Positions 1-64,000 of a stretch of DNA of 64,000 nt are shown here, in pieces. The position numbers were made by a program, and so were the translations under genes. The notes under the pieces were generated by a model. It saw nothing but the letters and a program-made list of their open reading frames with translations. It was not told the origin of the DNA and did not search any database. The DNA comes from Dolomedes plantarius (taxonomy: Eukaryota; Arthropoda; Arachnida; Araneae; Dolomedidae): positions 165,878,441 to 165,942,440 of the forward strand of contig OU015496.1 of NCBI GenBank assembly GCA_907164885.2. The letters are read 5' to 3'. The first letter of the stretch is position 1; each line of letters opens with the position of its first letter.

Positions 1-1
1 C

Positions 2-184
2 TTGTCACAACCCTACACTGGTCCTCATGCAGTACTTTCACGAGAGACCAAAAGCATCACCATAGACTTAAATGGGAAGAAAAGTTATGTCTCACTTGAC
101 AATCAATCTTGCTTGACACACACAGACATTCATACAGGAATACGTAATAAGGGTTCCTGCACTCCAAATGACACCACAACTTAG
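2..184 (+). pseudogene. C-terminal tail of a Ty3/gypsy integrase, cut by the window edge
   Basis: The frame reads a short beta-strand-rich segment with PYTGPHAV, then a lysine-glycine turn (DLNGKKSYVSLDN), and stops at 182-184. This is the pattern of the C-terminal domain that follows the catalytic core in gypsy-type integrases; the integrase at 15247-16277 has the equivalent PPYDGPFKV and SVNGKESVVSVD segments. Only the last 60 or so residues are present, because the rest lies left of the window. It therefore marks the 3' end of a plus-strand LTR retrotransposon. The assignment rests on this short similarity. Confidence 0.6.
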
Positions 185-666
185 GACACTGTACAATAAT
201 TCAAACACAAACATACACACACACCCAGTACTACAATAACCAATGGTACAACAATCAACTACGTGCGAAGTAGACAATAATACGGCTGTAGACACTCTGT
301 CGTGGTGAGACACGACACGTTATTGGTAGAAAAGAGGGATAGGAACACTGCAGGTGCGGAAAACGACATTAAAAGGGGTAGAGAATATGTAACTTGAGGA
401 AAGCAGGCAACGAAGTGCCTTGACCAGCTGGACGTAATGATCTGCGTAGGTGAAAGGGAAGACGAGGGGTGACACGTTGAGAGGGGGCAGTTGAAATTTG
501 AATACAAGAAAATGGGACCAGCTGCAGTTAATGATCTGTGCAGGCAAGAGGTTGGAAACGATGGTCCGAAATCGAAGATCGAAAGGGGAGAGATAGGCAG
601 TTTTACGATGTTGAAATCGTTAGGAGGACAGCAGGAGGTCGGAGAATAGCGTGAGAATTTGGGAGT
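185..666. other. Non-coding stretch after the integrase tail
   Basis: No open frame resembles a known protein here. The stretch lies between the gypsy integrase stop and a candidate LTR. It ends in purine-rich sequence (GAGAATTTGGGAG), which could be the polypurine tract priming plus-strand synthesis of the element. I see nothing else. Confidence 0.35.
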
Positions 667-1826
667 GTGAGAAACCCCAGAAGGGTGAATGGGCGGACGC
701 CCCCTTCAATTTTGAATGGAGAAAATATTAGTATAAAAAATATATGGTCGGCCAATGATGTGAGCCCAGATCGACTTATTGGTCAGGAGATGGCCACCAA
801 TGGAAGCATGAGGAGTAAATGTTTGGAGTTTTGCTCGGAGTGAAAAAGATAGAGAGGGTTCAGATTAGTTTGAGAACTAAAAAGAGAAGAAGGTAGCAGT
901 AAATCGAGCAGTGAGTGCACCCGTCGGAGAATAAGCCCCCGAAGTCTACAGAGGATGAGATGACGAGCTGATTACGGACGGAACCAAGCGAACCACGGCC
1001 GTCATATACGCCAGCTATCTAAGAGAATGATATCGAAAGCTTGACAAATGACGAGTAGACGTGCCAGGGAAGTTATTCTGGAGAAATAGTTGCAAGTCCC
1101 CTGTTCCAGCACACCCGAAAGCTTCCCATGCAGACAACGGGGGAGGAGCTGATCAAACGAACTCTAAACAACGCACAGCCGTGACGAGTCCGGAGCGACG
1201 TGCACCGTCCCCTGAACTAGCCCGCAGTCACCACGAGAGGGACCCGTAACGAGTTTGGATCGACGGACAAAGTCACCGGAGCTACGCCGCAGCTTCATCG
1301 AGAGGGTCCCGCTACGCAGTACCATTGATGTCCGATGACCCGTTCCAGCCGTGAGGAATCTATTGTTATGACGGTGAATCTTCAAAACAAGGTAGGAGAC
1401 TTTTAGTTGCTTTTCTGCCAATGCCCAGTACGTATTATTGAACGAAGGTAATTAGATGGGGTTAGCTTAATGTGAAGTGTTGCTTAATGTGGATTGTTAT
1501 TTGTAGATAGATATCTATCATAGAATATTGGTTGTGTAATTCCGTAGTAATTGGAACATTGTTATATGATGATATTAGCAATGCATATGTGTGTTTATCA
1601 GTTAAGGATATTAGTAAGAGTAAATAACGAGTTAATATAATATAGGAATAGGGGTAATTTGAATTGTATATGTATTGTGTTAATGAGGTAGAGGAGTCGG
1701 AATTCAGTAATGAATAGAATTGATTGTATATATATTGTGAAGGTTTAATAAATTGATTTGTATGTATACATATGAGTAATCACTTTATATTATTCTAATA
1801 ACTAACCACTATAACGACCGGTTACA
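667..1826 (+). repeat. Putative 3' LTR of the left-edge gypsy element
   Basis: The segment starts TGTGAGAAACCCC directly after a purine-rich run and ends GACCGGTTACA, giving the TG...CA ends usual for LTRs. A TATA-like GTATAAAAAATATA lies near its beginning and an AATAAA near its end, as expected for an LTR promoter and polyadenylation signal. The partner LTR would lie left of the window, so the limits cannot be checked by comparison. It could instead be ordinary flanking sequence. Confidence 0.35.
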
Positions 1827-1877
1827 CACTCCCCAGCAAAATTACCCAAAAACACACAAACATACAGCGGAGCGTCA

Positions 1878-2192
1878 GTGCAGCTAAAACAGCCAATTAA
1901 CAGCAAGCAAAAAACGCAAAGCAATAACGCGGGCCAGGAAAAACAAAAGGGAAACGCAGTAAGGAAAAACGATACAAATCAAATAAGACGTAGATCACGG
2001 TCGAGCTTACAGAGAATTAGCCCAATGGTACAATCGAAAAACGGTAGGCTAATTTACGATAGGGAAATCTTAACTAGAACAACCCCAATAACGAGAGCGG
2101 CAAGAGCAATGCAAACGACCAAAAAAAGACAGTCAGCGGTAAGCTCAGCAGCCAGGCCCCCCGTCAGGGTCCGTCCCAGCCGAAGGATGTAA
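1878..2192 (+). CDS. Small basic ORF at the 5' end of a non-LTR retrotransposon
   Basis: This 104-residue frame is rich in Lys, Arg, Gln and Ser and has no recognisable domain. It ends where the endonuclease frame of the LINE begins (from about 2193). It may be the N-terminal extension of that protein, the remnant of a nucleic-acid-binding ORF1, or chance. The position favours a link with the LINE; the sequence itself gives no function. Part of the expected ORF1, including CCHC zinc knuckles, is not visible. Confidence 0.35.
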   Translation: MQLKQPINSKQKTQSNNAGQEKQKGNAVRKNDTNQIRRRSRSSLQRISPMVQSKNGRLIYDREILTRTTPITRAARAMQTTKKRQSAVSSAARPPVRVRPSRRM

Positions 2193-2943
2193 GTAAAGTT
2201 TCACAGCTAAACCTCCATAGCAGCAGGATAGGAACAATCTATTTCAACCTATACCTGATAGAGAACAACATTGGCATAGCCCTACTTCAGGACGCAGAAC
2301 AGAACGTAGACAGTAGAACGGGACGCCCAGCGGGCTTCGGAGTTCAGTGGAAAACGTACTGTTCGACTGGTGAGTCAGTGTCAGGAAAAAACGGGACTAA
2401 CTCGGCAATAGCAATTAACTTAAGTGTAACTCCTATTCTACTCTCCTCCCGCCCAAACCACGTCTCGGTTCACCTGGAAACCGAAACACATCAACTCACA
2501 GAGATAAGCACATACGCAAGACCGAATAATGATTTTGATGAATACATTAAGGAACTAGAAATGGCAATAGATTAGGCAACGGGTGAACTTCTAATTGACG
2601 GAGACTTTAACACCCGCTCCACCATCTGGGACTATTCAGAGACTGACGCCGAGGGTGAAAAACTGTTAGATCTTATTCTAAAACATGGACTTGTGGTCCA
2701 CAAGGACCCAGATAGTACGCCGACATACGAGAGCAACGATAAGGTAGGATGGCCGGACTTAACTTTAAGCAAGGGTCGTCTATCGCAGGAATGAAATGAT
2801 TGGCGCGTAATAGAAAAACTTAACCTCAGTGACCACAAGTGCATAGAATACACATTAGAAAAATCCTTGGCAGCTCCATCACGCCATCGGCTGGGCACTA
2901 AGTACGGTAACCATAAAAGATTTAAGAAACAAATAAAGGAATA
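2193..2943 (+). pseudogene. LINE endonuclease domain (APE type), decayed
   Basis: One frame reads an apurinic-type endonuclease: a start with QLNLHSSRIGTIYFN, then IGIALLQD, then the metal-binding core LLIDGDFNTRSTIWDY, then GWPDLTLSKG, and the C-terminal LNLSDHKCIEYTLE with the Ser-Asp-His motif. These match the N-terminal domain of jockey/R1/I-type LINEs, which nicks the target DNA. The frame has in-frame stops at about 2572, 2792 and 2942, so the protein is dead. It continues into the reverse transcriptase at 3189. Confidence 0.75.
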
Positions 2944-3188
2944 AACAAAAGAGATATAGCAAAGAATCAAAAAACGCGGAAACTGCAGACACACTAGATG
3001 TTACCGTACAAGAATTGCTAGGTATATTCACTGCAGTGGCCAAGAAAAACTATAAAACAAAAAAGAACCCCACCCTAAAACCACCATCATGGTGGATCCC
3101 AGAAAAAGAACAGGACCCAGATCTAAGAATAAAATATCAAATAAGGTTTTAAAAAGCAAGAGCGCAATATAAAAGACACATAATAAAA

Positions 3189-4312
3189 ATGAGGGCGAAG
3201 GTGTGGCAGGACTTCTGTACCTCTGCATCGGACCTCCACGGCAAAATTTTTAAAATGGCCACTAATAAATACGTGAAACCCTCTGTTTTGGCGAATATCC
3301 TAGACGCAAACACGCGATTGACAGTTAAAAGCGTACAGGAAAGATTTTTAAAATCGCTATTCATAACGGATAAGGAAAACATTAAGAGACCCAAACACAC
3401 AACCCCACTCTCCTTCCCTCCGGTAACATACCCCGAAGTAGAAAGGATCCTAAGCTTTGTTGACACGCGGAAAGCTCCGGGCTATGATTTAATAGACTAT
3501 AAGCTCCTAAAACTAATATTTGAAGCAAACCCCAAATTGATAATAGATACCCTGAACAAATGTCTAGAATTAGGGCATTTTCCGTCCCCGCTCAAAAAAT
3601 CAATAGTAGTACTTTTTCCAAAACAAGGGAAGCCTCTCAACAATACAAAGTCTTGCCGACCCATTTGCATCCTTCCGACGTTAGGAAAATTATTAGATTA
3701 TGGGAGGATATCCCATGAATTTTACACGGACGGTTTTTGGCAGGAAAACCAATATGGCTTTAAGAGCGGGAAGTCGACAGAACATGCCTTCTACAATATC
3801 CTACAGACCTTTCAGGAAGACGACAAAAATAGGGACCTAACAGCAATAGTATCAATAGATATTTCCGGAGCTTTCGACAATCTGCGCTGGAAGTCGATCC
3901 TGGATAGAATAACAGCAGCACCATGCTCGGAGTACCTAGAAGCCACACTCTCCTCCTTCTTGAGTAACATATATGTGACTCTGGAGGAGAATGGCATCAA
4001 AACAGAAAAACAAACCTTCGGGGGCTGCCCGCAAAGTAGCTGTTTGGGTCCCCTATTGTGGAACACGGAAACAGCCTTGTCGCAGCCCTGACCCAACCAT
4101 ACCAGAATTCAAGCTTTTGCGACGACTTCCTTCTAGCTATAAAGGGCCCGGATAAGCAAACGCTAACAAAAAACATTAACTACTCCCTAGGCAAATTCAA
4201 CCGTTGGGTTGACAAACATAAGTTAAACATTAACTGGGACAAAACTCAAATCATGTATTATAACCGGCCTCGGATCCCAGGAGGCCTAGTACTACGCAAA
4301 AAGATAAAATAG
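3189..4312 (+). pseudogene. LINE reverse transcriptase domain, decayed
   Basis: The motifs run in order: RKAPGYDLIDYKLLK (fingers), PLKKSIVVLFPK, CRPICILPTLGKLLD, QYGFKSGKSTEHA, SIDISGAFDNLRW (first catalytic Asp), then GCPQSSCLGPLLWN. The frame is lost near 4060-4090 and resumes with FCDDFLLAIKG, the altered counterpart of the usual F/YADD box, then KLNINWDKTQ of the thumb. The order matches non-LTR retrotransposon pol. The frameshift beside the catalytic box and several stops show that it cannot be active. It sits between endonuclease and RNase H, as in I-type and related LINEs. Confidence 0.85.
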
Positions 4313-4502
4313 AAGGCATAAAAGTAAAAAATAAAACCCTCCAATCGGTAGACCACATTAAATACTTGGGAGTAACACTACACAGCTAACACAATTGGTA
4401 CACGCACTGCAAAACACAAGTTCAAAAGGTTAGGGAAACCTTTAACTTTCTAGGGAAACTCGCCAACAAGCGCTGGGGTGTCCCCCCAAAACCAATCAAA
4501 AT

Positions 4503-5658
4503 TTGGTACAAAACGGTCGCAGAGAAAATCTTAACATACGGGGCTCCAATCTGGGGCTCAAGGCGGAGAAAAGGTGCGAGGAAGAGCTAGGAAAATGTCA
4601 GCGACACTTCCTCTTGGCAATCACCAAGGTCAACCGCACTTCCCCAACCTCAGCATTGCATGTCCTTTCAAGCATCTCACCCATTCATCTCATGGTTAAA
4701 TACGAGGCAGTGCTAGGTCTCTTTAGTAGACTAGGTGTGAAGCAGGATCAATTCGGTGTAACTTACGACACGGAAGAATACCTAAAGGAAATTAATATTT
4801 GGCAAAATCCGGCAAAATCAGAACTAGTGGAGGAGTCACCCATATCCAGGCAATTAGAAATCTAAACCGACGGGTCGAAAAAGGATTTGAGCATAGGCGC
4901 AGCCTTTGTAGCCTACCGGGACGACCAAAAAGTTCACACCTGGTCAATCCGCTCCTAGCTTGGCAAGCGGCAATAGCGTATTCCAAGCTGAGCTTCACGC
5001 CATTATCCATGTGACCAGGGGGTCTCAGACCCAAAACGTACCCTTTAGAATATTATTCGACAGTCGCTCATCAATCCAGACTATCAATAAGCCATTCTCA
5101 AGAAACCCACACCTAACGGAGCTCCACGACTTGATTAGGTTATCGGACGGTAGGTTCAATATAAAGTGGGTAAAGGCACATATTGGCATCAAAGGCAATG
5201 AACGTGCCGACGAGCTGGCCAAACTTTCGGCAAATTCCCAGTCGCAGACAATAACGAAAATCCCTTGGCCACGCTCGTTGCTAAAGAAAAGATTTAAAAC
5301 AGCCATTATGGAAGAATGGCAGTACATTTCGCAAAATAGTAGCACCGGGAGACAAACATACAAGTTCTTCCCGACCGTCCGATTAGATAGGCTAGTCTGC
5401 GACAGGAGCCTAATCCAACTGTACACAGCTCACGGTAACTTCCCGGTTTACCTGCATAGATTCAAAATTTGGGACACCGACCTATGCGCTTGCGGCAAGA
5501 GGGGAGACTGGTTAAATTACTTAATAAAATGCCCCCTCCATAAGTGCCCACACCTAATAAATTCAACGCAGTTTAATTACAATATCTGGTTTAAACAACT
5601 AGCAGAAAACAAATTGGTAAAACTAAAAGTAAGGAAAATTATGCACTGGCTGCTCTAA
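4503..5658 (+). pseudogene. LINE C-terminal region: connection, RNase H and cysteine motif
   Basis: After a connection segment (4503-4860) comes RNase H: TDGSKKDLSIGAAF with the first Asp at about 4870, FQAELHAIIH with the catalytic Glu, ILFDSRSSIQTI with the next Asp, and WVKAHIGIKGNERADELAK with the last His/Asp. The tail has CACGKRGDWLNYLIKCPLH, the cysteine-histidine motif found after RNase H in many arthropod LINEs. Stops precede the first motif and follow the WSIRS segment. The last part (4960-5658) is one open frame of 232 codons. Confidence 0.85.
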
Positions 5659-5936
5659 AACATAGACAATATAAATGAATTCCACACGAAAAACACCACA
5701 ACAACATAACACGCTCCTTAGCACTCACATAGTACAAAACACAAACCTTCTTTCGTTGCTCCAGGTTCTATGTTTCATTTTCATACTAATAATTAACCCT
5801 TAGGCCCCCCAAGTTAACCTACTAATACACCACTAACTTTCCCTCTAAATTACTGTCCTACTTCTGCTCACTTCTTCTGTCCTTTTATACCCCCCCCAAA
5901 AAAAAAGAAAAAAAAAACTGAAAAAAAAAACTGTTC

Positions 5937-7454
5937 GTATGTATCCATATGAACCGCAGCCCCCCCCCCCCACTTTTTCTCCAAGTGATGTAGGAAGTAC
6001 CAAACCAAGTAAGAAGAAGTAATTGTGCTAACACAAAGCGGACTGGTTAGCGTCTAGGGTGCACAGCCTGGATCACGGCAACTGAAAGAAGGCGACAAGG
6101 GTACGGCCGGCTTTCCCGGAGAGGCCTTTTGGCTCGGAGAAACAAAACAACTAGCGGACTCGATAGATACCCTCCCGAGAGAGCACACAACAAGCAGCGA
6201 AGACTTCTTCAATTTTATCTTCAGAGGATCTACAAGAACCGACTAAGGAAGGTAACTATAGCATGGAAAAGAGAGGAAGACGTCTCCGGATTCAGCGCAA
6301 GCATCGAATTCGCCAGCTTCCCTTAGTTGGGGGGGAGGGGGATCCTCTATAATTCAGTCCCCAGCTTAGTATTTTAGTTTGAGCTCGTCGACAAAATTTG
6401 GGTTTTCTTGTTTTACCTGGTCTAGAACGTTCTATTGGCAGTTAGGATTCCCCGTCGGCGGAAAGGGCTCAGCCCTGACCAAAGCGGGCATGGTAGGGTT
6501 AACTTGTTAGGACCTGCTATGATGAGTGAAGTGGCACGTGAAAATCGTACGGGTTTATCCTGTCGTCAGTAACCTGGTACCGGCTCATTTTCATTTTAGT
6601 TATTTTTGTTTATTTTATTAGTCGCTCCCTTAATTTTTTTCTCAGGTTTAATGATCTGAATTTTTTTCTGGAGGACAATAGTGATAGTCCAAAGGTGTTT
6701 TGAGCACGCCACTTCACGGGGGAACTTACGCAGGGGCGGGCCACGTCTCGCGTCGATGACATATGTGAGTACGCGAGAAACGGGCCCGGGAAAAGCGCTG
6801 TCGCCCCCAAAATTGACCAGAACTTCCCTTTCGGCCAAGCCGGCAACCGAATAGTCTAAGCAGCTATACCGCAAAATTCATCTTTGCTTTGTTTTCTTCC
6901 TGGCCTCCCGTTTCGCTCCACCCCACACTAATTGTGATTCGTTGGGAACTCCCAGTTTCCTTGGCCCGTGAGCATCCATTTTGGAACTATGCCCTCCTCC
7001 GTCTCTTCCAAATTGTAGTTCTTCAGGCCGACCTAATTGGCCCCTCTCGCCTCTTCCAGGCTATTCAGCCAGTACATTTGCGCGGGTCACGTATCCGATT
7101 TGCCGTCCTGCGTGTGTGACGCTCAGGGGTAGGGGACTGGTCTGGGATCGTGCGCGGAGTGGCCGCCATCTGCGGTCTATATCCACGAACGGGAATCCAA
7201 ACCCGGATGGCCACAATGTAGCCGCGACGGGTCCCGTCTCGTGCATAGGGAATATCATGACATGCATTAATAACTATAATCTCTTTTCAGGAACACGATG
7301 TTCGAGCACCTAAACGCCTACAGAATGTCGTAGAAAACGATATTGCCTTTGGCCTGAGATTTTCAACCATTACTTCATATCTTTTTGAAACCTTATGGTA
7401 TCATCAGCGGTGAAAAAACCTTAGTTACAGATTGAGCATTCAATGTCCTCCATG
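5937..7454. other. Unassigned GC-richer block with an ORF tail and G-rich polypurine run
   Basis: This is clearly richer in G, C and CpG than its surroundings. A short frame (about 6129-6326, basic, unrecognised) stops immediately before a purine run at 6329-6342 (seven G, A, five G, A). A polypurine tract right after the last ORF is where LTR elements begin their 3' LTR, so 6507 (TGTTAGGACC) to about 7322 might be an LTR. No partner copy lies in the window to confirm this. The open frames at 6596-6874 and 6889-7313 resemble nothing I know. Confidence 0.3.
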
Positions 7455-8399
7455 GTATAGCTCAGTGGTCTTCAAACTGTGTTCCACGGAACCCTGGGAT
7501 TCCACAAAATGTCCTAAAGGGTTCCATAAACATACATAAAATATTCATCAAAATGATGAAAATAATAAAAAAATAAAGCATTCTGAATTGACCGAACGAA
7601 CCTATGGCGCCCGTAGCTATGCACTGGCTACTACATTGATGCGTCACTAGTAGTGAGAGTGGGGTTGTGGGGGAGCGGAACATTGCTCGAGTGCGGACTA
7701 TCATTTATGTGCGTGTTCATTCGACAACTGGTCACATATGAATGCGAGTATTTGTGCCTGCCGCGAATTGCGGACATTTCAACCTGCTTACCATAATTAA
7801 AATGTGTATAGGGACGTGGTGCCTCAGTTGTCAAGAGCAGCTGGCCAGTGATCGGAACGTCTCTGGTTCGATGCTCGGCGCTGACAAATCCACCGCCGTG
7901 TACGCTGATGGCGGCTGGTGCACGTAAAATATGTCGTGGCTGCAATGTCCTCCAAGTTCTCAAAATTTACCTCTGGAGGTGCAGGGTCAAGTGTACCGGT
8001 CTTGTCACTTGACTCGATTCAAAACTACGGGACCGGTTCGTTAGCCAAGTCGGACTCCGACCCTTGTGGTGCTAACTTAAAACCGGAGCCGCATCACTCA
8101 GCCCAATAGCTTGTAATGGCCTTGATCTGATGTTACTGTCGGTCAAGGGGCATAAACAACAACAAAGTGTGTGTAAATTGTACTTTTCTAATTTGGCTGT
8201 TATTTGTTCTGCAAGTCTGTGTTAATTAATTTCTTGTTATAAAAGTGTTCGAGGTAAGCCTTTTGTAATTCTTTCTAATTTAAAATTATAAAACTTATAT
8301 AATTTTAATAAACCCATTACATGAACTATATAGCACACATAAAACCTTGTTGTTACAAGCGGAAGTGCGATGGTTATCGTGTGGTAAAATCTTAAATCG

Positions 8400-9650
8400 A
8401 TTTTTCGAATTAAAGGATTAAATTAGAATTTTTTTAAATGATCGTAAACATAAATATGCTCAAAAATTAAATGTTGAAATATGGTTACAGCTGTTGGCAT
8501 ATTTGGTAGATGTATTTAGAACTTTAAATGAATTTAATAAATCTCTTCAAGACCTTAAAGTTAATATTATTAAAGTGAACGATAAAATCAATGCTTTAAT
8601 TTTAAAATTAGATTTGTGGGAATTTTATGATATATATAATAGCCGTTGTCTCTGTATAACACTTCCGGGCTGTACTCATCTTTCAATTGAAGCCCTCAGT
8701 AAACAAACAGCCGGTTAGGCTTAATTTCAATTTCAGATGTGGATCAGAATTTTTTCTTACCTAAAAACTAATATCTTCTCCATCAAATCACGTTTGTTCA
8801 GCCTATTTTTCTATAAAACATTCAGAACAAAAAACAAAATTGGATGTTTTTAGCTGTATATTTAACAGTTTTTAAAAATCTGTTTACTTTTGCGATGAAT
8901 TCTGAAAGTAAACGAACTTGAATGTGAATGAATCAAGTAGCTGAAGTATTCATATCGCATAGTGAGCTGTAAAAAACTGGATGGCAGTCTACTACTCCAA
9001 TCGCATGAGAAACTAAATAAATAAAAAATAATGAAAGGGTTTGCTTTTATAAGGTGTGGATTAAATGCAATATTGTTAGATAATTCGGGATATTTTGTAA
9101 CTTTCATATACTTTTTCCATTATGACGTCATTATTAGTATTATGACGTCAAAATGACGGGTTACCTTCTAGTGTGAAAATAATAATACGCTATGTTAAAA
9201 TGCTAAGTGATTTTCTAATCGAAAATGGAATAAATTTGAATAAAGATGCTAAAGACATAATTCAGGAGCATATTTTACAATTAAAAACCACTATCAGGGA
9301 TTACATTCCTCAACAAGAAGAGTCCCACGGCTGGATTAAAACTCAATTTCAAAATTTCAATGAAAATCAGAATTTATTACTGACAGAACAGGAACAACTA
9401 ATTGAACTATCAACAGATCCTATGTTAAAATGCAGATACGAACGAGATCTTGATTTTTGGTTAAAAAATTTACACGGAATATCCTCAAATTTCTGCAAAA
9501 GCTATAAAAGCCTTAATGCCCTTCATTACAATATATTTGTGCGAAAAGTTGTTTTCAACATATGTCAGAACAAAAACAAAATACAGAAATAAATTGGATG
9601 CTGAACATGAAATAAGTTTACAAATAACGACAGTAGAACCCGACTTTTAA
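8400..9650 (+). pseudogene. hAT transposase C-terminal half, split by a Helitron
   Basis: Before the Helitron the frames read RVFELKD, then LLAYLVDVFRTLNEFNKSL and INALILKLDLW. After it comes MLSDFLIENGINLN, then LLTEQEQLIELSTDPMLK, LDFWLKNLHGISSNFCKSY, and, after a frameshift near 9555, KTKYRNKLDAEHEISL to a stop at 9648-9650. This order matches the C-terminal RNase H-like and dimerisation region of ZBED5-like hAT transposases. Stops (for example near 8422), frameshifts and a 544-bp insertion make it non-functional. The BED zinc finger and first catalytic part were not found. Confidence 0.8.
8628..9171 (+). mobile_element. Non-autonomous Helitron, copy 1
   Basis: It is very similar along its length to 14448-15024. 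Copy 2 starts TCCTATATATAATAGCC; this copy starts TGATATATATAATAGCC, so the terminal TC is mutated. Both end in CTAG and are followed by T, as Helitrons do when they insert between A and T without a duplication. The 3' part contains the repeated palindrome TGACGTCA. It interrupts the hAT transposase reading frame just after the KLDLW motif. It has no coding capacity. Confidence 0.75.
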
Positions 9651-9966
9651 AGTTTTGTGCAAAACAAAGCAAGCTCATTCCAGTCATTAAAATTGAAAAT
9701 TTTATTTGTACATATTAACTTTATTTTGTAATACTTTTAAAACTTTTATTATAATATAATAAAAGAATATTAAATTTTTTTCTTTATATGTACTGCCTAG
9801 ATTGTGAATATTCTATTGTTTATGATCCCGGGTTCCGCGAAATAATTTTATACTCATTAGGGTTCCTTAAATTGACAAAGTTTGAAGACCACTGGTGTAA
9901 CTCAATCCCTCCTTTGTCATAGTTTAAATGTTTTGTGAGTAGCGTGCCACACAGTATCCCATCTGT

Positions 9967-10395
9967 CAGGGTCGTGCTTAGGGGTGGGCGCACTGGGCAA
10001 CCGCTCAGAGCCACTAAAAATGTAGGGCCGCCATTTTTATTCCTCATCGCAACACTTTTCTAAATGTTACGGGTTGTTAAGAAATCCCTCATTTTTCTCG
10101 GTTTCTACAATTCAACTTATAAAAAAAAATATGTTTCGATTTTTTTAAAAGAATCAGAGAAATAATTTTAATTGAGAAACTAAAAAACCTTTCGGTTCGA
10201 AAAATTTCTAGGTTAGAAAAACATGATTTATTTTCAATTCAGTATTAGTAAAACCTTGATTATCAATCGGGGTTGTCTTACAAGATCCATTACTCAGTAC
10301 GTAGAGAAATTTGATTGCCAGTAAATGTGTTTCGCACAAGGCCGCTAAAATCCTAATCATCGCCCAGGGCCGCTAAAACCCTAAGCGCGCCCCTG
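9967..10395. mobile_element. hAT-type MITE
   Basis: The left end is CAGGGTCGTGCTTAGGGG and the right end inverted is CAGGGGCGCGCTTAGGG, so the inverted repeats start CAGGG as in many hAT elements. Flanks are CCATCTGT (9959-9966) and TCATCTGT (10396-10403), an 8-bp duplication with one mismatch. The 429-bp body has no coding frame. GGCCGCTAAAA-like units are repeated near the right end. Confidence 0.8.
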
Positions 10396-10403
10396 TCATC
10401 TGT

Positions 10404-10852
10404 TATAAAACTGTATCCACTGGTATAGTATTCATCGACACGTCATGGTTCTAATGAACACTACCGTATTCGGTTTCTGGATGTGGGGAGGTTAATGTAT
10501 CTCTTACCAGCAACCCCGAAATTATCTTTTTCTTTATTTTAGCTCCTGGAAAAACTTCATTCATCTCGGAGTTGCGTCACTAGGATTCTGCTGCCACCCA
10601 TTAGTTTTCTGGCGGATAGTGGTTTTATATATCCCTGGAATATTATTCGATATTTAACACCCCTGAATTCCTCCACAAGATGCTCAATTGCTGTTTATGA
10701 CAAAGATATATATGCGTAACTATGGCCATCGTTCGTTCTTTTAGAATGTGAGCCACACCTCTTTGGCACCACATTTTCGAACTTTATTGTACTTTTGCAG
10801 ATAAAATCAAGCTAGATCGTAATTTCGCAATATGTGCAACTCTCTCTGCATA
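10404..10852. other. AT-rich stretch without recognised features
   Basis: This lies between the hAT MITE and the Tc1 element. I see no open frame of note, inverted repeat or RNA gene. Confidence 0.4.
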
Positions 10853-10854
10853 TA

Positions 10855-11991
10855 CACTATCTACCAATAAGTATTTGGGCACCCATGCAAATGACAATAT
10901 CTGCGGTCCTGATATACGTCACCGTTAACATTGCGTAGGAAACAACATTGGCATTAGTCGCATGCAAGATGCCACGAAGTGCAGTTATCTGATTTCGAGA
11001 AAGGTGTAATCGTCGGGTATCACAGAAATGACCGATACTTAAGGGAGCTGAATTATCTAAAATCGACAGTGGTCTATGTGATTCAGAAGTGGAAGGTGAG
11101 CGGTGATTGTCGGAATGTGGCTCGAGTCAGCAGACCTACGAAACTGGGAGACCGACCGGGTGTTGTCCAGAGAAATTCGGAAGAACCGCAGCCAACCGAT
11201 CAACACCATCCGTAACGAGGCACATCTGCTTGGTTTTTATGGTCGTGCTGCCGCCCATAAGCCCTTGATCACAAAGTCCAATCGCGCTGCTCGCACGCGC
11301 ATGTGTGGTGCAAAGCACGTCGAAAGTGGACTGCAGATCAGACGAAACAGATTCTCGGGAGCAACGAATCAAGGTTCACCCTTTACCGTTCAGATGGCAG
11401 GGTCTGGGGTCTGCCTGGAGAACGCCTCCTATCAGAATGCATTGTGCCCACAGTAAAGTTCGGCGGAGGTGGAATTATGGTCTCGGGATGTTTCTCTTGG
11501 TATGGACTGGAACCCTTGGTCCCAATTCATGGTAAGTTCAACGCCAACGTCTACTGCACCATTTTGGATGACAGTGTGCTTCCGACATTGTGGCGGTTTT
11601 ACGGGTTGGACTCATGTTACTTCCTGGATGACAACGCCATCTGTCATGTTGCGAAGTCCACCATGGATTGGTATGGTGACAATGGGGTTAACCGAATGGA
11701 CTGGCCTGCCCAGAGCCCAGACCTGAACACTATCGAGAACCTCTGGGACGAGTTGGATCGCCGAATTAAGGGGTGCAACAACCGCCCAAAATCGTTGAAG
11801 GAACTGAATCTCTTCCTCAAGCCGAGTGCAAGAAAATACCACTAGCCGTCATACAAGGACTTGTGGAAAGTATGTCCCGGAGGGTTGAGGCTGCAATTAC
11901 CTTTCGTGGAGGCTCTACCAACTATTGAATATGAATAAATTTTGTTTTTCTTTTCTATCACAGGTGCATAAATACTTATTGGTAGATAGTG
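10855..11991 (+). mobile_element. Tc1-like DNA transposon, full length but dead
   Basis: The terminal inverted repeats CACTATCTACCAATAAGTAT match perfectly at both ends and continue imperfectly to about 28 bp. The element is flanked by TA on both sides (10853-10854 and 11992-11993), the target duplication of Tc1/mariner transposons. Length is 1137 bp. The internal transposase gene is frameshifted. Confidence 0.93.
10979..11845 (+). pseudogene. Tc1 transposase, frameshifted, first catalytic Asp changed to Asn
   Basis: The N-terminal helix-turn-helix region (LSDFEKGVIVGYHRNDRYLR) is in one frame. After a shift near 11130-11160 a second frame carries the next part, and the DDE domain is open from 11303 to 11845. 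Motifs seen: [10 protein letters not shown], where the family has Ser-Asp-Glu-Ser; [16 protein letters not shown] with the second Asp; and [12 protein letters not shown] with the final Glu 34 residues later, so it is the DD34E class. The first Asp is Asn (AAC), and together with the frameshift this makes it inactive. The C-terminus looks slightly short. Confidence 0.9.
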
Positions 11992-12243
11992 TATTCATGA
12001 GACCCATCTTTTTACATAAGATTAGTGTCTCACAAATTTAGAAACAGACATAATGAGTTATGCCAAACCTTGGAACTACTTATGGTTATAAGTATCTTTA
12101 TGATTCTTTGCCAATAATACTACAAAGGTATATCAATTTTACCACTACAATTTTAGAAAGAAGTATTTTTTATGGCTCTGTTAAGGCAAGTTAATAATTT
12201 TATAAGAAAGAGTCTTTGTAATCCTCTATAGTGCAAAATTATA

Positions 12244-14301
12244 CAGTGTGTCCGGGCTAAAGGTATCCAAAAGTCATGACTTATTTTTACGAAAATATCC
12301 ATTAGAATTTTTAAAAAATGTATTTAAATAGAAAGAACATCTCACCAGCTGCGTTTACATGGACAACAATAATACCCGGGATTTACCCGCTAACAGGGAA
12401 ATCCTTTGAAGTCCATTTACACGGGACAAGATTTTCGTCCTGCTTTTACCCGTCTTACCGGAAGTAAAGGCCATCACATGATTCGGCGGAAGTGATCACC
12501 ATACACCATCATTCCTTGAAAATCACGTTATGGGTTAGATCCCAGTCGGTGTCGTACTTTTCCAAATTCACTTTATTGCTCTTTTTAGCTTTCCCCCTTC
12601 GAACTCCGCAATTATCTAGTTACGAAGTGCATAGTCCTGGTGAAGGCCTTTTTTTTTCAATTGCTGTTCTTTTGACCTCGTATTCTTAAATTTTAAAAAT
12701 ATCAACAACAAAAAATCATAAAACTTTAAAAATCCAAAAAAATTTAAAAACTTGCAAAAATATTTTTTGTATTCATATGATATCTGCTTTTCTGGGCCTC
12801 TTAACATTATTACTTTTTTGTTTTCCTTGGATCATTAGTCTTAGCTAATTTTTCTTCTAAATTTTCTTAACTTGTAACTCTATATTTTTTCTCTTAAAAT
12901 TAACTTTTTTGTTTTAATTTAACTGTACTGCTAAATTTGTTTTTCATTTGCCCACGTTATTACCTTAATATTTTAATTCATTACTTAAAATTTTAACGAC
13001 TGAGCACTCCCACCTTGATTACATATATCTTGCTTGCAGGAAGTCGACACGACCAAGGTACTCCTCTTCTAAAACACAATTACGTCTGCGTCTATTTATT
13101 ATTTAAATGCAGCACATGTCAGTCGCTGTTGATAATCATGGAACGTTTACGATTTTTTCTGTTGTTTTTAAAAATAAATTAAAAATAAATGTTTTTAAAA
13201 AAATCATAAATAGATATAAATTAATTTTTATCTGTGAATTCTAAAATAATTAATTTATAAATAAATTTTAATGTTACGTTTAATTATTGATTATACTTAT
13301 TAAATTTATTAATTTTACCATAACACTTTAAATGAAAATGTTGCATTTTCATTTCAGTGCTAAAAAGCTATGAAAAAAAAGAAGCTATGAAAAAATTAAC
13401 ATAATTAATGCAAATGAATCTCTTTTGCGTGATATTTCCGGACTGGAGTGTTCAAAAGTAACACACCAAAAAGATTAAAAACAATCCATTTCATTTACCC
13501 AGAAGAAATTTTATTTCTTATTTTACATACCAGATGGCAGTACCAGTCTATTAATAATGTAATTGGGGATGGTTATTTTTTTAAAACTAAATATGGCAAA
13601 TCAAAAAATAAATGAAATCCTTCGGAAAAAAATAGGCACTTTTCCACTGTTTTCTTGAAAATTATGCGATCGTTAAGGGGTTCTAGATCCTCCATCGATC
13701 ATTTGGCTGCATTTTCATGGATTCGCACACGTTCAAATCCGCCATGTTTGTTTACTACTAGCTTCCTGCTTCGAAATGTATCATGGGTAATTAGCGGGTT
13801 TTATCCTAGTTCGAAGCAGGGTCGAAATTCCACCCTGATTTTTCCCTATCGTAGGGAAGCGGAGTGCAAAAGCAAGAAACAACCCTGCTTTGACCCGGGT
13901 TTTTGGCACATGTAAACAGCACTACCAAGTCTTAATATCAATCATAGATTTCTACTATGGCATCATAGATTTCGATGTGTGCACCTTTTGTAGCACGACT
14001 AACGTCTAAACGGTAATCCAGTTTTCTCCAAGTGTTTCGTAACATATCGGGCGTTATTACTTTTTTGCTTGAGGATTCATTAAATCCGTTGTGTATTAAA
14101 AAAATGCTACGAAACACTTGGAGAGAACTGGATTACCATTTAGACGTTTGTCGTGCTACAGTAGGTGCACACATCGAAATCTACGAATGATATTAAAACT
14201 TGGTGAGATGTTCTTTCTATTTAAATATTTTTTTTAAAATTCTATTGGGTAGCTCGAAAAATAAATCATGACTTTTGAATACCTTTAGCCCGGACACCCT
14301 G
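12244..14301. mobile_element. Long-arm foldback MITE of Tc1/mariner type, split by another element
   Basis: The ends are CAGTGTGTCCGGGCTAAAGG and, inverted, CAGGGTGTCCGGGCTAAAGG, with TA on both sides (12242-12243 and 14302-14303). The arms are long: about 100 bp at 12244-12347 continues at about 13925-14050, and the whole is matched in reverse by about 14105-14301. Removing the inserted element leaves roughly 480 bp, mostly arm, with a loop of about 50 bp. No transposase is visible, so it depends on another element. Confidence 0.8.
12348..13920. mobile_element. Unclassified DNA element inserted in the foldback MITE
   Basis: It interrupts the left arm of the foldback element exactly. The left end is GCTGCGTTTACATGGAC and the right end inverted is GCTGTTTACATGTGCC, followed on each side by an ACCCGGG box. 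Flanks are CTCACCA (12341-12347) and ACTACCA (13921-13927), perhaps an imperfect 7-8 bp duplication. The 1.57-kb body is AT-rich in the middle, with GC-richer ends. No recognisable transposase; the frame at 13655-13915 resembles nothing known. Superfamily unknown. Confidence 0.6.
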
Positions 14302-14328
14302 TATTTGCAGGCAGTTTTCTTTTCTATG

Positions 14329-15207
14329 TATGGAGTCAGAGCTCCATTTACCGGATCAGAAGGTTTCGATTATTAAGCCGCTTCAATTATCTTCAAGACT
14401 GCTGTTAAAAAAAAGGAATGAAATAGGAAGTGCAAACTTGAATTTAATCCTATATATAATAGCCGTTGTCTCTGTATGACACTTCCGGGCTGTACTCATC
14501 TTTCAATTGAAGCCCTCAGTAAACAAACCGCCGGATAGGCTTAATTTCAATTTCAATTTCAGATTTGGATCAGAATTTTTTCTTACCTAAAAACAAATAT
14601 CTTCTCCATCAAATCACGTTTGTTCAGCCTATTTTTCTATAAAACATTCAGAACTAAAAAAAATTGGATGTTTTTAGCTGTATATTTAACAGTTTTAAAA
14701 ATCTGTTTACTTTTGCGATGAATTCTGAAAGTAAACAACAAACTTGAATGTGAATGAATCGCGTAGTGAACTGTAAAAAAATTTTTTAACTTTCATATAA
14801 ATTTTTCATTATGACGTCATTTTTAGTATTATGACGTCAAAATGACGGGTTGGATGGCAGTCTACTACTCCAATCGCATGAAAAACTAAATAAATAAAAA
14901 AATAATGAAAGGGATTGCTTTTACAAGGTGTGGATTAAATGCAATATTTTAGATAATTCGGGATATTTTTTAACTTTCATATACTTTTTCTATTATGACG
15001 TCAAAATGGCGGGTTACCTACTAGTAAATATATAAAACGCAACAACAGGATCATCTTAAAAATGGTAGAACAACTCAAGTTGTTAAATTTATAATAACAA
15101 ACAAACAATTCCCAATTCACGTGTAAGTGAAATCACGTTTGTAATTAAAACTGCTGCTTTGAAAAGTTCATTCACCATGGAGGAAATGTCAGGTGATGAT
15201 CGCTACA
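14329..15207 (-). repeat. 3' LTR of the gypsy element (with Helitron inside)
   Basis: Apart from 14448-15024 this matches 27706-28007 along its length with about ten differences in 300 bp. In the element's own orientation it begins TGTAGCGATCATCACC and ends GGAGCTCTGACTCCATA. It is the downstream LTR because the polypurine tract abuts it. Confidence 0.92.
14448..15024 (+). mobile_element. Non-autonomous Helitron, copy 2
   Basis: It starts TCCTATATATAATAGCC and ends GGGTTACCTACTAG, inserted between A (14447) and T (15025) of the LTR. The undamaged partner LTR at 27.8 kb reads straight across this point, which proves the borders. TC at the start, CTAG at the end, A/T insertion and no duplication are Helitron hallmarks. 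It differs from copy 1 by an internal extra copy of the 3'-terminal motif (TTATGACGTCA...GACGGGTT at about 14790-14852). No coding capacity. Confidence 0.88.
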
Positions 15208-15230
15208 GTACTCCCCCCCCCCCCAAGTAT
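15208..15230 (-). promoter_or_regulatory. Polypurine tract of the gypsy element
   Basis: On the minus strand a run of about twelve G followed by AGTAC lies directly upstream of the 3' LTR. This is where the plus-strand primer of a gypsy element is expected. Confidence 0.75.
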
Positions 15231-15246
15231 CGAAGGTACTGAGGAG

Positions 15247-16277
15247 TTAAAGGTAGCGTCGATTGAAACGCACGACTCTACCAGATCGAGTCCTTGTTGA
15301 AGTAGCGGGTCTTGGAGTCTGCAATTCGACCGGTTTAACATCTGTAGGAGATTCCGTCGGCAGACCTGTTGTCGTGGGCATTGGAGGGGTAGAGGTTGAA
15401 TCAGCTATATGAAACGCTGGCTTTAGTCGATCGACGCTCACAACTGATTCTTTACCATTTACTGATAGAGTGAGGTGTTTCTCAGTTCTTTTCAGAACTT
15501 TGAAGGGTCCATCATAAGGAGGCGTGAGAGGTGCTCGTAGGGCATCTCTGCGGAGGAAAACATGCGATGCATCTTGTAACGCCGGATGCACGAAACAGTT
15601 GGGAGATCCATGATGCGTTGTTTGTTTCGGCGAAAGTTTGAGCATCGTTTCCCTCAAATAATGGAGGAAAGTCGTCGGATCATCGTTCGAAGTAGTAGTA
15701 GTGGTTTGAAAGAATTCTGCTGGCAATCTCAGCGTTGTGCCGTAAACCAATTCGGCACAGGTTGCATCTAGGTCCTCTTTGAAGGACGCACGAAGACCGA
15801 GCAGAAGGATTGGGAGAACTTCTGTCCATCGCCGATTTTTTTGATCCAGCATTTGACTGGTCAACGCCTGCTTGAGCGATCGATGGAAGCGTTCTACAAG
15901 TCCGTTTGCACAAGGATGGTATGGAGTGCTACGGATCCGTTTAATGCCAAGGAGTGACATAAGCGATGTGAATAGTCGTGACTCAAACTGTCTTCCTTGA
16001 TCCGTAGTAATGATGGATGGTACACCGAATCTTGCGATCCAGTTTGCGACGAGTGCACGGGCAACTGTCTCTGCAGACATGTCTTGTAATGGTATGGCTT
16101 CAGGCCATCTCGTGAACCTGTCTACACACGTGAGTAGGTAATTAAAACCTTCCGATGGCGGAAGAGGTCCCACGAGATCAATTTGTACATGGTCAAATCG
16201 TCGTGATGGAAGTGAGAAGGCTTGAGGTGCACTACGAGTATGCCGAAGGACTTTAGAGCGCTGACAGCTTGTACAGC
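15247..16277 (-). pseudogene. Gypsy integrase (C-terminal part of pol)
   Basis: The frame starts in the zinc-binding domain (CTSCQRSK, the two cysteines), then VQIDLVGPLPP with the first catalytic Asp, ITTDQGRQFESRLF with the second Asp, and NGLVERFHRSLKQAL with the Glu, so the catalytic triad is intact. A C-terminal domain with PPYDGPFKVLKR and SVNGKESVVSVD follows, and then a basic tail. The stop at 15247 lies just before the polypurine tract. The protein is cut off from the rest of pol by the mariner-type insertion at 16280-17387, which falls just before the cysteines. Confidence 0.93.
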
Positions 16278-16279
16278 TA

Positions 16280-17387
16280 CTGTCCGACCACGGAAGCAAG
16301 GTCCCTGGAAGCTGTTACGCATGCGCGAGAATAGCTAGTCTACTTAGAAAATAGGGGAAAACGTCATATTATCGGATGTGTTTGTTTATGAAATACGGAA
16401 TGTATTTCAGACTGCTTTTTGTCAGCAATTTTTAAAACTTTATTTTTGATCGAATATGTGAATAATAATTTCAAAATAATAAAAAGAAAGAAGCAAATCT
16501 ATTTAAAAAATAGGAGTGGATATTTTCGGGTGTGTTTGTTTAAGAACTGCGAAAGAACGTTTTCAACCAACTTTCTTTTTCAGAATTTTTCTTTTGATTG
16601 AATGTATAAATAAAAACCGAAAAACAGATTAAAATGAAGGTTTGAAAAATTCCATTTTTAAGTAATATATTGTAATAACATAAATATATATATAATACAA
16701 TAAAAATAATATATTTGATTCGCAGTTTTACAATTTGCAGAAATAATTAGGATATACAACTCAAAATTTTCAATCTTTTGAATTTTTCTCAAAGTTTCTC
16801 TTTGATGAGTAAAATTGATTTTTTCTCTTAAGACTGGAATTAGTTTACGAATTGTTGGTACTATTTTACAGAAAGCATAAAATTCATGAATTGTTCTTCG
16901 AATTACATCACAATCAAAATTATCTAAAGCTACGTTTTCGGTAGTTCTTTTTTTCTGACGTTTCCTCGGAGATTCAAATTTTGGAGTTTCTTCACACTTT
17001 GCTTCTCTGCGTATTCTTTTTACACTGGACATTGATATCCCGGTCATTTCACTAGCTCTCTTTAGGGATTGCGAAAGTGGAACAATAACATTTCCTTCTA
17101 GTGCTTCTTTATCACACAATTTAATTACATTGTGTTTTATACGTTTACAATCACTACGGAACGGCTTATTCCGAGCAGTTGTGTTGGGTAAAGGATCCAT
17201 TAATTTCAATATAATAATAAAAAAACAGACGAGGCAAAAGCAAGCAAGCACAGTTAGTAACCGATTCTAAAGAATGTCGAGAGAATACGAGACTTTTCCC
17301 CTCCTTCCTCAGCAGCCTTACCTACAGCATGAATAGAATAGTCTTGGCACTATGCCAACCGTGGTTCTTCGTACTGTGGTCGGACAG
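16280..17387 (-). mobile_element. Mariner/Tc1-superfamily element inserted in gypsy pol
   Basis: The terminal repeats are CTGTCCGACCAC at both ends, with TA at 16278-16279 and 17388-17389. Removing the 1108 bp and one TA restores continuous reading between the gypsy KWTR and CTSCQ segments, which proves the borders. It carries the N-terminal part of a transposase on the minus strand. The rest is AT-rich and without coding, so the catalytic part seems deleted. Confidence 0.9.
16658..17200 (-). pseudogene. N-terminal half of a Tc1/mariner-like transposase
   Basis: The start is placed at the internal ATG (17198-17200) giving MDPLPNTTARNKPFRSD, since the upstream residues are hydrophobic and unlike a transposase. 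It has a basic helix-turn-helix-like segment (SEMTGISMSSVKRIRREAK), a basic linker (SPRKRQKKRT), and CDVIRRTIHEFYAFCKIVPT followed by a LIPVLREKINF-type segment. This resembles the N-terminal region of DDE transposases seen in many arthropod genomes. No aspartate-bearing catalytic domain follows, so it can bind DNA at most. Confidence 0.65.
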
Positions 17388-17389
17388 TA

Positions 17390-18500
17390 CGTGTCCACTT
17401 TGCAATGTCTGTGAGCATAGACGGCCAAACAAATCGTTCCTGCACTAGTTGCTTCGTCGCACGAATGAATGGGTGTGATAAGTTATGGAGAGACTTAAAC
17501 ACATCATGACATAATTTGTCGGGAACGTACGGGCGAATTCTGTTGTTACTGGTGTCACAATAGATTTCTGCGGAAGTGATTTTTAAGAGTTTTAGTTGAA
17601 GAGAAGTTACTGTATTGTTCAAAACAGACTCTAGTTCGATGTCATTCTTCTGCTGTTTGGCAATAGTGACGAAATCAATTGTAACTGAAGTAGATACTTC
17701 GTTTATTCGAGAGAGAGTATCTGCTATGACGTTATCAGCTCCCGAGACATGTTGAATGTCTGTGCTGAATTGGGCAATGTAATCAAGATGTCGCGTTTGA
17801 CGTGGGGAACACGATTCAGAGTGTTTCCTGAACGCGAAAGTTAGAGGTTTATGATCAGTGAAGATTGTAAAACACCGACCTTCAAGGTTATGTTTAAAAT
17901 GTTTTATCACGGAGTAAATTGCTAACAACTCTCTATCATAGGTGCTGTATTTCTGTTCAGCGGGGCATAGTTTTCTTGAGAAAAATGCGAGAGGCATGGG
18001 GCCTTTTTTTGTTTGTGAGTGTAGAACCGCTCCAATGGCGATATTGGAGGCGTCTACCATCACAGAAAGGCGAGAGTTAGGCGAATGGTAATGTAACGTT
18101 ACTGGGCTAGCCAAACTTTGTTTACATTGCTCGAAAACGTTATTAGTGACAACATTCCTGGGAACTGGGCGCTTGTCGTTCTTTTTTGACTCAATTAAGA
18201 ACGCATGTAGTGTAGCTTGAGTTTTCGCTGCATTTGGGAGAAAACGACGGTAGAAATTTAGTAGAGCCAAGAAACGTCTGAGTTCCGAGATTGTGGTTGG
18301 TTTTGGAAACTCTTAAAATTGCTGAAATCTTCTCGGGCAGAGGTTTAAAGCCTTCGGCGGTTATGAGACATCCGAGGAATTTAACTGATGTTTTTCCAAG
18401 GACGCACTTAGATGGGTTTAATTTAAGACCATGCTGTGAAAGGCGTGTGAAGACTTGTTGTAGGTGAGTTCTGTGATCTGCTTCGTTGGCGGAAGCGATA
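17390..18500 (-). pseudogene. Gypsy reverse transcriptase thumb and RNase H
   Basis: Upstream on the minus strand is the segment after the catalytic box: ASANEADHRTHLQQVFTRL, LNPSKCVLGKTSVKFLGCL, then MALLNFYRRFLPNAAKTQA. RNase H follows: SVMVDASNIAIGAVLHS (Asp), STYDRELLAIYSVIKHFK (Glu), FTIFTDHKPLTFAFRK (Asp), then the integrase zinc-domain histidine region (LHNLSHPFIRATKQLV). A frameshift lies near 18260-18310. It joins directly to 24375 and above once the composite insertion is removed. Confidence 0.9.
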
Positions 18501-20384
18501 AACTCTAAACTCCACATCAGCCCCCCACGCTTTTGCGTATCAGCAAGAGAAAAATAACAGGTCGCGCCATAACAATCCCGCCAGAACTAAGTCCGGAGGA
18601 CGAGCGCAATGACTAATTTGCCACCAAGTCGGAATTAAACAAAATTAAAAGTTAAACCTCACAAAAAGGGGATAGCAACGGGAAAAATAAAAGAGGGTAG
18701 AAAGGCGTCCCCGGTACCACTGCAGTTCCGTCCGACTTTTCTTTTTTTTTTCTCTTTTTCTCTCTCTTTTCTTTTTTACTGTAAAGATCAGTAATTAAAA
18801 TACAAATACATTCATATTTTCAGAGAATACATAGGTGATCCCCGACTATTAGAAATACATGACAATTCGGTTTGAATTGAGTAAAAACAAGAACAAAAAA
18901 TAACCACGGCCCAGAGAGCCTGAAGTAGAGAAAATGTTGAATTACATGAATTAAAAGTTACAAAGCACGAATTACAAATTGTTACAAGCTACAGTTTACA
19001 GATTACACTAAATTATATATTCCAAATTACAATAACAAATTTTACAAATAAGTCAACTACATCGGTTGATTCCTAGCGCATTAGTAGTACATATAAGACG
19101 ACACCCAGGAAATCCACAATTCACTTACAGTTACAATATTAAGTGTAATAGTAATTTCATATAAATACTAACAATGCATTAATAATCAACACATTAACCA
19201 TATATTAATTAAACAATACAATAAATACAGCACAAAGTACTCAACGGACTACGTAGACCATAAACTAGAATTCAATACATTTTAACCATAATCTTAGACA
19301 TTAGCCATTAATTGCTAAAAACCATAATGCATTGCAGAAACGAAAAGAAAAACAAGCTTTTCAATTCAATTAAAGATTTTTTTTATTGTTACCACAATAA
19401 TTATTTAAACAAATAGTTTTTGATAAATTAGCGCACTTTAGCACTTTACAATAATGGAATTCCTTTAATTCACCATTCAGATACGAACCCGGAACCTCAC
19501 AACCCGAACCACAGAAAGTCAAGCCTTTAACCAGTGAAATTTAGAAAAGCACCCCAAACTTTTAATACGTAAATTTTTGCTATGTAATAAAACAATAATT
19601 ACCCAGACCATATATTTGGTATGCATGAAAATGGAAAAAAAATAATAATTTTTCCTTTCCAAAATACACAGACAAAACAAACAATTTTAGGTACCAGTTC
19701 AATTAATATAAGCAAGCAACAAATCCTAGCTCAGAGATAGGAGCCAGCCGGCAGATAATGTAACTGTTGACATATAAACCAGCACCGTGAATCCAGAGAT
19801 TCAGAGTACCCGTGTTGAGCTCCAACCCAAGTCTACCAACCTCAAGCCAGCGGTAAGTAACTTTATTACCAATAAGTTAATTGAATTGTATAAAAACCTC
19901 AAAATGTGTTAAAAGGTAACGCGTAAATTAGCTAGTACAAGGGAATTATCCAGTTATTAGCCACATAAGCTTGAAGCCCACACAAATATGGCGGCCTCCA
20001 TACCAACTAAAAGTAAACAAAGTAAACGTAAACAAAAGTAAGCAACCCGAAATTGTTAATAAAAATTTAAATAACACTAATAGTTTGTACATGTTTAAAT
20101 TTATTCTTTCCCTATAACAACAAAGCCGTAGAAGAGACTACCAAAACAAATTTCACTTTAACTCAACAGAGTAAAAAACCAAGTAATGCGAAAAGCAAGA
20201 AGTTAGTCGACTATGAGGTCTAAGTACACTGGAAGCCTAAAACAAGATGTCGAAGTCCATTGCTTTCAACAGCTACGCCCTAAAAAAGTTAAAACCCAAC
20301 ATAATTTTTTAACATTCATACTTCTTAGTATAAATGGATACATTAAAAGCGAATACATAACCCCGTAGCTAAAAAGCTATTAGT
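18501..20384. other. AT-rich non-coding part of the composite insertion
   Basis: No coding frame. A pyrimidine-rich run (about 18735-18778) and a C-rich run at 18521-18526 are present, along with short A/C-rich repeats. It is probably the 3' untranslated part of the LINE, or one more unrecognised insertion. Confidence 0.35.
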
Positions 20385-20392
20385 GAAGCCCA

Positions 20393-20955
20393 CAGGGCCC
20401 GACTTTGACCCAATGGGGCCCTGGGCAAAGCAGACTTTGGGGCCCCCCCGAAGGACAGATCCACAGGGGGGGGGGGGCACATGCTCCCCTCCCCACAGGA
20501 CCAGATTTCCACATGAACATGTGGGACACTCACCCAGGTCCTCCATAAATTGGGACTGGATATTCAAAAAAAATTCGACCAAGTCAAAAATTTGAAGAAA
20601 AATAAATAATAAGTGTTAATTTATTAATTTACTTTTTAATGTTAATAAATAAATTAATGAAATTTTCTCTTGAAATTCAAAATAGATCACAGTCTGAAGT
20701 CATTACCCCCCCCCAAAAAAAAAAAGAATAAATAAATAAAATAAACGTTTACGGATGTAACTATGCTTTCACTATAGTGAGTGCACTGTACCCCCACCCA
20801 GGATTTTTTTCTGTATCTGCCACTGCCCCCATTTACTGTATTAACCAAAAACCAAATTTTCAGAAATATGTACAACTTAATACTTAATTAGTGGCCCCAT
20901 AATTTTGGGGGCCCTGGGCAAGTGCCCCTCTTGCCCATGCGGAAATCTGGGCCTG
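20393..20955. mobile_element. hAT-type MITE with perfect 8-bp target duplication
   Basis: GAAGCCCA flanks both sides (20385-20392 and 20956-20963). The ends are CAGGGCCCGACTTTGACCC and, inverted, CAGGCCCAGATTTCCGC; both continue to a shared CCCAGGGCCCC or CCCTGGGCAA-type box. GC-rich ends and an AT-rich middle with runs of G and C are typical of small hAT derivatives. No coding. Confidence 0.88.
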
Positions 20956-21032
20956 GAAGCCCATAATAAGCATGGGAGGTTTAAACAACAATAACCAGGT
21001 ACAATTAATGTTTTAATTTAACGCTAAATATA

Positions 21033-22450
21033 GAGTGGACGCTCGTTAATTCGAACTCGGTTAATTCGAACTTTCGGTTAATTCGAACTAATCCAAAGGC
21101 CCCAAAAAACTTGTATTGGAGTTAATGTTAAAAATATCTCATTAATTCGAACTAAATTTTTATCACTTCGGTTAATTCGAACTAAAAATTTGACAAAAAA
21201 AATTCTTTTTCCTCGTTTAATGGAGAAAATACACACTGTATTTATTATTTTGTGTGTCAAAATTTCTTTTCTGTGTAAAGAGGCACATGCCTGCATTCCT
21301 AGACTATTGCATTTCCGCTAAACGTTAGTAGTTATTGTCCTTCTTTTTAGTGCTAAAAGGAAAAAGCAATTTTCCTTTATTTGGATCGATTTTCTTAGAA
21401 TTTCAGAAAAACTAGCCTTTACTACAGATTCTAGGGAGCTGCGTCACTTATAACTGCAGTGCAGACAAGTTAATGTGGTCTAGTTTTTCTTCCTCATTCT
21501 GGGGTGTGAACGTGTAAAAATCCAGGATGTCTACACGTGGAAAGTACAAAACCCTAACTTTGGAGACAAAGGTAGAAATTTTAAAGAAAGTAGAGAATGG
21601 CGAATGTAAAACAAAGTTAGCAGCTAAGTATGGAATTTTAAAAAATGCCTTGTCAACTAATTTGAAAAACAAGGAGTCAATTTTAGATTCATGGGAAAAA
21701 TCAAAATTTGCTAGAGGAAGGAAACGCATGGGAAATGCGTCCCAAGAAGTTCTAGAAAATGCTCTACTGCTATGTTTCCAGGATGTTAGATCTCGAAATT
21801 TTCCGATAAATGGACCCCTAGTGCTGACGAAGGCTGATGAATTGGCAATTCGAATGGGTATTGAAGATTTTGAATGCAGTGATGGATGGCTTTCTCGATT
21901 TAAGTCAAGGCACAATATTTCTTATCAAACTGTATGTGGCCAAAGCTCTGATGTAAACGAAGACGTATGCACTAATTTCGGTAGGAAACTGACAGGGCTT
22001 TTCTCTACTTACCTGCCGAAAGATATTTTTAATGCGGCCATAATGGACTCTATTAAAACTCTGAAAGCATTTATTCAGATGGAACCTTCCTCTGAAAATG
22101 AATTGAAATGTTTACTTCAAATCGAGAAGCTGGCTGAACAATGTAGGCATCATAAACAGAACCAAAAATACATTTTACAGTTTTTCCCCAAAGTGTAATT
22201 CATATTTTTAATAAAAGTTTACTTTATACTGCATATATTCTGCTTTATTTTATGACTAAGGTAAGTCTGTATTGCTTTTTAATATGTTTAACTTTAGATA
22301 ACATAGTTTAATATATTTTATGGGGTTATACATACTAGGAGAGTTTCTTCTTCAGTGATACACATTTAAAGTTATATGTTTTCTCTTAACATCGGATAAT
22401 TCGAACTTTTTTCTGAGAACCTTTGAGTTCGAATTAACGAGCGTCCACTG
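21033..22450 (+). mobile_element. Tigger/pogo-type transposon with internal catalytic deletion
   Basis: The inverted ends are GAGTGGACGCTCGTTAATTC and CAGTGGACGCTCGTTAATTC, flanked by TA (21031-21032, 22451-22452). The left end carries repeated copies of TTAATTCGAACT at 21046-21181, likely transposase-binding sites; the right end has similar units. A plus-strand ORF (21527-22198) lies inside. The total of 1.4 kb is shorter than autonomous relatives because the catalytic core is missing. Confidence 0.92.
21527..22198 (+). CDS. Tigger-derived DNA-binding protein without DDE domain
   Basis: This open frame of 223 codons starts MSTRGKYKTLTLETKVEIL. Residues 1-60 form the first CENP-B/pogo helix-turn-helix (KLAAKYGILKNALST), and residues 65-150 the second (NGPLVLTKADELAIRMG and CSDGWLSRFKSRHNISYQ). 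At about residue 155-170 it reaches LFSTYLPKDIFNA, where the family continues with the catalytic Asp. Here it jumps in frame to a C-terminal segment (SENELKCLLQIEKLAEQC) and stops at 22196-22198. The DDE core is absent but no stop or frameshift is present. It is either a recently deleted copy or a product that binds the element's ends without cutting. Confidence 0.85.
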   Translation: MSTRGKYKTLTLETKVEILKKVENGECKTKLAAKYGILKNALSTNLKNKESILDSWEKSKFARGRKRMGNASQEVLENALLLCFQDVRSRNFPINGPLVLTKADELAIRMGIEDFECSDGWLSRFKSRHNISYQTVCGQSSDVNEDVCTNFGRKLTGLFSTYLPKDIFNAAIMDSIKTLKAFIQMEPSSENELKCLLQIEKLAEQCRHHKQNQKYILQFFPKV

Positions 22451-22452
22451 TA

Positions 22453-22513
<61 letters not shown>
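22451..22513. repeat. (TA)n microsatellite at the Tigger end
   Basis: About 60 bp of nearly pure TA directly follow the right Tigger border, so the transposon sits in a TA-rich target. Confidence 0.9.
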
Positions 22514-22515
<2 letters not shown>

Positions 22516-22849
22516 AAGGCTTATTAACAGTTTATTATAACAATTTCAGGTATGAATCAGTTAAATATTAGAAGCATATTCAGAATGGAGCAAGAGAGCC
22601 CAAGTAAATAACCGAATTGTTATAAACAAATTATTAAAATAAATAATTAAGTAATTATTTACTCGATTAATTTACATTTTAATTAATTATTAATATTAAT
22701 TACGAATTAATTTGAATTCATAAGATACAGCCATTATAAAACCCATATAAACATTGAGATTGACTGCATAAATTAAAAATTTTATATTTAGTAGTTATAC
22801 ATAGCAGTAATTACAAATTTTATAGTTTTTTTTTAAATTTCATTTTTTA

Positions 22850-23125
22850 AAGTAAGCAAGATTTAGAGAAATTAAGTGAGCATGTACATAGAGAATAATT
22901 TAATTGTAAACTAAATAATTTTATCTTTCCCTCTCCCTTAGCACCTACGAAATTGTTTTTTGAAGTTCCTGCAATACGGTCCCAAGTCTTCACCGCCATC
23001 ACAAAATTCATATGTTGACACCACCGGGAAACGAACTGACAACCACACCTGTTCCAAACAGATGTAGGTTTCAGTCGGTAGGGTCCTACATTCCCAGAAG
23101 TAGGACCGTACCGCTGGGCCATGCT
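22850..23125 (-). mobile_element. Possible tRNA-derived SINE
   Basis: On the minus strand TGGCCCAGCGGTACGG (23106-23121) resembles an RNA polymerase III A box, and GTTCGTTTCCC (23026-23036) a B box, about 70 bp apart. That is wider than in most tRNAs, so it is not a tRNA gene. A body of about 170 bp follows. A second copy is not in the window, so this is tentative. Confidence 0.4.
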
Positions 23126-23594
23126 TCTTATACTTCACAGTGCCAATGAAGATTTAAAGAAGGAGAACATGACGAAGATACTCAAAATACCAGAAAAACA
23201 TTACATTAGCAAAGCCTAGTGAACTGTAGAATATATAGGTTGTTTAAGAATAGTTTTTTTTTAAGGAATCGTAGCCACACAGAGGTGCCAAGAGAAAAAA
23301 AAAACCTAGGTAAGTAGATAGTTCTTAATATTGAACAGAGCAAAAACCAATAAAAACCGCTATAATAACTATTAAATTCAGAGTGGCCTTATTTACTACG
23401 AGAACACAAACAGACAGTACGACAAAACAAATACACAAAGAGACGGAAAAATCCCAACAGCAGCGCAAAGAACCGGCCACCCGCCTCAAGACGAAGCCGT
23501 AGGAGGGGAAAGAAAATGAATCTGAAGTAAGTCTGACATAACAAAACAAATAAATTTTTTAACAATAATAATCAGAAAAGATTTTAAGTTTAGG

Positions 23595-24330
23595 TCAGTT
23601 AGCAAAATCATTGGGTAAATTGTTTCTATAGACAGTCAACAAAGGACACTCAAATAAACAATGATCCGGAGTTTGTGTCTCTTGGCATTGACAAACATCA
23701 CTCTTTCCATGAAATCTTGCTTGGTAGCTACCGAATGAACCGTGTCCTGTTATAGCTTGGTTTATGTAGAAGTTAGCACATAATCTATGTATGTTGACAT
23801 CGTGATAAATTTCCCTAACTCTTCTGTGTTTATTGCTATTGTCCCATTTCTCTTGCCATTCCTTAATTTCTTCCATATTTAGTAAGGTCTTGATTTTCTT
23901 TTTAGTCCACTTATGAAAGCAGCTTATTTCCGTTAGTTCGGTAGCCTCCTCATTCTCGATAATTCCCACATGGGCCTTAACCTAGTGGAAATAGATTTGT
24001 ATATTATTATTTTTTATCTGCTTTTTTATGGCACTAACTATTTCACCTTTTTCGTTGAGAGATTTTAGAGCTTCCAGGGCACTCCTTGAGTCAGTATAAA
24101 TATCACTCCGTTCAATATTATTGTTGATCATATATTTAATTGCAAGTTGAATAGCTCTGAGTTCTGCTAAGTAAGAGTTGGATCTACCCAATCTTTCTCT
24201 TATTTTTTCTTTGATGGTTTCATTTTCATAAATTACAACTCCTGCAGCCGTCATGTTATCTTTTTTTTGAACCGTCTGTGTAGATCCTTATATTAGTTTT
24301 ATTCTTTAAGTCGAGACTCCAGTCATAACT
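23595..24330 (-). pseudogene. LINE RNase H and C-terminal fragment, 5' truncated
   Basis: On the minus strand: RIYTDGSK with the first Asp at about 24280, a frameshift, AGVVIYENE, SYLAELRAIQLAIKY with the Glu, DIYTDSRSALEAL with the next Asp, then VKAHVGIIENEEATEL. After it comes a tail with CQCQETQTPDHCLFECPLL, the cysteine-histidine motif seen in RNase H LINEs. The endonuclease and reverse transcriptase are absent because the insertion is cut at 24374. It resembles the tail of the LINE at 1.8-5.9 kb in domain order but not closely in sequence. Confidence 0.8.
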
Positions 24331-24374
24331 TACTAATTCTTCAAGATTTTGTATGCTTCTTTCCCTGGTTCCCT

Positions 24375-25210
24375 GGAAGCGATAAGGATATCGTCAAAAT
24401 AGGGGCCACAGAATTCGAGACCAGATAAAACTTGGTGGATGAAGCGCTGGAGCGTTTGACCAGCGTTTCGCAAACCAAATGGCAAATACACATATTCAAA
24501 CAAACCGAAAGGGGTTGTAACGACAGTTTTTTGGATATCCTGAGGCTGGACAGGGATTTGGTGGTAGGCACGAGCCAAATCGAGAGTCGAGAAAATTGAT
24601 TTACCGAAAAACATTTGGGTGCAATCCTGTATATGCGGTACAGGGTACCTATCAGGAATAGTTATAGCATTTAGCCTGCGATAGTCGCCACATGGGCGCC
24701 AATCACCATTGGCCTTTTTGGCCATATGTAATGAGCTGGCCCATGGGCTCTTAGAAGGGCGGATGCCCTCAGACAATAAGAATTCGAATTCCCGCCGAGC
24801 AGCTTGCAGTAATACCGGGGATAAGCGCCGGGTTTCGAAAAAACGGGAGGTCCGGTTGTCTCGATGTGGTGCAAATTGGCGAAATTATTGGGTTTTGGAG
24901 GATTAGTGAGATCGGGGAATTGGCGGAGTATTTTGTAAAATTCGGTGTTTCCTAATAAAATGGATAGGTTAGGTGGTACGGCACTTATGGAAGTAGGTTG
25001 TCCTTGGATGATAATTTTGTGACGGCATCGATGAGGCAGTTGTTTTTAGCATCAACCAAGAGATTGAAATGCGTCAAGAAATCTATTCCGATGATCGGTT
25101 GGCTTACACTTGCAATTACGAATGACCAAGTGAAAGGACGGCGTAAATTGAAATTCAAAGTTAAACGTTTGGTACCGTAAGTCGGAATTTTTGTGCCGTT
25201 TGCGGCGAAA
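24375..25210 (-). pseudogene. Gypsy reverse transcriptase core and end of protease
   Basis: The end of the protease reads AANGTKIPTYGTKR, SVSQPIIGIDFLTHF and LLVDAKNN. The reverse transcriptase follows: [48 protein letters not shown] (first Asp), [19 protein letters not shown], then YFDDILIAS with the Asp-Asp pair. The linker between protease and RT has frameshifts. The frame is broken by the composite insertion exactly after the YFDD box and continues at 18500. Confidence 0.9.
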
Positions 25211-25218
25211 AGTACTAA

Positions 25219-26355
25219 GGGAGAAGTCCCATATCCTGTGCCGGAAAATTTGGCGATTTTTTTGGGGCGATAAACATTTCAATATGGTGTATTTTTAACT
25301 GTGGCTTTCTTGTTTGGTATTTTTTAAATGGGGCTTTCTTGTTTGTGTTTGTTGACGAAATACCTAGAAAATGATCGAGATGGTCCCGATTGAGAAAATT
25401 TGTAGTATTTTTAAAAAATTATGTTTAATACACTGGTTTTAACTTTTATAAAATTGTAAATAATTATGAGATCTTACGAAATTTTATCATATAATACATT
25501 CTTACCGTGGATTTTGTTTGAAATTTTATCATTTTTATTTTAGTTTTATTTCTTTTATTTGAAAAATTTGAACTTTTTGTAATTTTAATCTTTTTTATTT
25601 TAATTCACATAATTTTTTTCAGTCAGATGGCACTATAACTACTTTTTAAACCATTACTTTTTGACACTAATGTGATTATTTAAATGAATTAGGTAGTTCT
25701 TATTGGAAAAATTCGTAATTTTCTTTTGGAAATTAATTGCATTTTTGGGGGATCTCTCTCTCTTTTTTTTTTTTTTTTTTTTTTTTTAAATGGCATATCC
25801 AAAAAGACTACCCAAAGTCCCTTCTACAGTTATTATTTCTTCAAACAGTGGCTTTCTGGTAAGTTATAAAATTCATTTTGTTTCTATTTGTTCTGTTTTA
25901 AGCCTAAGTGACGCTAAAAAGATGGCGTCGATTAGATAGGTTGCACGATATCGATTAACTTTAATTTCATTACACTCAGGAGGTACTTATGTACATATGA
26001 CAAAAATAAATTAATGTTATATACATAATTATTTTAGAGCTAGAGTCGTTTTTGTAAAAATTTGCTAAATTTCAACTTAAATTCATAAATTTTCTTAAAA
26101 ATCGCATAGTCATGGTCTATTTTTTCCTTGTTTTGGTGTTATACCCCTTCGAAAAATAAGAAAGAAATTGACGCAAGTATGGTTTTCTTTTCAAAAAGTG
26201 CTCCATAGGTACAGTCAGATTCCTTAATCCTAAGTGACGCCGAAAAAATGGCGTCGCTTAGGTAGGTTGCATTATTCCGAGTTTTCCGCCAAACTCAGAA
26301 AACTCAGAAACCGCGCCAAATAGCGCCAAGCGGCACAGGATACGGAACTCTTCCC
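25219..26355. mobile_element. DNA element with 8-bp target duplication in the gypsy protease
   Basis: AGTACTAA is present at 25211-25218 and 26356-26363. The inverted ends GGGAGAAGTCCCATATCC and GGGAAGAGTTCCGTATCC, both followed by TGTGCCG, match at 21 of 25 positions, all differences being transitions. Removing the element and one duplication joins the protease segments NLVL and FAANG. The 1137-bp body has long T runs and two related hairpin motifs (25900-25950 and 26229-26273), but no transposase. The 8-bp duplication suggests hAT or P type; the ends do not decide it. Confidence 0.85.
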
Positions 26356-26363
26356 AGTACTAA

Positions 26364-27316
26364 ATTGTCTGGAGACTGATCATTAAAGGCAAAAGGTTTT
26401 GGAATGACAGAAATGTCAGCTCTGGTGTCGATTAAGAATTTTGTTTTTGAGTTTTTGTCGGCCAGAGTCAATCTAGAGATTTGCGGGCGGTCGCGAAGTT
26501 GGCCGTCTGGCGATCGCCGATTTAGTTTTCCAGCCGTCTAAAGGAGCAGGGAGAAGAGCATTTTCGTGCTTTTTTGCCGAAGTTTGTATGGTAAAAATAC
26601 AAGTTGTTGGCAGGTTCCTAAAGTTGGCGGCAACGTCCGCGGGACTGACTACGTCGCCTGTCATGCCTAATATAATTATCTCGCCCGCGAGGACGTTGGC
26701 GATTTTTTACAATGGTGTTGAGCTCGTTAAATTGCTTAGTTAAAAGTAGCATTTGTTGCTCCAGATAAGAGTTTGGCTGCGTGGATGCGCTATTAATTGT
26801 CGTTGGCGTGGCCTGGTCATTAATTTTATCGGCCGCAACCGCGAGTTTTTTTAAGTCATCGCTGAGAGCGGCAAGAATACTTTGAGTTGATTGGGGAAGC
26901 CTTGAGAGCCACAAAGATTTTAAAAGAGGTTACCCGACGTTTTCACCTGCGAGAACTTTGATCTGGGAAAGTAACTGCGACGGGCGTTGGTCACCTAGCT
27001 CCAGACCCTGAAGGAGTGTGCGAAATTTAGATTCCTCGCTCTGTGAGTGAACGGCGATTAAACGAGCTTTTAAAGTATCATACTGGTTTTCGCGGGTGGC
27101 GCACTAAGGATGTCAGATACAGAATTGAATAATTCAGGTTCGATAGCAGTCATAACATAATGAAATTTCGTGCTATCGACCGATATGTTAGCTAATGCGA
27201 ACTGGGACTCTTAAACGCGCGAACCATAAGGTGGGATTTGCTTTCCAGAACGGTGCTGGTTTAACCGTGACACGCGAGATATGGTTGCTTGAGGTGTCTG
27301 CGTTCGGATTTGCCAT
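26364..27316 (-). pseudogene. Gypsy gag and start of protease
   Basis: The ATG at 27314-27316 starts MANPNADTSSN; PAPFWKANPTLWFARL and, after a frameshift, FALANI follow, the usual N-terminal gag pattern of arthropod gypsy elements. Further on are WLSRLPQSTQSILAAL, a Lys/Arg-rich region, and then the protease site FLIDTRADISVIP, where the usual Asp-Thr-Gly is Asp-Thr-Arg. A stop near 26927 and frameshifts break gag. With the Gly to Arg change the protease would probably be inactive. Confidence 0.85.
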
Positions 27317-27685
27317 TTTAAAAATACAGTTTTATACTACACATTCAAAGGAGTTTGTATACAATATACAAAACACATGAATACGATATTTGGCAAAAAA
27401 TTGTAGAATGGCTATGAGAATAAAAATACATATAACGCTTATGCGAAAAGAAAATATGATACAAAAAAATTTCCGATATGCGCGATATGTATACTGGAAT
27501 AACAATGAATACGTGCATTAAATATGGAAAATACTAATTACGTATGCGCTAGATGCGCAATTAAGAACTTAATATGCGGAGTAAAAATAATTACTGAAGT
27601 AAGACATCTTGATTACGGATATTGCCCATATTACTACACATACATAAAATAAGCTCGTATTGAAAATAGCAAATATATACTTTTT

Positions 27686-27705
27686 CCACGACCAGGAGTC
27701 ACCAA
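27686..27705 (-). promoter_or_regulatory. Candidate primer-binding site of the gypsy element
   Basis: Immediately inside the 5' LTR the minus strand reads TTGGTGACTCCTGGTCGTGG. The position fits a tRNA primer-binding site, and TGGTGAC starts are common in gypsy elements. The tRNA partner was not determined. Confidence 0.6.
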
Positions 27706-28007
27706 TATGGAGTCAGAGCTCCATTTACCGGATCAGAAGGTTTCGATTACTAAGCCGCTTCAATTATCTTCAAGACTGCTGTTAAAAAAAAGGAATGCGA
27801 CAGGAAGTGCAAACTTGAATTTAACAAATATATAAAACGCAACAACAGGATCATCTTAAAAAATGGTAGAACAACTCAAGTTGTTAAATTTATAATAAGA
27901 ACAAATAATTCCCAATTCACGTGCAAGTGAAATCACATTTGTAATTAAAACTGCTGCTTTGAAAAGTTCATTCACCATGGAGGAAATGTCAGGTGATGAT
28001 CGCTACA
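27706..28007 (-). repeat. 5' LTR of the gypsy element
   Basis: The intact 302-bp LTR has the same ends as the copy at 14329-15207 and about 97 percent identity by eye. This suggests a fairly recent insertion, older than the elements nested in it. Confidence 0.92.
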
Positions 28008-28011
28008 TATG

Positions 28012-29314
28012 TATACTATAATATAAGTTAACATAACATACAATAAACCTGGTAGCTCAATAACTTTGCAAAATTCTTTGTGATATACACTAATGTGGTA
28101 TAGGATAACAATTAAAAGTATGAATTTTATTATTGCATTTTATTTTATTGAATTACAAAAAATTCAATATAAATTAAACATTTCTTGTAAGTATCAAATG
28201 AAAACATCATGTAAATGGTTTAAAGATTTAGGTATTTTGTTTTGAAAGAAAAATGCTAAAAGATCAGACACAGACTCATATTAACAAAATGATAAAGTTT
28301 TATTTTATAGTTTCTTTAGCGAAAAGATTCACAATCAACACATCATAATTTCTCTCATAAAAAGGCATGTCACTGCACCACAAGAGATGACTAAACTGCA
28401 GTCACAAAGGCTGAGAGTTTATTGCAAATATACATTTGATGTGAATGCAAACACATCAGCAAATATGCAGCAAAGCATAGAGAGCACTAACCTGTTCTCA
28501 AACTGTCGTTGAGGATATTGAAGAGGCAAGAAGTCGTTTTATCAGACAGTGATGTACTCTCAATGATGACTGCATATTTTATGCAACATGGAATGATGTT
28601 TTTTTTTTTAATTTGAAAGTGAGTGTGTATATATATATATTTATATTTATATATATATATATGTATACATAAATATGAAAACAATATATTACTCTACTTA
28701 AAATATATTTAACACAAACATGTACAACAACTAATGATGAGATGTAATTTCACCAGCTTTATACACAATTACTGGTACGTAGACATCAGATCACTCTTCA
28801 AAAATAAATCACAAGAACTTTGTCTTTACTCACAAGTCACATGTGAAAATTGGGATACATATTTTTAAGAACTGGAAAAGGAAAATTTATACATTTTAAT
28901 ACATCAGTCCTTAATTAAATGCATTTTGAGAAATGACTTCACATTTTTTTCTTTTTTTGAAGCAACATTAAGTGGAAACAATAACAGGTTCATAGGTTTT
29001 ACAATAACCATGTTTACATGTATTATTTGAGATAAGAAAATTGTTACAGAGTAAAAATTAGGTATGAACACAGCAAAGTTTAGAGCAAATACTCTTACAA
29101 AAATATGAAATGACAGTTTCAATATCATAAAAAATTCCCATATTTATAACTACCTTTTTCATTAACTATTCTACATACTATCATTCATTTATCAAATGAC
29201 AAACATAACTTAAATTTTATCCACAATGCACTGGTTTAAGCTCTACTATTCCAGAATATCTTTACACATACATACAGGAAGACCATCAGTGCTTAGGAAG
29301 CAGGGAAAATAGTA

Positions 29315-29345
<31 letters not shown>

Positions 29346-32300
29346 CAAACAGAGAAAATCATTTCTCTTTAAGTGATAATGGTAAAAGCTATTTGGGAAA
29401 TGTTATACAGAGGAATATTCTAAAAATAATGTAATAAAATCAAGAGTAATCAAATAATTTAAAAGTAAGGACAATAGAAAAGTAAAAATTTCAAACAGAA
29501 TATTGCACTTATTTAAGTAATAAAATTTAATGTGTAAAAACTCATGTTAAAGGATAAGCATATGTATGAAGTTCACGTAAAACAGTCTTTATGCATAAGC
29601 ATTCCAAAATTTTCAAACTGTTTTTATATTTTACTGCTTTGTGCTACGGTGGTATAAAATTTGATCCCTTTAAATGTTTCAATCTATAAATTTACTTAAA
29701 GGCCATCTTTTCAAAGAGTCTTGCTTTGATCATATCTCAGATACTTCACAAGAGTTTATGTTAATACTGTTCTATAGAATAAGCCATCCATTTCTGGCTC
29801 ATCTTTCAGAAAAAGTTTGACTTACATAATGTAAATCCAAACTTCTTTAATGAATCCCCAGGATTCACACCTAATTTCACGAATGAACATAAAGAACTCT
29901 TCTGCATAAGATTTTAATCTTCCTCTAATAAATATCTCCCTTACTACTTGCATCATAAACTTTACAGAAAAAGACAAACAGGATAAAATTACTGAATTTT
30001 AAAAAAAAAAAAGTTTGAAAAATATTAACATCTTTAACAAAAAACTCCAAAAATTTGAATTTAAGGGGTATTAAATTAAGGGGCTTTTAGGCATTGAACA
30101 AATCTTGCCTTTAATGTAGTGATTTCCAATTATATGTACATATAATTGAAAAATTCTGTGAAGCAACACTTGAGAAGAAAGAATTATTAGAAGAGAGAAA
30201 GTACTAAAAATTCAGCTAGAAATAAAGCAGTATTTGACTGAGTATTTGCCCTCAAAGTTTATATGTGTACATAACATAGTTGTTCTCACATTTTGAGAAA
30301 AGGTTGATATAATATACAAATATTTAAAATAGAGAGAAAGGATTTTATAGAATATTCACCACATTTTAAATAGCTAAAATCTGAAAATTTCACTTCAAAA
30401 GTGAATACTTATCAAACTCTGCATAGATTTATTGGGAGAGAATTATGTATTTATGACTTTTCTTATTATAACTGATAAGAAAATGTGGCATGTGAAAAAG
30501 CAACTCAATCTAAATCAACAGGCAAATTATTACTGCTTATATTATATTTATAACACACTTATAACACAGACAGCTTCAAATATAAATTATATCAAAATAA
30601 CAAGAGTTTTAAAAGAACAGGTAGTCACAATGTTGGTTCACCTTTTCTTGTTGTCACATCATTTTTCTAAAAATATCAGTCAATATAAATAAAAAACTTC
30701 AAAATTATCTGAATTTCAACAAAATTGGGATCACTTATGGATCCTCTCCTAATGATGAAAACCTTAATAGAATCAGAGCTGAAATAATTAGATTATAAAG
30801 ACCTCAATGACACCAAATTTAACAATTTCGTTGTTATGGAATGCTATGGTTTTCCTACTTCTTAAAGGTCTATTCATTAAAAATAAATGATTTTTTATGC
30901 TGGCATTTCAGAGCTGAAAATTGTTGCAATGATTTTTTTTTTTAAATTGACATTATTCCTGAAATACAGTTTTAGTAAAATAATCATATTTAGAGCTAAC
31001 AAATAAAACTGACAAAGCTAATGTTTCGTAACTGTTCTCCATTTAGGAATGGCATAATTCAGCTAGTCAGATACAATATAAGTGAAATAAAAGGAAAAGA
31101 AGAGGTTACATTTTACATCAGTATCAATAGAATATAATAGTCATAATTATTATAATGAAATCTAGAAAAGACTGAGTGAGTATCACATTTATCCCTTCAG
31201 ACCAATCCAACCTGATTTTTAAATTATATCACATGCAAGAATCTATTTTTGAATTTCAAAGAGAGAAGATATTAGGCACATGAGAGAGAGACACACACTT
31301 TTATTCTAAATAACTGTAATGCAACAAATTATAAATGAATTAGTGCTCAGCTCAACCTCACACAATACTTTACAGAGCTTATAAAAATAAAGAAAAACAA
31401 CTAGACAGTGACTAGGAAAATATATTTTTATGAATATAGACTTTTTTCTTTTTTTTACAATTTAATTTTTTACACCTTAACTCCTACATATGGTCTTGAC
31501 AAGGTCAGACAATACATACATACTTTATCATGTTTTCTGAATTAACCAATATAAATGCAAATTGTCTCGAAAAGACAATGCAGCTTCATTGATAGCTAAC
31601 AGTCACAAAGAATTTAAAGGCTGTAGGAAAATAAAGGCTTCTTGGAAAAGTACAAAGGAGATAAAGATACATTAAATTAATAAAGAGAAATAACCCATCA
31701 AAAAAGATTTCTTTAATACTATATTGCATGCATAAAACACACTTATTTTTTTAGGTTTAATAATTTCTAATTTTTATGATTAAATCATAGAAGAAAATGT
31801 CTGAGAATTTTTCAAATTATTTTTACTTTTCAAGAGCTCAATACTCCTAAAGTACTAAACAGAACTAGAACTGCAAACATTTTTTTCTCTTCTCTTTTTA
31901 AATACAAAGATTATAGATATTTTCTTCAGCTATTGCAGCTTATAACTTCAAGAACTTTTTTTTTTTTAAATAAAAGGTAGAAATATTTTCATGGACGCTA
32001 TGTAAAGTTGTTTTGATCCTTATTCTATATTCTAATATCTGCTACATATCAAACTCTCCCACAAATTAACTCTTTATGCAATATTTAACTCTGATACCCA
32101 ATATTTCGGGAATTATAGCATGACTGATATCAGTCACAACTGACATGAAATTCATTAAAAACAAAATGACCAGATACTCAATTTTAAGACTAGAGTAAAC
32201 AGTTTCAGTAATAAGGAGGTTCTAGGGAATATTTGGCAAAATTAAGGAGTTTTAAGGGCTTTTAAAAAGTTTTTAAGATTTAAGTATTTTATGATCCTGT

Positions 32301-35300
32301 ACCATTTTCTTATTTGTGCAAATAAATACATCTTAGGCAGCTGCTCAAGATTTCATTTTTTTACTGTAGCACATAAATTCTAAAGATGTATTCCTTGATA
32401 AACATTTTCCTTCAAGAATTATACTCTTAGTTCATGGTTAGATATTATCTCTTTACAATAACAATTTATAAATGCTTTGTTTTGCAACAATTTTAAAGTA
32501 AAAATAGCAGATACAAATAAATGGAAAAATATGGCATTAAAATAGATGTTATCAACTTTGCTCCAGGATGTCATTAATTATAAGTTTTTTATTATAAACT
32601 TCTTAAATTCTTAAAAAAATATGTAAGTAGCCCATTAAAATATGATGCATGCTCCCTATTACATTTATGCTTTATTTAAAATAACTGATTACATGCTAAT
32701 TTAATTAATGCAAAATATCCTAAGTTCAAACAGGTGGTAATACAACATTTAAGGTCTTCAGTTTAACTTGTTTCCTTCTTTCAGATACAAAATTCACCCC
32801 CCCCCCCCCCCGTTCTCAAACATAACAATTGTTATGAATTCAACAAAATGAATCTTTTAACTTTCATTAATATTAACAATAAAGAATTGAATGAAGTGCA
32901 GTTTTAAGCAATTTTAAACATGGTAATATATCTCAAGTTATATAGCTTTAGAAAAGAAAAATATCTTTCATTTTTGTCCCTAGAGCAATCTGCATTTTAA
33001 TACCAGAGAAAATATTTGTCCATACCCCTTTTACTTATTTGATTTCAGTTATTTACTCTTTACAAATTTCTCAGTAATTTTATCTAATTACTAGTTTCAT
33101 CCCCAACATTATCTACCTTTTAACTTCTATTGTCCCACTAAACTGTTTTCATATCTTCTTTCATTTTCTTGCTTTTCTGTTCTATAAGTACTTTTTTTTC
33201 ATCATGAAACTTTCATTCATATCCTTAAATCTCAGAGTATAACATTTTCTATCCACGAACAAACCTAGCAGCATAACTGTCAAGCTCTATTTTTTTTCTA
33301 AAAAAAGTCTTTTGATAGCAAAAATTGCAAATCTATCTTCTTAAATATTTCTACCAATCAACTTTTAAACACCTCATATAATGATAGCAGCAACGAGCAT
33401 AATATGAACATTTTGGAACGGTACAAGATTTTTTCCCAAAAAGTTCATTTAAATAAATATTTCGTATTATATCACATAAATAAATATTATTTTCCCCTTT
33501 ACAGTAAAACAAATTAACACACAGAAAATTCTGAAAATGAATACGAAATATAAAAGGAAGAAGTCATCTTGCAATACAGAGGGTTTAAAAGTATAGCACC
33601 AAAGAGGGAAAAATTAAATTTTATTGAGTTTTTCTATTTTTCCTAGTTCATAACAAACGGTTAAATAATATCTCCCCCAAAAACAAACTACAAATTAAGA
33701 GATTTACTAATTAGAATTCATAAAAAAATACAATGCAATTCTTTTGAAATTATGAATAAAAAAATAAACTTAAATCACTTATGAAATTTGACATCTATGC
33801 TACAGATTAACCAATATTCAACTTAATTTAGCAGTGTATGTTATTAACTACAGATAGCATATTTATTGTATCACTTTTTCAACATGAAAATAAATGGATC
33901 AAACCAATTTCAGGTTAAGATATAGAAAGCAAATCTAACCACAGACTTGGTGTACACTTTAGAATTTAAATCATTACAAAATAGCCTGTTCAAAACATTC
34001 GAGAGATTTCTTTTGAAAACATGGGATGAAACTCTCTATAGAGTTATAATATATATTAATATTCATATTTACATGAACACATAGGCAGGAAATAAAAAAA
34101 TCTCCCATCTTATAATTTCTATTAGAGGCACTCTTCAATACTCATAAAATAATTGTCACCACCAAAACAACTTTTTATTTTTCAGTTTGTATAATCCAAC
34201 AACGGTAAATAGATTTTATGGATCTTAATATCCAAGAAAACTACCTTAAATCTCATCCTGCAAACAGGAAGATCACAGTTCCTATCAATGACATGTTTTG
34301 CAACAATGAAGAAATTATATTCAGTCACTATTCAGCCATACAGTATAAACAATATAAATTTAAAAGCACAACTCACAAGATTATAAAAAGACAGATGGAG
34401 GGAAATACTGTTTTAAGAACACTTTGACCATCCAAGAGCTGCTCTTTTAAAGAGGGACTTACTAGCAATGTTTAATTGGAACTAAACAGTTTCATAATTC
34501 TGAGGGATGACAAAACCCACCATTAGACTTGGAGATATGGAAACTGCATCGATAGTTTAATTTTTTTATTTTAAAATGAACATATATAACTTAAATTTAA
34601 TTATTCTGTTTAATTATGCATAATTCACTCAGATATAAAAAAAACCCACCATTTTCCAATGATTTTTATGCATACTGCAGCAAAACTCACTCAGTCTACA
34701 TCAAGAAAATGTAACAAACAAATATGAAAATGGGAATTTTTATTTTTTTTGTAACAATTAACTCCTTCTACAATAACAAAATTATGAAATTTATATAAAT
34801 TCTTTCTCTTCCAAGTATCTTAACAAATACTGACTTCATGAGTTTTGCCTTAATCATGAGTATCCAAGATGGTAAGCCCTTCTTACTCTTATAAGATGCA
34901 GAAAAAGGAATGACAAAAATTAATTAATCATAATGCATCAAAACTTCAGTAGGTCAACAGAATAAAACTAACAGACCCGATTTAATAGAGAATTAAAAAC
35001 AGTATCTCATAAAATGTACAATAGGAACTCATTATATAAATGTTGCTCTCCAAACATGAAAATATCTTTAAATAATTGCTACATTTTCCTCTTCTAAAAA
35101 GAATATTTATGATATGTGAAGTGTTGCAATTTTAAGAGCACTTTGCATCAAACACAAGGGTGGGGGCTAAATAAGAAAAAATTTTTCTTTCATTGGTTAA
35201 TGAACGATATTGACATACTCAAGAGATTATTCACAGTAAAAGGAATGAAATCTGAACTATGTACAAAAACCAACAAGCTTCACATACACACACACATGCA

Positions 35301-35797
35301 CGCATGTAATTTAGGCATCAGTAGTCTTGTGCAAAACACGCTTCAGGCACTTTATAAATTATATATGTTACAATATTCTTTCATATAAAACTTGAGAGTA
35401 TTCAGAGGCTTTGAAAGACTTGTCAACAAATAGGTCCTAGCATGAAACAACTCTCTATTTTTCTAGCAAGTCTTCCCTCACTTTTAACACTGATTTCAAA
35501 CAAAATGCCGAATTTCATTTATATCTTAAACTTCAAAGATTTTCATTCTGCTATTTTCCTTGAATATTTTTATTCCAGAAAACACAACAAAATATGAATT
35601 AGTAATGAATAGTGTTAAAAAATGACAAAATAATTAAATCACAAAATCATATGCTGTAGTTTAACTATTAAATTGTACAGAAAAAATAAATAAATAAAAG
35701 GAATCATAAATCCTTTCACTTCAAAGAGATCAATACAGTTCTAATGAAGCTCTCAAAATATGAATGTATGACAAAACTTATTTACAATGTTTTAACA
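28012..35797. other. AT-rich 3' flank of the kinase gene, probably including its 3' UTR
   Basis: In nearly 7.8 kb I find no coding frame with similarity to known proteins, no transposon ends and no RNA gene. There are many TTTATT hexamers, which are AATAAA on the gene's strand, the farthest near 28299. There are also poly-T (29316-29339), poly-C (32799-32812) and (TA)n (28628-28662) runs. The lack of transposons contrasts with both neighbours and would fit a long 3' UTR. The polyadenylation site cannot be picked from sequence. Confidence 0.4.
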
Positions 35798-36604
35798 TCA
35801 ACAACCAGAAACTACATTTAATCGTTTGACTTTCCTTGATGATTGTCGAGTTGCAGCCACTTCTGCTATGACTACACAATCATCGTCGCTTTGAGAAGCA
35901 ATAGCTTTCTTTCGCTTATAGGAACGTGTTGTTGGCCGATGAGGCACACTTTTTGTGATGCGACCTTTATCCCACTCCAGATTCTCTTGGAGGGGCTTGG
36001 TCACATCAGGAAGAGTCGATAAATAATCTGTGACACGCTCTTCTGAGTAGTCAAACACAGAATGCTTGTCTTTGGAGGTGTTAACTTTATGGGCACACCC
36101 ATCTTTCTCTGAAGAAGAAAAACATGAGTAGGAAGTCCTGCTCGATGAGATATCACTGCTGAGAGAAGAACTACTACCAGCATCAGTGGAACTTTGTTTT
36201 TGTTTGCGACGCTGAGCCAAAGGTGCAGCAGAAACATCCTGTAGCCGGAAACCATCCCGAGTTGCTTTGTGGAATGCATGGAGGGTAACATTTAAAGCAG
36301 TTTCAGCAGCACGGGGAGATGACAGGGAACAGAGGACATCAGGTGTCATCAGAGGTGTACTAGAATAGGTACTATGGTGAGACCTCTGCAGCCATGGATG
36401 ATGACGCAGCTGATGCATTGTGAGTCGCTCATGAGAATTCACTGTCAGAAGTCCTTGTATCACTTCCTTGGCTTCTACTGACACAATATCCCACTGGGGT
36501 CCACAGAAGGTGAACTCACCCTCCTTAATTCGTTGCATAATGACAGCAGCACTAGCTTCTCGACTGTAAGTTTGGAAAGGTGTTTTACCAGACAACATGG
36601 TATA
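35798..36604 (-). CDS. RPS6KA5: MSK last exon: end of the C-terminal kinase and nuclear tail
   Basis: It reads YTMLSGKTPFQTYSRE, IKEGEFTFCG, VIQGLLTVNSHERLTMHQL and the kinase end, then LMTPDVL, whose Thr-Pro matches Thr700 of human MSK1. The tail has LAQRRKQKQS, the counterpart of the basic nuclear-localisation and MAPK-docking segment, then a serine-rich stretch, and finally DDDCVVIAEV and a basic SSRKVKRLN end. The stop TGA is at 35798-35800. The tail is clearly longer than in human MSK1. Acceptor CTCTTTTAG. Confidence 0.95.
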   Translation of the reverse strand, partial: YTMLSGKTPFQTYSREASAAVIMQRIKEGEFTFCGPQWDIVSVEAKEVIQGLLTVNSHERLTMHQLRHHPWLQRSHHSTYSSTPLMTPDVLCSLSSPRAAETALNVTLHAFHKATRDGFRLQDVSAAPLAQRRKQKQSSTDAGSSSSLSSDISSSRTSYSCFSSSEKDGCAHKVNTSKDKHSVFDYSEERVTDYLSTLPDVTKPLQENLEWDKGRITKSVPHRPTTRSYKRKKAIASQSDDDCVVIAEVAATRQSSRKVKRLNVVSGC

Positions 36605-37535
36605 CTAAAAGAGAAAGAATATCCAAATAAGAAAAAAAATTGGCTTTGAAGCACTCTAAAAATTTGCATGCTAAATGAAATGTTTAGAAAGAAAAAGAGT
36701 GATGCACAAAATTCTTATGAAAACAACTAAAAAAATTATAATAACTACATAGCAACAAAGGCTTTTGTAGGTTTAGTTTTATAAAGAAAACCTTTAACTA
36801 TGATATTTCTTGTTGATTTTTTACAAAAAGTTAAACTTAAACATCAGTTATGTCATTTCTCATCACCTGCCACAAATACTGACTGGTATTGAAAGGAATA
36901 TCTACATATTTTCTTGACATGGCAGCATAATCCTTGATATTTTTTTCATACTCTGATTTAGGACTTAACTCCTATGACATAAGTATCCATCAAATATTTC
37001 AGAAGTAATAAATCATTCAGAAAAAAAAGGGAAAAATGTATTGAATTGTATTTTGAAGGTATTGGAAAACATTCCTTTCACTTTCTCTATTTAGATTATT
37101 TTATTAAATGAGTCATTTTATGAACAGAAGTTTTAATTATTACAGAACATCTTTAGCAAGCATTTTACCATATAAAAACGAATAAAGGAAATTAGAAATA
37201 CTGAAGCATCACAACAGTGATTAAGTACCTAAGGTACTTATGAAGAAGAAACTTATACACTTAAGTGAAATGTAACAGAAAATTGTCCTAGCTCATTAGA
37301 AATTATTATACATACCCATATTAAAAATATAAATAATCAATAAAAATAAAGGGTAATGTAAAATTAAAATGTTCATTTTTTAAAAACAATACATACATCA
37401 AATAAAATGTGGTAAATTATACACAAAATTCTAGATTTTGGTACAGAGATATCAAAATTTTAAAGAAAGACAAATGAAATGTATAGTAAAATAAACATTT
37501 ACTAAATTCAAATGTCTGGAAATGCCTAAACTTAC

Positions 37536-37751
37536 AAGAATAACTCCAAGGCTCCACAAATCACAAGCTTGACTGTACCCATCCCCTGTTCCAGCACTTA
37601 TGAAGGTTTGTTTGAGAACCTCTGGAGCTGCATACTGAAGGGTAAAACATGGGGAATTCATACGTTGATTATCAGTAGGCATGAGACGAGCAAATCCAAA
37701 ATCTACTATCTTTACTAATGAAGCCTCAGCAGAATCCTCAAATAAAAGGTT
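37536..37751 (-). CDS. RPS6KA5: MSK exon: DFG and activation loop of the C-terminal kinase
   Basis: It reads NLLFEDSAEASLVKIVDFGF (DFG), then NSPCFTLQYAAPEVLK, then an insert of about eight residues (FISAGTGDG) compared with vertebrate MSKs, and YSQACDLWSLGVIL. The proline-directed activation-loop site is Ser-Pro here where human MSK1 has Thr581-Pro. 72 codons, donor GTAAGT. Confidence 0.95.
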
Positions 37752-41981
<4,230 letters not shown>

Positions 41982-42082
41982 TTAACATGTTATTACATTT
42001 ATTTATTGTTTATTGGGAGTAACATAATCCCTTATCATGCAAGACAGATATTCTTCAATAAAAAATATAAATATATACATAC

Positions 42083-42227
42083 CTCATCCTGATATACTTC
42101 TACGAGTTTGACAATATTGGGATGACCTTGACAGACCTTCAATAGCTGAATTTCACGGGAACTATCAATACGCCGACTCACAATTTTCACAGCAAACTCA
42201 GTTCCAGTTTTTTTATGAATGCATTTT
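42083..42227 (-). CDS. RPS6KA5: MSK exon: N-lobe of the C-terminal kinase
   Basis: It reads KCIHKKTGTEFAVKIVSRRI, with the ATP-binding Lys in FAVKI, and SSREIQLLKVCQGHPNIVKL with the helix C Glu. Acceptor TTTTGTTAG, donor GTATGT. The intron upstream (42228-45120) carries a piggyBac relic. Confidence 0.95.
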
Positions 42228-43188
42228 CTAACAAAACAAAGAAAAAGACAACACTCTTATTAGAATTTAATTTAAATGCAAAATAAACAGAAAATACAAT
42301 AAACTAGTGAAAATAAACTAAACATGATATAAATTAAATCCCCTGAAAACTGAAGATATGCACTTTCCGTATATACTTAGCAATTAATTTAAAATTGTGT
42401 GTTCATAACCTACATATCTTGAAATAACTAGGTATGATAGCAAAAAAATTTGTTGTAAACATAAGATTTTATTGTAAAATTTTCTCTTATTATCTACAAT
42501 ATCCATAGATGCTTGATATTTTAAATTAATTCACTTATTTTTTAAAAAATTTAAAGAGCTTGCAAAATTAAAATGACCAAAAATTTATTGATTTGTTTAG
42601 AAAAACTTCAGTACAAAAAAATTTGGCTTAACTCTTTATTATCCTAGCAGTAGAAAAATCATGTTCCTTTTCTGATGTATGTTTTAGTAGTGTATTATGA
42701 CACAATATTACAAACAAATTTTATTCTTGTTAAGTATTTTTTAACCCCATCCACCTTTAAAAATGCCTTGCTTTTTCACTTAAAATTATTTCACCATCAC
42801 TGAAAATCTTAGAATTATAAAACACACATTCTAGTCAAATATACTTATTTGCCATTATCAGACCTTCCTTTTTTTTCTAGGAAATTTGCAAAGATTTAGG
42901 CTTTGTACAACTTCGAACATGTGTTTCAAATCAACATATATTTTATAATTAATTTAATTTTAGAAATGTATTTATAATTTACACATGACGTACACAGTTG
43001 TTTTAAACTAGCTTATACCGTTACATTATTTTTTTTTCTGCTGTGATGAAATGAACATATCAGAAATATTAACAGTTTCTTAGTAGAAAAGCAGAATTAA
43101 ACAAAAAAATAAATAAAATCCTTTAACTCATTAGATGAGATATAATTTTTCTAAAAAGGTGAGGGCTTAGAGAGTTTTTATGGCTTAA

Positions 43189-44660
43189 CCCTTTCGCGGC
43201 GACCGTCACGTATACGTGCCAGCAGCTATCCTCATTTCTGGCCGAACGTCACGTATACGTGACAGCAGCTATCCGCGCTTCTGGCCGAACGTCACCGATA
43301 CGTGTCAGTAGTTCGGAACGTTTTATTAGTTAATTTTTGGGGCACAAGATGGCACCGCATGTCTATGAAATTTAGAGTACACGTAGTTGGGACCTTCTAT
43401 TCGAAACAAGACTAGTATGAATCACATGCGGTCTATCGTTTTATGTAAACAAACGGAGGAATGGATGTATTGCGTTTGACTGTCAGCGGGTAGGGCATTT
43501 AAACTTTGAACGTGGTCTTTGTTTACGAGATATCTTTGTTTATTTTTCTTTTGCGGTGGGATTGTAGCATTGGGTATATGGGTTTTGAGTCAGAATCAGA
43601 TTCTGCTGCAGTGAGATTTCTTTCCTTTGATGATTTAATATGGAGAAAAGGAGAAAATATTTAACAGAAGACGAAATTTCTGAATTGATGAGAAATGTGT
43701 CTGATTATGAAAGTAGTGACAGTGATACAGAAATCTCTTCGGGTGAATCTGTTTATTTGGAACATCGGAATCAGAGTGATGATGAAGATACTCAGACATT
43801 TCTATTCTGAGTATATCGCGGGATGGTACTTCTTTGTGGACTTCTCACGTAAGGGATTTAAATCAACTAACATTCACAGCGGCATGCGAAATAAAAGTCC
43901 ATGATGCTGTATCAAATGAATTGGATTATTTCAGATATTTTTTTGATGAAACTGTAATGGATTTAATAACTAAATTATTGCGTATTATATTATACTAACC
44001 AAATTAATGCGTATGAGAGGTACATAAATCCGGAAAGCGAACAGAGTTCATCCTCGAAGTATTTTTGCCTGTAACTAAAGAGGAAATGTTTGTTTAATTT
44101 GCTTTGACAATTTTAATGGGTATCGTGAAAAAACCGAAAATTAAGATTTACTACTCAACGAATCCCAGGATTGCAACACCTTTTTTCAGTAAGGTTATGA
44201 GTCGGGACCAACGCATCAAAATTCTTCGATACTTGCATTTCTCTTCTTCTGATGCCAAAAAGATTGAAAAAATTAATCCTTTTTTAGATTTAATCATTCA
44301 AAACTTTCAGAGTTCTTGATATATTATTGACATATTCTTGATATATTCCTGATAAGAATATATCAGTTGAAGAAAGTCTCTTACTGTGGAAAGGGAGAGT
44401 AGGATTTCGACATTATGTCCCAGCGAAAAATATTTTAAACTGTATAACAAAAATTTTTTAGTGGAAAAATAATAAAAGAATGTGTAAGTAACCCATATAT
44501 AGCTTAAATAAATAGATTTGTTTGTAAATGTTACTATTTTGGAATTTTTCGTAAATTTAGGCTTAGCGCTTAAAAGTCCACCGGCCTGGAAGGTACGCTC
44601 ACGAGAAAAAACTCCGGCCTCAGAGGAAAGCGCGTGATCGGAACTGCCATCGCGAAAGGG
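43189..44660 (+). mobile_element. piggyBac-type element, copy 1, in an MSK intron
   Basis: TTAA lies on both sides (43185-43188 and 44661-44664), the strict target of piggyBac. The inverted ends are CCCTTTCGCGG and CCCTTTCGCGA. Inside the left end a 43-bp unit with the palindrome CACGTATACGTG is repeated three times (43207, 43250, 43293). A decayed transposase lies within. It is opposite in direction to the MSK gene. Confidence 0.93.
43640..44440 (+). pseudogene. piggyBac transposase remnant
   Basis: The start, MEKRRKYLTEDEISELMRN, followed by an acidic serine/aspartate stretch, is the usual N-terminus of PGBD4-like transposases. A break near 43810 is followed by scattered pieces, then FAILMGIVKKP-like sequence at 44104 (TILMGIVKKPKIKIYYSTNP), ATPFFSKVMSRDQRIKILRY, and NISVEESLLLWKGRVGFRHY. 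The catalytic middle and the cysteine-rich C-terminus are missing or scrambled, so it is dead. Confidence 0.85.
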
Positions 44661-45120
44661 TTAAGGTAGTCTCCACAAGAAAGCAGGAGAGTTATATGCA
44701 GATGGCAGTGACTGGGGTTACCAGTATAATCGGTAAGGTAATTAAGCAACAGATTAATAAAGAATACTCAAATATGTTATTCATTCACCTTAAATACCAA
44801 GTAAATCTGTTTTAGGCCTTTTCTTTAATTTTGCTATCCTTTTTATAATTATATCAATAGCATAGCGATCTTTGCCTGATGACAATTTCACCCCTGCACA
44901 ATGTATGTATATAACCATTCCTGTTACCTATCCATTGTAACCATAGAATGAAATACTATGAAAATTCAACCTTCTGTAAAGTTTATGGAGTATAACATGG
45001 TAAACAAATAAAAAAAAGGCTATTATAAATAAAATGACACTGGGCTTTTTAAGCATCATAAGAATTATGTATATACACTAAGTTAAACAGACTGAAGTTA
45101 AAAAATTTCAAAACCTGTAC

Positions 45121-45197
45121 CTGCACACTGAAAAGCTTCCATCTCCTAAAAAACCTTCTTTGAGGATGAGATCATAATTCTGGAAGAATGATGAATT
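45121..45197 (-). CDS. RPS6KA5: MSK exon: start of the C-terminal kinase
   Basis: It reads SSFFQNYDLILKEGFLGDGS, then FSVCR, the glycine loop (LGDGSFS) of the second, CaMK-like kinase. It ends with AG of an Arg codon that the next exon completes. Acceptor CTCTTCAG, donor GTACAG. Confidence 0.94.
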
Positions 45198-45274
45198 CTG
45201 AAGAGAGAAATTTAAATTAATTTTTGCACATGAAGGAGGGAAACACGACCAAATTAAAAATAATCAGGGTGTAC

Positions 45275-45394
45275 CTTAAACTTGGCAGCAAGGAGATGTG
45301 ATGTATTAGGTCGGCTGTCATGGTAGCATCCAAAGATATCTTCACTAATGACATTCTCACTAAATAGAATGGAAGGGGCCACAAAAGAGTAATT
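45275..45394 (-). CDS. RPS6KA5: MSK exon: hydrophobic motif and inter-kinase linker
   Basis: With the end of the previous exon it gives LFK-NYSFVAPSILF, the hydrophobic motif; its serines match Ser376 and Ser381 of human MSK1, which the C-terminal kinase phosphorylates to activate the N-terminal one. The rest (ENVISEDIFGCYHDSRP) is a variable linker. 40 codons. The donor GTACAC is non-optimal. Confidence 0.92.
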
Positions 45395-45481
45395 CTGAAA
45401 ATAATTTAATGTAAGTAAATATTAGCTGATTACATACCTTGGAGAAACTTAGAAAATTATAATAAAATAATTATTACTTGT

Positions 45482-45725
45482 ATAATTAAAAATTTTTTTT
45501 TTTTTTTTTTAATTTCCAATGGCAGGCAATACACAGACAAGCTAACCCAAATAAACAGAGCAAAGATGGAAAAAGTCCAAAAAGAAGGTAGCTAAAGTCT
45601 GCTGGCCCATTCAGTCTCTTGCCTCCCAATATTGCTCCCACAACTGGGCTGAAAATAGTGCTGGGCAGCAGAGAAGGTGAAGCTGGTCCATCTCTTCCCG
45701 AAGGTCGCAGAGCATGCAGAACGGA
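45482..45725 (-). mobile_element. 5'-truncated LINE 3' end with poly(A), in an MSK intron
   Basis: On the minus strand a frame reads LCDLREEMDQLHLLCCPALF, then WEQYWEARD and a stop, the cysteine/histidine-type tail after RNase H in arthropod LINEs. About 75 bp of 3' UTR ending TATTGCCTGCCATTGGAAAT precede a poly(A) run (poly-T at about 45490-45510 on the plus strand). About 230 bp survive. The 3' end resembles that of the SINE at 49.2 kb. Confidence 0.65.
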
Positions 45726-46569
45726 TTAGCATAAAATAACATAAAACAATCTGATTGGAATAATCAAGTTTAATGATTCTATCTCTTTTTGCTTGATTTT
45801 CAAAATATTCAAGGTTTTGAATATTAATATATGGCAATGGGGAAAAAAAAAGACAAAACCTTGTAGGAGAGAAGCCTTGTTGCACAACAGAATGATTATT
45901 CACTCCCACTAACATAAGACAATCCATAAAATAAGAGCATTTTTTATTTAATCCAGGGAATAAATTTTTCACATGCTTATTTTCACAATTTATTTTTTCT
46001 TCCCAATATTTTTAACATATAATTGTTATTTGTTTGTTTCTCCTGTAGTAAGCTTTTATAATAATTGCTCATGTGATGTGCCTGCCAATAATGATAAACA
46101 ACAACGGAAATTTCTGTTTCCTTTATTACTTTCATTATTCAACTACAGTGTTCAATAATTCATTTGAGAGTGTGTGTGTTATATGCCAAGATACTTTAAT
46201 CTCTTATTTTATTCTTTATATCACTCCTTGCCTACAAATTACAATTTCAATAAATACATTTCCCCCATAGTTTTTTTTTTTTTTTTTAAATATAATGTGT
46301 AGTAAAATTCTCATTTCATGGAAAATGTATTCATACAAGATACAGAGTCTGCAATGCAGTTAACTCTGGATCAGTCAATTTCTGATAAATTAACATTTGC
46401 TGTAATGTGATCAGACAGAGGATAAAGAGATTGGGTGTGAGATTGATGTGTTTCAGGGTCTAGTGAATAACAAAGTGGCTAGGATGTGAAAGGAAAAGTA
46501 TAATGTAAAATGAACCTGATCAAGTGAATTTGACATGCCATGACTATAACAACGACCATGAAAACCTAT

Positions 46570-46611
46570 AGATAGATAGATAGATAGAGATAGAGAGAGA
46601 GAGAGAGAGAA
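46570..46611. repeat. (GATA)n/(GA)n microsatellite
   Basis: Five or so GATA units pass into GA units and then a run of six G. It is a simple intronic repeat. Confidence 0.95.
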
Positions 46612-47062
46612 GGGGGGTCATAGTACAAAACATGTTCAAAATTAGAATATGAAATTAAGAGTCAACTAGGACCTTCTAAGACAAGGTGTAAATGAATTCT
46701 GTAGAAAATAAATATTCTTCTAACACATAGAGAATGCCTTTTTAAAATCTACCAGAATTTTCATTTTCAGTTTCACATATTCTATACATTGATCAAGAAT
46801 GTATTCTACTCATTGATCCTGAAGTACTTCAAGAATAAGTACTTCAGGATAAAAGTTTATTAAAACTGCCACCACCTTCAGAATGAAAATGCAAAAATGA
46901 AGATTCATAAAAAAAAGAATCCTATTTATTATCAGAAATAAAAATTAGACACAGAGTTTTAGCACCAGCACCTATCAATTGAGGACAATAATAGCACATC
47001 ACACAAGGCGAGTACATACAATTCTCTATAAACATAAGTGTCAGATAACTCATCTCATACAC

Positions 47063-48552
47063 CAGTGGTTCTCAACTGGTGGTCCGTGAGAGCCTATGGA
47101 ATTGTCCAGCATCACATGTAAAAAAGTTGCCAAATAAATGGGGATTTTTAAAGCAATGTTCTTTGAACTAGATGGGCAGACTATAACCAATGACTCAGGT
47201 GTTCAATTAAAATTTCTTAAAAGTTTAACATAATTATTTTATTACTAGAATATGATCCGTTAGAATGCGAGTACGTTAATCCTGTATCCCTTTTGCCTGA
47301 GGGATATTCTATACCCCCATATCCCCCTGGAAGTTTCCCCCTCAAGCCAGTGTGTGTGTGGTGGTGGTGGGGGGGGGGGGGGATGGTCTGCACATACAGT
47401 AACCACCGCTTATAGTGATCAGTGGTTATAAGAATCAATATCGCAAAAACAAAAGTATTATTTCCATATTAAAATTTCCGCTTTAAAGAATCAATCCACC
47501 GGTTATAAGAATCAGTTTGCAATCTTCGACTTCCTTTCATTTTTCTAAAAAATGCCACTTGAACTCTCAAAAGGTACGAAATTCTTAAGTTTTTGAAAAG
47601 AAAGATTGATAAAACTTTGGGGTGGAAAACAGTCGTAAAATACATTCCTTTAGACATAACATAAGAGTTTCTAATTATACGTTTTTGCTAAACACTGTCT
47701 TATTAGCTTCACCCAGGGGCATCTAACCCGCCCGGGTCCGATTTCGCTTTTCTCCAGACAGGCACTTCTTTTTTCCCACCACTTACTTCCTTGTTGCGGA
47801 TTTCTGGACCCTGAAACACATAAATCTTCCGCGAAGTGTCCACCATCACTTACGCATACGGGACAGTAGATTCAGCACTTCAAACCGTGAAACGTAAACG
47901 GATCCATTTTCCTGAATCAGATGAACCAGATACTGAATCAAATGTTTCACGGTTTGATTCTGAATCAAACCGTGAAACGTAAGCTATAAAGTGAATCTTC
48001 GTCTGAGACTGTAATATGCACACGTCGCTAGTATTCACTTTAGTTTTCTAACAAAATTGCCAGTTAGTGTTAGAACTTTTTGATAGTCGAATTCAAATAT
48101 GATAAAAACAAGGAAATCTCTTAGTTTTTCTGAAAAACAGAACTTGTTAATTAGATATGATGCTCTTCCAAAGTGTAGTCAAAGAGAAGCTGCCTCTTGT
48201 TGATTTTATAATCATGTGTTGTTACTTATAGGTCTAGAAATTGAGTTATAGTATTTGTTTAGAAATTGAGTATTTTTAAAATTATAAAAAATAATTTTAA
48301 TAAATGGTAAATAACGTAAATTAAAGAGTATTTAATGATAAATTATGTATATATGTGCCTGTGTGTTTATATATATGTACAAGTATATATTTGTGTATGT
48401 GTGCCTGTCCAAAGGGAAGTTTCGGTTATAAGAATCAACCGCTTATAAGAATCAAAAACAGTAATAACAAACGTGATTCTTATAAGCGGAAATCACTGTA
48501 GTTCAATTTCTGGTTTAGTGGTCCGCAGACTTCTACAGGTTGGGAACCATTG
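47063..48552. mobile_element. hAT element with perfect 8-bp target duplication, split by a Tigger
   Basis: TCATACAC flanks both sides (47055-47062 and 48553-48560). The ends CAGTGGTTCTCAACTGG and, inverted, CAATGGTTCCCAACCTG are typical hAT termini. Without the inner Tigger about 390 bp remain, without coding, so it was a small non-autonomous copy. A (GT)n and poly-G run lie at 47350-47382. Confidence 0.9.
47397..48498 (+). mobile_element. Tigger/pogo-type element nested in the hAT
   Basis: The ends are CAGTAACCACCGCTTATA and, inverted, CAGTGATTTCCGCTTATA, with TA at 47395-47396 and 48499-48500. The sub-terminal motif CTTATAAGAATCA recurs at both ends. Within, a plus-strand segment at 48099-48204 reads KTRKSLSFSEKQNLLIRYD, then KCSQREAAS, the first CENP-B-type helix-turn-helix of a Tigger transposase, followed by a stop. 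The rest of the transposase is missing. Confidence 0.88.
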
Positions 48553-48677
48553 TCATACACAAATGAAACAAAAAGATTTTCTACTTTTGCTAAAATTTCG
48601 TGAATGGCTTCAATTGGGCTTCACATTAGTTTAAATGCACAGTATAAAGCAGAGATTTTGACCAATCCTGGTTTGGT

Positions 48678-48684
<7 letters not shown>

Positions 48685-48708
<24 letters not shown>

Positions 48709-48709
48709 C
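48685..48709. repeat. Poly-A run
   Basis: About 25 A residues lie near the acceptor side of the MSK intron. It may be a microsatellite or a relic of a retroposed tail. Confidence 0.8.
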
Positions 48710-48778
48710 TCAACTAATAAAATTATCACAAAAATGAAAATATAAGAAAAGAATCAATCAACTAAAAATAATACACAC

Positions 48779-48940
48779 CTTAAATAACTTTTCATTATTT
48801 GGAGGCACAGCTGCAGGAGAATATGCAGGAGTCATTGATGTAAATTCATCAGAAAAATTACTTGTGTCTAATTCACAGGTAATTTCTGGAACAATGGGTG
48901 CTTTGATTTTCTTCAATGCAAGATCACCCCAGTTAAGAGC
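48779..48940 (-). CDS. RPS6KA5: MSK exon: AGC tail and linker, turn-motif region
   Basis: ALNWGDLALKKIKAPIVPEI starts the AGC C-terminal tail; NFSDEFTSMTPAYSPAAVP follows. The Ser-Pro in AYSPAA corresponds to the MAP-kinase site Ser360 of human MSK1. 54 codons, phase 0, donor GTGTGT. Confidence 0.94.
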
Positions 48941-49206
48941 CTAAAAAGCCAAAAAAGAGTATATACAAAACATATCAAAGGTTAGAATTCATCAAAACAG
49001 TAGTCAAAAAAGGAACTATCTCCCAAGTTTAAAAAATAATATCACTTCAATATGTATAGTTCTTTAATTAGTGTTAAAAAGATTACAATCATAAAATTAG
49101 TATTTTTCAAACAGTAGTTTTATAATTGTATACTACAAACAATTTTGAGAACTATGACAAAATCCAATTGAAGTTAAGTATTATACAATCTGAATATTTC
49201 ATAATA

Positions 49207-49430
49207 TGCTGGCTGGGTGGCAGAGTAGTTTGGACAATGGGCATTCTCCGAGTGCCTCCGCTGCCAGTTGTAGGTTCAATTCCTGCATGTCCAAGGAGAA
49301 TTGAACAAGGTTGAGATGAGGGAGTTGTGTTGGCTCGCTTATACGGTGCTCCCATTATAAAGAAGCCAACAAATTCACAGCATAGATGGGAAAAATGTTG
49401 TAATAAAGTGCCTGCCATGTAGGAAACAAA
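49207..49430 (+). mobile_element. tRNA-derived SINE, copy 1
   Basis: The head has an A box (TGGCAGAGTAGTTTGG at 49218-49233) and a B box (GGTTCAATTCC at 49273-49283). The body continues with GTTGGCTCGCTTATACGG, AAGAAGCCAACAAATTCACA and AAGTGCCTGCCATGTAGG to an A-rich end. The copy at 62.4 kb shares the body and tail. Head, body and tail in this order define a SINE. It lies in an MSK intron in the opposite direction. Confidence 0.8.
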
Positions 49431-50697
49431 CCTATTTCCTAATATTCTGTCATTTACAGATTTTAATAGTTTACTTAGTCATTTTTCAGTGTTAGTGAAA
49501 TCATAACAGGGTATCAATTCATCTAAATATTTCTTAGCAATATTTAGAAAAATAGTAAAATATCGATGAATTGCTAAAGAAAAAGCAGCTGTATGTAATC
49601 CCTGATACCTTATGGATGAGAAAAAAATGCTAATTGAACTTTATATTTAATTCATCAATGCCCTAGTGGCATAGCAACATGCATGTAAACTGAACTGATA
49701 TAAACATGGCTGATTAACACTTCAATGCCCTTTCTCTCAATTTAACTAAACCAATGGCAAACAACATACCCGAAAACTACATTTTATGCTATTTAAGAAA
49801 GGGCAACCACACAACTCTAAAGTAATTTACCACAAAAATTTGATAGCCAAAATTTCCTCCCTAATACTCTCCCTAAAAAAAGAGATACCACAAGATACAA
49901 GAGAGCCTAAAATAATATATATATATATTAAAATTTAATATAGTTCATATCAGTAGCAGTGCTCATAAAATTTTTATACTAAAACCAGTTAATTAAGAGC
50001 TAATTGTCTTTGCTTTTAGTTACTTATTTGAGAGAATTTAATATCACTGCTAAATTAACACCCTCAAAACCATTCAATTTACAAAGTTAAGACTTCACAA
50101 ACTATTGTGTGCAGAGGAACTGAAGATACTCAGGATGCAGAGTAGGGTTGTTAAATTTCATAAATAAAGAGAAATATGAATGTACAGGCAAGCAAGTGAC
50201 AGAAGTACATCAACCTCTGATTTTTTACAGAAATCAACAAATGTAAAGGATAATAAAAATAAAAAGATCTTAATTACTGCTATTATATAAAATGTCATAC
50301 AGACATACTGTCACAATTTTTGCCATCAAAAACATCATGCTGGCAGTGGCTAGAGAAGGTCAAAACAAGAAGTGTTTAAATTTTTAGAATGTTTTAGTAA
50401 AATATGTTCTACCTTTTTTAATCTACGAGTTAGTCATGTCTATAAAATATTTTCTGAAGAGTAATTATGAAATATTAACAGTGCAACTCTCAAACATGGT
50501 GTCTAAAATTATTTTAAATTGTTCATTGAAACAAATTAGTTCCTTTTCTTTATTTTTATTTAGAGATTGATAGCTCATGAATTCATTTTCTTATAGAACA
50601 ATTCAACTTGTTATGATCTATAAGATATATTCCTGTTCATTTCCTTGTATATAAGATGAGGGAAGAAAAAAAGATGCAGAACTGAAGCTCTAATCAC

Positions 50698-50848
50698 CTT
50701 AAAAAACTTATGCCTTTTGAGTTCTTCACTGTCTGTTTTGCCTCCACCCAACCTCTTCTTTGGGTCTTTGACAAGTAACCGACGAATGAAGTCTTTCACA
50801 TCTGAAGACAAATGTTCAGGAATAGGAGGGAGATTCTTTAGAATACGC
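50698..50848 (-). CDS. RPS6KA5: MSK exon: end of the N-terminal kinase
   Basis: It reads RILKNLPPIPEHLSSDVKDF, then LLVKDPKKRLGGG and ELKRHKFFK, the final helices. The donor GTGATT is weaker than the others but keeps phase with the next exon. Confidence 0.93.
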
Positions 50849-51227
50849 CTATAACAAAAAAGAAACATAACAAACACAATGCGAAATAAATACGAGTTAT
50901 CATTTAAGTATAAAAAAAATGAAGTCAAAAAATTTTTTTAAATTATAAATGTCTTAGATGACAAATACAGGGAATACAAATTAGTACAAAGTAATTTAAC
51001 TATTGATATAAAAATTATTTCATGAGAAAGGAAAACCACACCTCACTGCAATACTGAACTTATATACTATTGTACAGTAAATACAGGTAAATACTATTAT
51101 AAGGGTTTTTATAGAGCATATACATAAGTGGATATTATAATGTGCAAACCAAAACTATAAGACTGAGTTGAAGTAAATGTTTGTCATGACAGTTTAAAAC
51201 ATATACTAAGTTTATAGACTAAGTTAA

Positions 51228-52567
51228 AACCCTTTCGCAGGCAGTGGCTGGGATGTCTAGCCACATAAAGAAAATTTTTTCTCTAAGCGGGCAATGGTTA
51301 TAAATGCTAGCCACATATATGATTTCAAAGTAAAATGTATAAAAAACAATGCAGATGGCAGCACTTCACATATTTTTTCAATAATGGCCTCTGGTGAATA
51401 ACCGATCCTGTTCAAATTTGTGAAATTACTACAAATTAGATTTTAATGACTTTAAATAAAATTTCTGGTGTATGAAATATATTTTTAGTACTCAAATGTA
51501 TACTTTACTGTCCCCTCACAGGAAAGTATTCAACCAATTATCACATTTCAACCAATTCACAAGCAAAAATAAAGGATTCTAATAAGGTTTTGGGGCAACT
51601 TTCAGATGTGGCTAGACGGTATAGCCACTGCCCGCTTAGAGCATATATCAATGACCTTGTAAACATCCCCGTGACATTACGTGCTCTCTTTGAGAGAGTG
51701 CGTAAAATCACGTGGGCCTGTTGAGAGGGATATAATATAAACAATCTTTGTTTACAACATGTGATTAGAGAGATTTTCTCTCGAAAATGTAGCAGTATAG
51801 CTTTTCTGTTCAGCCAGAATGTTCACATTTTATTGAGTCGCATATGATATTTTCATTATTTTTTATTTACGTAGATTTATATATTCAGATAGATATTTTT
51901 TATTAGGATACTGATTTAATGAGATTATTTTACTTTTATTTTACTATACTATTAACATTATATATATAAATTAAAATCTAGTAGTATGTCTAGGAAGAGC
52001 TTATCTGTAGAAGAGGCTCTGGCCGTATTCGAAGAATTGCCATCAAATTAGGATTCAAATGCATCTGATATTAGCGATACTGATGAAGAATGTGTTGTGA
52101 ACTTCACTCAATGGGATTATATTATTTCTCTTACCCAATAACTCCATTTCAAAATTTTAATTTTAAATAACTGAAACGTAAAATGTGTATTATACATGAT
52201 CTTAGAATACTCGTATATGGACAATTTGAATATAAGAAACATAAAAATATGTGTTGCACAGTTATTTTACTATTAATTATTATTACTATGTTATTCATAC
52301 ATTTTGTATTTAGTTATAAAAAATGCTTTTATTCATAAAAATATTATAATAAGATTTATTAATTGTATCCTAACAGGTAAGTGAAAATAGCAAAGAAAAT
52401 GTCCTAAGTGGGCAGTGGCTATGACGTCTAGCCACCCCCTAGAAAAAAAAACCCCGATCCAAAAATTTTTTCAATGCTAAATAATGTTTACATGGGGGTG
52501 AGAACATTACATTTATCATGTATTTTATCTCAAAAAGTTGCATTTTAGCTTTGTGCCCGTGAAAGGG
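51228..52567 (+). mobile_element. piggyBac-type element, copy 2, in an MSK intron
   Basis: The ends AACCCTTTCGCAGG and, inverted, CCCTTTCACGGG lie next to TTAA (51224-51227 and 52568-52571). Four copies of a motif GGGCAGTGGCTAT...CTAGCCAC occur, near 51236, 51290, 51610 (inverted) and 52407. A short start MSRKSLSVEEALAVFEEL followed by an acidic segment (51986-52100) resembles the N-terminus of a piggyBac transposase and breaks off. No catalytic part remains. Confidence 0.8.
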
Positions 52568-52863
52568 TTAAAGGGTTCAGTATTGAAAAAGGATATGTTT
52601 TAAAAGAAAAATATTTAAAGAATACATAACATAATTTGGAAGTTTTGTTAAAAAATGAAATTCAGTTTATAATAAAGTACACAAGAAAAAATAACTGATA
52701 TCTATGGTACATAAACATGCTCATATTACAATTTAGAGAGACAAAACAAAAGTTAAAACTGAGGCACATTGTGAAGGAAGATGTGATTTTGTATAATAAT
52801 TATGCAGAACTGTAAACTTAGATCTTGTCAAACTCAAGAAATAAGACATTCCAGCCAACTTAC

Positions 52864-52967
52864 TTTGAAATCTCACTTTGAGTATTTTTTTCACCCTCCA
52901 CAGTGAAAGGAGAGGCACCTGTGAGCAGCTCGTAGGTGAGAACGCCAACACTCCACCAATCAACACA
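52864..52967 (-). CDS. RPS6KA5: MSK exon: C-lobe of the N-terminal kinase
   Basis: It reads CVDWWSVGVLTYELLTGASP, then FTVEGEKNTQSEIS, the helix F region of AGC kinases with the conserved DxWSxG. Acceptor CCCTCCAG, donor GTAAGT. It ends with two bases of a Lys codon. Confidence 0.95.
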
Positions 52968-53878
52968 CTGGAGGGAAAAAAAAAAAACACTGTCATACAA
53001 CAAAATTAAGGTGAGCAAAAGAACTCTACAATCCCATCTCTATATCAACCCATTTTGATCATGCATATGTAAAAGGCAAATCTTAGTTGTGGACATACAT
53101 GTATCCCACCAACTTTGCAAACATTGAGAAAATTTTTGCAGACAGTTCACAGTGATAGGTGAAAAAATTCATGACATGTATATAAATTTTAACTCATTAA
53201 TAAAAAAAAAATTAAAATGAACATAAAACAAAGCAATATCTTTCTTTTTAAATATATGTATCATATTTCAAATAACAGAGTGTGCTTTCTTTATTTTAAA
53301 AATAAAAGAGCTTACAAGACTTTCTAACAAGGCAAATGAAATCTCATGTATCTCAAATTTAAAAGGAAAAAAAATACTATCACACTTTAAACAAACTAAT
53401 AAAAAATTGCTAATTTCATTGACTTCTTGGCTTCAAATGAGTTTGTTTAGCCATGTCTGATGCTTCTTTCAGTATATAATTGGCAAAGCTCATTGATGCA
53501 TTTTTCTATCAAAAGCAAAAATTTTTTAGATAATTATTTAATGATGTTTAAACACCGATTATATATAATAAATCATTACCAATAGTAACTAATAAATTTT
53601 TTTATGGTGGTTTACAGTAATTAGAAATAACTTTTAAGTCAGTTCTTTCTCTCAGCATGTCATGGCAAGACTGTAAAACAAATGTAATGTGTCATAAAAT
53701 AATTATCTGATGTATGTACACACACATACATAACAGAAATTCCTAACACTTTCCTTTTTTAAATTTAATTGGAATATCTAGATAAAACTGATCTCATAAA
53801 ACATTAAAAAAAGTATGATATTGCACAAAATAAGTTAGTATAAAAAAATAAAAAAATAATGATTAGAAGTTTACTTAC

Positions 53879-53962
53879 AAAGTCATGTCCAGTGCTTCCA
53901 CCTTTTATGACTTCTGGAGCCATATATTCAATAGTACCACAGAAAGAGTAAGTTCTTTGTTC
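53879..53962 (-). CDS. RPS6KA5: MSK exon: activation loop of the N-terminal kinase
   Basis: It encodes TYSFCGTIEYMAPEVIKGG. The Ser in YSFCGT is the T-loop site (Ser212 in human MSK1), and APE closes the loop. 28 codons, phase 0, acceptor TTTGTAG, donor GTAAGT. Confidence 0.95.
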
Positions 53963-54075
53963 CTACAAACAAAATGACATGGATTAATTTAAACTTTAAA
54001 ATAAATAAAAATATGTGTCTGATCCCCATTTAAGCAGCATGCAGAATGAAAGTCTGCAATCCCGCATGACACTTA

Positions 54076-54279
<204 letters not shown>

Positions 54280-54557
54280 TCAAATTAAAAATTTTTTTGT
54301 TTAGTAAAGTTTTAAGTAGATACTTTTTATAGAAAAGAAAAGGGCAAAATTTTATTAACTGCTACTAAGTGAAACGCATCACAAGAAGATTTTTTTTTTT
54401 AGGGGGAGGGAGGGAACTAACTAAAATCCTTGCAATTTTTAATGAGTACGTTATTTTCTATTTTTATGCATGAGATATGCTTATACAAATAACTAACATT
54501 ATATGAATGATTGAAACAGGAAAAGAAAAATAAACACAATGCAAGAACAAAAGTTAC

Positions 54558-54673
54558 CTGATGTAAATGTTCCAAGGCTAAAATTATTTCTCCCACATAT
54601 ATCCGCACTTCATCTTCAGTGAAGTGATCCCGCTGGTAGAGATGAGTAAATAGTTCACCACCACTTACATAAT
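54558..54673 (-). CDS. RPS6KA5: MSK exon: hinge of the N-terminal kinase
   Basis: It reads DYVSGGELFTHLYQRDHF, then VGEIILALEHLHQ, which is the hinge and helix E of the first kinase. Acceptor TTTTGTTAG and donor GTAACT. The upstream intron (54674-60307) holds the Tc1 element and the large inverted repeat. Confidence 0.95.
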
Positions 54674-55428
54674 CTAACAAAATAAAATCATGACCACCTT
54701 AAGTTAACAAATGACAAAAAACAAGTCAATTTACAACAAATTATGAAAAAAGTTCACTTAATTCAAAAATTAAGATTAGACATAAATAATAAAATTTGGA
54801 GAATGCATGTTTATGATTGGTTGGTTGAGAGAGATACCATCAATTTTTGCTATACAATGGCTAATTTCCTGTTTATAAGAGTCTTTTACAAATTCATTTA
54901 TTTCCAGTTTAAATGCATCTTTCTTTAGTAAAGAATCCAAGAGGGGTAATACCTTATCTGCATCTGTGTGTTTCAAACAGGCTTTGAAAAGTGAATTTAT
55001 CTTGATAAACTTAATACATAAAAATTCACTAATTTCAACTTATTAACCACACACTCATTATTATCCAGCAAAACCAACTAAAGGTCTGTTAATTATCAAA
55101 AATTTTACTTCTAAACCTTTCTTAGAATTTTCATTCAAAGTATCTGTTGATGGTTGAGTTTTCAGCTGAATTAAACACAATTTGTTTATCTCCAGGTAAC
55201 AAATACTTCATATATTTAAATCTGCCAGAACACTTTTCGTTTTGTTATAATGTACCACACAGCATATACAGAAGTTCATCTTCCTTAAATTTTATCTTTA
55301 GTGTCACCAACAAATCTTATTTAAAAAAAACTGTCTTGCCATTTTTATTGATAAAAGATAGTCTTTTGATAGATAACTTGCAAGCCTAATATGCAGTCAC
55401 AAAAAACATTAAATAATTAAACCTAATA

Positions 55429-56926
55429 CACTCATGTCCATAAATTAAGGATAATGACAGCTCCGGCAAATAAAGGTTCAGAAACAAAACAAACATGACT
55501 TATTCATAAAGTCCATTTATTAAACAAAAGATAAAGAACAAAAAAGATTGTGTATGTATGATACCACTCATAAAAACTGTGATTTTTGCTCCCTGGAGCA
55601 ATTGTAAAAAATATCTCCTTTAGAAAAACTTATTACATGGTTGGTATGATGGTTAATACATTGTATGCCTCCCATGTGATAAAATACAGTCCGTACAATG
55701 CCTAGGCACGCTGAGTATCAAATTATCAAGCTGATCTTGGGGAAGATAACTCCATTTAGCAAGCAATGCTCTCCCAAGTTCCGGTACACATGTACGAGGT
55801 GGTTGACGGGTTGCAACTCTTCGCCCAAACATATCCGACACTTGCTCTATCAGATTCAAGTCAGGAGAGAATGCTGGCCATTCCATACGGGTGATATCCT
55901 CAGATTGAAGGCATTTGTTTACGATATTTGCTCGGTGAGGATGGGCATTGTCATTCATAAACACAAATTCTGCGCCCATGGCTCCCCTAAACAAACATAC
56001 ATGTTGTTCCAGAATGATGTCCTGATAAATGTGGCCGTTCATGGTTCCGATTTGCGCATGCAGATCTGTTCTGGAGCCCAGTATAATTCCACCCCAAATG
56101 AGAAATCCTGCACCACCGTAACAGTGTCGTTCAATGATGTTGTTTTGATGATAACGGGTACCTGGCGTTCTCCATATGAAAGTTTGACGTGAATCAGACT
56201 GCAAGCTAAACATGGACTCGTTGGAAAACATCACACAAGCCCACTGTGTCGATGTCCACAATGCATGTTCTCTACTCCAGGCAAATCGCTGCCGACAGTG
56301 AGTTGCCATGAGCGGAACACACATGACAGGCCTGCGAGCATATAGACCAATATTTCCAAAACATCTGTACACGGTTTGCCTTGAAACTGTGGTACCCGTG
56401 GCTGCAGATAGCTGATGAGACAGGTCGTATGTGTTCCGTCTGCTTCTTTTGACAGTTACTGCCAAATACCGGTCTTCATTCGGCATTGTTACAATACAGG
56501 TAGCCCCCAAGTTACATTTACTGACATTTCCATCATCTTGGAATCCTTGCCAAAGCCTAGAGATGACACTTTGGGCAATTCCAAGTTCCTCGGATACTTC
56601 CATCTGAGAACACCCACATTCCAGGCGGCAGATAATTCTACCAAGTAAAAAATCATCCACATGCATCCTCTGTGTCATACCTATTCGGTTATGGCACTGA
56701 GCGGCTTGCAGAATGCTTGTGAACAATTTTACTTCTTTGCCACCATTCCTTATATACCCCTCTCTTACACTCTCGTCATTGTGATGTACTATCGGCGTCA
56801 TCTGGTGGCCTCCTGAAATTTGTATATTATTCTTGAAGATGTGTGATAATTCTGCAGGTGAAAATTTTACTTTAGAGTTCGATTTCTGCGTGATTCTGAA
56901 TTATCCTTAATTTATGAACATGAGTG
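55429..56926 (-). mobile_element. Tc1-like DNA transposon, almost intact
   Basis: The inverted ends CACTCATGTCCATAAATTAA and CACTCATGTTCATAAATTAA continue with GGATAAT, so 26 of 27 bp match. TA lies on both sides (55427-55428 and 56927-56928). The 1498-bp body has one uninterrupted transposase frame. It is the best preserved transposon in the window. Confidence 0.95.
55653..56801 (-). CDS. Tc1 transposase, full-length frame with first catalytic Asp changed to Asn
   Basis: The frame gives 382 residues; family members are usually about 340, so the true start may be the Met of MHVDDFLLGRIICRLECGC. It has a helix-turn-helix (SQMEVSEELGIAQSVISRLW), a second DNA-binding segment (LSAATGTTVSRQTVYRCF), then MFSNESMFSL where the family has Asp in place of Asn, GFLIWGGI, VFMNDNAHPHRAN with the second Asp, and SPDLNLIEQV with the Glu 34 residues later (DD34E). 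The Asn (AAC) removes the first metal ligand, so cutting should be lost, while DNA binding may remain. Confidence 0.93.
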   Translation of the reverse strand: MTPIVHHNDESVREGYIRNGGKEVKLFTSILQAAQCHNRIGMTQRMHVDDFLLGRIICRLECGCSQMEVSEELGIAQSVISRLWQGFQDDGNVSKCNLGATCIVTMPNEDRYLAVTVKRSRRNTYDLSHQLSAATGTTVSRQTVYRCFGNIGLYARRPVMCVPLMATHCRQRFAWSREHALWTSTQWACVMFSNESMFSLQSDSRQTFIWRTPGTRYHQNNIIERHCYGGAGFLIWGGIILGSRTDLHAQIGTMNGHIYQDIILEQHVCLFRGAMGAEFVFMNDNAHPHRANIVNKCLQSEDITRMEWPAFSPDLNLIEQVSDMFGRRVATRQPPRTCVPELGRALLAKWSYLPQDQLDNLILSVPRHCTDCILSHGRHTMY

Positions 56927-57300
56927 TACTTTAAAAAGTCTTTCAGAGCTGCTACATTATGTAAAAGTAAAAAATTCCAAGTAACCAAAATCTTTAAACC
57001 CTCTCCTATTCCCTCTCTTTACATATAGATACATAATTTTATAATGATTTAAGGAATTACATAACATTATCATACTCTTAATTTTTCACAGAATTACTCT
57101 GCAAAATATGATGGATTATGAAAGAGTTTTCCCTGAAATATAATCTTTAACCTTATTCCTTATGTACATTTTTTTTCACCATTATTTAAAAGAATCTATA
57201 CTTATGAAATACTGTTTAAAAAAAAAAAAAAAAGTAGGTGTCAGACCTTACATTAACTATAACATGTGTAAAATTTCTTGAGAGCAAATATGCCCCTCTC

Positions 57301-57306
<6 letters not shown>

Positions 57307-57357
<51 letters not shown>
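57307..57357. repeat. (TA)n microsatellite
   Basis: About 25 TA units in the MSK intron, uninterrupted. Confidence 0.95.
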
Positions 57358-57360
<3 letters not shown>

Positions 57361-58169
57361 ATATGTATGAAGCAGGACACTAATGTGGTACAAATAAAAA
57401 AGGTTTAAACAAAAAGGAAAAATTCAAAACTACTTTCAATAATTTATTTTAGAGCTCTAAACTTGATTAAGAATAGCCAATACATATTTATGCCTATTTT
57501 GTATATCTAGAGTAAATATATACATATCTCTAGGCATATATACAAAAATATATATGTATGTGTCTGAAAATTTCTAACAGTATATATAATCCAAAGAAAT
57601 TCTTCAGTGGTAGAAATGAGCAAAAGCATTTTCACCTAGAAAGTACTTCTATGGAAGAAGGATAACCTGCTGCAAGAAATGGGTTAAGGAAAGAAGTCAA
57701 GAGCGGATAAGCACATCAGACTCTTACATGTACTTCTAGGTCAGGGAGAAGGTCAAGAAACAAAAAGAAAGTAGAACAGAAGAAAGGTAGCAATTGAAAT
57801 GGGAAATATATGAAAAGGGATGGTTACAAAGAATTCAACTGAAAACTTGCTCAAAGTCAAGGTACTCATTTTAATTAAACTATAGGATTATTTTTTTTTC
57901 ATATTAAATAGATGAAAAGAATGTAAATGTTAGTTTAGAAAAATTAAAGACAAATTATTACTCTATAAAGAAAACTGACATGAAAAGATAGCTAAAGAAT
58001 ATTTACACTTTATTGAGTAGGTCATAGAATGTCAGTCACAAATATATGACCACTTGCAGAATAATAATAATAAATATTTAAGAGGTAATGGAATCTGCTG
58101 ATGGATACAGACAAAATTTAAAAGTAAACTTTAATATTTAAAAACTCTGAAAAGAAAGCCAACTCAAAG

Positions 58170-58686
58170 TTTAAATTACACTTAGATTTAAAAAATAATT
58201 TTTTTTTTAATTACAGAAATTTGACCATTTTAACCCATTATGTATTGTACAAAAAAAATAAAATTAATTTACAGTCAGTATTACAGCTGATTTTAATAAA
58301 TTTTGGTAGGAAAAAATAAAATGCACTAACCAAAAAATTTTACACAGACAGCATGTTTATAGATCATTATCTAAAAGAACTTTATAACAAAGCAGAAATT
58401 AAACATCTATCACAGGAAAAGAAAAAAAAATTCTCACAACAGTAATCATTAAGGTAATTTTATAATGACATAACTTCAACGGAATTTTTCAGATTTGATT
58501 GGCACTTTCAATAAATCGGCACTAAAGACTACTTTATTTTCTCAATGAAAGACTGAATTTTTATGCAAGATCAGTTTCACAAATCAAAATTAACTTAAAC
58601 TTTTATGGAAAGGGTAGGTATCATTATTTCTTAACCCTTTAAAACATTCAGTCTTTAATTATCTCATTCAAAATGTTATTTCAGTC

Positions 58687-58732
<46 letters not shown>

Positions 58733-58830
58733 GACTGAAATATATATATACACGTGTGTGTGTGTATGTATGTGTATATATATATATATACATACATACA
58801 CACACACACGTGTATATATATATTTCAGTC

Positions 58831-58882
<52 letters not shown>

Positions 58883-59397
58883 GACTGAAATAACATTTTG
58901 AATGAGATAATTAAAGACTGAATGTTTTAAAGGGTTAAGAAATAATGATACCTACCCTTTCCATAAAAGTTTAAGTTAATTTTGATTTGTGAAACTGATC
59001 TTGCATAAAAATTCAGTCTTTCATTGAGAAAATAAAGTAGTCTTTAGTGCCGATTTATTGAAAGTGCCAATCAAATCTGAAAAATTCCGTTGAAGTTATG
59101 TCATTATAAAATTACCTTAATGATTACTGTTGTGAGAATTTTTTTTTCTTTTCCTGTGATAGATGTTTAATTTCTGCTTTGTTATAAAGTTCTTTTAGAT
59201 AATGATCTATAAACATGCTGTCTGTGTAAAATTTTTTGGTTAGTGCATTTTATTTTTTCCTACCAAAATTTATTAAAATCAGCTGTAATACTGACTGTAA
59301 ATTAATTATATTTTTTTTGTACAATACAATCGGTTAAAATGGTCAAATTTCTGTAATTTAAAAAAAATTTATTTTTTAAATCTAAGTGTAATTTAAA
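58170..59397. repeat. 1.23-kb near-perfect inverted repeat in an MSK intron
   Basis: The arms of about 610 bp run 58170 to about 58782 and about 58785 to 59397. Reading outward from the centre (a short TA/TG tract near 58783) the two sides match base for base for about 480 bp. They differ by a few substitutions and small indels only in the outer 130 bp. Each arm contains its own smaller palindrome: a TA tract framed by TTTCAGTCTACT and its complement. There are no transposon-like ends, target duplication or coding. Confidence 0.93.
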
Positions 59398-60307
59398 CAC
59401 ACACACACACACACACATACATTTGTGATAGATATAACAAGGGATTTTCTTAAAACCACTAAATTTTTACTATTAAAAAGCAAACTAAATTATTTAATGA
59501 GTACAAAATAATAGAAAGTGCTGACAGGAACACAATTATATTAAATAAATCTGAATTCAAAACTATGAATTGAAAAAGTTTTACTTTCAATAACCAAACT
59601 TAAATCCAAAGTGTAAAATCATGTAAGTTTCAACTACTTCATATAGCTCATTTATTTTGCTTCACAGAGGAATAAAAGTACCTTTATTACAAATAAATAC
59701 AAGTAGGTTCTTAAATTCTACAATAGAAATAAATAGAAATTGACAACTAGTTTCAAACTAATAATTTTTAGTTCTTCATCAGAATCAAGCAAAGGAGCAT
59801 TAAATGCTGTTTTGTTGGTCATTTGTTTTGAACTTATAATTACAGTTCTTTACCAGGGTCGGAAGCTTTTGGCATGATTGACCCTCTATGAACAATAAAT
59901 GTGCATAAAAACAATGCCTAATACTCCCTACCAGACAAAACTAAAATATTAGTTTTAAATAAATATCTATACAGAAAATCATATCTAGTACACTCCCCTA
60001 CAATTGAGTTCTATAATTATTAGTTCAAAACTAGTTACCAATTAATATTTAATTTTAAGAAGCAGTATGTACCTAGCATCCTCCATTTTTGTGGTAATAT
60101 TTATTAAAGTTACTGTGTTCAGTTTATGCACAAATGAGTTAAAAAAAGTGAAGTAAAGAGATAACACATGCCTTTAATGCCAAAAATTCTTCAACAACAA
60201 AGTATGATTGGTTTCTCAATTATATCCACAGTACCATTAAAAAAAGTGAAAATAATTACAAAATGATAAAAATATATATAACAACAACACAAAGATAAAA
60301 TGCTCAC

Positions 60308-60526
60308 CAAGTATTAGATGAAGTTTTGAATCTGTCTGAAAAGCATAATGAAGAGTCACAAGAAAAGGAGATTGTCGAATAGCTTCTAAAACTTGTCTTT
60401 CAGTTTTAGCATGTTCAAGTGTTTTTTGTTTTTGAACAATGGAAGCTTTTTTCAACACCTTCATAGCATATAACTTCCCTCGGTCATTGCCTCGTAATTT
60501 TCGCACCAAAAACACTTTTCCATAAG
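60308..60526 (-). CDS. RPS6KA5: MSK exon: N-terminal kinase, N-lobe
   Basis: The exon opens in the second half of the glycine loop (AYGKVFLVRK) and carries LYAMKVLKK with the ATP-binding Lys, then TERQVLEAIRQSPFLV with the helix C Glu, and KLHLIL. The acceptor is TTTTTTTTAAG at 60527 and the donor is GTGAGC. It starts in mid-codon, so at least one exon lies upstream, which I did not find between here and 64000. Confidence 0.95.
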
Positions 60527-61019
60527 CTTAAAAAAAAAGTTTTAATAAGAAACAAGAACTGCTTGAAAAGAGGTAAAAAAACTGCTAAAATACTGGAAAA
60601 TAAAATAGTACATAAAAAAGTGAAAATTAATCATGTGTGTAAAAAACTTTCACAAAATTTATAAAAAATTCAACAATTAATAGGAAATGATCAGGAACAC
60701 ACAGTATTTGTGAGCTGTCCATAGACAAAACTTATCTTATGTTGACCTGCCAGATGAACTAATTAGTTCAAAACTATCTGCCATTCCTATATTTTATTGA
60801 GGTTTATAAGAGGTGAATGTTCTTGTTTATATGTATGCAATTTGTAATTTAAAATTTCCTTACGCTTGATTCCTTAATAAGTTTTGATCTAATGGGCTTA
60901 TAACAGTTTCCTTTCTTTCACCAGTTTATCAAATATTCCAAAGCTTTAAGCTGTATTCAACAATGAAATTCAGTATTTTTAAAGAGAAAAGCCAGGCATT
61001 CTAACAAATTTATGTTGAA

Positions 61020-61781
61020 CTAGCTGAAATCCTTCACTTCGCTACGGAGTACATTCAAATTAAATACAACGGTCAATGTATGCAATTAATGGCAAAATAT
61101 ATATATATAATAAATACGACAATCAATGTATATAATTGATGTACAAAAATATATATATTTATAAATAAATTGTAATAGATATTTTTATAGACAAAATAAT
61201 GTAGAAGAAAATATTCAAATTAAATCTAATAGGACATACTAAAGAATATAGTACAGTTAATATAGTACAGCTTGAGGAACATATCTTTTACTGTATTTTA
61301 ATATTTTTTTTGGATAATGTCCAATTGTCTACCACATTAGCAAGAAAAAAAAATTCTTTCTGTCTATTTCATTGTTATGGACGTGACGATAAATTTATTT
61401 AGAGTACCAGAGAAAGAAATCACATAATGAGCATTTAATAAATTATATTCTAAAATTTAATCTTTAAAAATTCACCAAAAATCAGAAAATGGAGGTAAGA
61501 TTCGAAAACGATTTCATTTTAAAGGAATTTTTGCGATCTTTCTCATGATATAAATTTCATAACCCTCAAATTTTTATTTTAAATGCAATTTTTACTAAAA
61601 CAGCTTAAAAATTTGATTTTAAAAAATCTAAGAATTTTTCAAAAATCTTTCTTAGTGCACCCCTACACCATAAGAAGAATCGCCATGCAAAATTTCAGCC
61701 CTTCAGGTACAGCGGTTTGGTCTGTGCGTTGTATGTCAGCCAGTGAATCAGTCGGTTACAGAACTGTTTTATATATATAGA
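61020..61781 (-). mobile_element. Helitron-type element of another family, minus strand
   Basis: On the minus strand it starts TCTATATATATAAAACAG after an A and ends GGATTTCAGCTAG before a T, the Helitron rule (A-TC...CTAG-T) with no target duplication. Just before the 3' end TCCGTAGCGAAGTGAAGGA can form an imperfect hairpin. The 762-bp body has no helicase or Rep coding. It differs from the 8.6 and 14.4 kb Helitrons. Confidence 0.7.
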
Positions 61782-62169
61782 TAAAGATACTTTTAATTTC
61801 AATATTTAAAAAAAAACTTTCCTCCCATTTTCAATGTGGATATATATATTTTTTCTCAGAATATTTCTGAAAATATTTATTTAAAAGTATTTAAAACAAT
61901 TTATGTTCTAAGATTTTAAGAATCTGCTGTGATTAACTCCAGACCTACAAGTCAAGTAGACCTACAAGTAAAGTGCTAAGGATAAAATATTATTACAATA
62001 TTGTTATCAATTTTCCACAAATAAAAAATTCATTAGAAGTAGTATTTTTTTTTTAGTTTCTATGCTTGACTCAATACTACTGGCATATTTCTTTACACCT
62101 TTAACAGATGATTTGGGCATTTTTAACATTAGTTACCAAATGTAATTTAGTACATCAGCCCTGAGCTCA

Positions 62170-62488
62170 CAGCAGCTTATAGTTAGTGCATTGCGATTTG
62201 GTACTGAAAGAGCTTGGTCTGAGTCCTGACAAGCACTACTGCATGCTCTAGTGTTTACACAGGGTACGAGAACCTACCAAAGCACCAAACATTTAAGCTG
62301 GTAAAGGCCTCCATGAGGTCTGGGAGGAGGGTACAAGAACCTCAGATGTTGTCCCTAGGGGAGCTTAACTGTGGTAACAAGGGGAGCTATTTTGGCTCAA
62401 CTAAATGGTGTTCCTAAAAGAAGCCAACAATTAATCACAGTTATTAGGCAAGTATTTCCAGATAAGTGCCCTGCATTTAAAACAAATC
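62170..62488 (+). mobile_element. tRNA-derived SINE, copy 2, degraded
   Basis: Near 62400-62488 it follows the order of the copy at 49.2 kb: TTTTGGCTCAACTAAATGG, AAGAAGCCAACAATTAATCA, then AGTGCCCTGCATTTAAAACA. The head at about 62190-62245 has degraded A- and B-box-like segments (GGTCTGAGTCC). The middle is expanded relative to copy 1. Confidence 0.6.
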
Positions 62489-62837
62489 ATCTGTCAACTA
62501 GTGCAGACAGGAGATCCTAACTCAGGTAAAGCTACATTGGGAAGCAGTTTTTTAAGAACTCGGTAGCAACATCAAAAGGTGTTAGATTCCGAAAAGGAAA
62601 AACCAGAGTTCTTTCCTGTAATCATAAGTGTTCAGAACAGAGTTTGAAAAAATCAAAAAGATTTTTTAAAATGTTTGTTTTTCTAAGGCATTAAAAGCAC
62701 AAAAGTACATATCTTACATATTATCTGCAATTTATTTATTTATTTATTTTTTGAATGATCATTTTACAGCAGCAAATGCAGAGCTTAAGGCAAGTAAAGC
62801 ATAGCACAGCTTACACTCTACTAGCATTTGCCATATA

Positions 62838-64000
62838 CAGAGGCTGTTCACATATTTTTTAGACGATGTATATTGTATTCACAAAATAAATTACATAAAA
62901 TTCTTGTGTTTTAAATGTTCTATTTGACATCCCTTATTCTGAACTATCTTTCGACACCGTAATTTCCAGGATAATAATGCCTTTTGAAGTGTCAGAAGAG
63001 GTATTCTATCCCATTCCTCCTGAACAGCTTTCCAGAGTCCTGTAAGGGTTTTGGGACGATGTTTGGATAATGCAGATTTTAAAAGTCCGAAAGCACAAAA
63101 ATCCATGGGTGATACATCGAAAGATTTAGTAGGGATATCAGTGAAGGGTATGGCCTTAATACCAGTTTTTTGTTCCATTTCTTTTAGGAAATTTACAGTG
63201 GATTTTGATGTGTGACTGCTAGCTTTGTCCTGAAGGAGTCTCACAGATTGAAGGCACTGTGGGTAAAGCGATGGTATTTCATTCAGAAAAATTGGCGATA
63301 AACTATGTTCCTGATAGTATTTGGAGTTAATTTTGACATTTTTTCCACTCTCTTTATTTTTAACTTGCCATTATAAGAAAAACCAGCAACAATCATGAAT
63401 CCCTTAGAAAAACTTTCTTTCGATTCTTTGAACCATGTACTTAAATTTTTTTCTCCCTTTTTATGATAATAAATGGCTCTTTTTTTGTTGCAATCATTTA
63501 ATTACACCCATGATTCATGTATTGTGACAATTGCTTTCCATTTTTCTTTGGATAAGTGTTTCTCATATAGAATTCTGCAGCGTGTCCTGCGTCCAGCGAT
63601 ATGATTTGGAAGAAGACGATGCACATTGCATTTTTTCGCTTTCTTAAGATTTAAATCAACGTTTATCATTTTGTTTACAGTGGACACCGAGCATTTTAAT
63701 GATTTTGCAACTGTCCTTTGACTAGGGGGATTTTCTTATAACATTAAACAACGTACCTTTGCAATAGTCGAAGATGTCCGTTTTTTCCTTGGATACTTGT
63801 TTGGAATTTTTGTCCCACTTGAGGCTCCAATTTGACGTTTTTTCCTTTCTTGTTGACGATATTACCTATCGACGCTTTAGATATCACAAAACCATGACTC
63901 TCACATCGTTTTTGGATAACGGAGTATGCATATTTCTCTTCGGAAAGAGCATAAATGTAGCCTTCGAACCACTGCTTTGTTAAAAACGCCATTTTGAATA
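62838..64000 (-). mobile_element. Mariner-type (DD41D-like) transposon, cut by the right window edge
   Basis: The left end CAGAGGCTGTTCACATATT follows TA (62836-62837). A decayed transposase on the minus strand fills 62891-63992. The other end lies beyond 64000. Confidence 0.75.
62891..63992 (-). pseudogene. Mariner-type transposase, several breaks, first catalytic Asp changed to His
   Basis: The start, MAFLTKQWFEGYIYALSEEK, and the next 80 residues include a helix-turn-helix. A break follows, then SVSTVNKMINVDLNLKKAKK and WKAIVTIHESWV, where relatives have Asp before Glu. Then YYHKKGEKN, another break, LLQDKASSHTSKSTVNFL with the second Asp, and SPMDFCAFGLLKSALSK with an Asp 42 positions on, so the spacing is 41 residues, as in the DD41D group. 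Stops and frameshifts make it non-functional. Confidence 0.82.

Follow-up and report, generated by a model that had tools for sequence, protein, structure and literature searches.

Among the closest described relatives of the palindrome analysed here are the human palindromic AT-rich repeats PATRR11 and PATRR22, which are composed of more than 90% AT according to the part of the source cited here (PMC4940405). Like our locus, they are near-perfect palindromes of hundreds of base pairs without a unique spacer, in which extrusion of a hairpin or a cruciform is to be expected. Size polymorphism and breakage at the centre are further marks of a PATRR. Fold-back inversions of yeast and great apes, as well as template-switch mutations, offer another comparison, as in these cases, too, adjacent sequence is copied in inverted orientation with priming by a short inverted repeat. 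In yeast, fold-back priming near inverted repeats was reported to produce inverted duplications, which, in the sections of that paper relied upon here, extend from the break as far as the end of the chromosome (PMC10622511); local fold-back insertions were given as 2 to about 150 bp in the cited part of another report (PMC11724301). Template switches of great apes were described as enriched in AT-rich DNA (PMC7954356, in the passages used here). From what the cited portions of two further papers state, template switching homogenises the arms of inverted repeats (PMC8604942) and extends the identity of quasi-palindromes, a process of quasi-palindrome correction (PMC3820800). The hpRNA loci of Drosophila, which share with our locus a long inverted repeat capable of forming a long dsRNA stem, are a known contrast case, since an hpRNA has a target gene, as the part of the source cited here indicates (PMC10292708). 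Judged by titles and opening lines of abstracts, none of the papers listed in our literature searches gives an account of the locus described below.

The palindrome lies in a window of 64,000 nucleotides (C6:165878441-165942440) of the 2.78-Gb, 390-contig assembly of Dolomedes plantarius; positions below are those of the window. Self-alignment of the whole structure placed the inverted arms at 58169-59398 (1230 bp, about 615 bp per arm, 97.9% identity), in agreement with the near-perfect palindrome of the preliminary description, whose limits of 58170-59397 are hereby corrected. Near-perfect symmetry over several hundred base pairs without a spacer is thus found here as in PATRR11 and PATRR22; the spider palindrome is unlike them in its 1230-bp extent and in its AT content, which is 77.2% over 58169-59398 (67% in the 4.2 kb leftward) and not above 90%. 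Measured from the outer ends to the (TA)n arrays, the arm stretches are 521 bp on the left and 519 bp on the right. They differ five times, by substitutions at 58199, 58208, 58236 and 58261 and by one 2-bp indel at about 58239. All five are located within the outermost 93 of the 521 bp (P = 1.8e-4, or 3.6e-4 two-sided, under uniform mutation), and the inner 428 bp are identical, with a 95% upper bound of 0.7% on their divergence. It had been proposed that differences are confined to the outskirts of the arms, which is true of a zone of 93 bp rather than of the 130 bp then given; identity at the centre with decay outward, and the reading of the structure as an inverted duplication, gain support from this distribution. 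A chance origin was rejected, as about 1e-234 perfect stems of 427 bp would be expected in 64 kb of independent bases.

The centre had been taken for a tiny TA/TG element, which proved wrong. It is a compound TA/TG/CA microsatellite of about 216 bp with two nested perfect (TA)n sub-palindromes (Table 1); these also repeat each other in direct orientation. The symmetry axis falls at about 58782-58785, within the central microsatellite, and the symmetry of the centre is imperfect, with (TA)20 opposed to (TA)23 and TGTGTATA to TGTATATA. The right arm ends exactly at an (AC)n tract, an observation made post hoc, and (CA/TG) tracts of at least 8 units make up 0.135% of the 200 kb of genome sampled (11 tracts); no such tract abuts the end of the left arm. 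The word TTCAGTCT(A/T)(C/T) occurs eight times in the window, always within 58548-59021 of the palindrome, with four copies per palindrome half and in both orientations (mean of 0.76 and at most 4 copies in shuffled sequences). A terminal 20-mer with one exact match in one viral contig (L001) was considered as a trace of viral origin and taken as a chance occurrence of an AT-rich word.

Table 1. Features of the intronic palindrome and of the exons that border its intron (positions within the window)
Feature	Position	Strand	Remarks
MSK exon, N-terminal kinase lobe	60308..60526	-	best PDB match RPS6KA5, 1vzo, E 4.6e-34
MSK/RPS6KA5 intron with palindrome	54674..60307	-	splice sites inferred by eye
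Next MSK exon (DYVSGGELF...ALEHLHQ)	54558..54673	-	starts at 54673 after TTAG acceptor, read by eye
Left arm	58169..58689	+	the five differences from the right arm all in outer 93 bp; no difference in inner 428 bp
First nested sub-palindrome, core TTTCAGTCTAC-(TA)20-GTAGACTGAAA	58677..58742	.	66 bp, 100%
Central compound microsatellite, TA / CACG(TG)n / TATG / (TA)8 / CATA / (CA)n CGTG	58743..58820	.	
Second nested sub-palindrome, core TTTCAGTCTAC-(TA)23-GTAGACTGAAA	58821..58892	.	72 bp, 100%
Right arm, reverse complement of left arm	58880..59398	-	
(AC)n tract	59399..59419	+	directly abuts right-arm end; proposed second switch point

The whole structure is contained in a 5634-bp intron of MSK/RPS6KA5, a gene on the minus strand, and this previously suggested placement is borne out by the MSK exons on either side. 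For the last MSK exon (35798-36604, minus strand) the best named relative is RPS6KA5 of Caerostris extrusa, a spider in the Araneidae, with 65% identity, and unnamed proteins match up to 97%. The same intron houses, at 55427-56928, a Tc1/mariner-like transposon that is bounded by inverted repeats of 29 bp (97%) and has a stop-to-stop frame of 415 aa with HTH_Tnp_Tc3_2 and DDE_3 domains. Three frames in 62891-63998, which lie upstream of the first MSK exon seen and which by eye we take to be mariner-like, had no Pfam match at E 0.001. In the window as a whole, neither tRNAs nor Rfam matches at gathering score were found.

Searching the genome with the left arm returned two candidates, the left arm itself and the right arm, and a query of 26 bases from the sub-palindrome core was found at four places, all in the palindrome (none for its reversed control); these copy numbers are lower bounds, as common words were skipped in the search. 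The left flank (773 bp) had one full-length place among 28 matches, the other 27 being short (72-82%), and the right flank (1103 bp) likewise had one, with 41 other short matches at 72-94% among the 40 of 46 candidates that were scored. Over both flanks, the short matches covered 33-130 query bases at 72-94%. No haplotig or empty allele was found, each flank having a single full-length place genome-wide. With the arm matching only the palindrome and each flank occurring once at full length, these copy numbers suggest that the arm is sequence native to the intron. As a positive control, one half of a symmetric locus from the sampled DNA, a dispersed repeat (L009:4145-4325), was searched for and had 2065 candidates; the 40 scored all reached at least 91%. 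With such a repeat readily detected, the restriction of the arm to the palindrome points to a locally made inverted duplication, and neither to a transposon nor to an hpRNA that matches a target.

To gauge how unusual such a structure is, the same chromosome was sampled at even intervals by 20 stretches of 10 kb (200 kb in all, of which 2507 N). Non-simple inverted arms of at least 200 bp and at least 95% identity within 300 bp of each other were absent from all 20, many simple TA palindromes being left out of this count; a sample of 200 kb bounds the density of such palindromes only below about 1 per 67 kb (95%). TA arrays of at least 10 units were frequent, numbering 45 in the same 200 kb. 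When 50 TA arrays were ranked for symmetric flanks, the two of the palindrome came 5th and 6th, and the top four owed their symmetry to extension through simple repeat. As TA arrays are common and yet long near-identical arms were present in none of the 20 stretches, TA alone is insufficient; this and the 5th and 6th ranks count against the fold-back origin proposed below. Weaker non-simple pairs in the sample included L017 (174 bp, 86%, spacer 200) and L016 (155 bp, 79%), and a sampled inverted repeat at L011:4890-5348 had 162-bp arms at 98% with a spacer of 135. Among 20 further loci (63.5 kb, pairs of at least 100 bp), pairs were found in the window palindrome itself (L040), in L028, in L033 and L035 (weaker and widely spaced) and in the TA-rich L045. 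The window also holds a weaker 224-bp palindrome (13963-14186, 78%), neighboured by an 88.8% inverted pair at 12241-12347 and 14201-14304. Segments 131 and 183 bp long at 14.3-15.2 kb recur at 27.7-28.0 kb with 95-97% identity; these repeats (14329-28007) enclose frames of an integrase and an RNase H (15247-18312), and the whole may be an LTR element that other insertions have disrupted.

We consider it probable that the palindrome is a single-copy inverted duplication formed locally, by fold-back or template-switch synthesis at a microsatellite. The arms appear to stem from adjacent native rather than dispersed sequence, and short inverted repeats are present at the presumed fold point in the form of the self-pairing TA/TG/CA centre and the nested (TA)n hairpins. 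In the scenario that we propose, the ancestral intron would have contained one arm followed by the compound TA/TG/CA microsatellite; this ancestral state, including which arm came first, is a guess. During replication or break repair, the TA tract would have let a nascent 3' end fold back on itself, and about 600 bp of the arm would then have been copied in reverse. A return switch could have brought synthesis back to the original sequence at the CA tract, today the neighbour of the right arm. A further fold-back, similar but smaller, might account for the nested (TA)n hairpins. Hairpin-templated correction, or conversion between the arms, would then have acted most strongly at the centre, so that the inner arms stayed identical and only the outer 93 bp drifted apart. 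The homogenisation of arms and the correction of quasi-palindromes described in the cited parts of PMC8604942 and PMC3820800 supply a ready reason for central identity with outward decay. The best explanation of the inner identity is that it reflects both youth and hairpin-templated correction, and the palindrome looks young, in its core at any rate, provided that conversion does not mask a greater age; the outer divergence could instead stem from two separate events. Scale also argues against fold-back synthesis, as an arm of about 615 bp far exceeds the 2 to about 150 bp of local insertions in yeast. Unlike the yeast duplications that reach the chromosome end, the spider palindrome is interstitial; both comparisons rely on the portions of the yeast reports cited above.

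The concentration of differences in the outer 93 bp next to an identical inner part would also be left by an older inverted repeat that lost its unique spacer and had its arms kept identical by gene conversion. Such a history is unlikely, as the central sub-palindromes and the TA/TG/CA tract look like a point of fold-back and no spacer remnant was seen between the arms. The perfect identity over 428 bp raises the question of a fold-back chimeric read, created during library preparation or assembly and built into the contig, particularly as palindromes longer than 200 bp are, in the part of the source cited here, hard to amplify and hard to keep in E. coli, which makes them error-prone loci (PMC4057610). 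A copy made from a single molecule is, however, not expected to carry five differences gathered at its outer edge, nor to have (TA)20 on one side and (TA)23 on the other. The nested structure of the centre is likewise at odds with it, and the contig, 210.7 Mb long around the locus, goes on into flanks that differ from each other, either of which was found at full length once; we therefore regard an artefact as quite improbable.

Shape alone would suit a single-copy transposable element of foldback or MITE-like type with long terminal inverted repeats, and a target-site duplication could be masked by the TTTAAA at the palindrome ends, as TTAA and TA are both part of it. The multiple dispersed copies that would mark a MITE or a foldback element were not found: the only two genome-wide candidates were the palindrome's own arms, even though the search reached matches of 72% over about 100 bases elsewhere. 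Beside 58169 and 59398 no clear target-site duplication was seen, with the reservation that the TTTAAA ends could conceal TA or TTAA, and the frames in the arm are short, at most 91 aa, the longest of them running through the TA repeat. This reading was rejected on copy number, with the dispersed repeat as the positive control, and we hold it to be very unlikely; the preliminary description, which saw no transposon ends, is supported in this respect. The control repeat itself deserved attention, as its locus contains a symmetric pair (419 bp, 74%, in the 200-kb sample) and, like the intron palindrome, has symmetric halves about a TA/CA microsatellite centre. As a MITE, L009:4151-4569 was discarded, since only one of the 12 copies fetched had a symmetric second half (L028, the query's own place). 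Copies of the repeat continue several hundred bases past the query, and all nine visible ends are short CA-, TCAC- or ATAC-rich tails, so that L009:3608-5121 is most simply two dispersed-repeat copies inserted with their tails facing each other across (CA)n(TA)n(TG)n. It is unlike the intron palindrome in that its arms are 69-77% alike, high-copy and provided with CA-rich tails, whereas the latter is single-copy with identical inner arms. As this locus is not a MITE, a palindromic MITE loses support as an explanation of the intron palindrome. A separate problem is the possibility of a functional intronic hairpin RNA, giving rise to Dicer siRNAs from the unspliced MSK transcript or subject to ADAR editing. 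The palindrome would be transcribed within MSK if the gene is expressed, and the very stable hairpin anticipated for the unspliced transcript was indeed predicted, as a near-continuous stem with an MFE of -931 kcal/mol for 1361 nt of the minus-strand transcript (a raw value, without shuffle control at that length). Unlike the Drosophila hpRNA loci, the arm has no long target match elsewhere: no third place was found in the genome in a search for long matches. Because the arm matches nothing else at this level, a classical hairpin-siRNA locus is disfavoured, and a functional hairpin RNA seems to us highly improbable. There is no sign so far of a function of the palindrome.

In the light of local inverted duplication at a microsatellite, which we favour, the palindrome is a striking example of an already known kind of unstable DNA. 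By analogy, it should work like PATRR, though it is off on AT content, and would not act as a gene but as a fragile sequence that forms cruciforms or hairpins. Provided that the structure is real, a long and nearly perfect palindrome has survived in this intron; in one human catalogue the longest palindrome was 618 bp under criteria of its own, which differ from ours and make this a loose comparison with the cited part of that work (PMC7680136). Loci of this kind are poorly handled by PCR- and clone-based methods, as the cited passages of PMC4057610 indicate. It is a doubtful but conceivable generalisation that TA/CA microsatellites serve as one-step fold-back points for near-perfect, kilobase-scale interstitial palindromes, the cores of which are then kept identical, and that they would thereby be a continuing source of fragile sites and of new intronic hairpin RNAs. 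The spider palindrome lends itself to a natural test of two ideas, namely that microsatellites seed inverted duplications and that hairpin-templated correction keeps the centres of palindromes identical.
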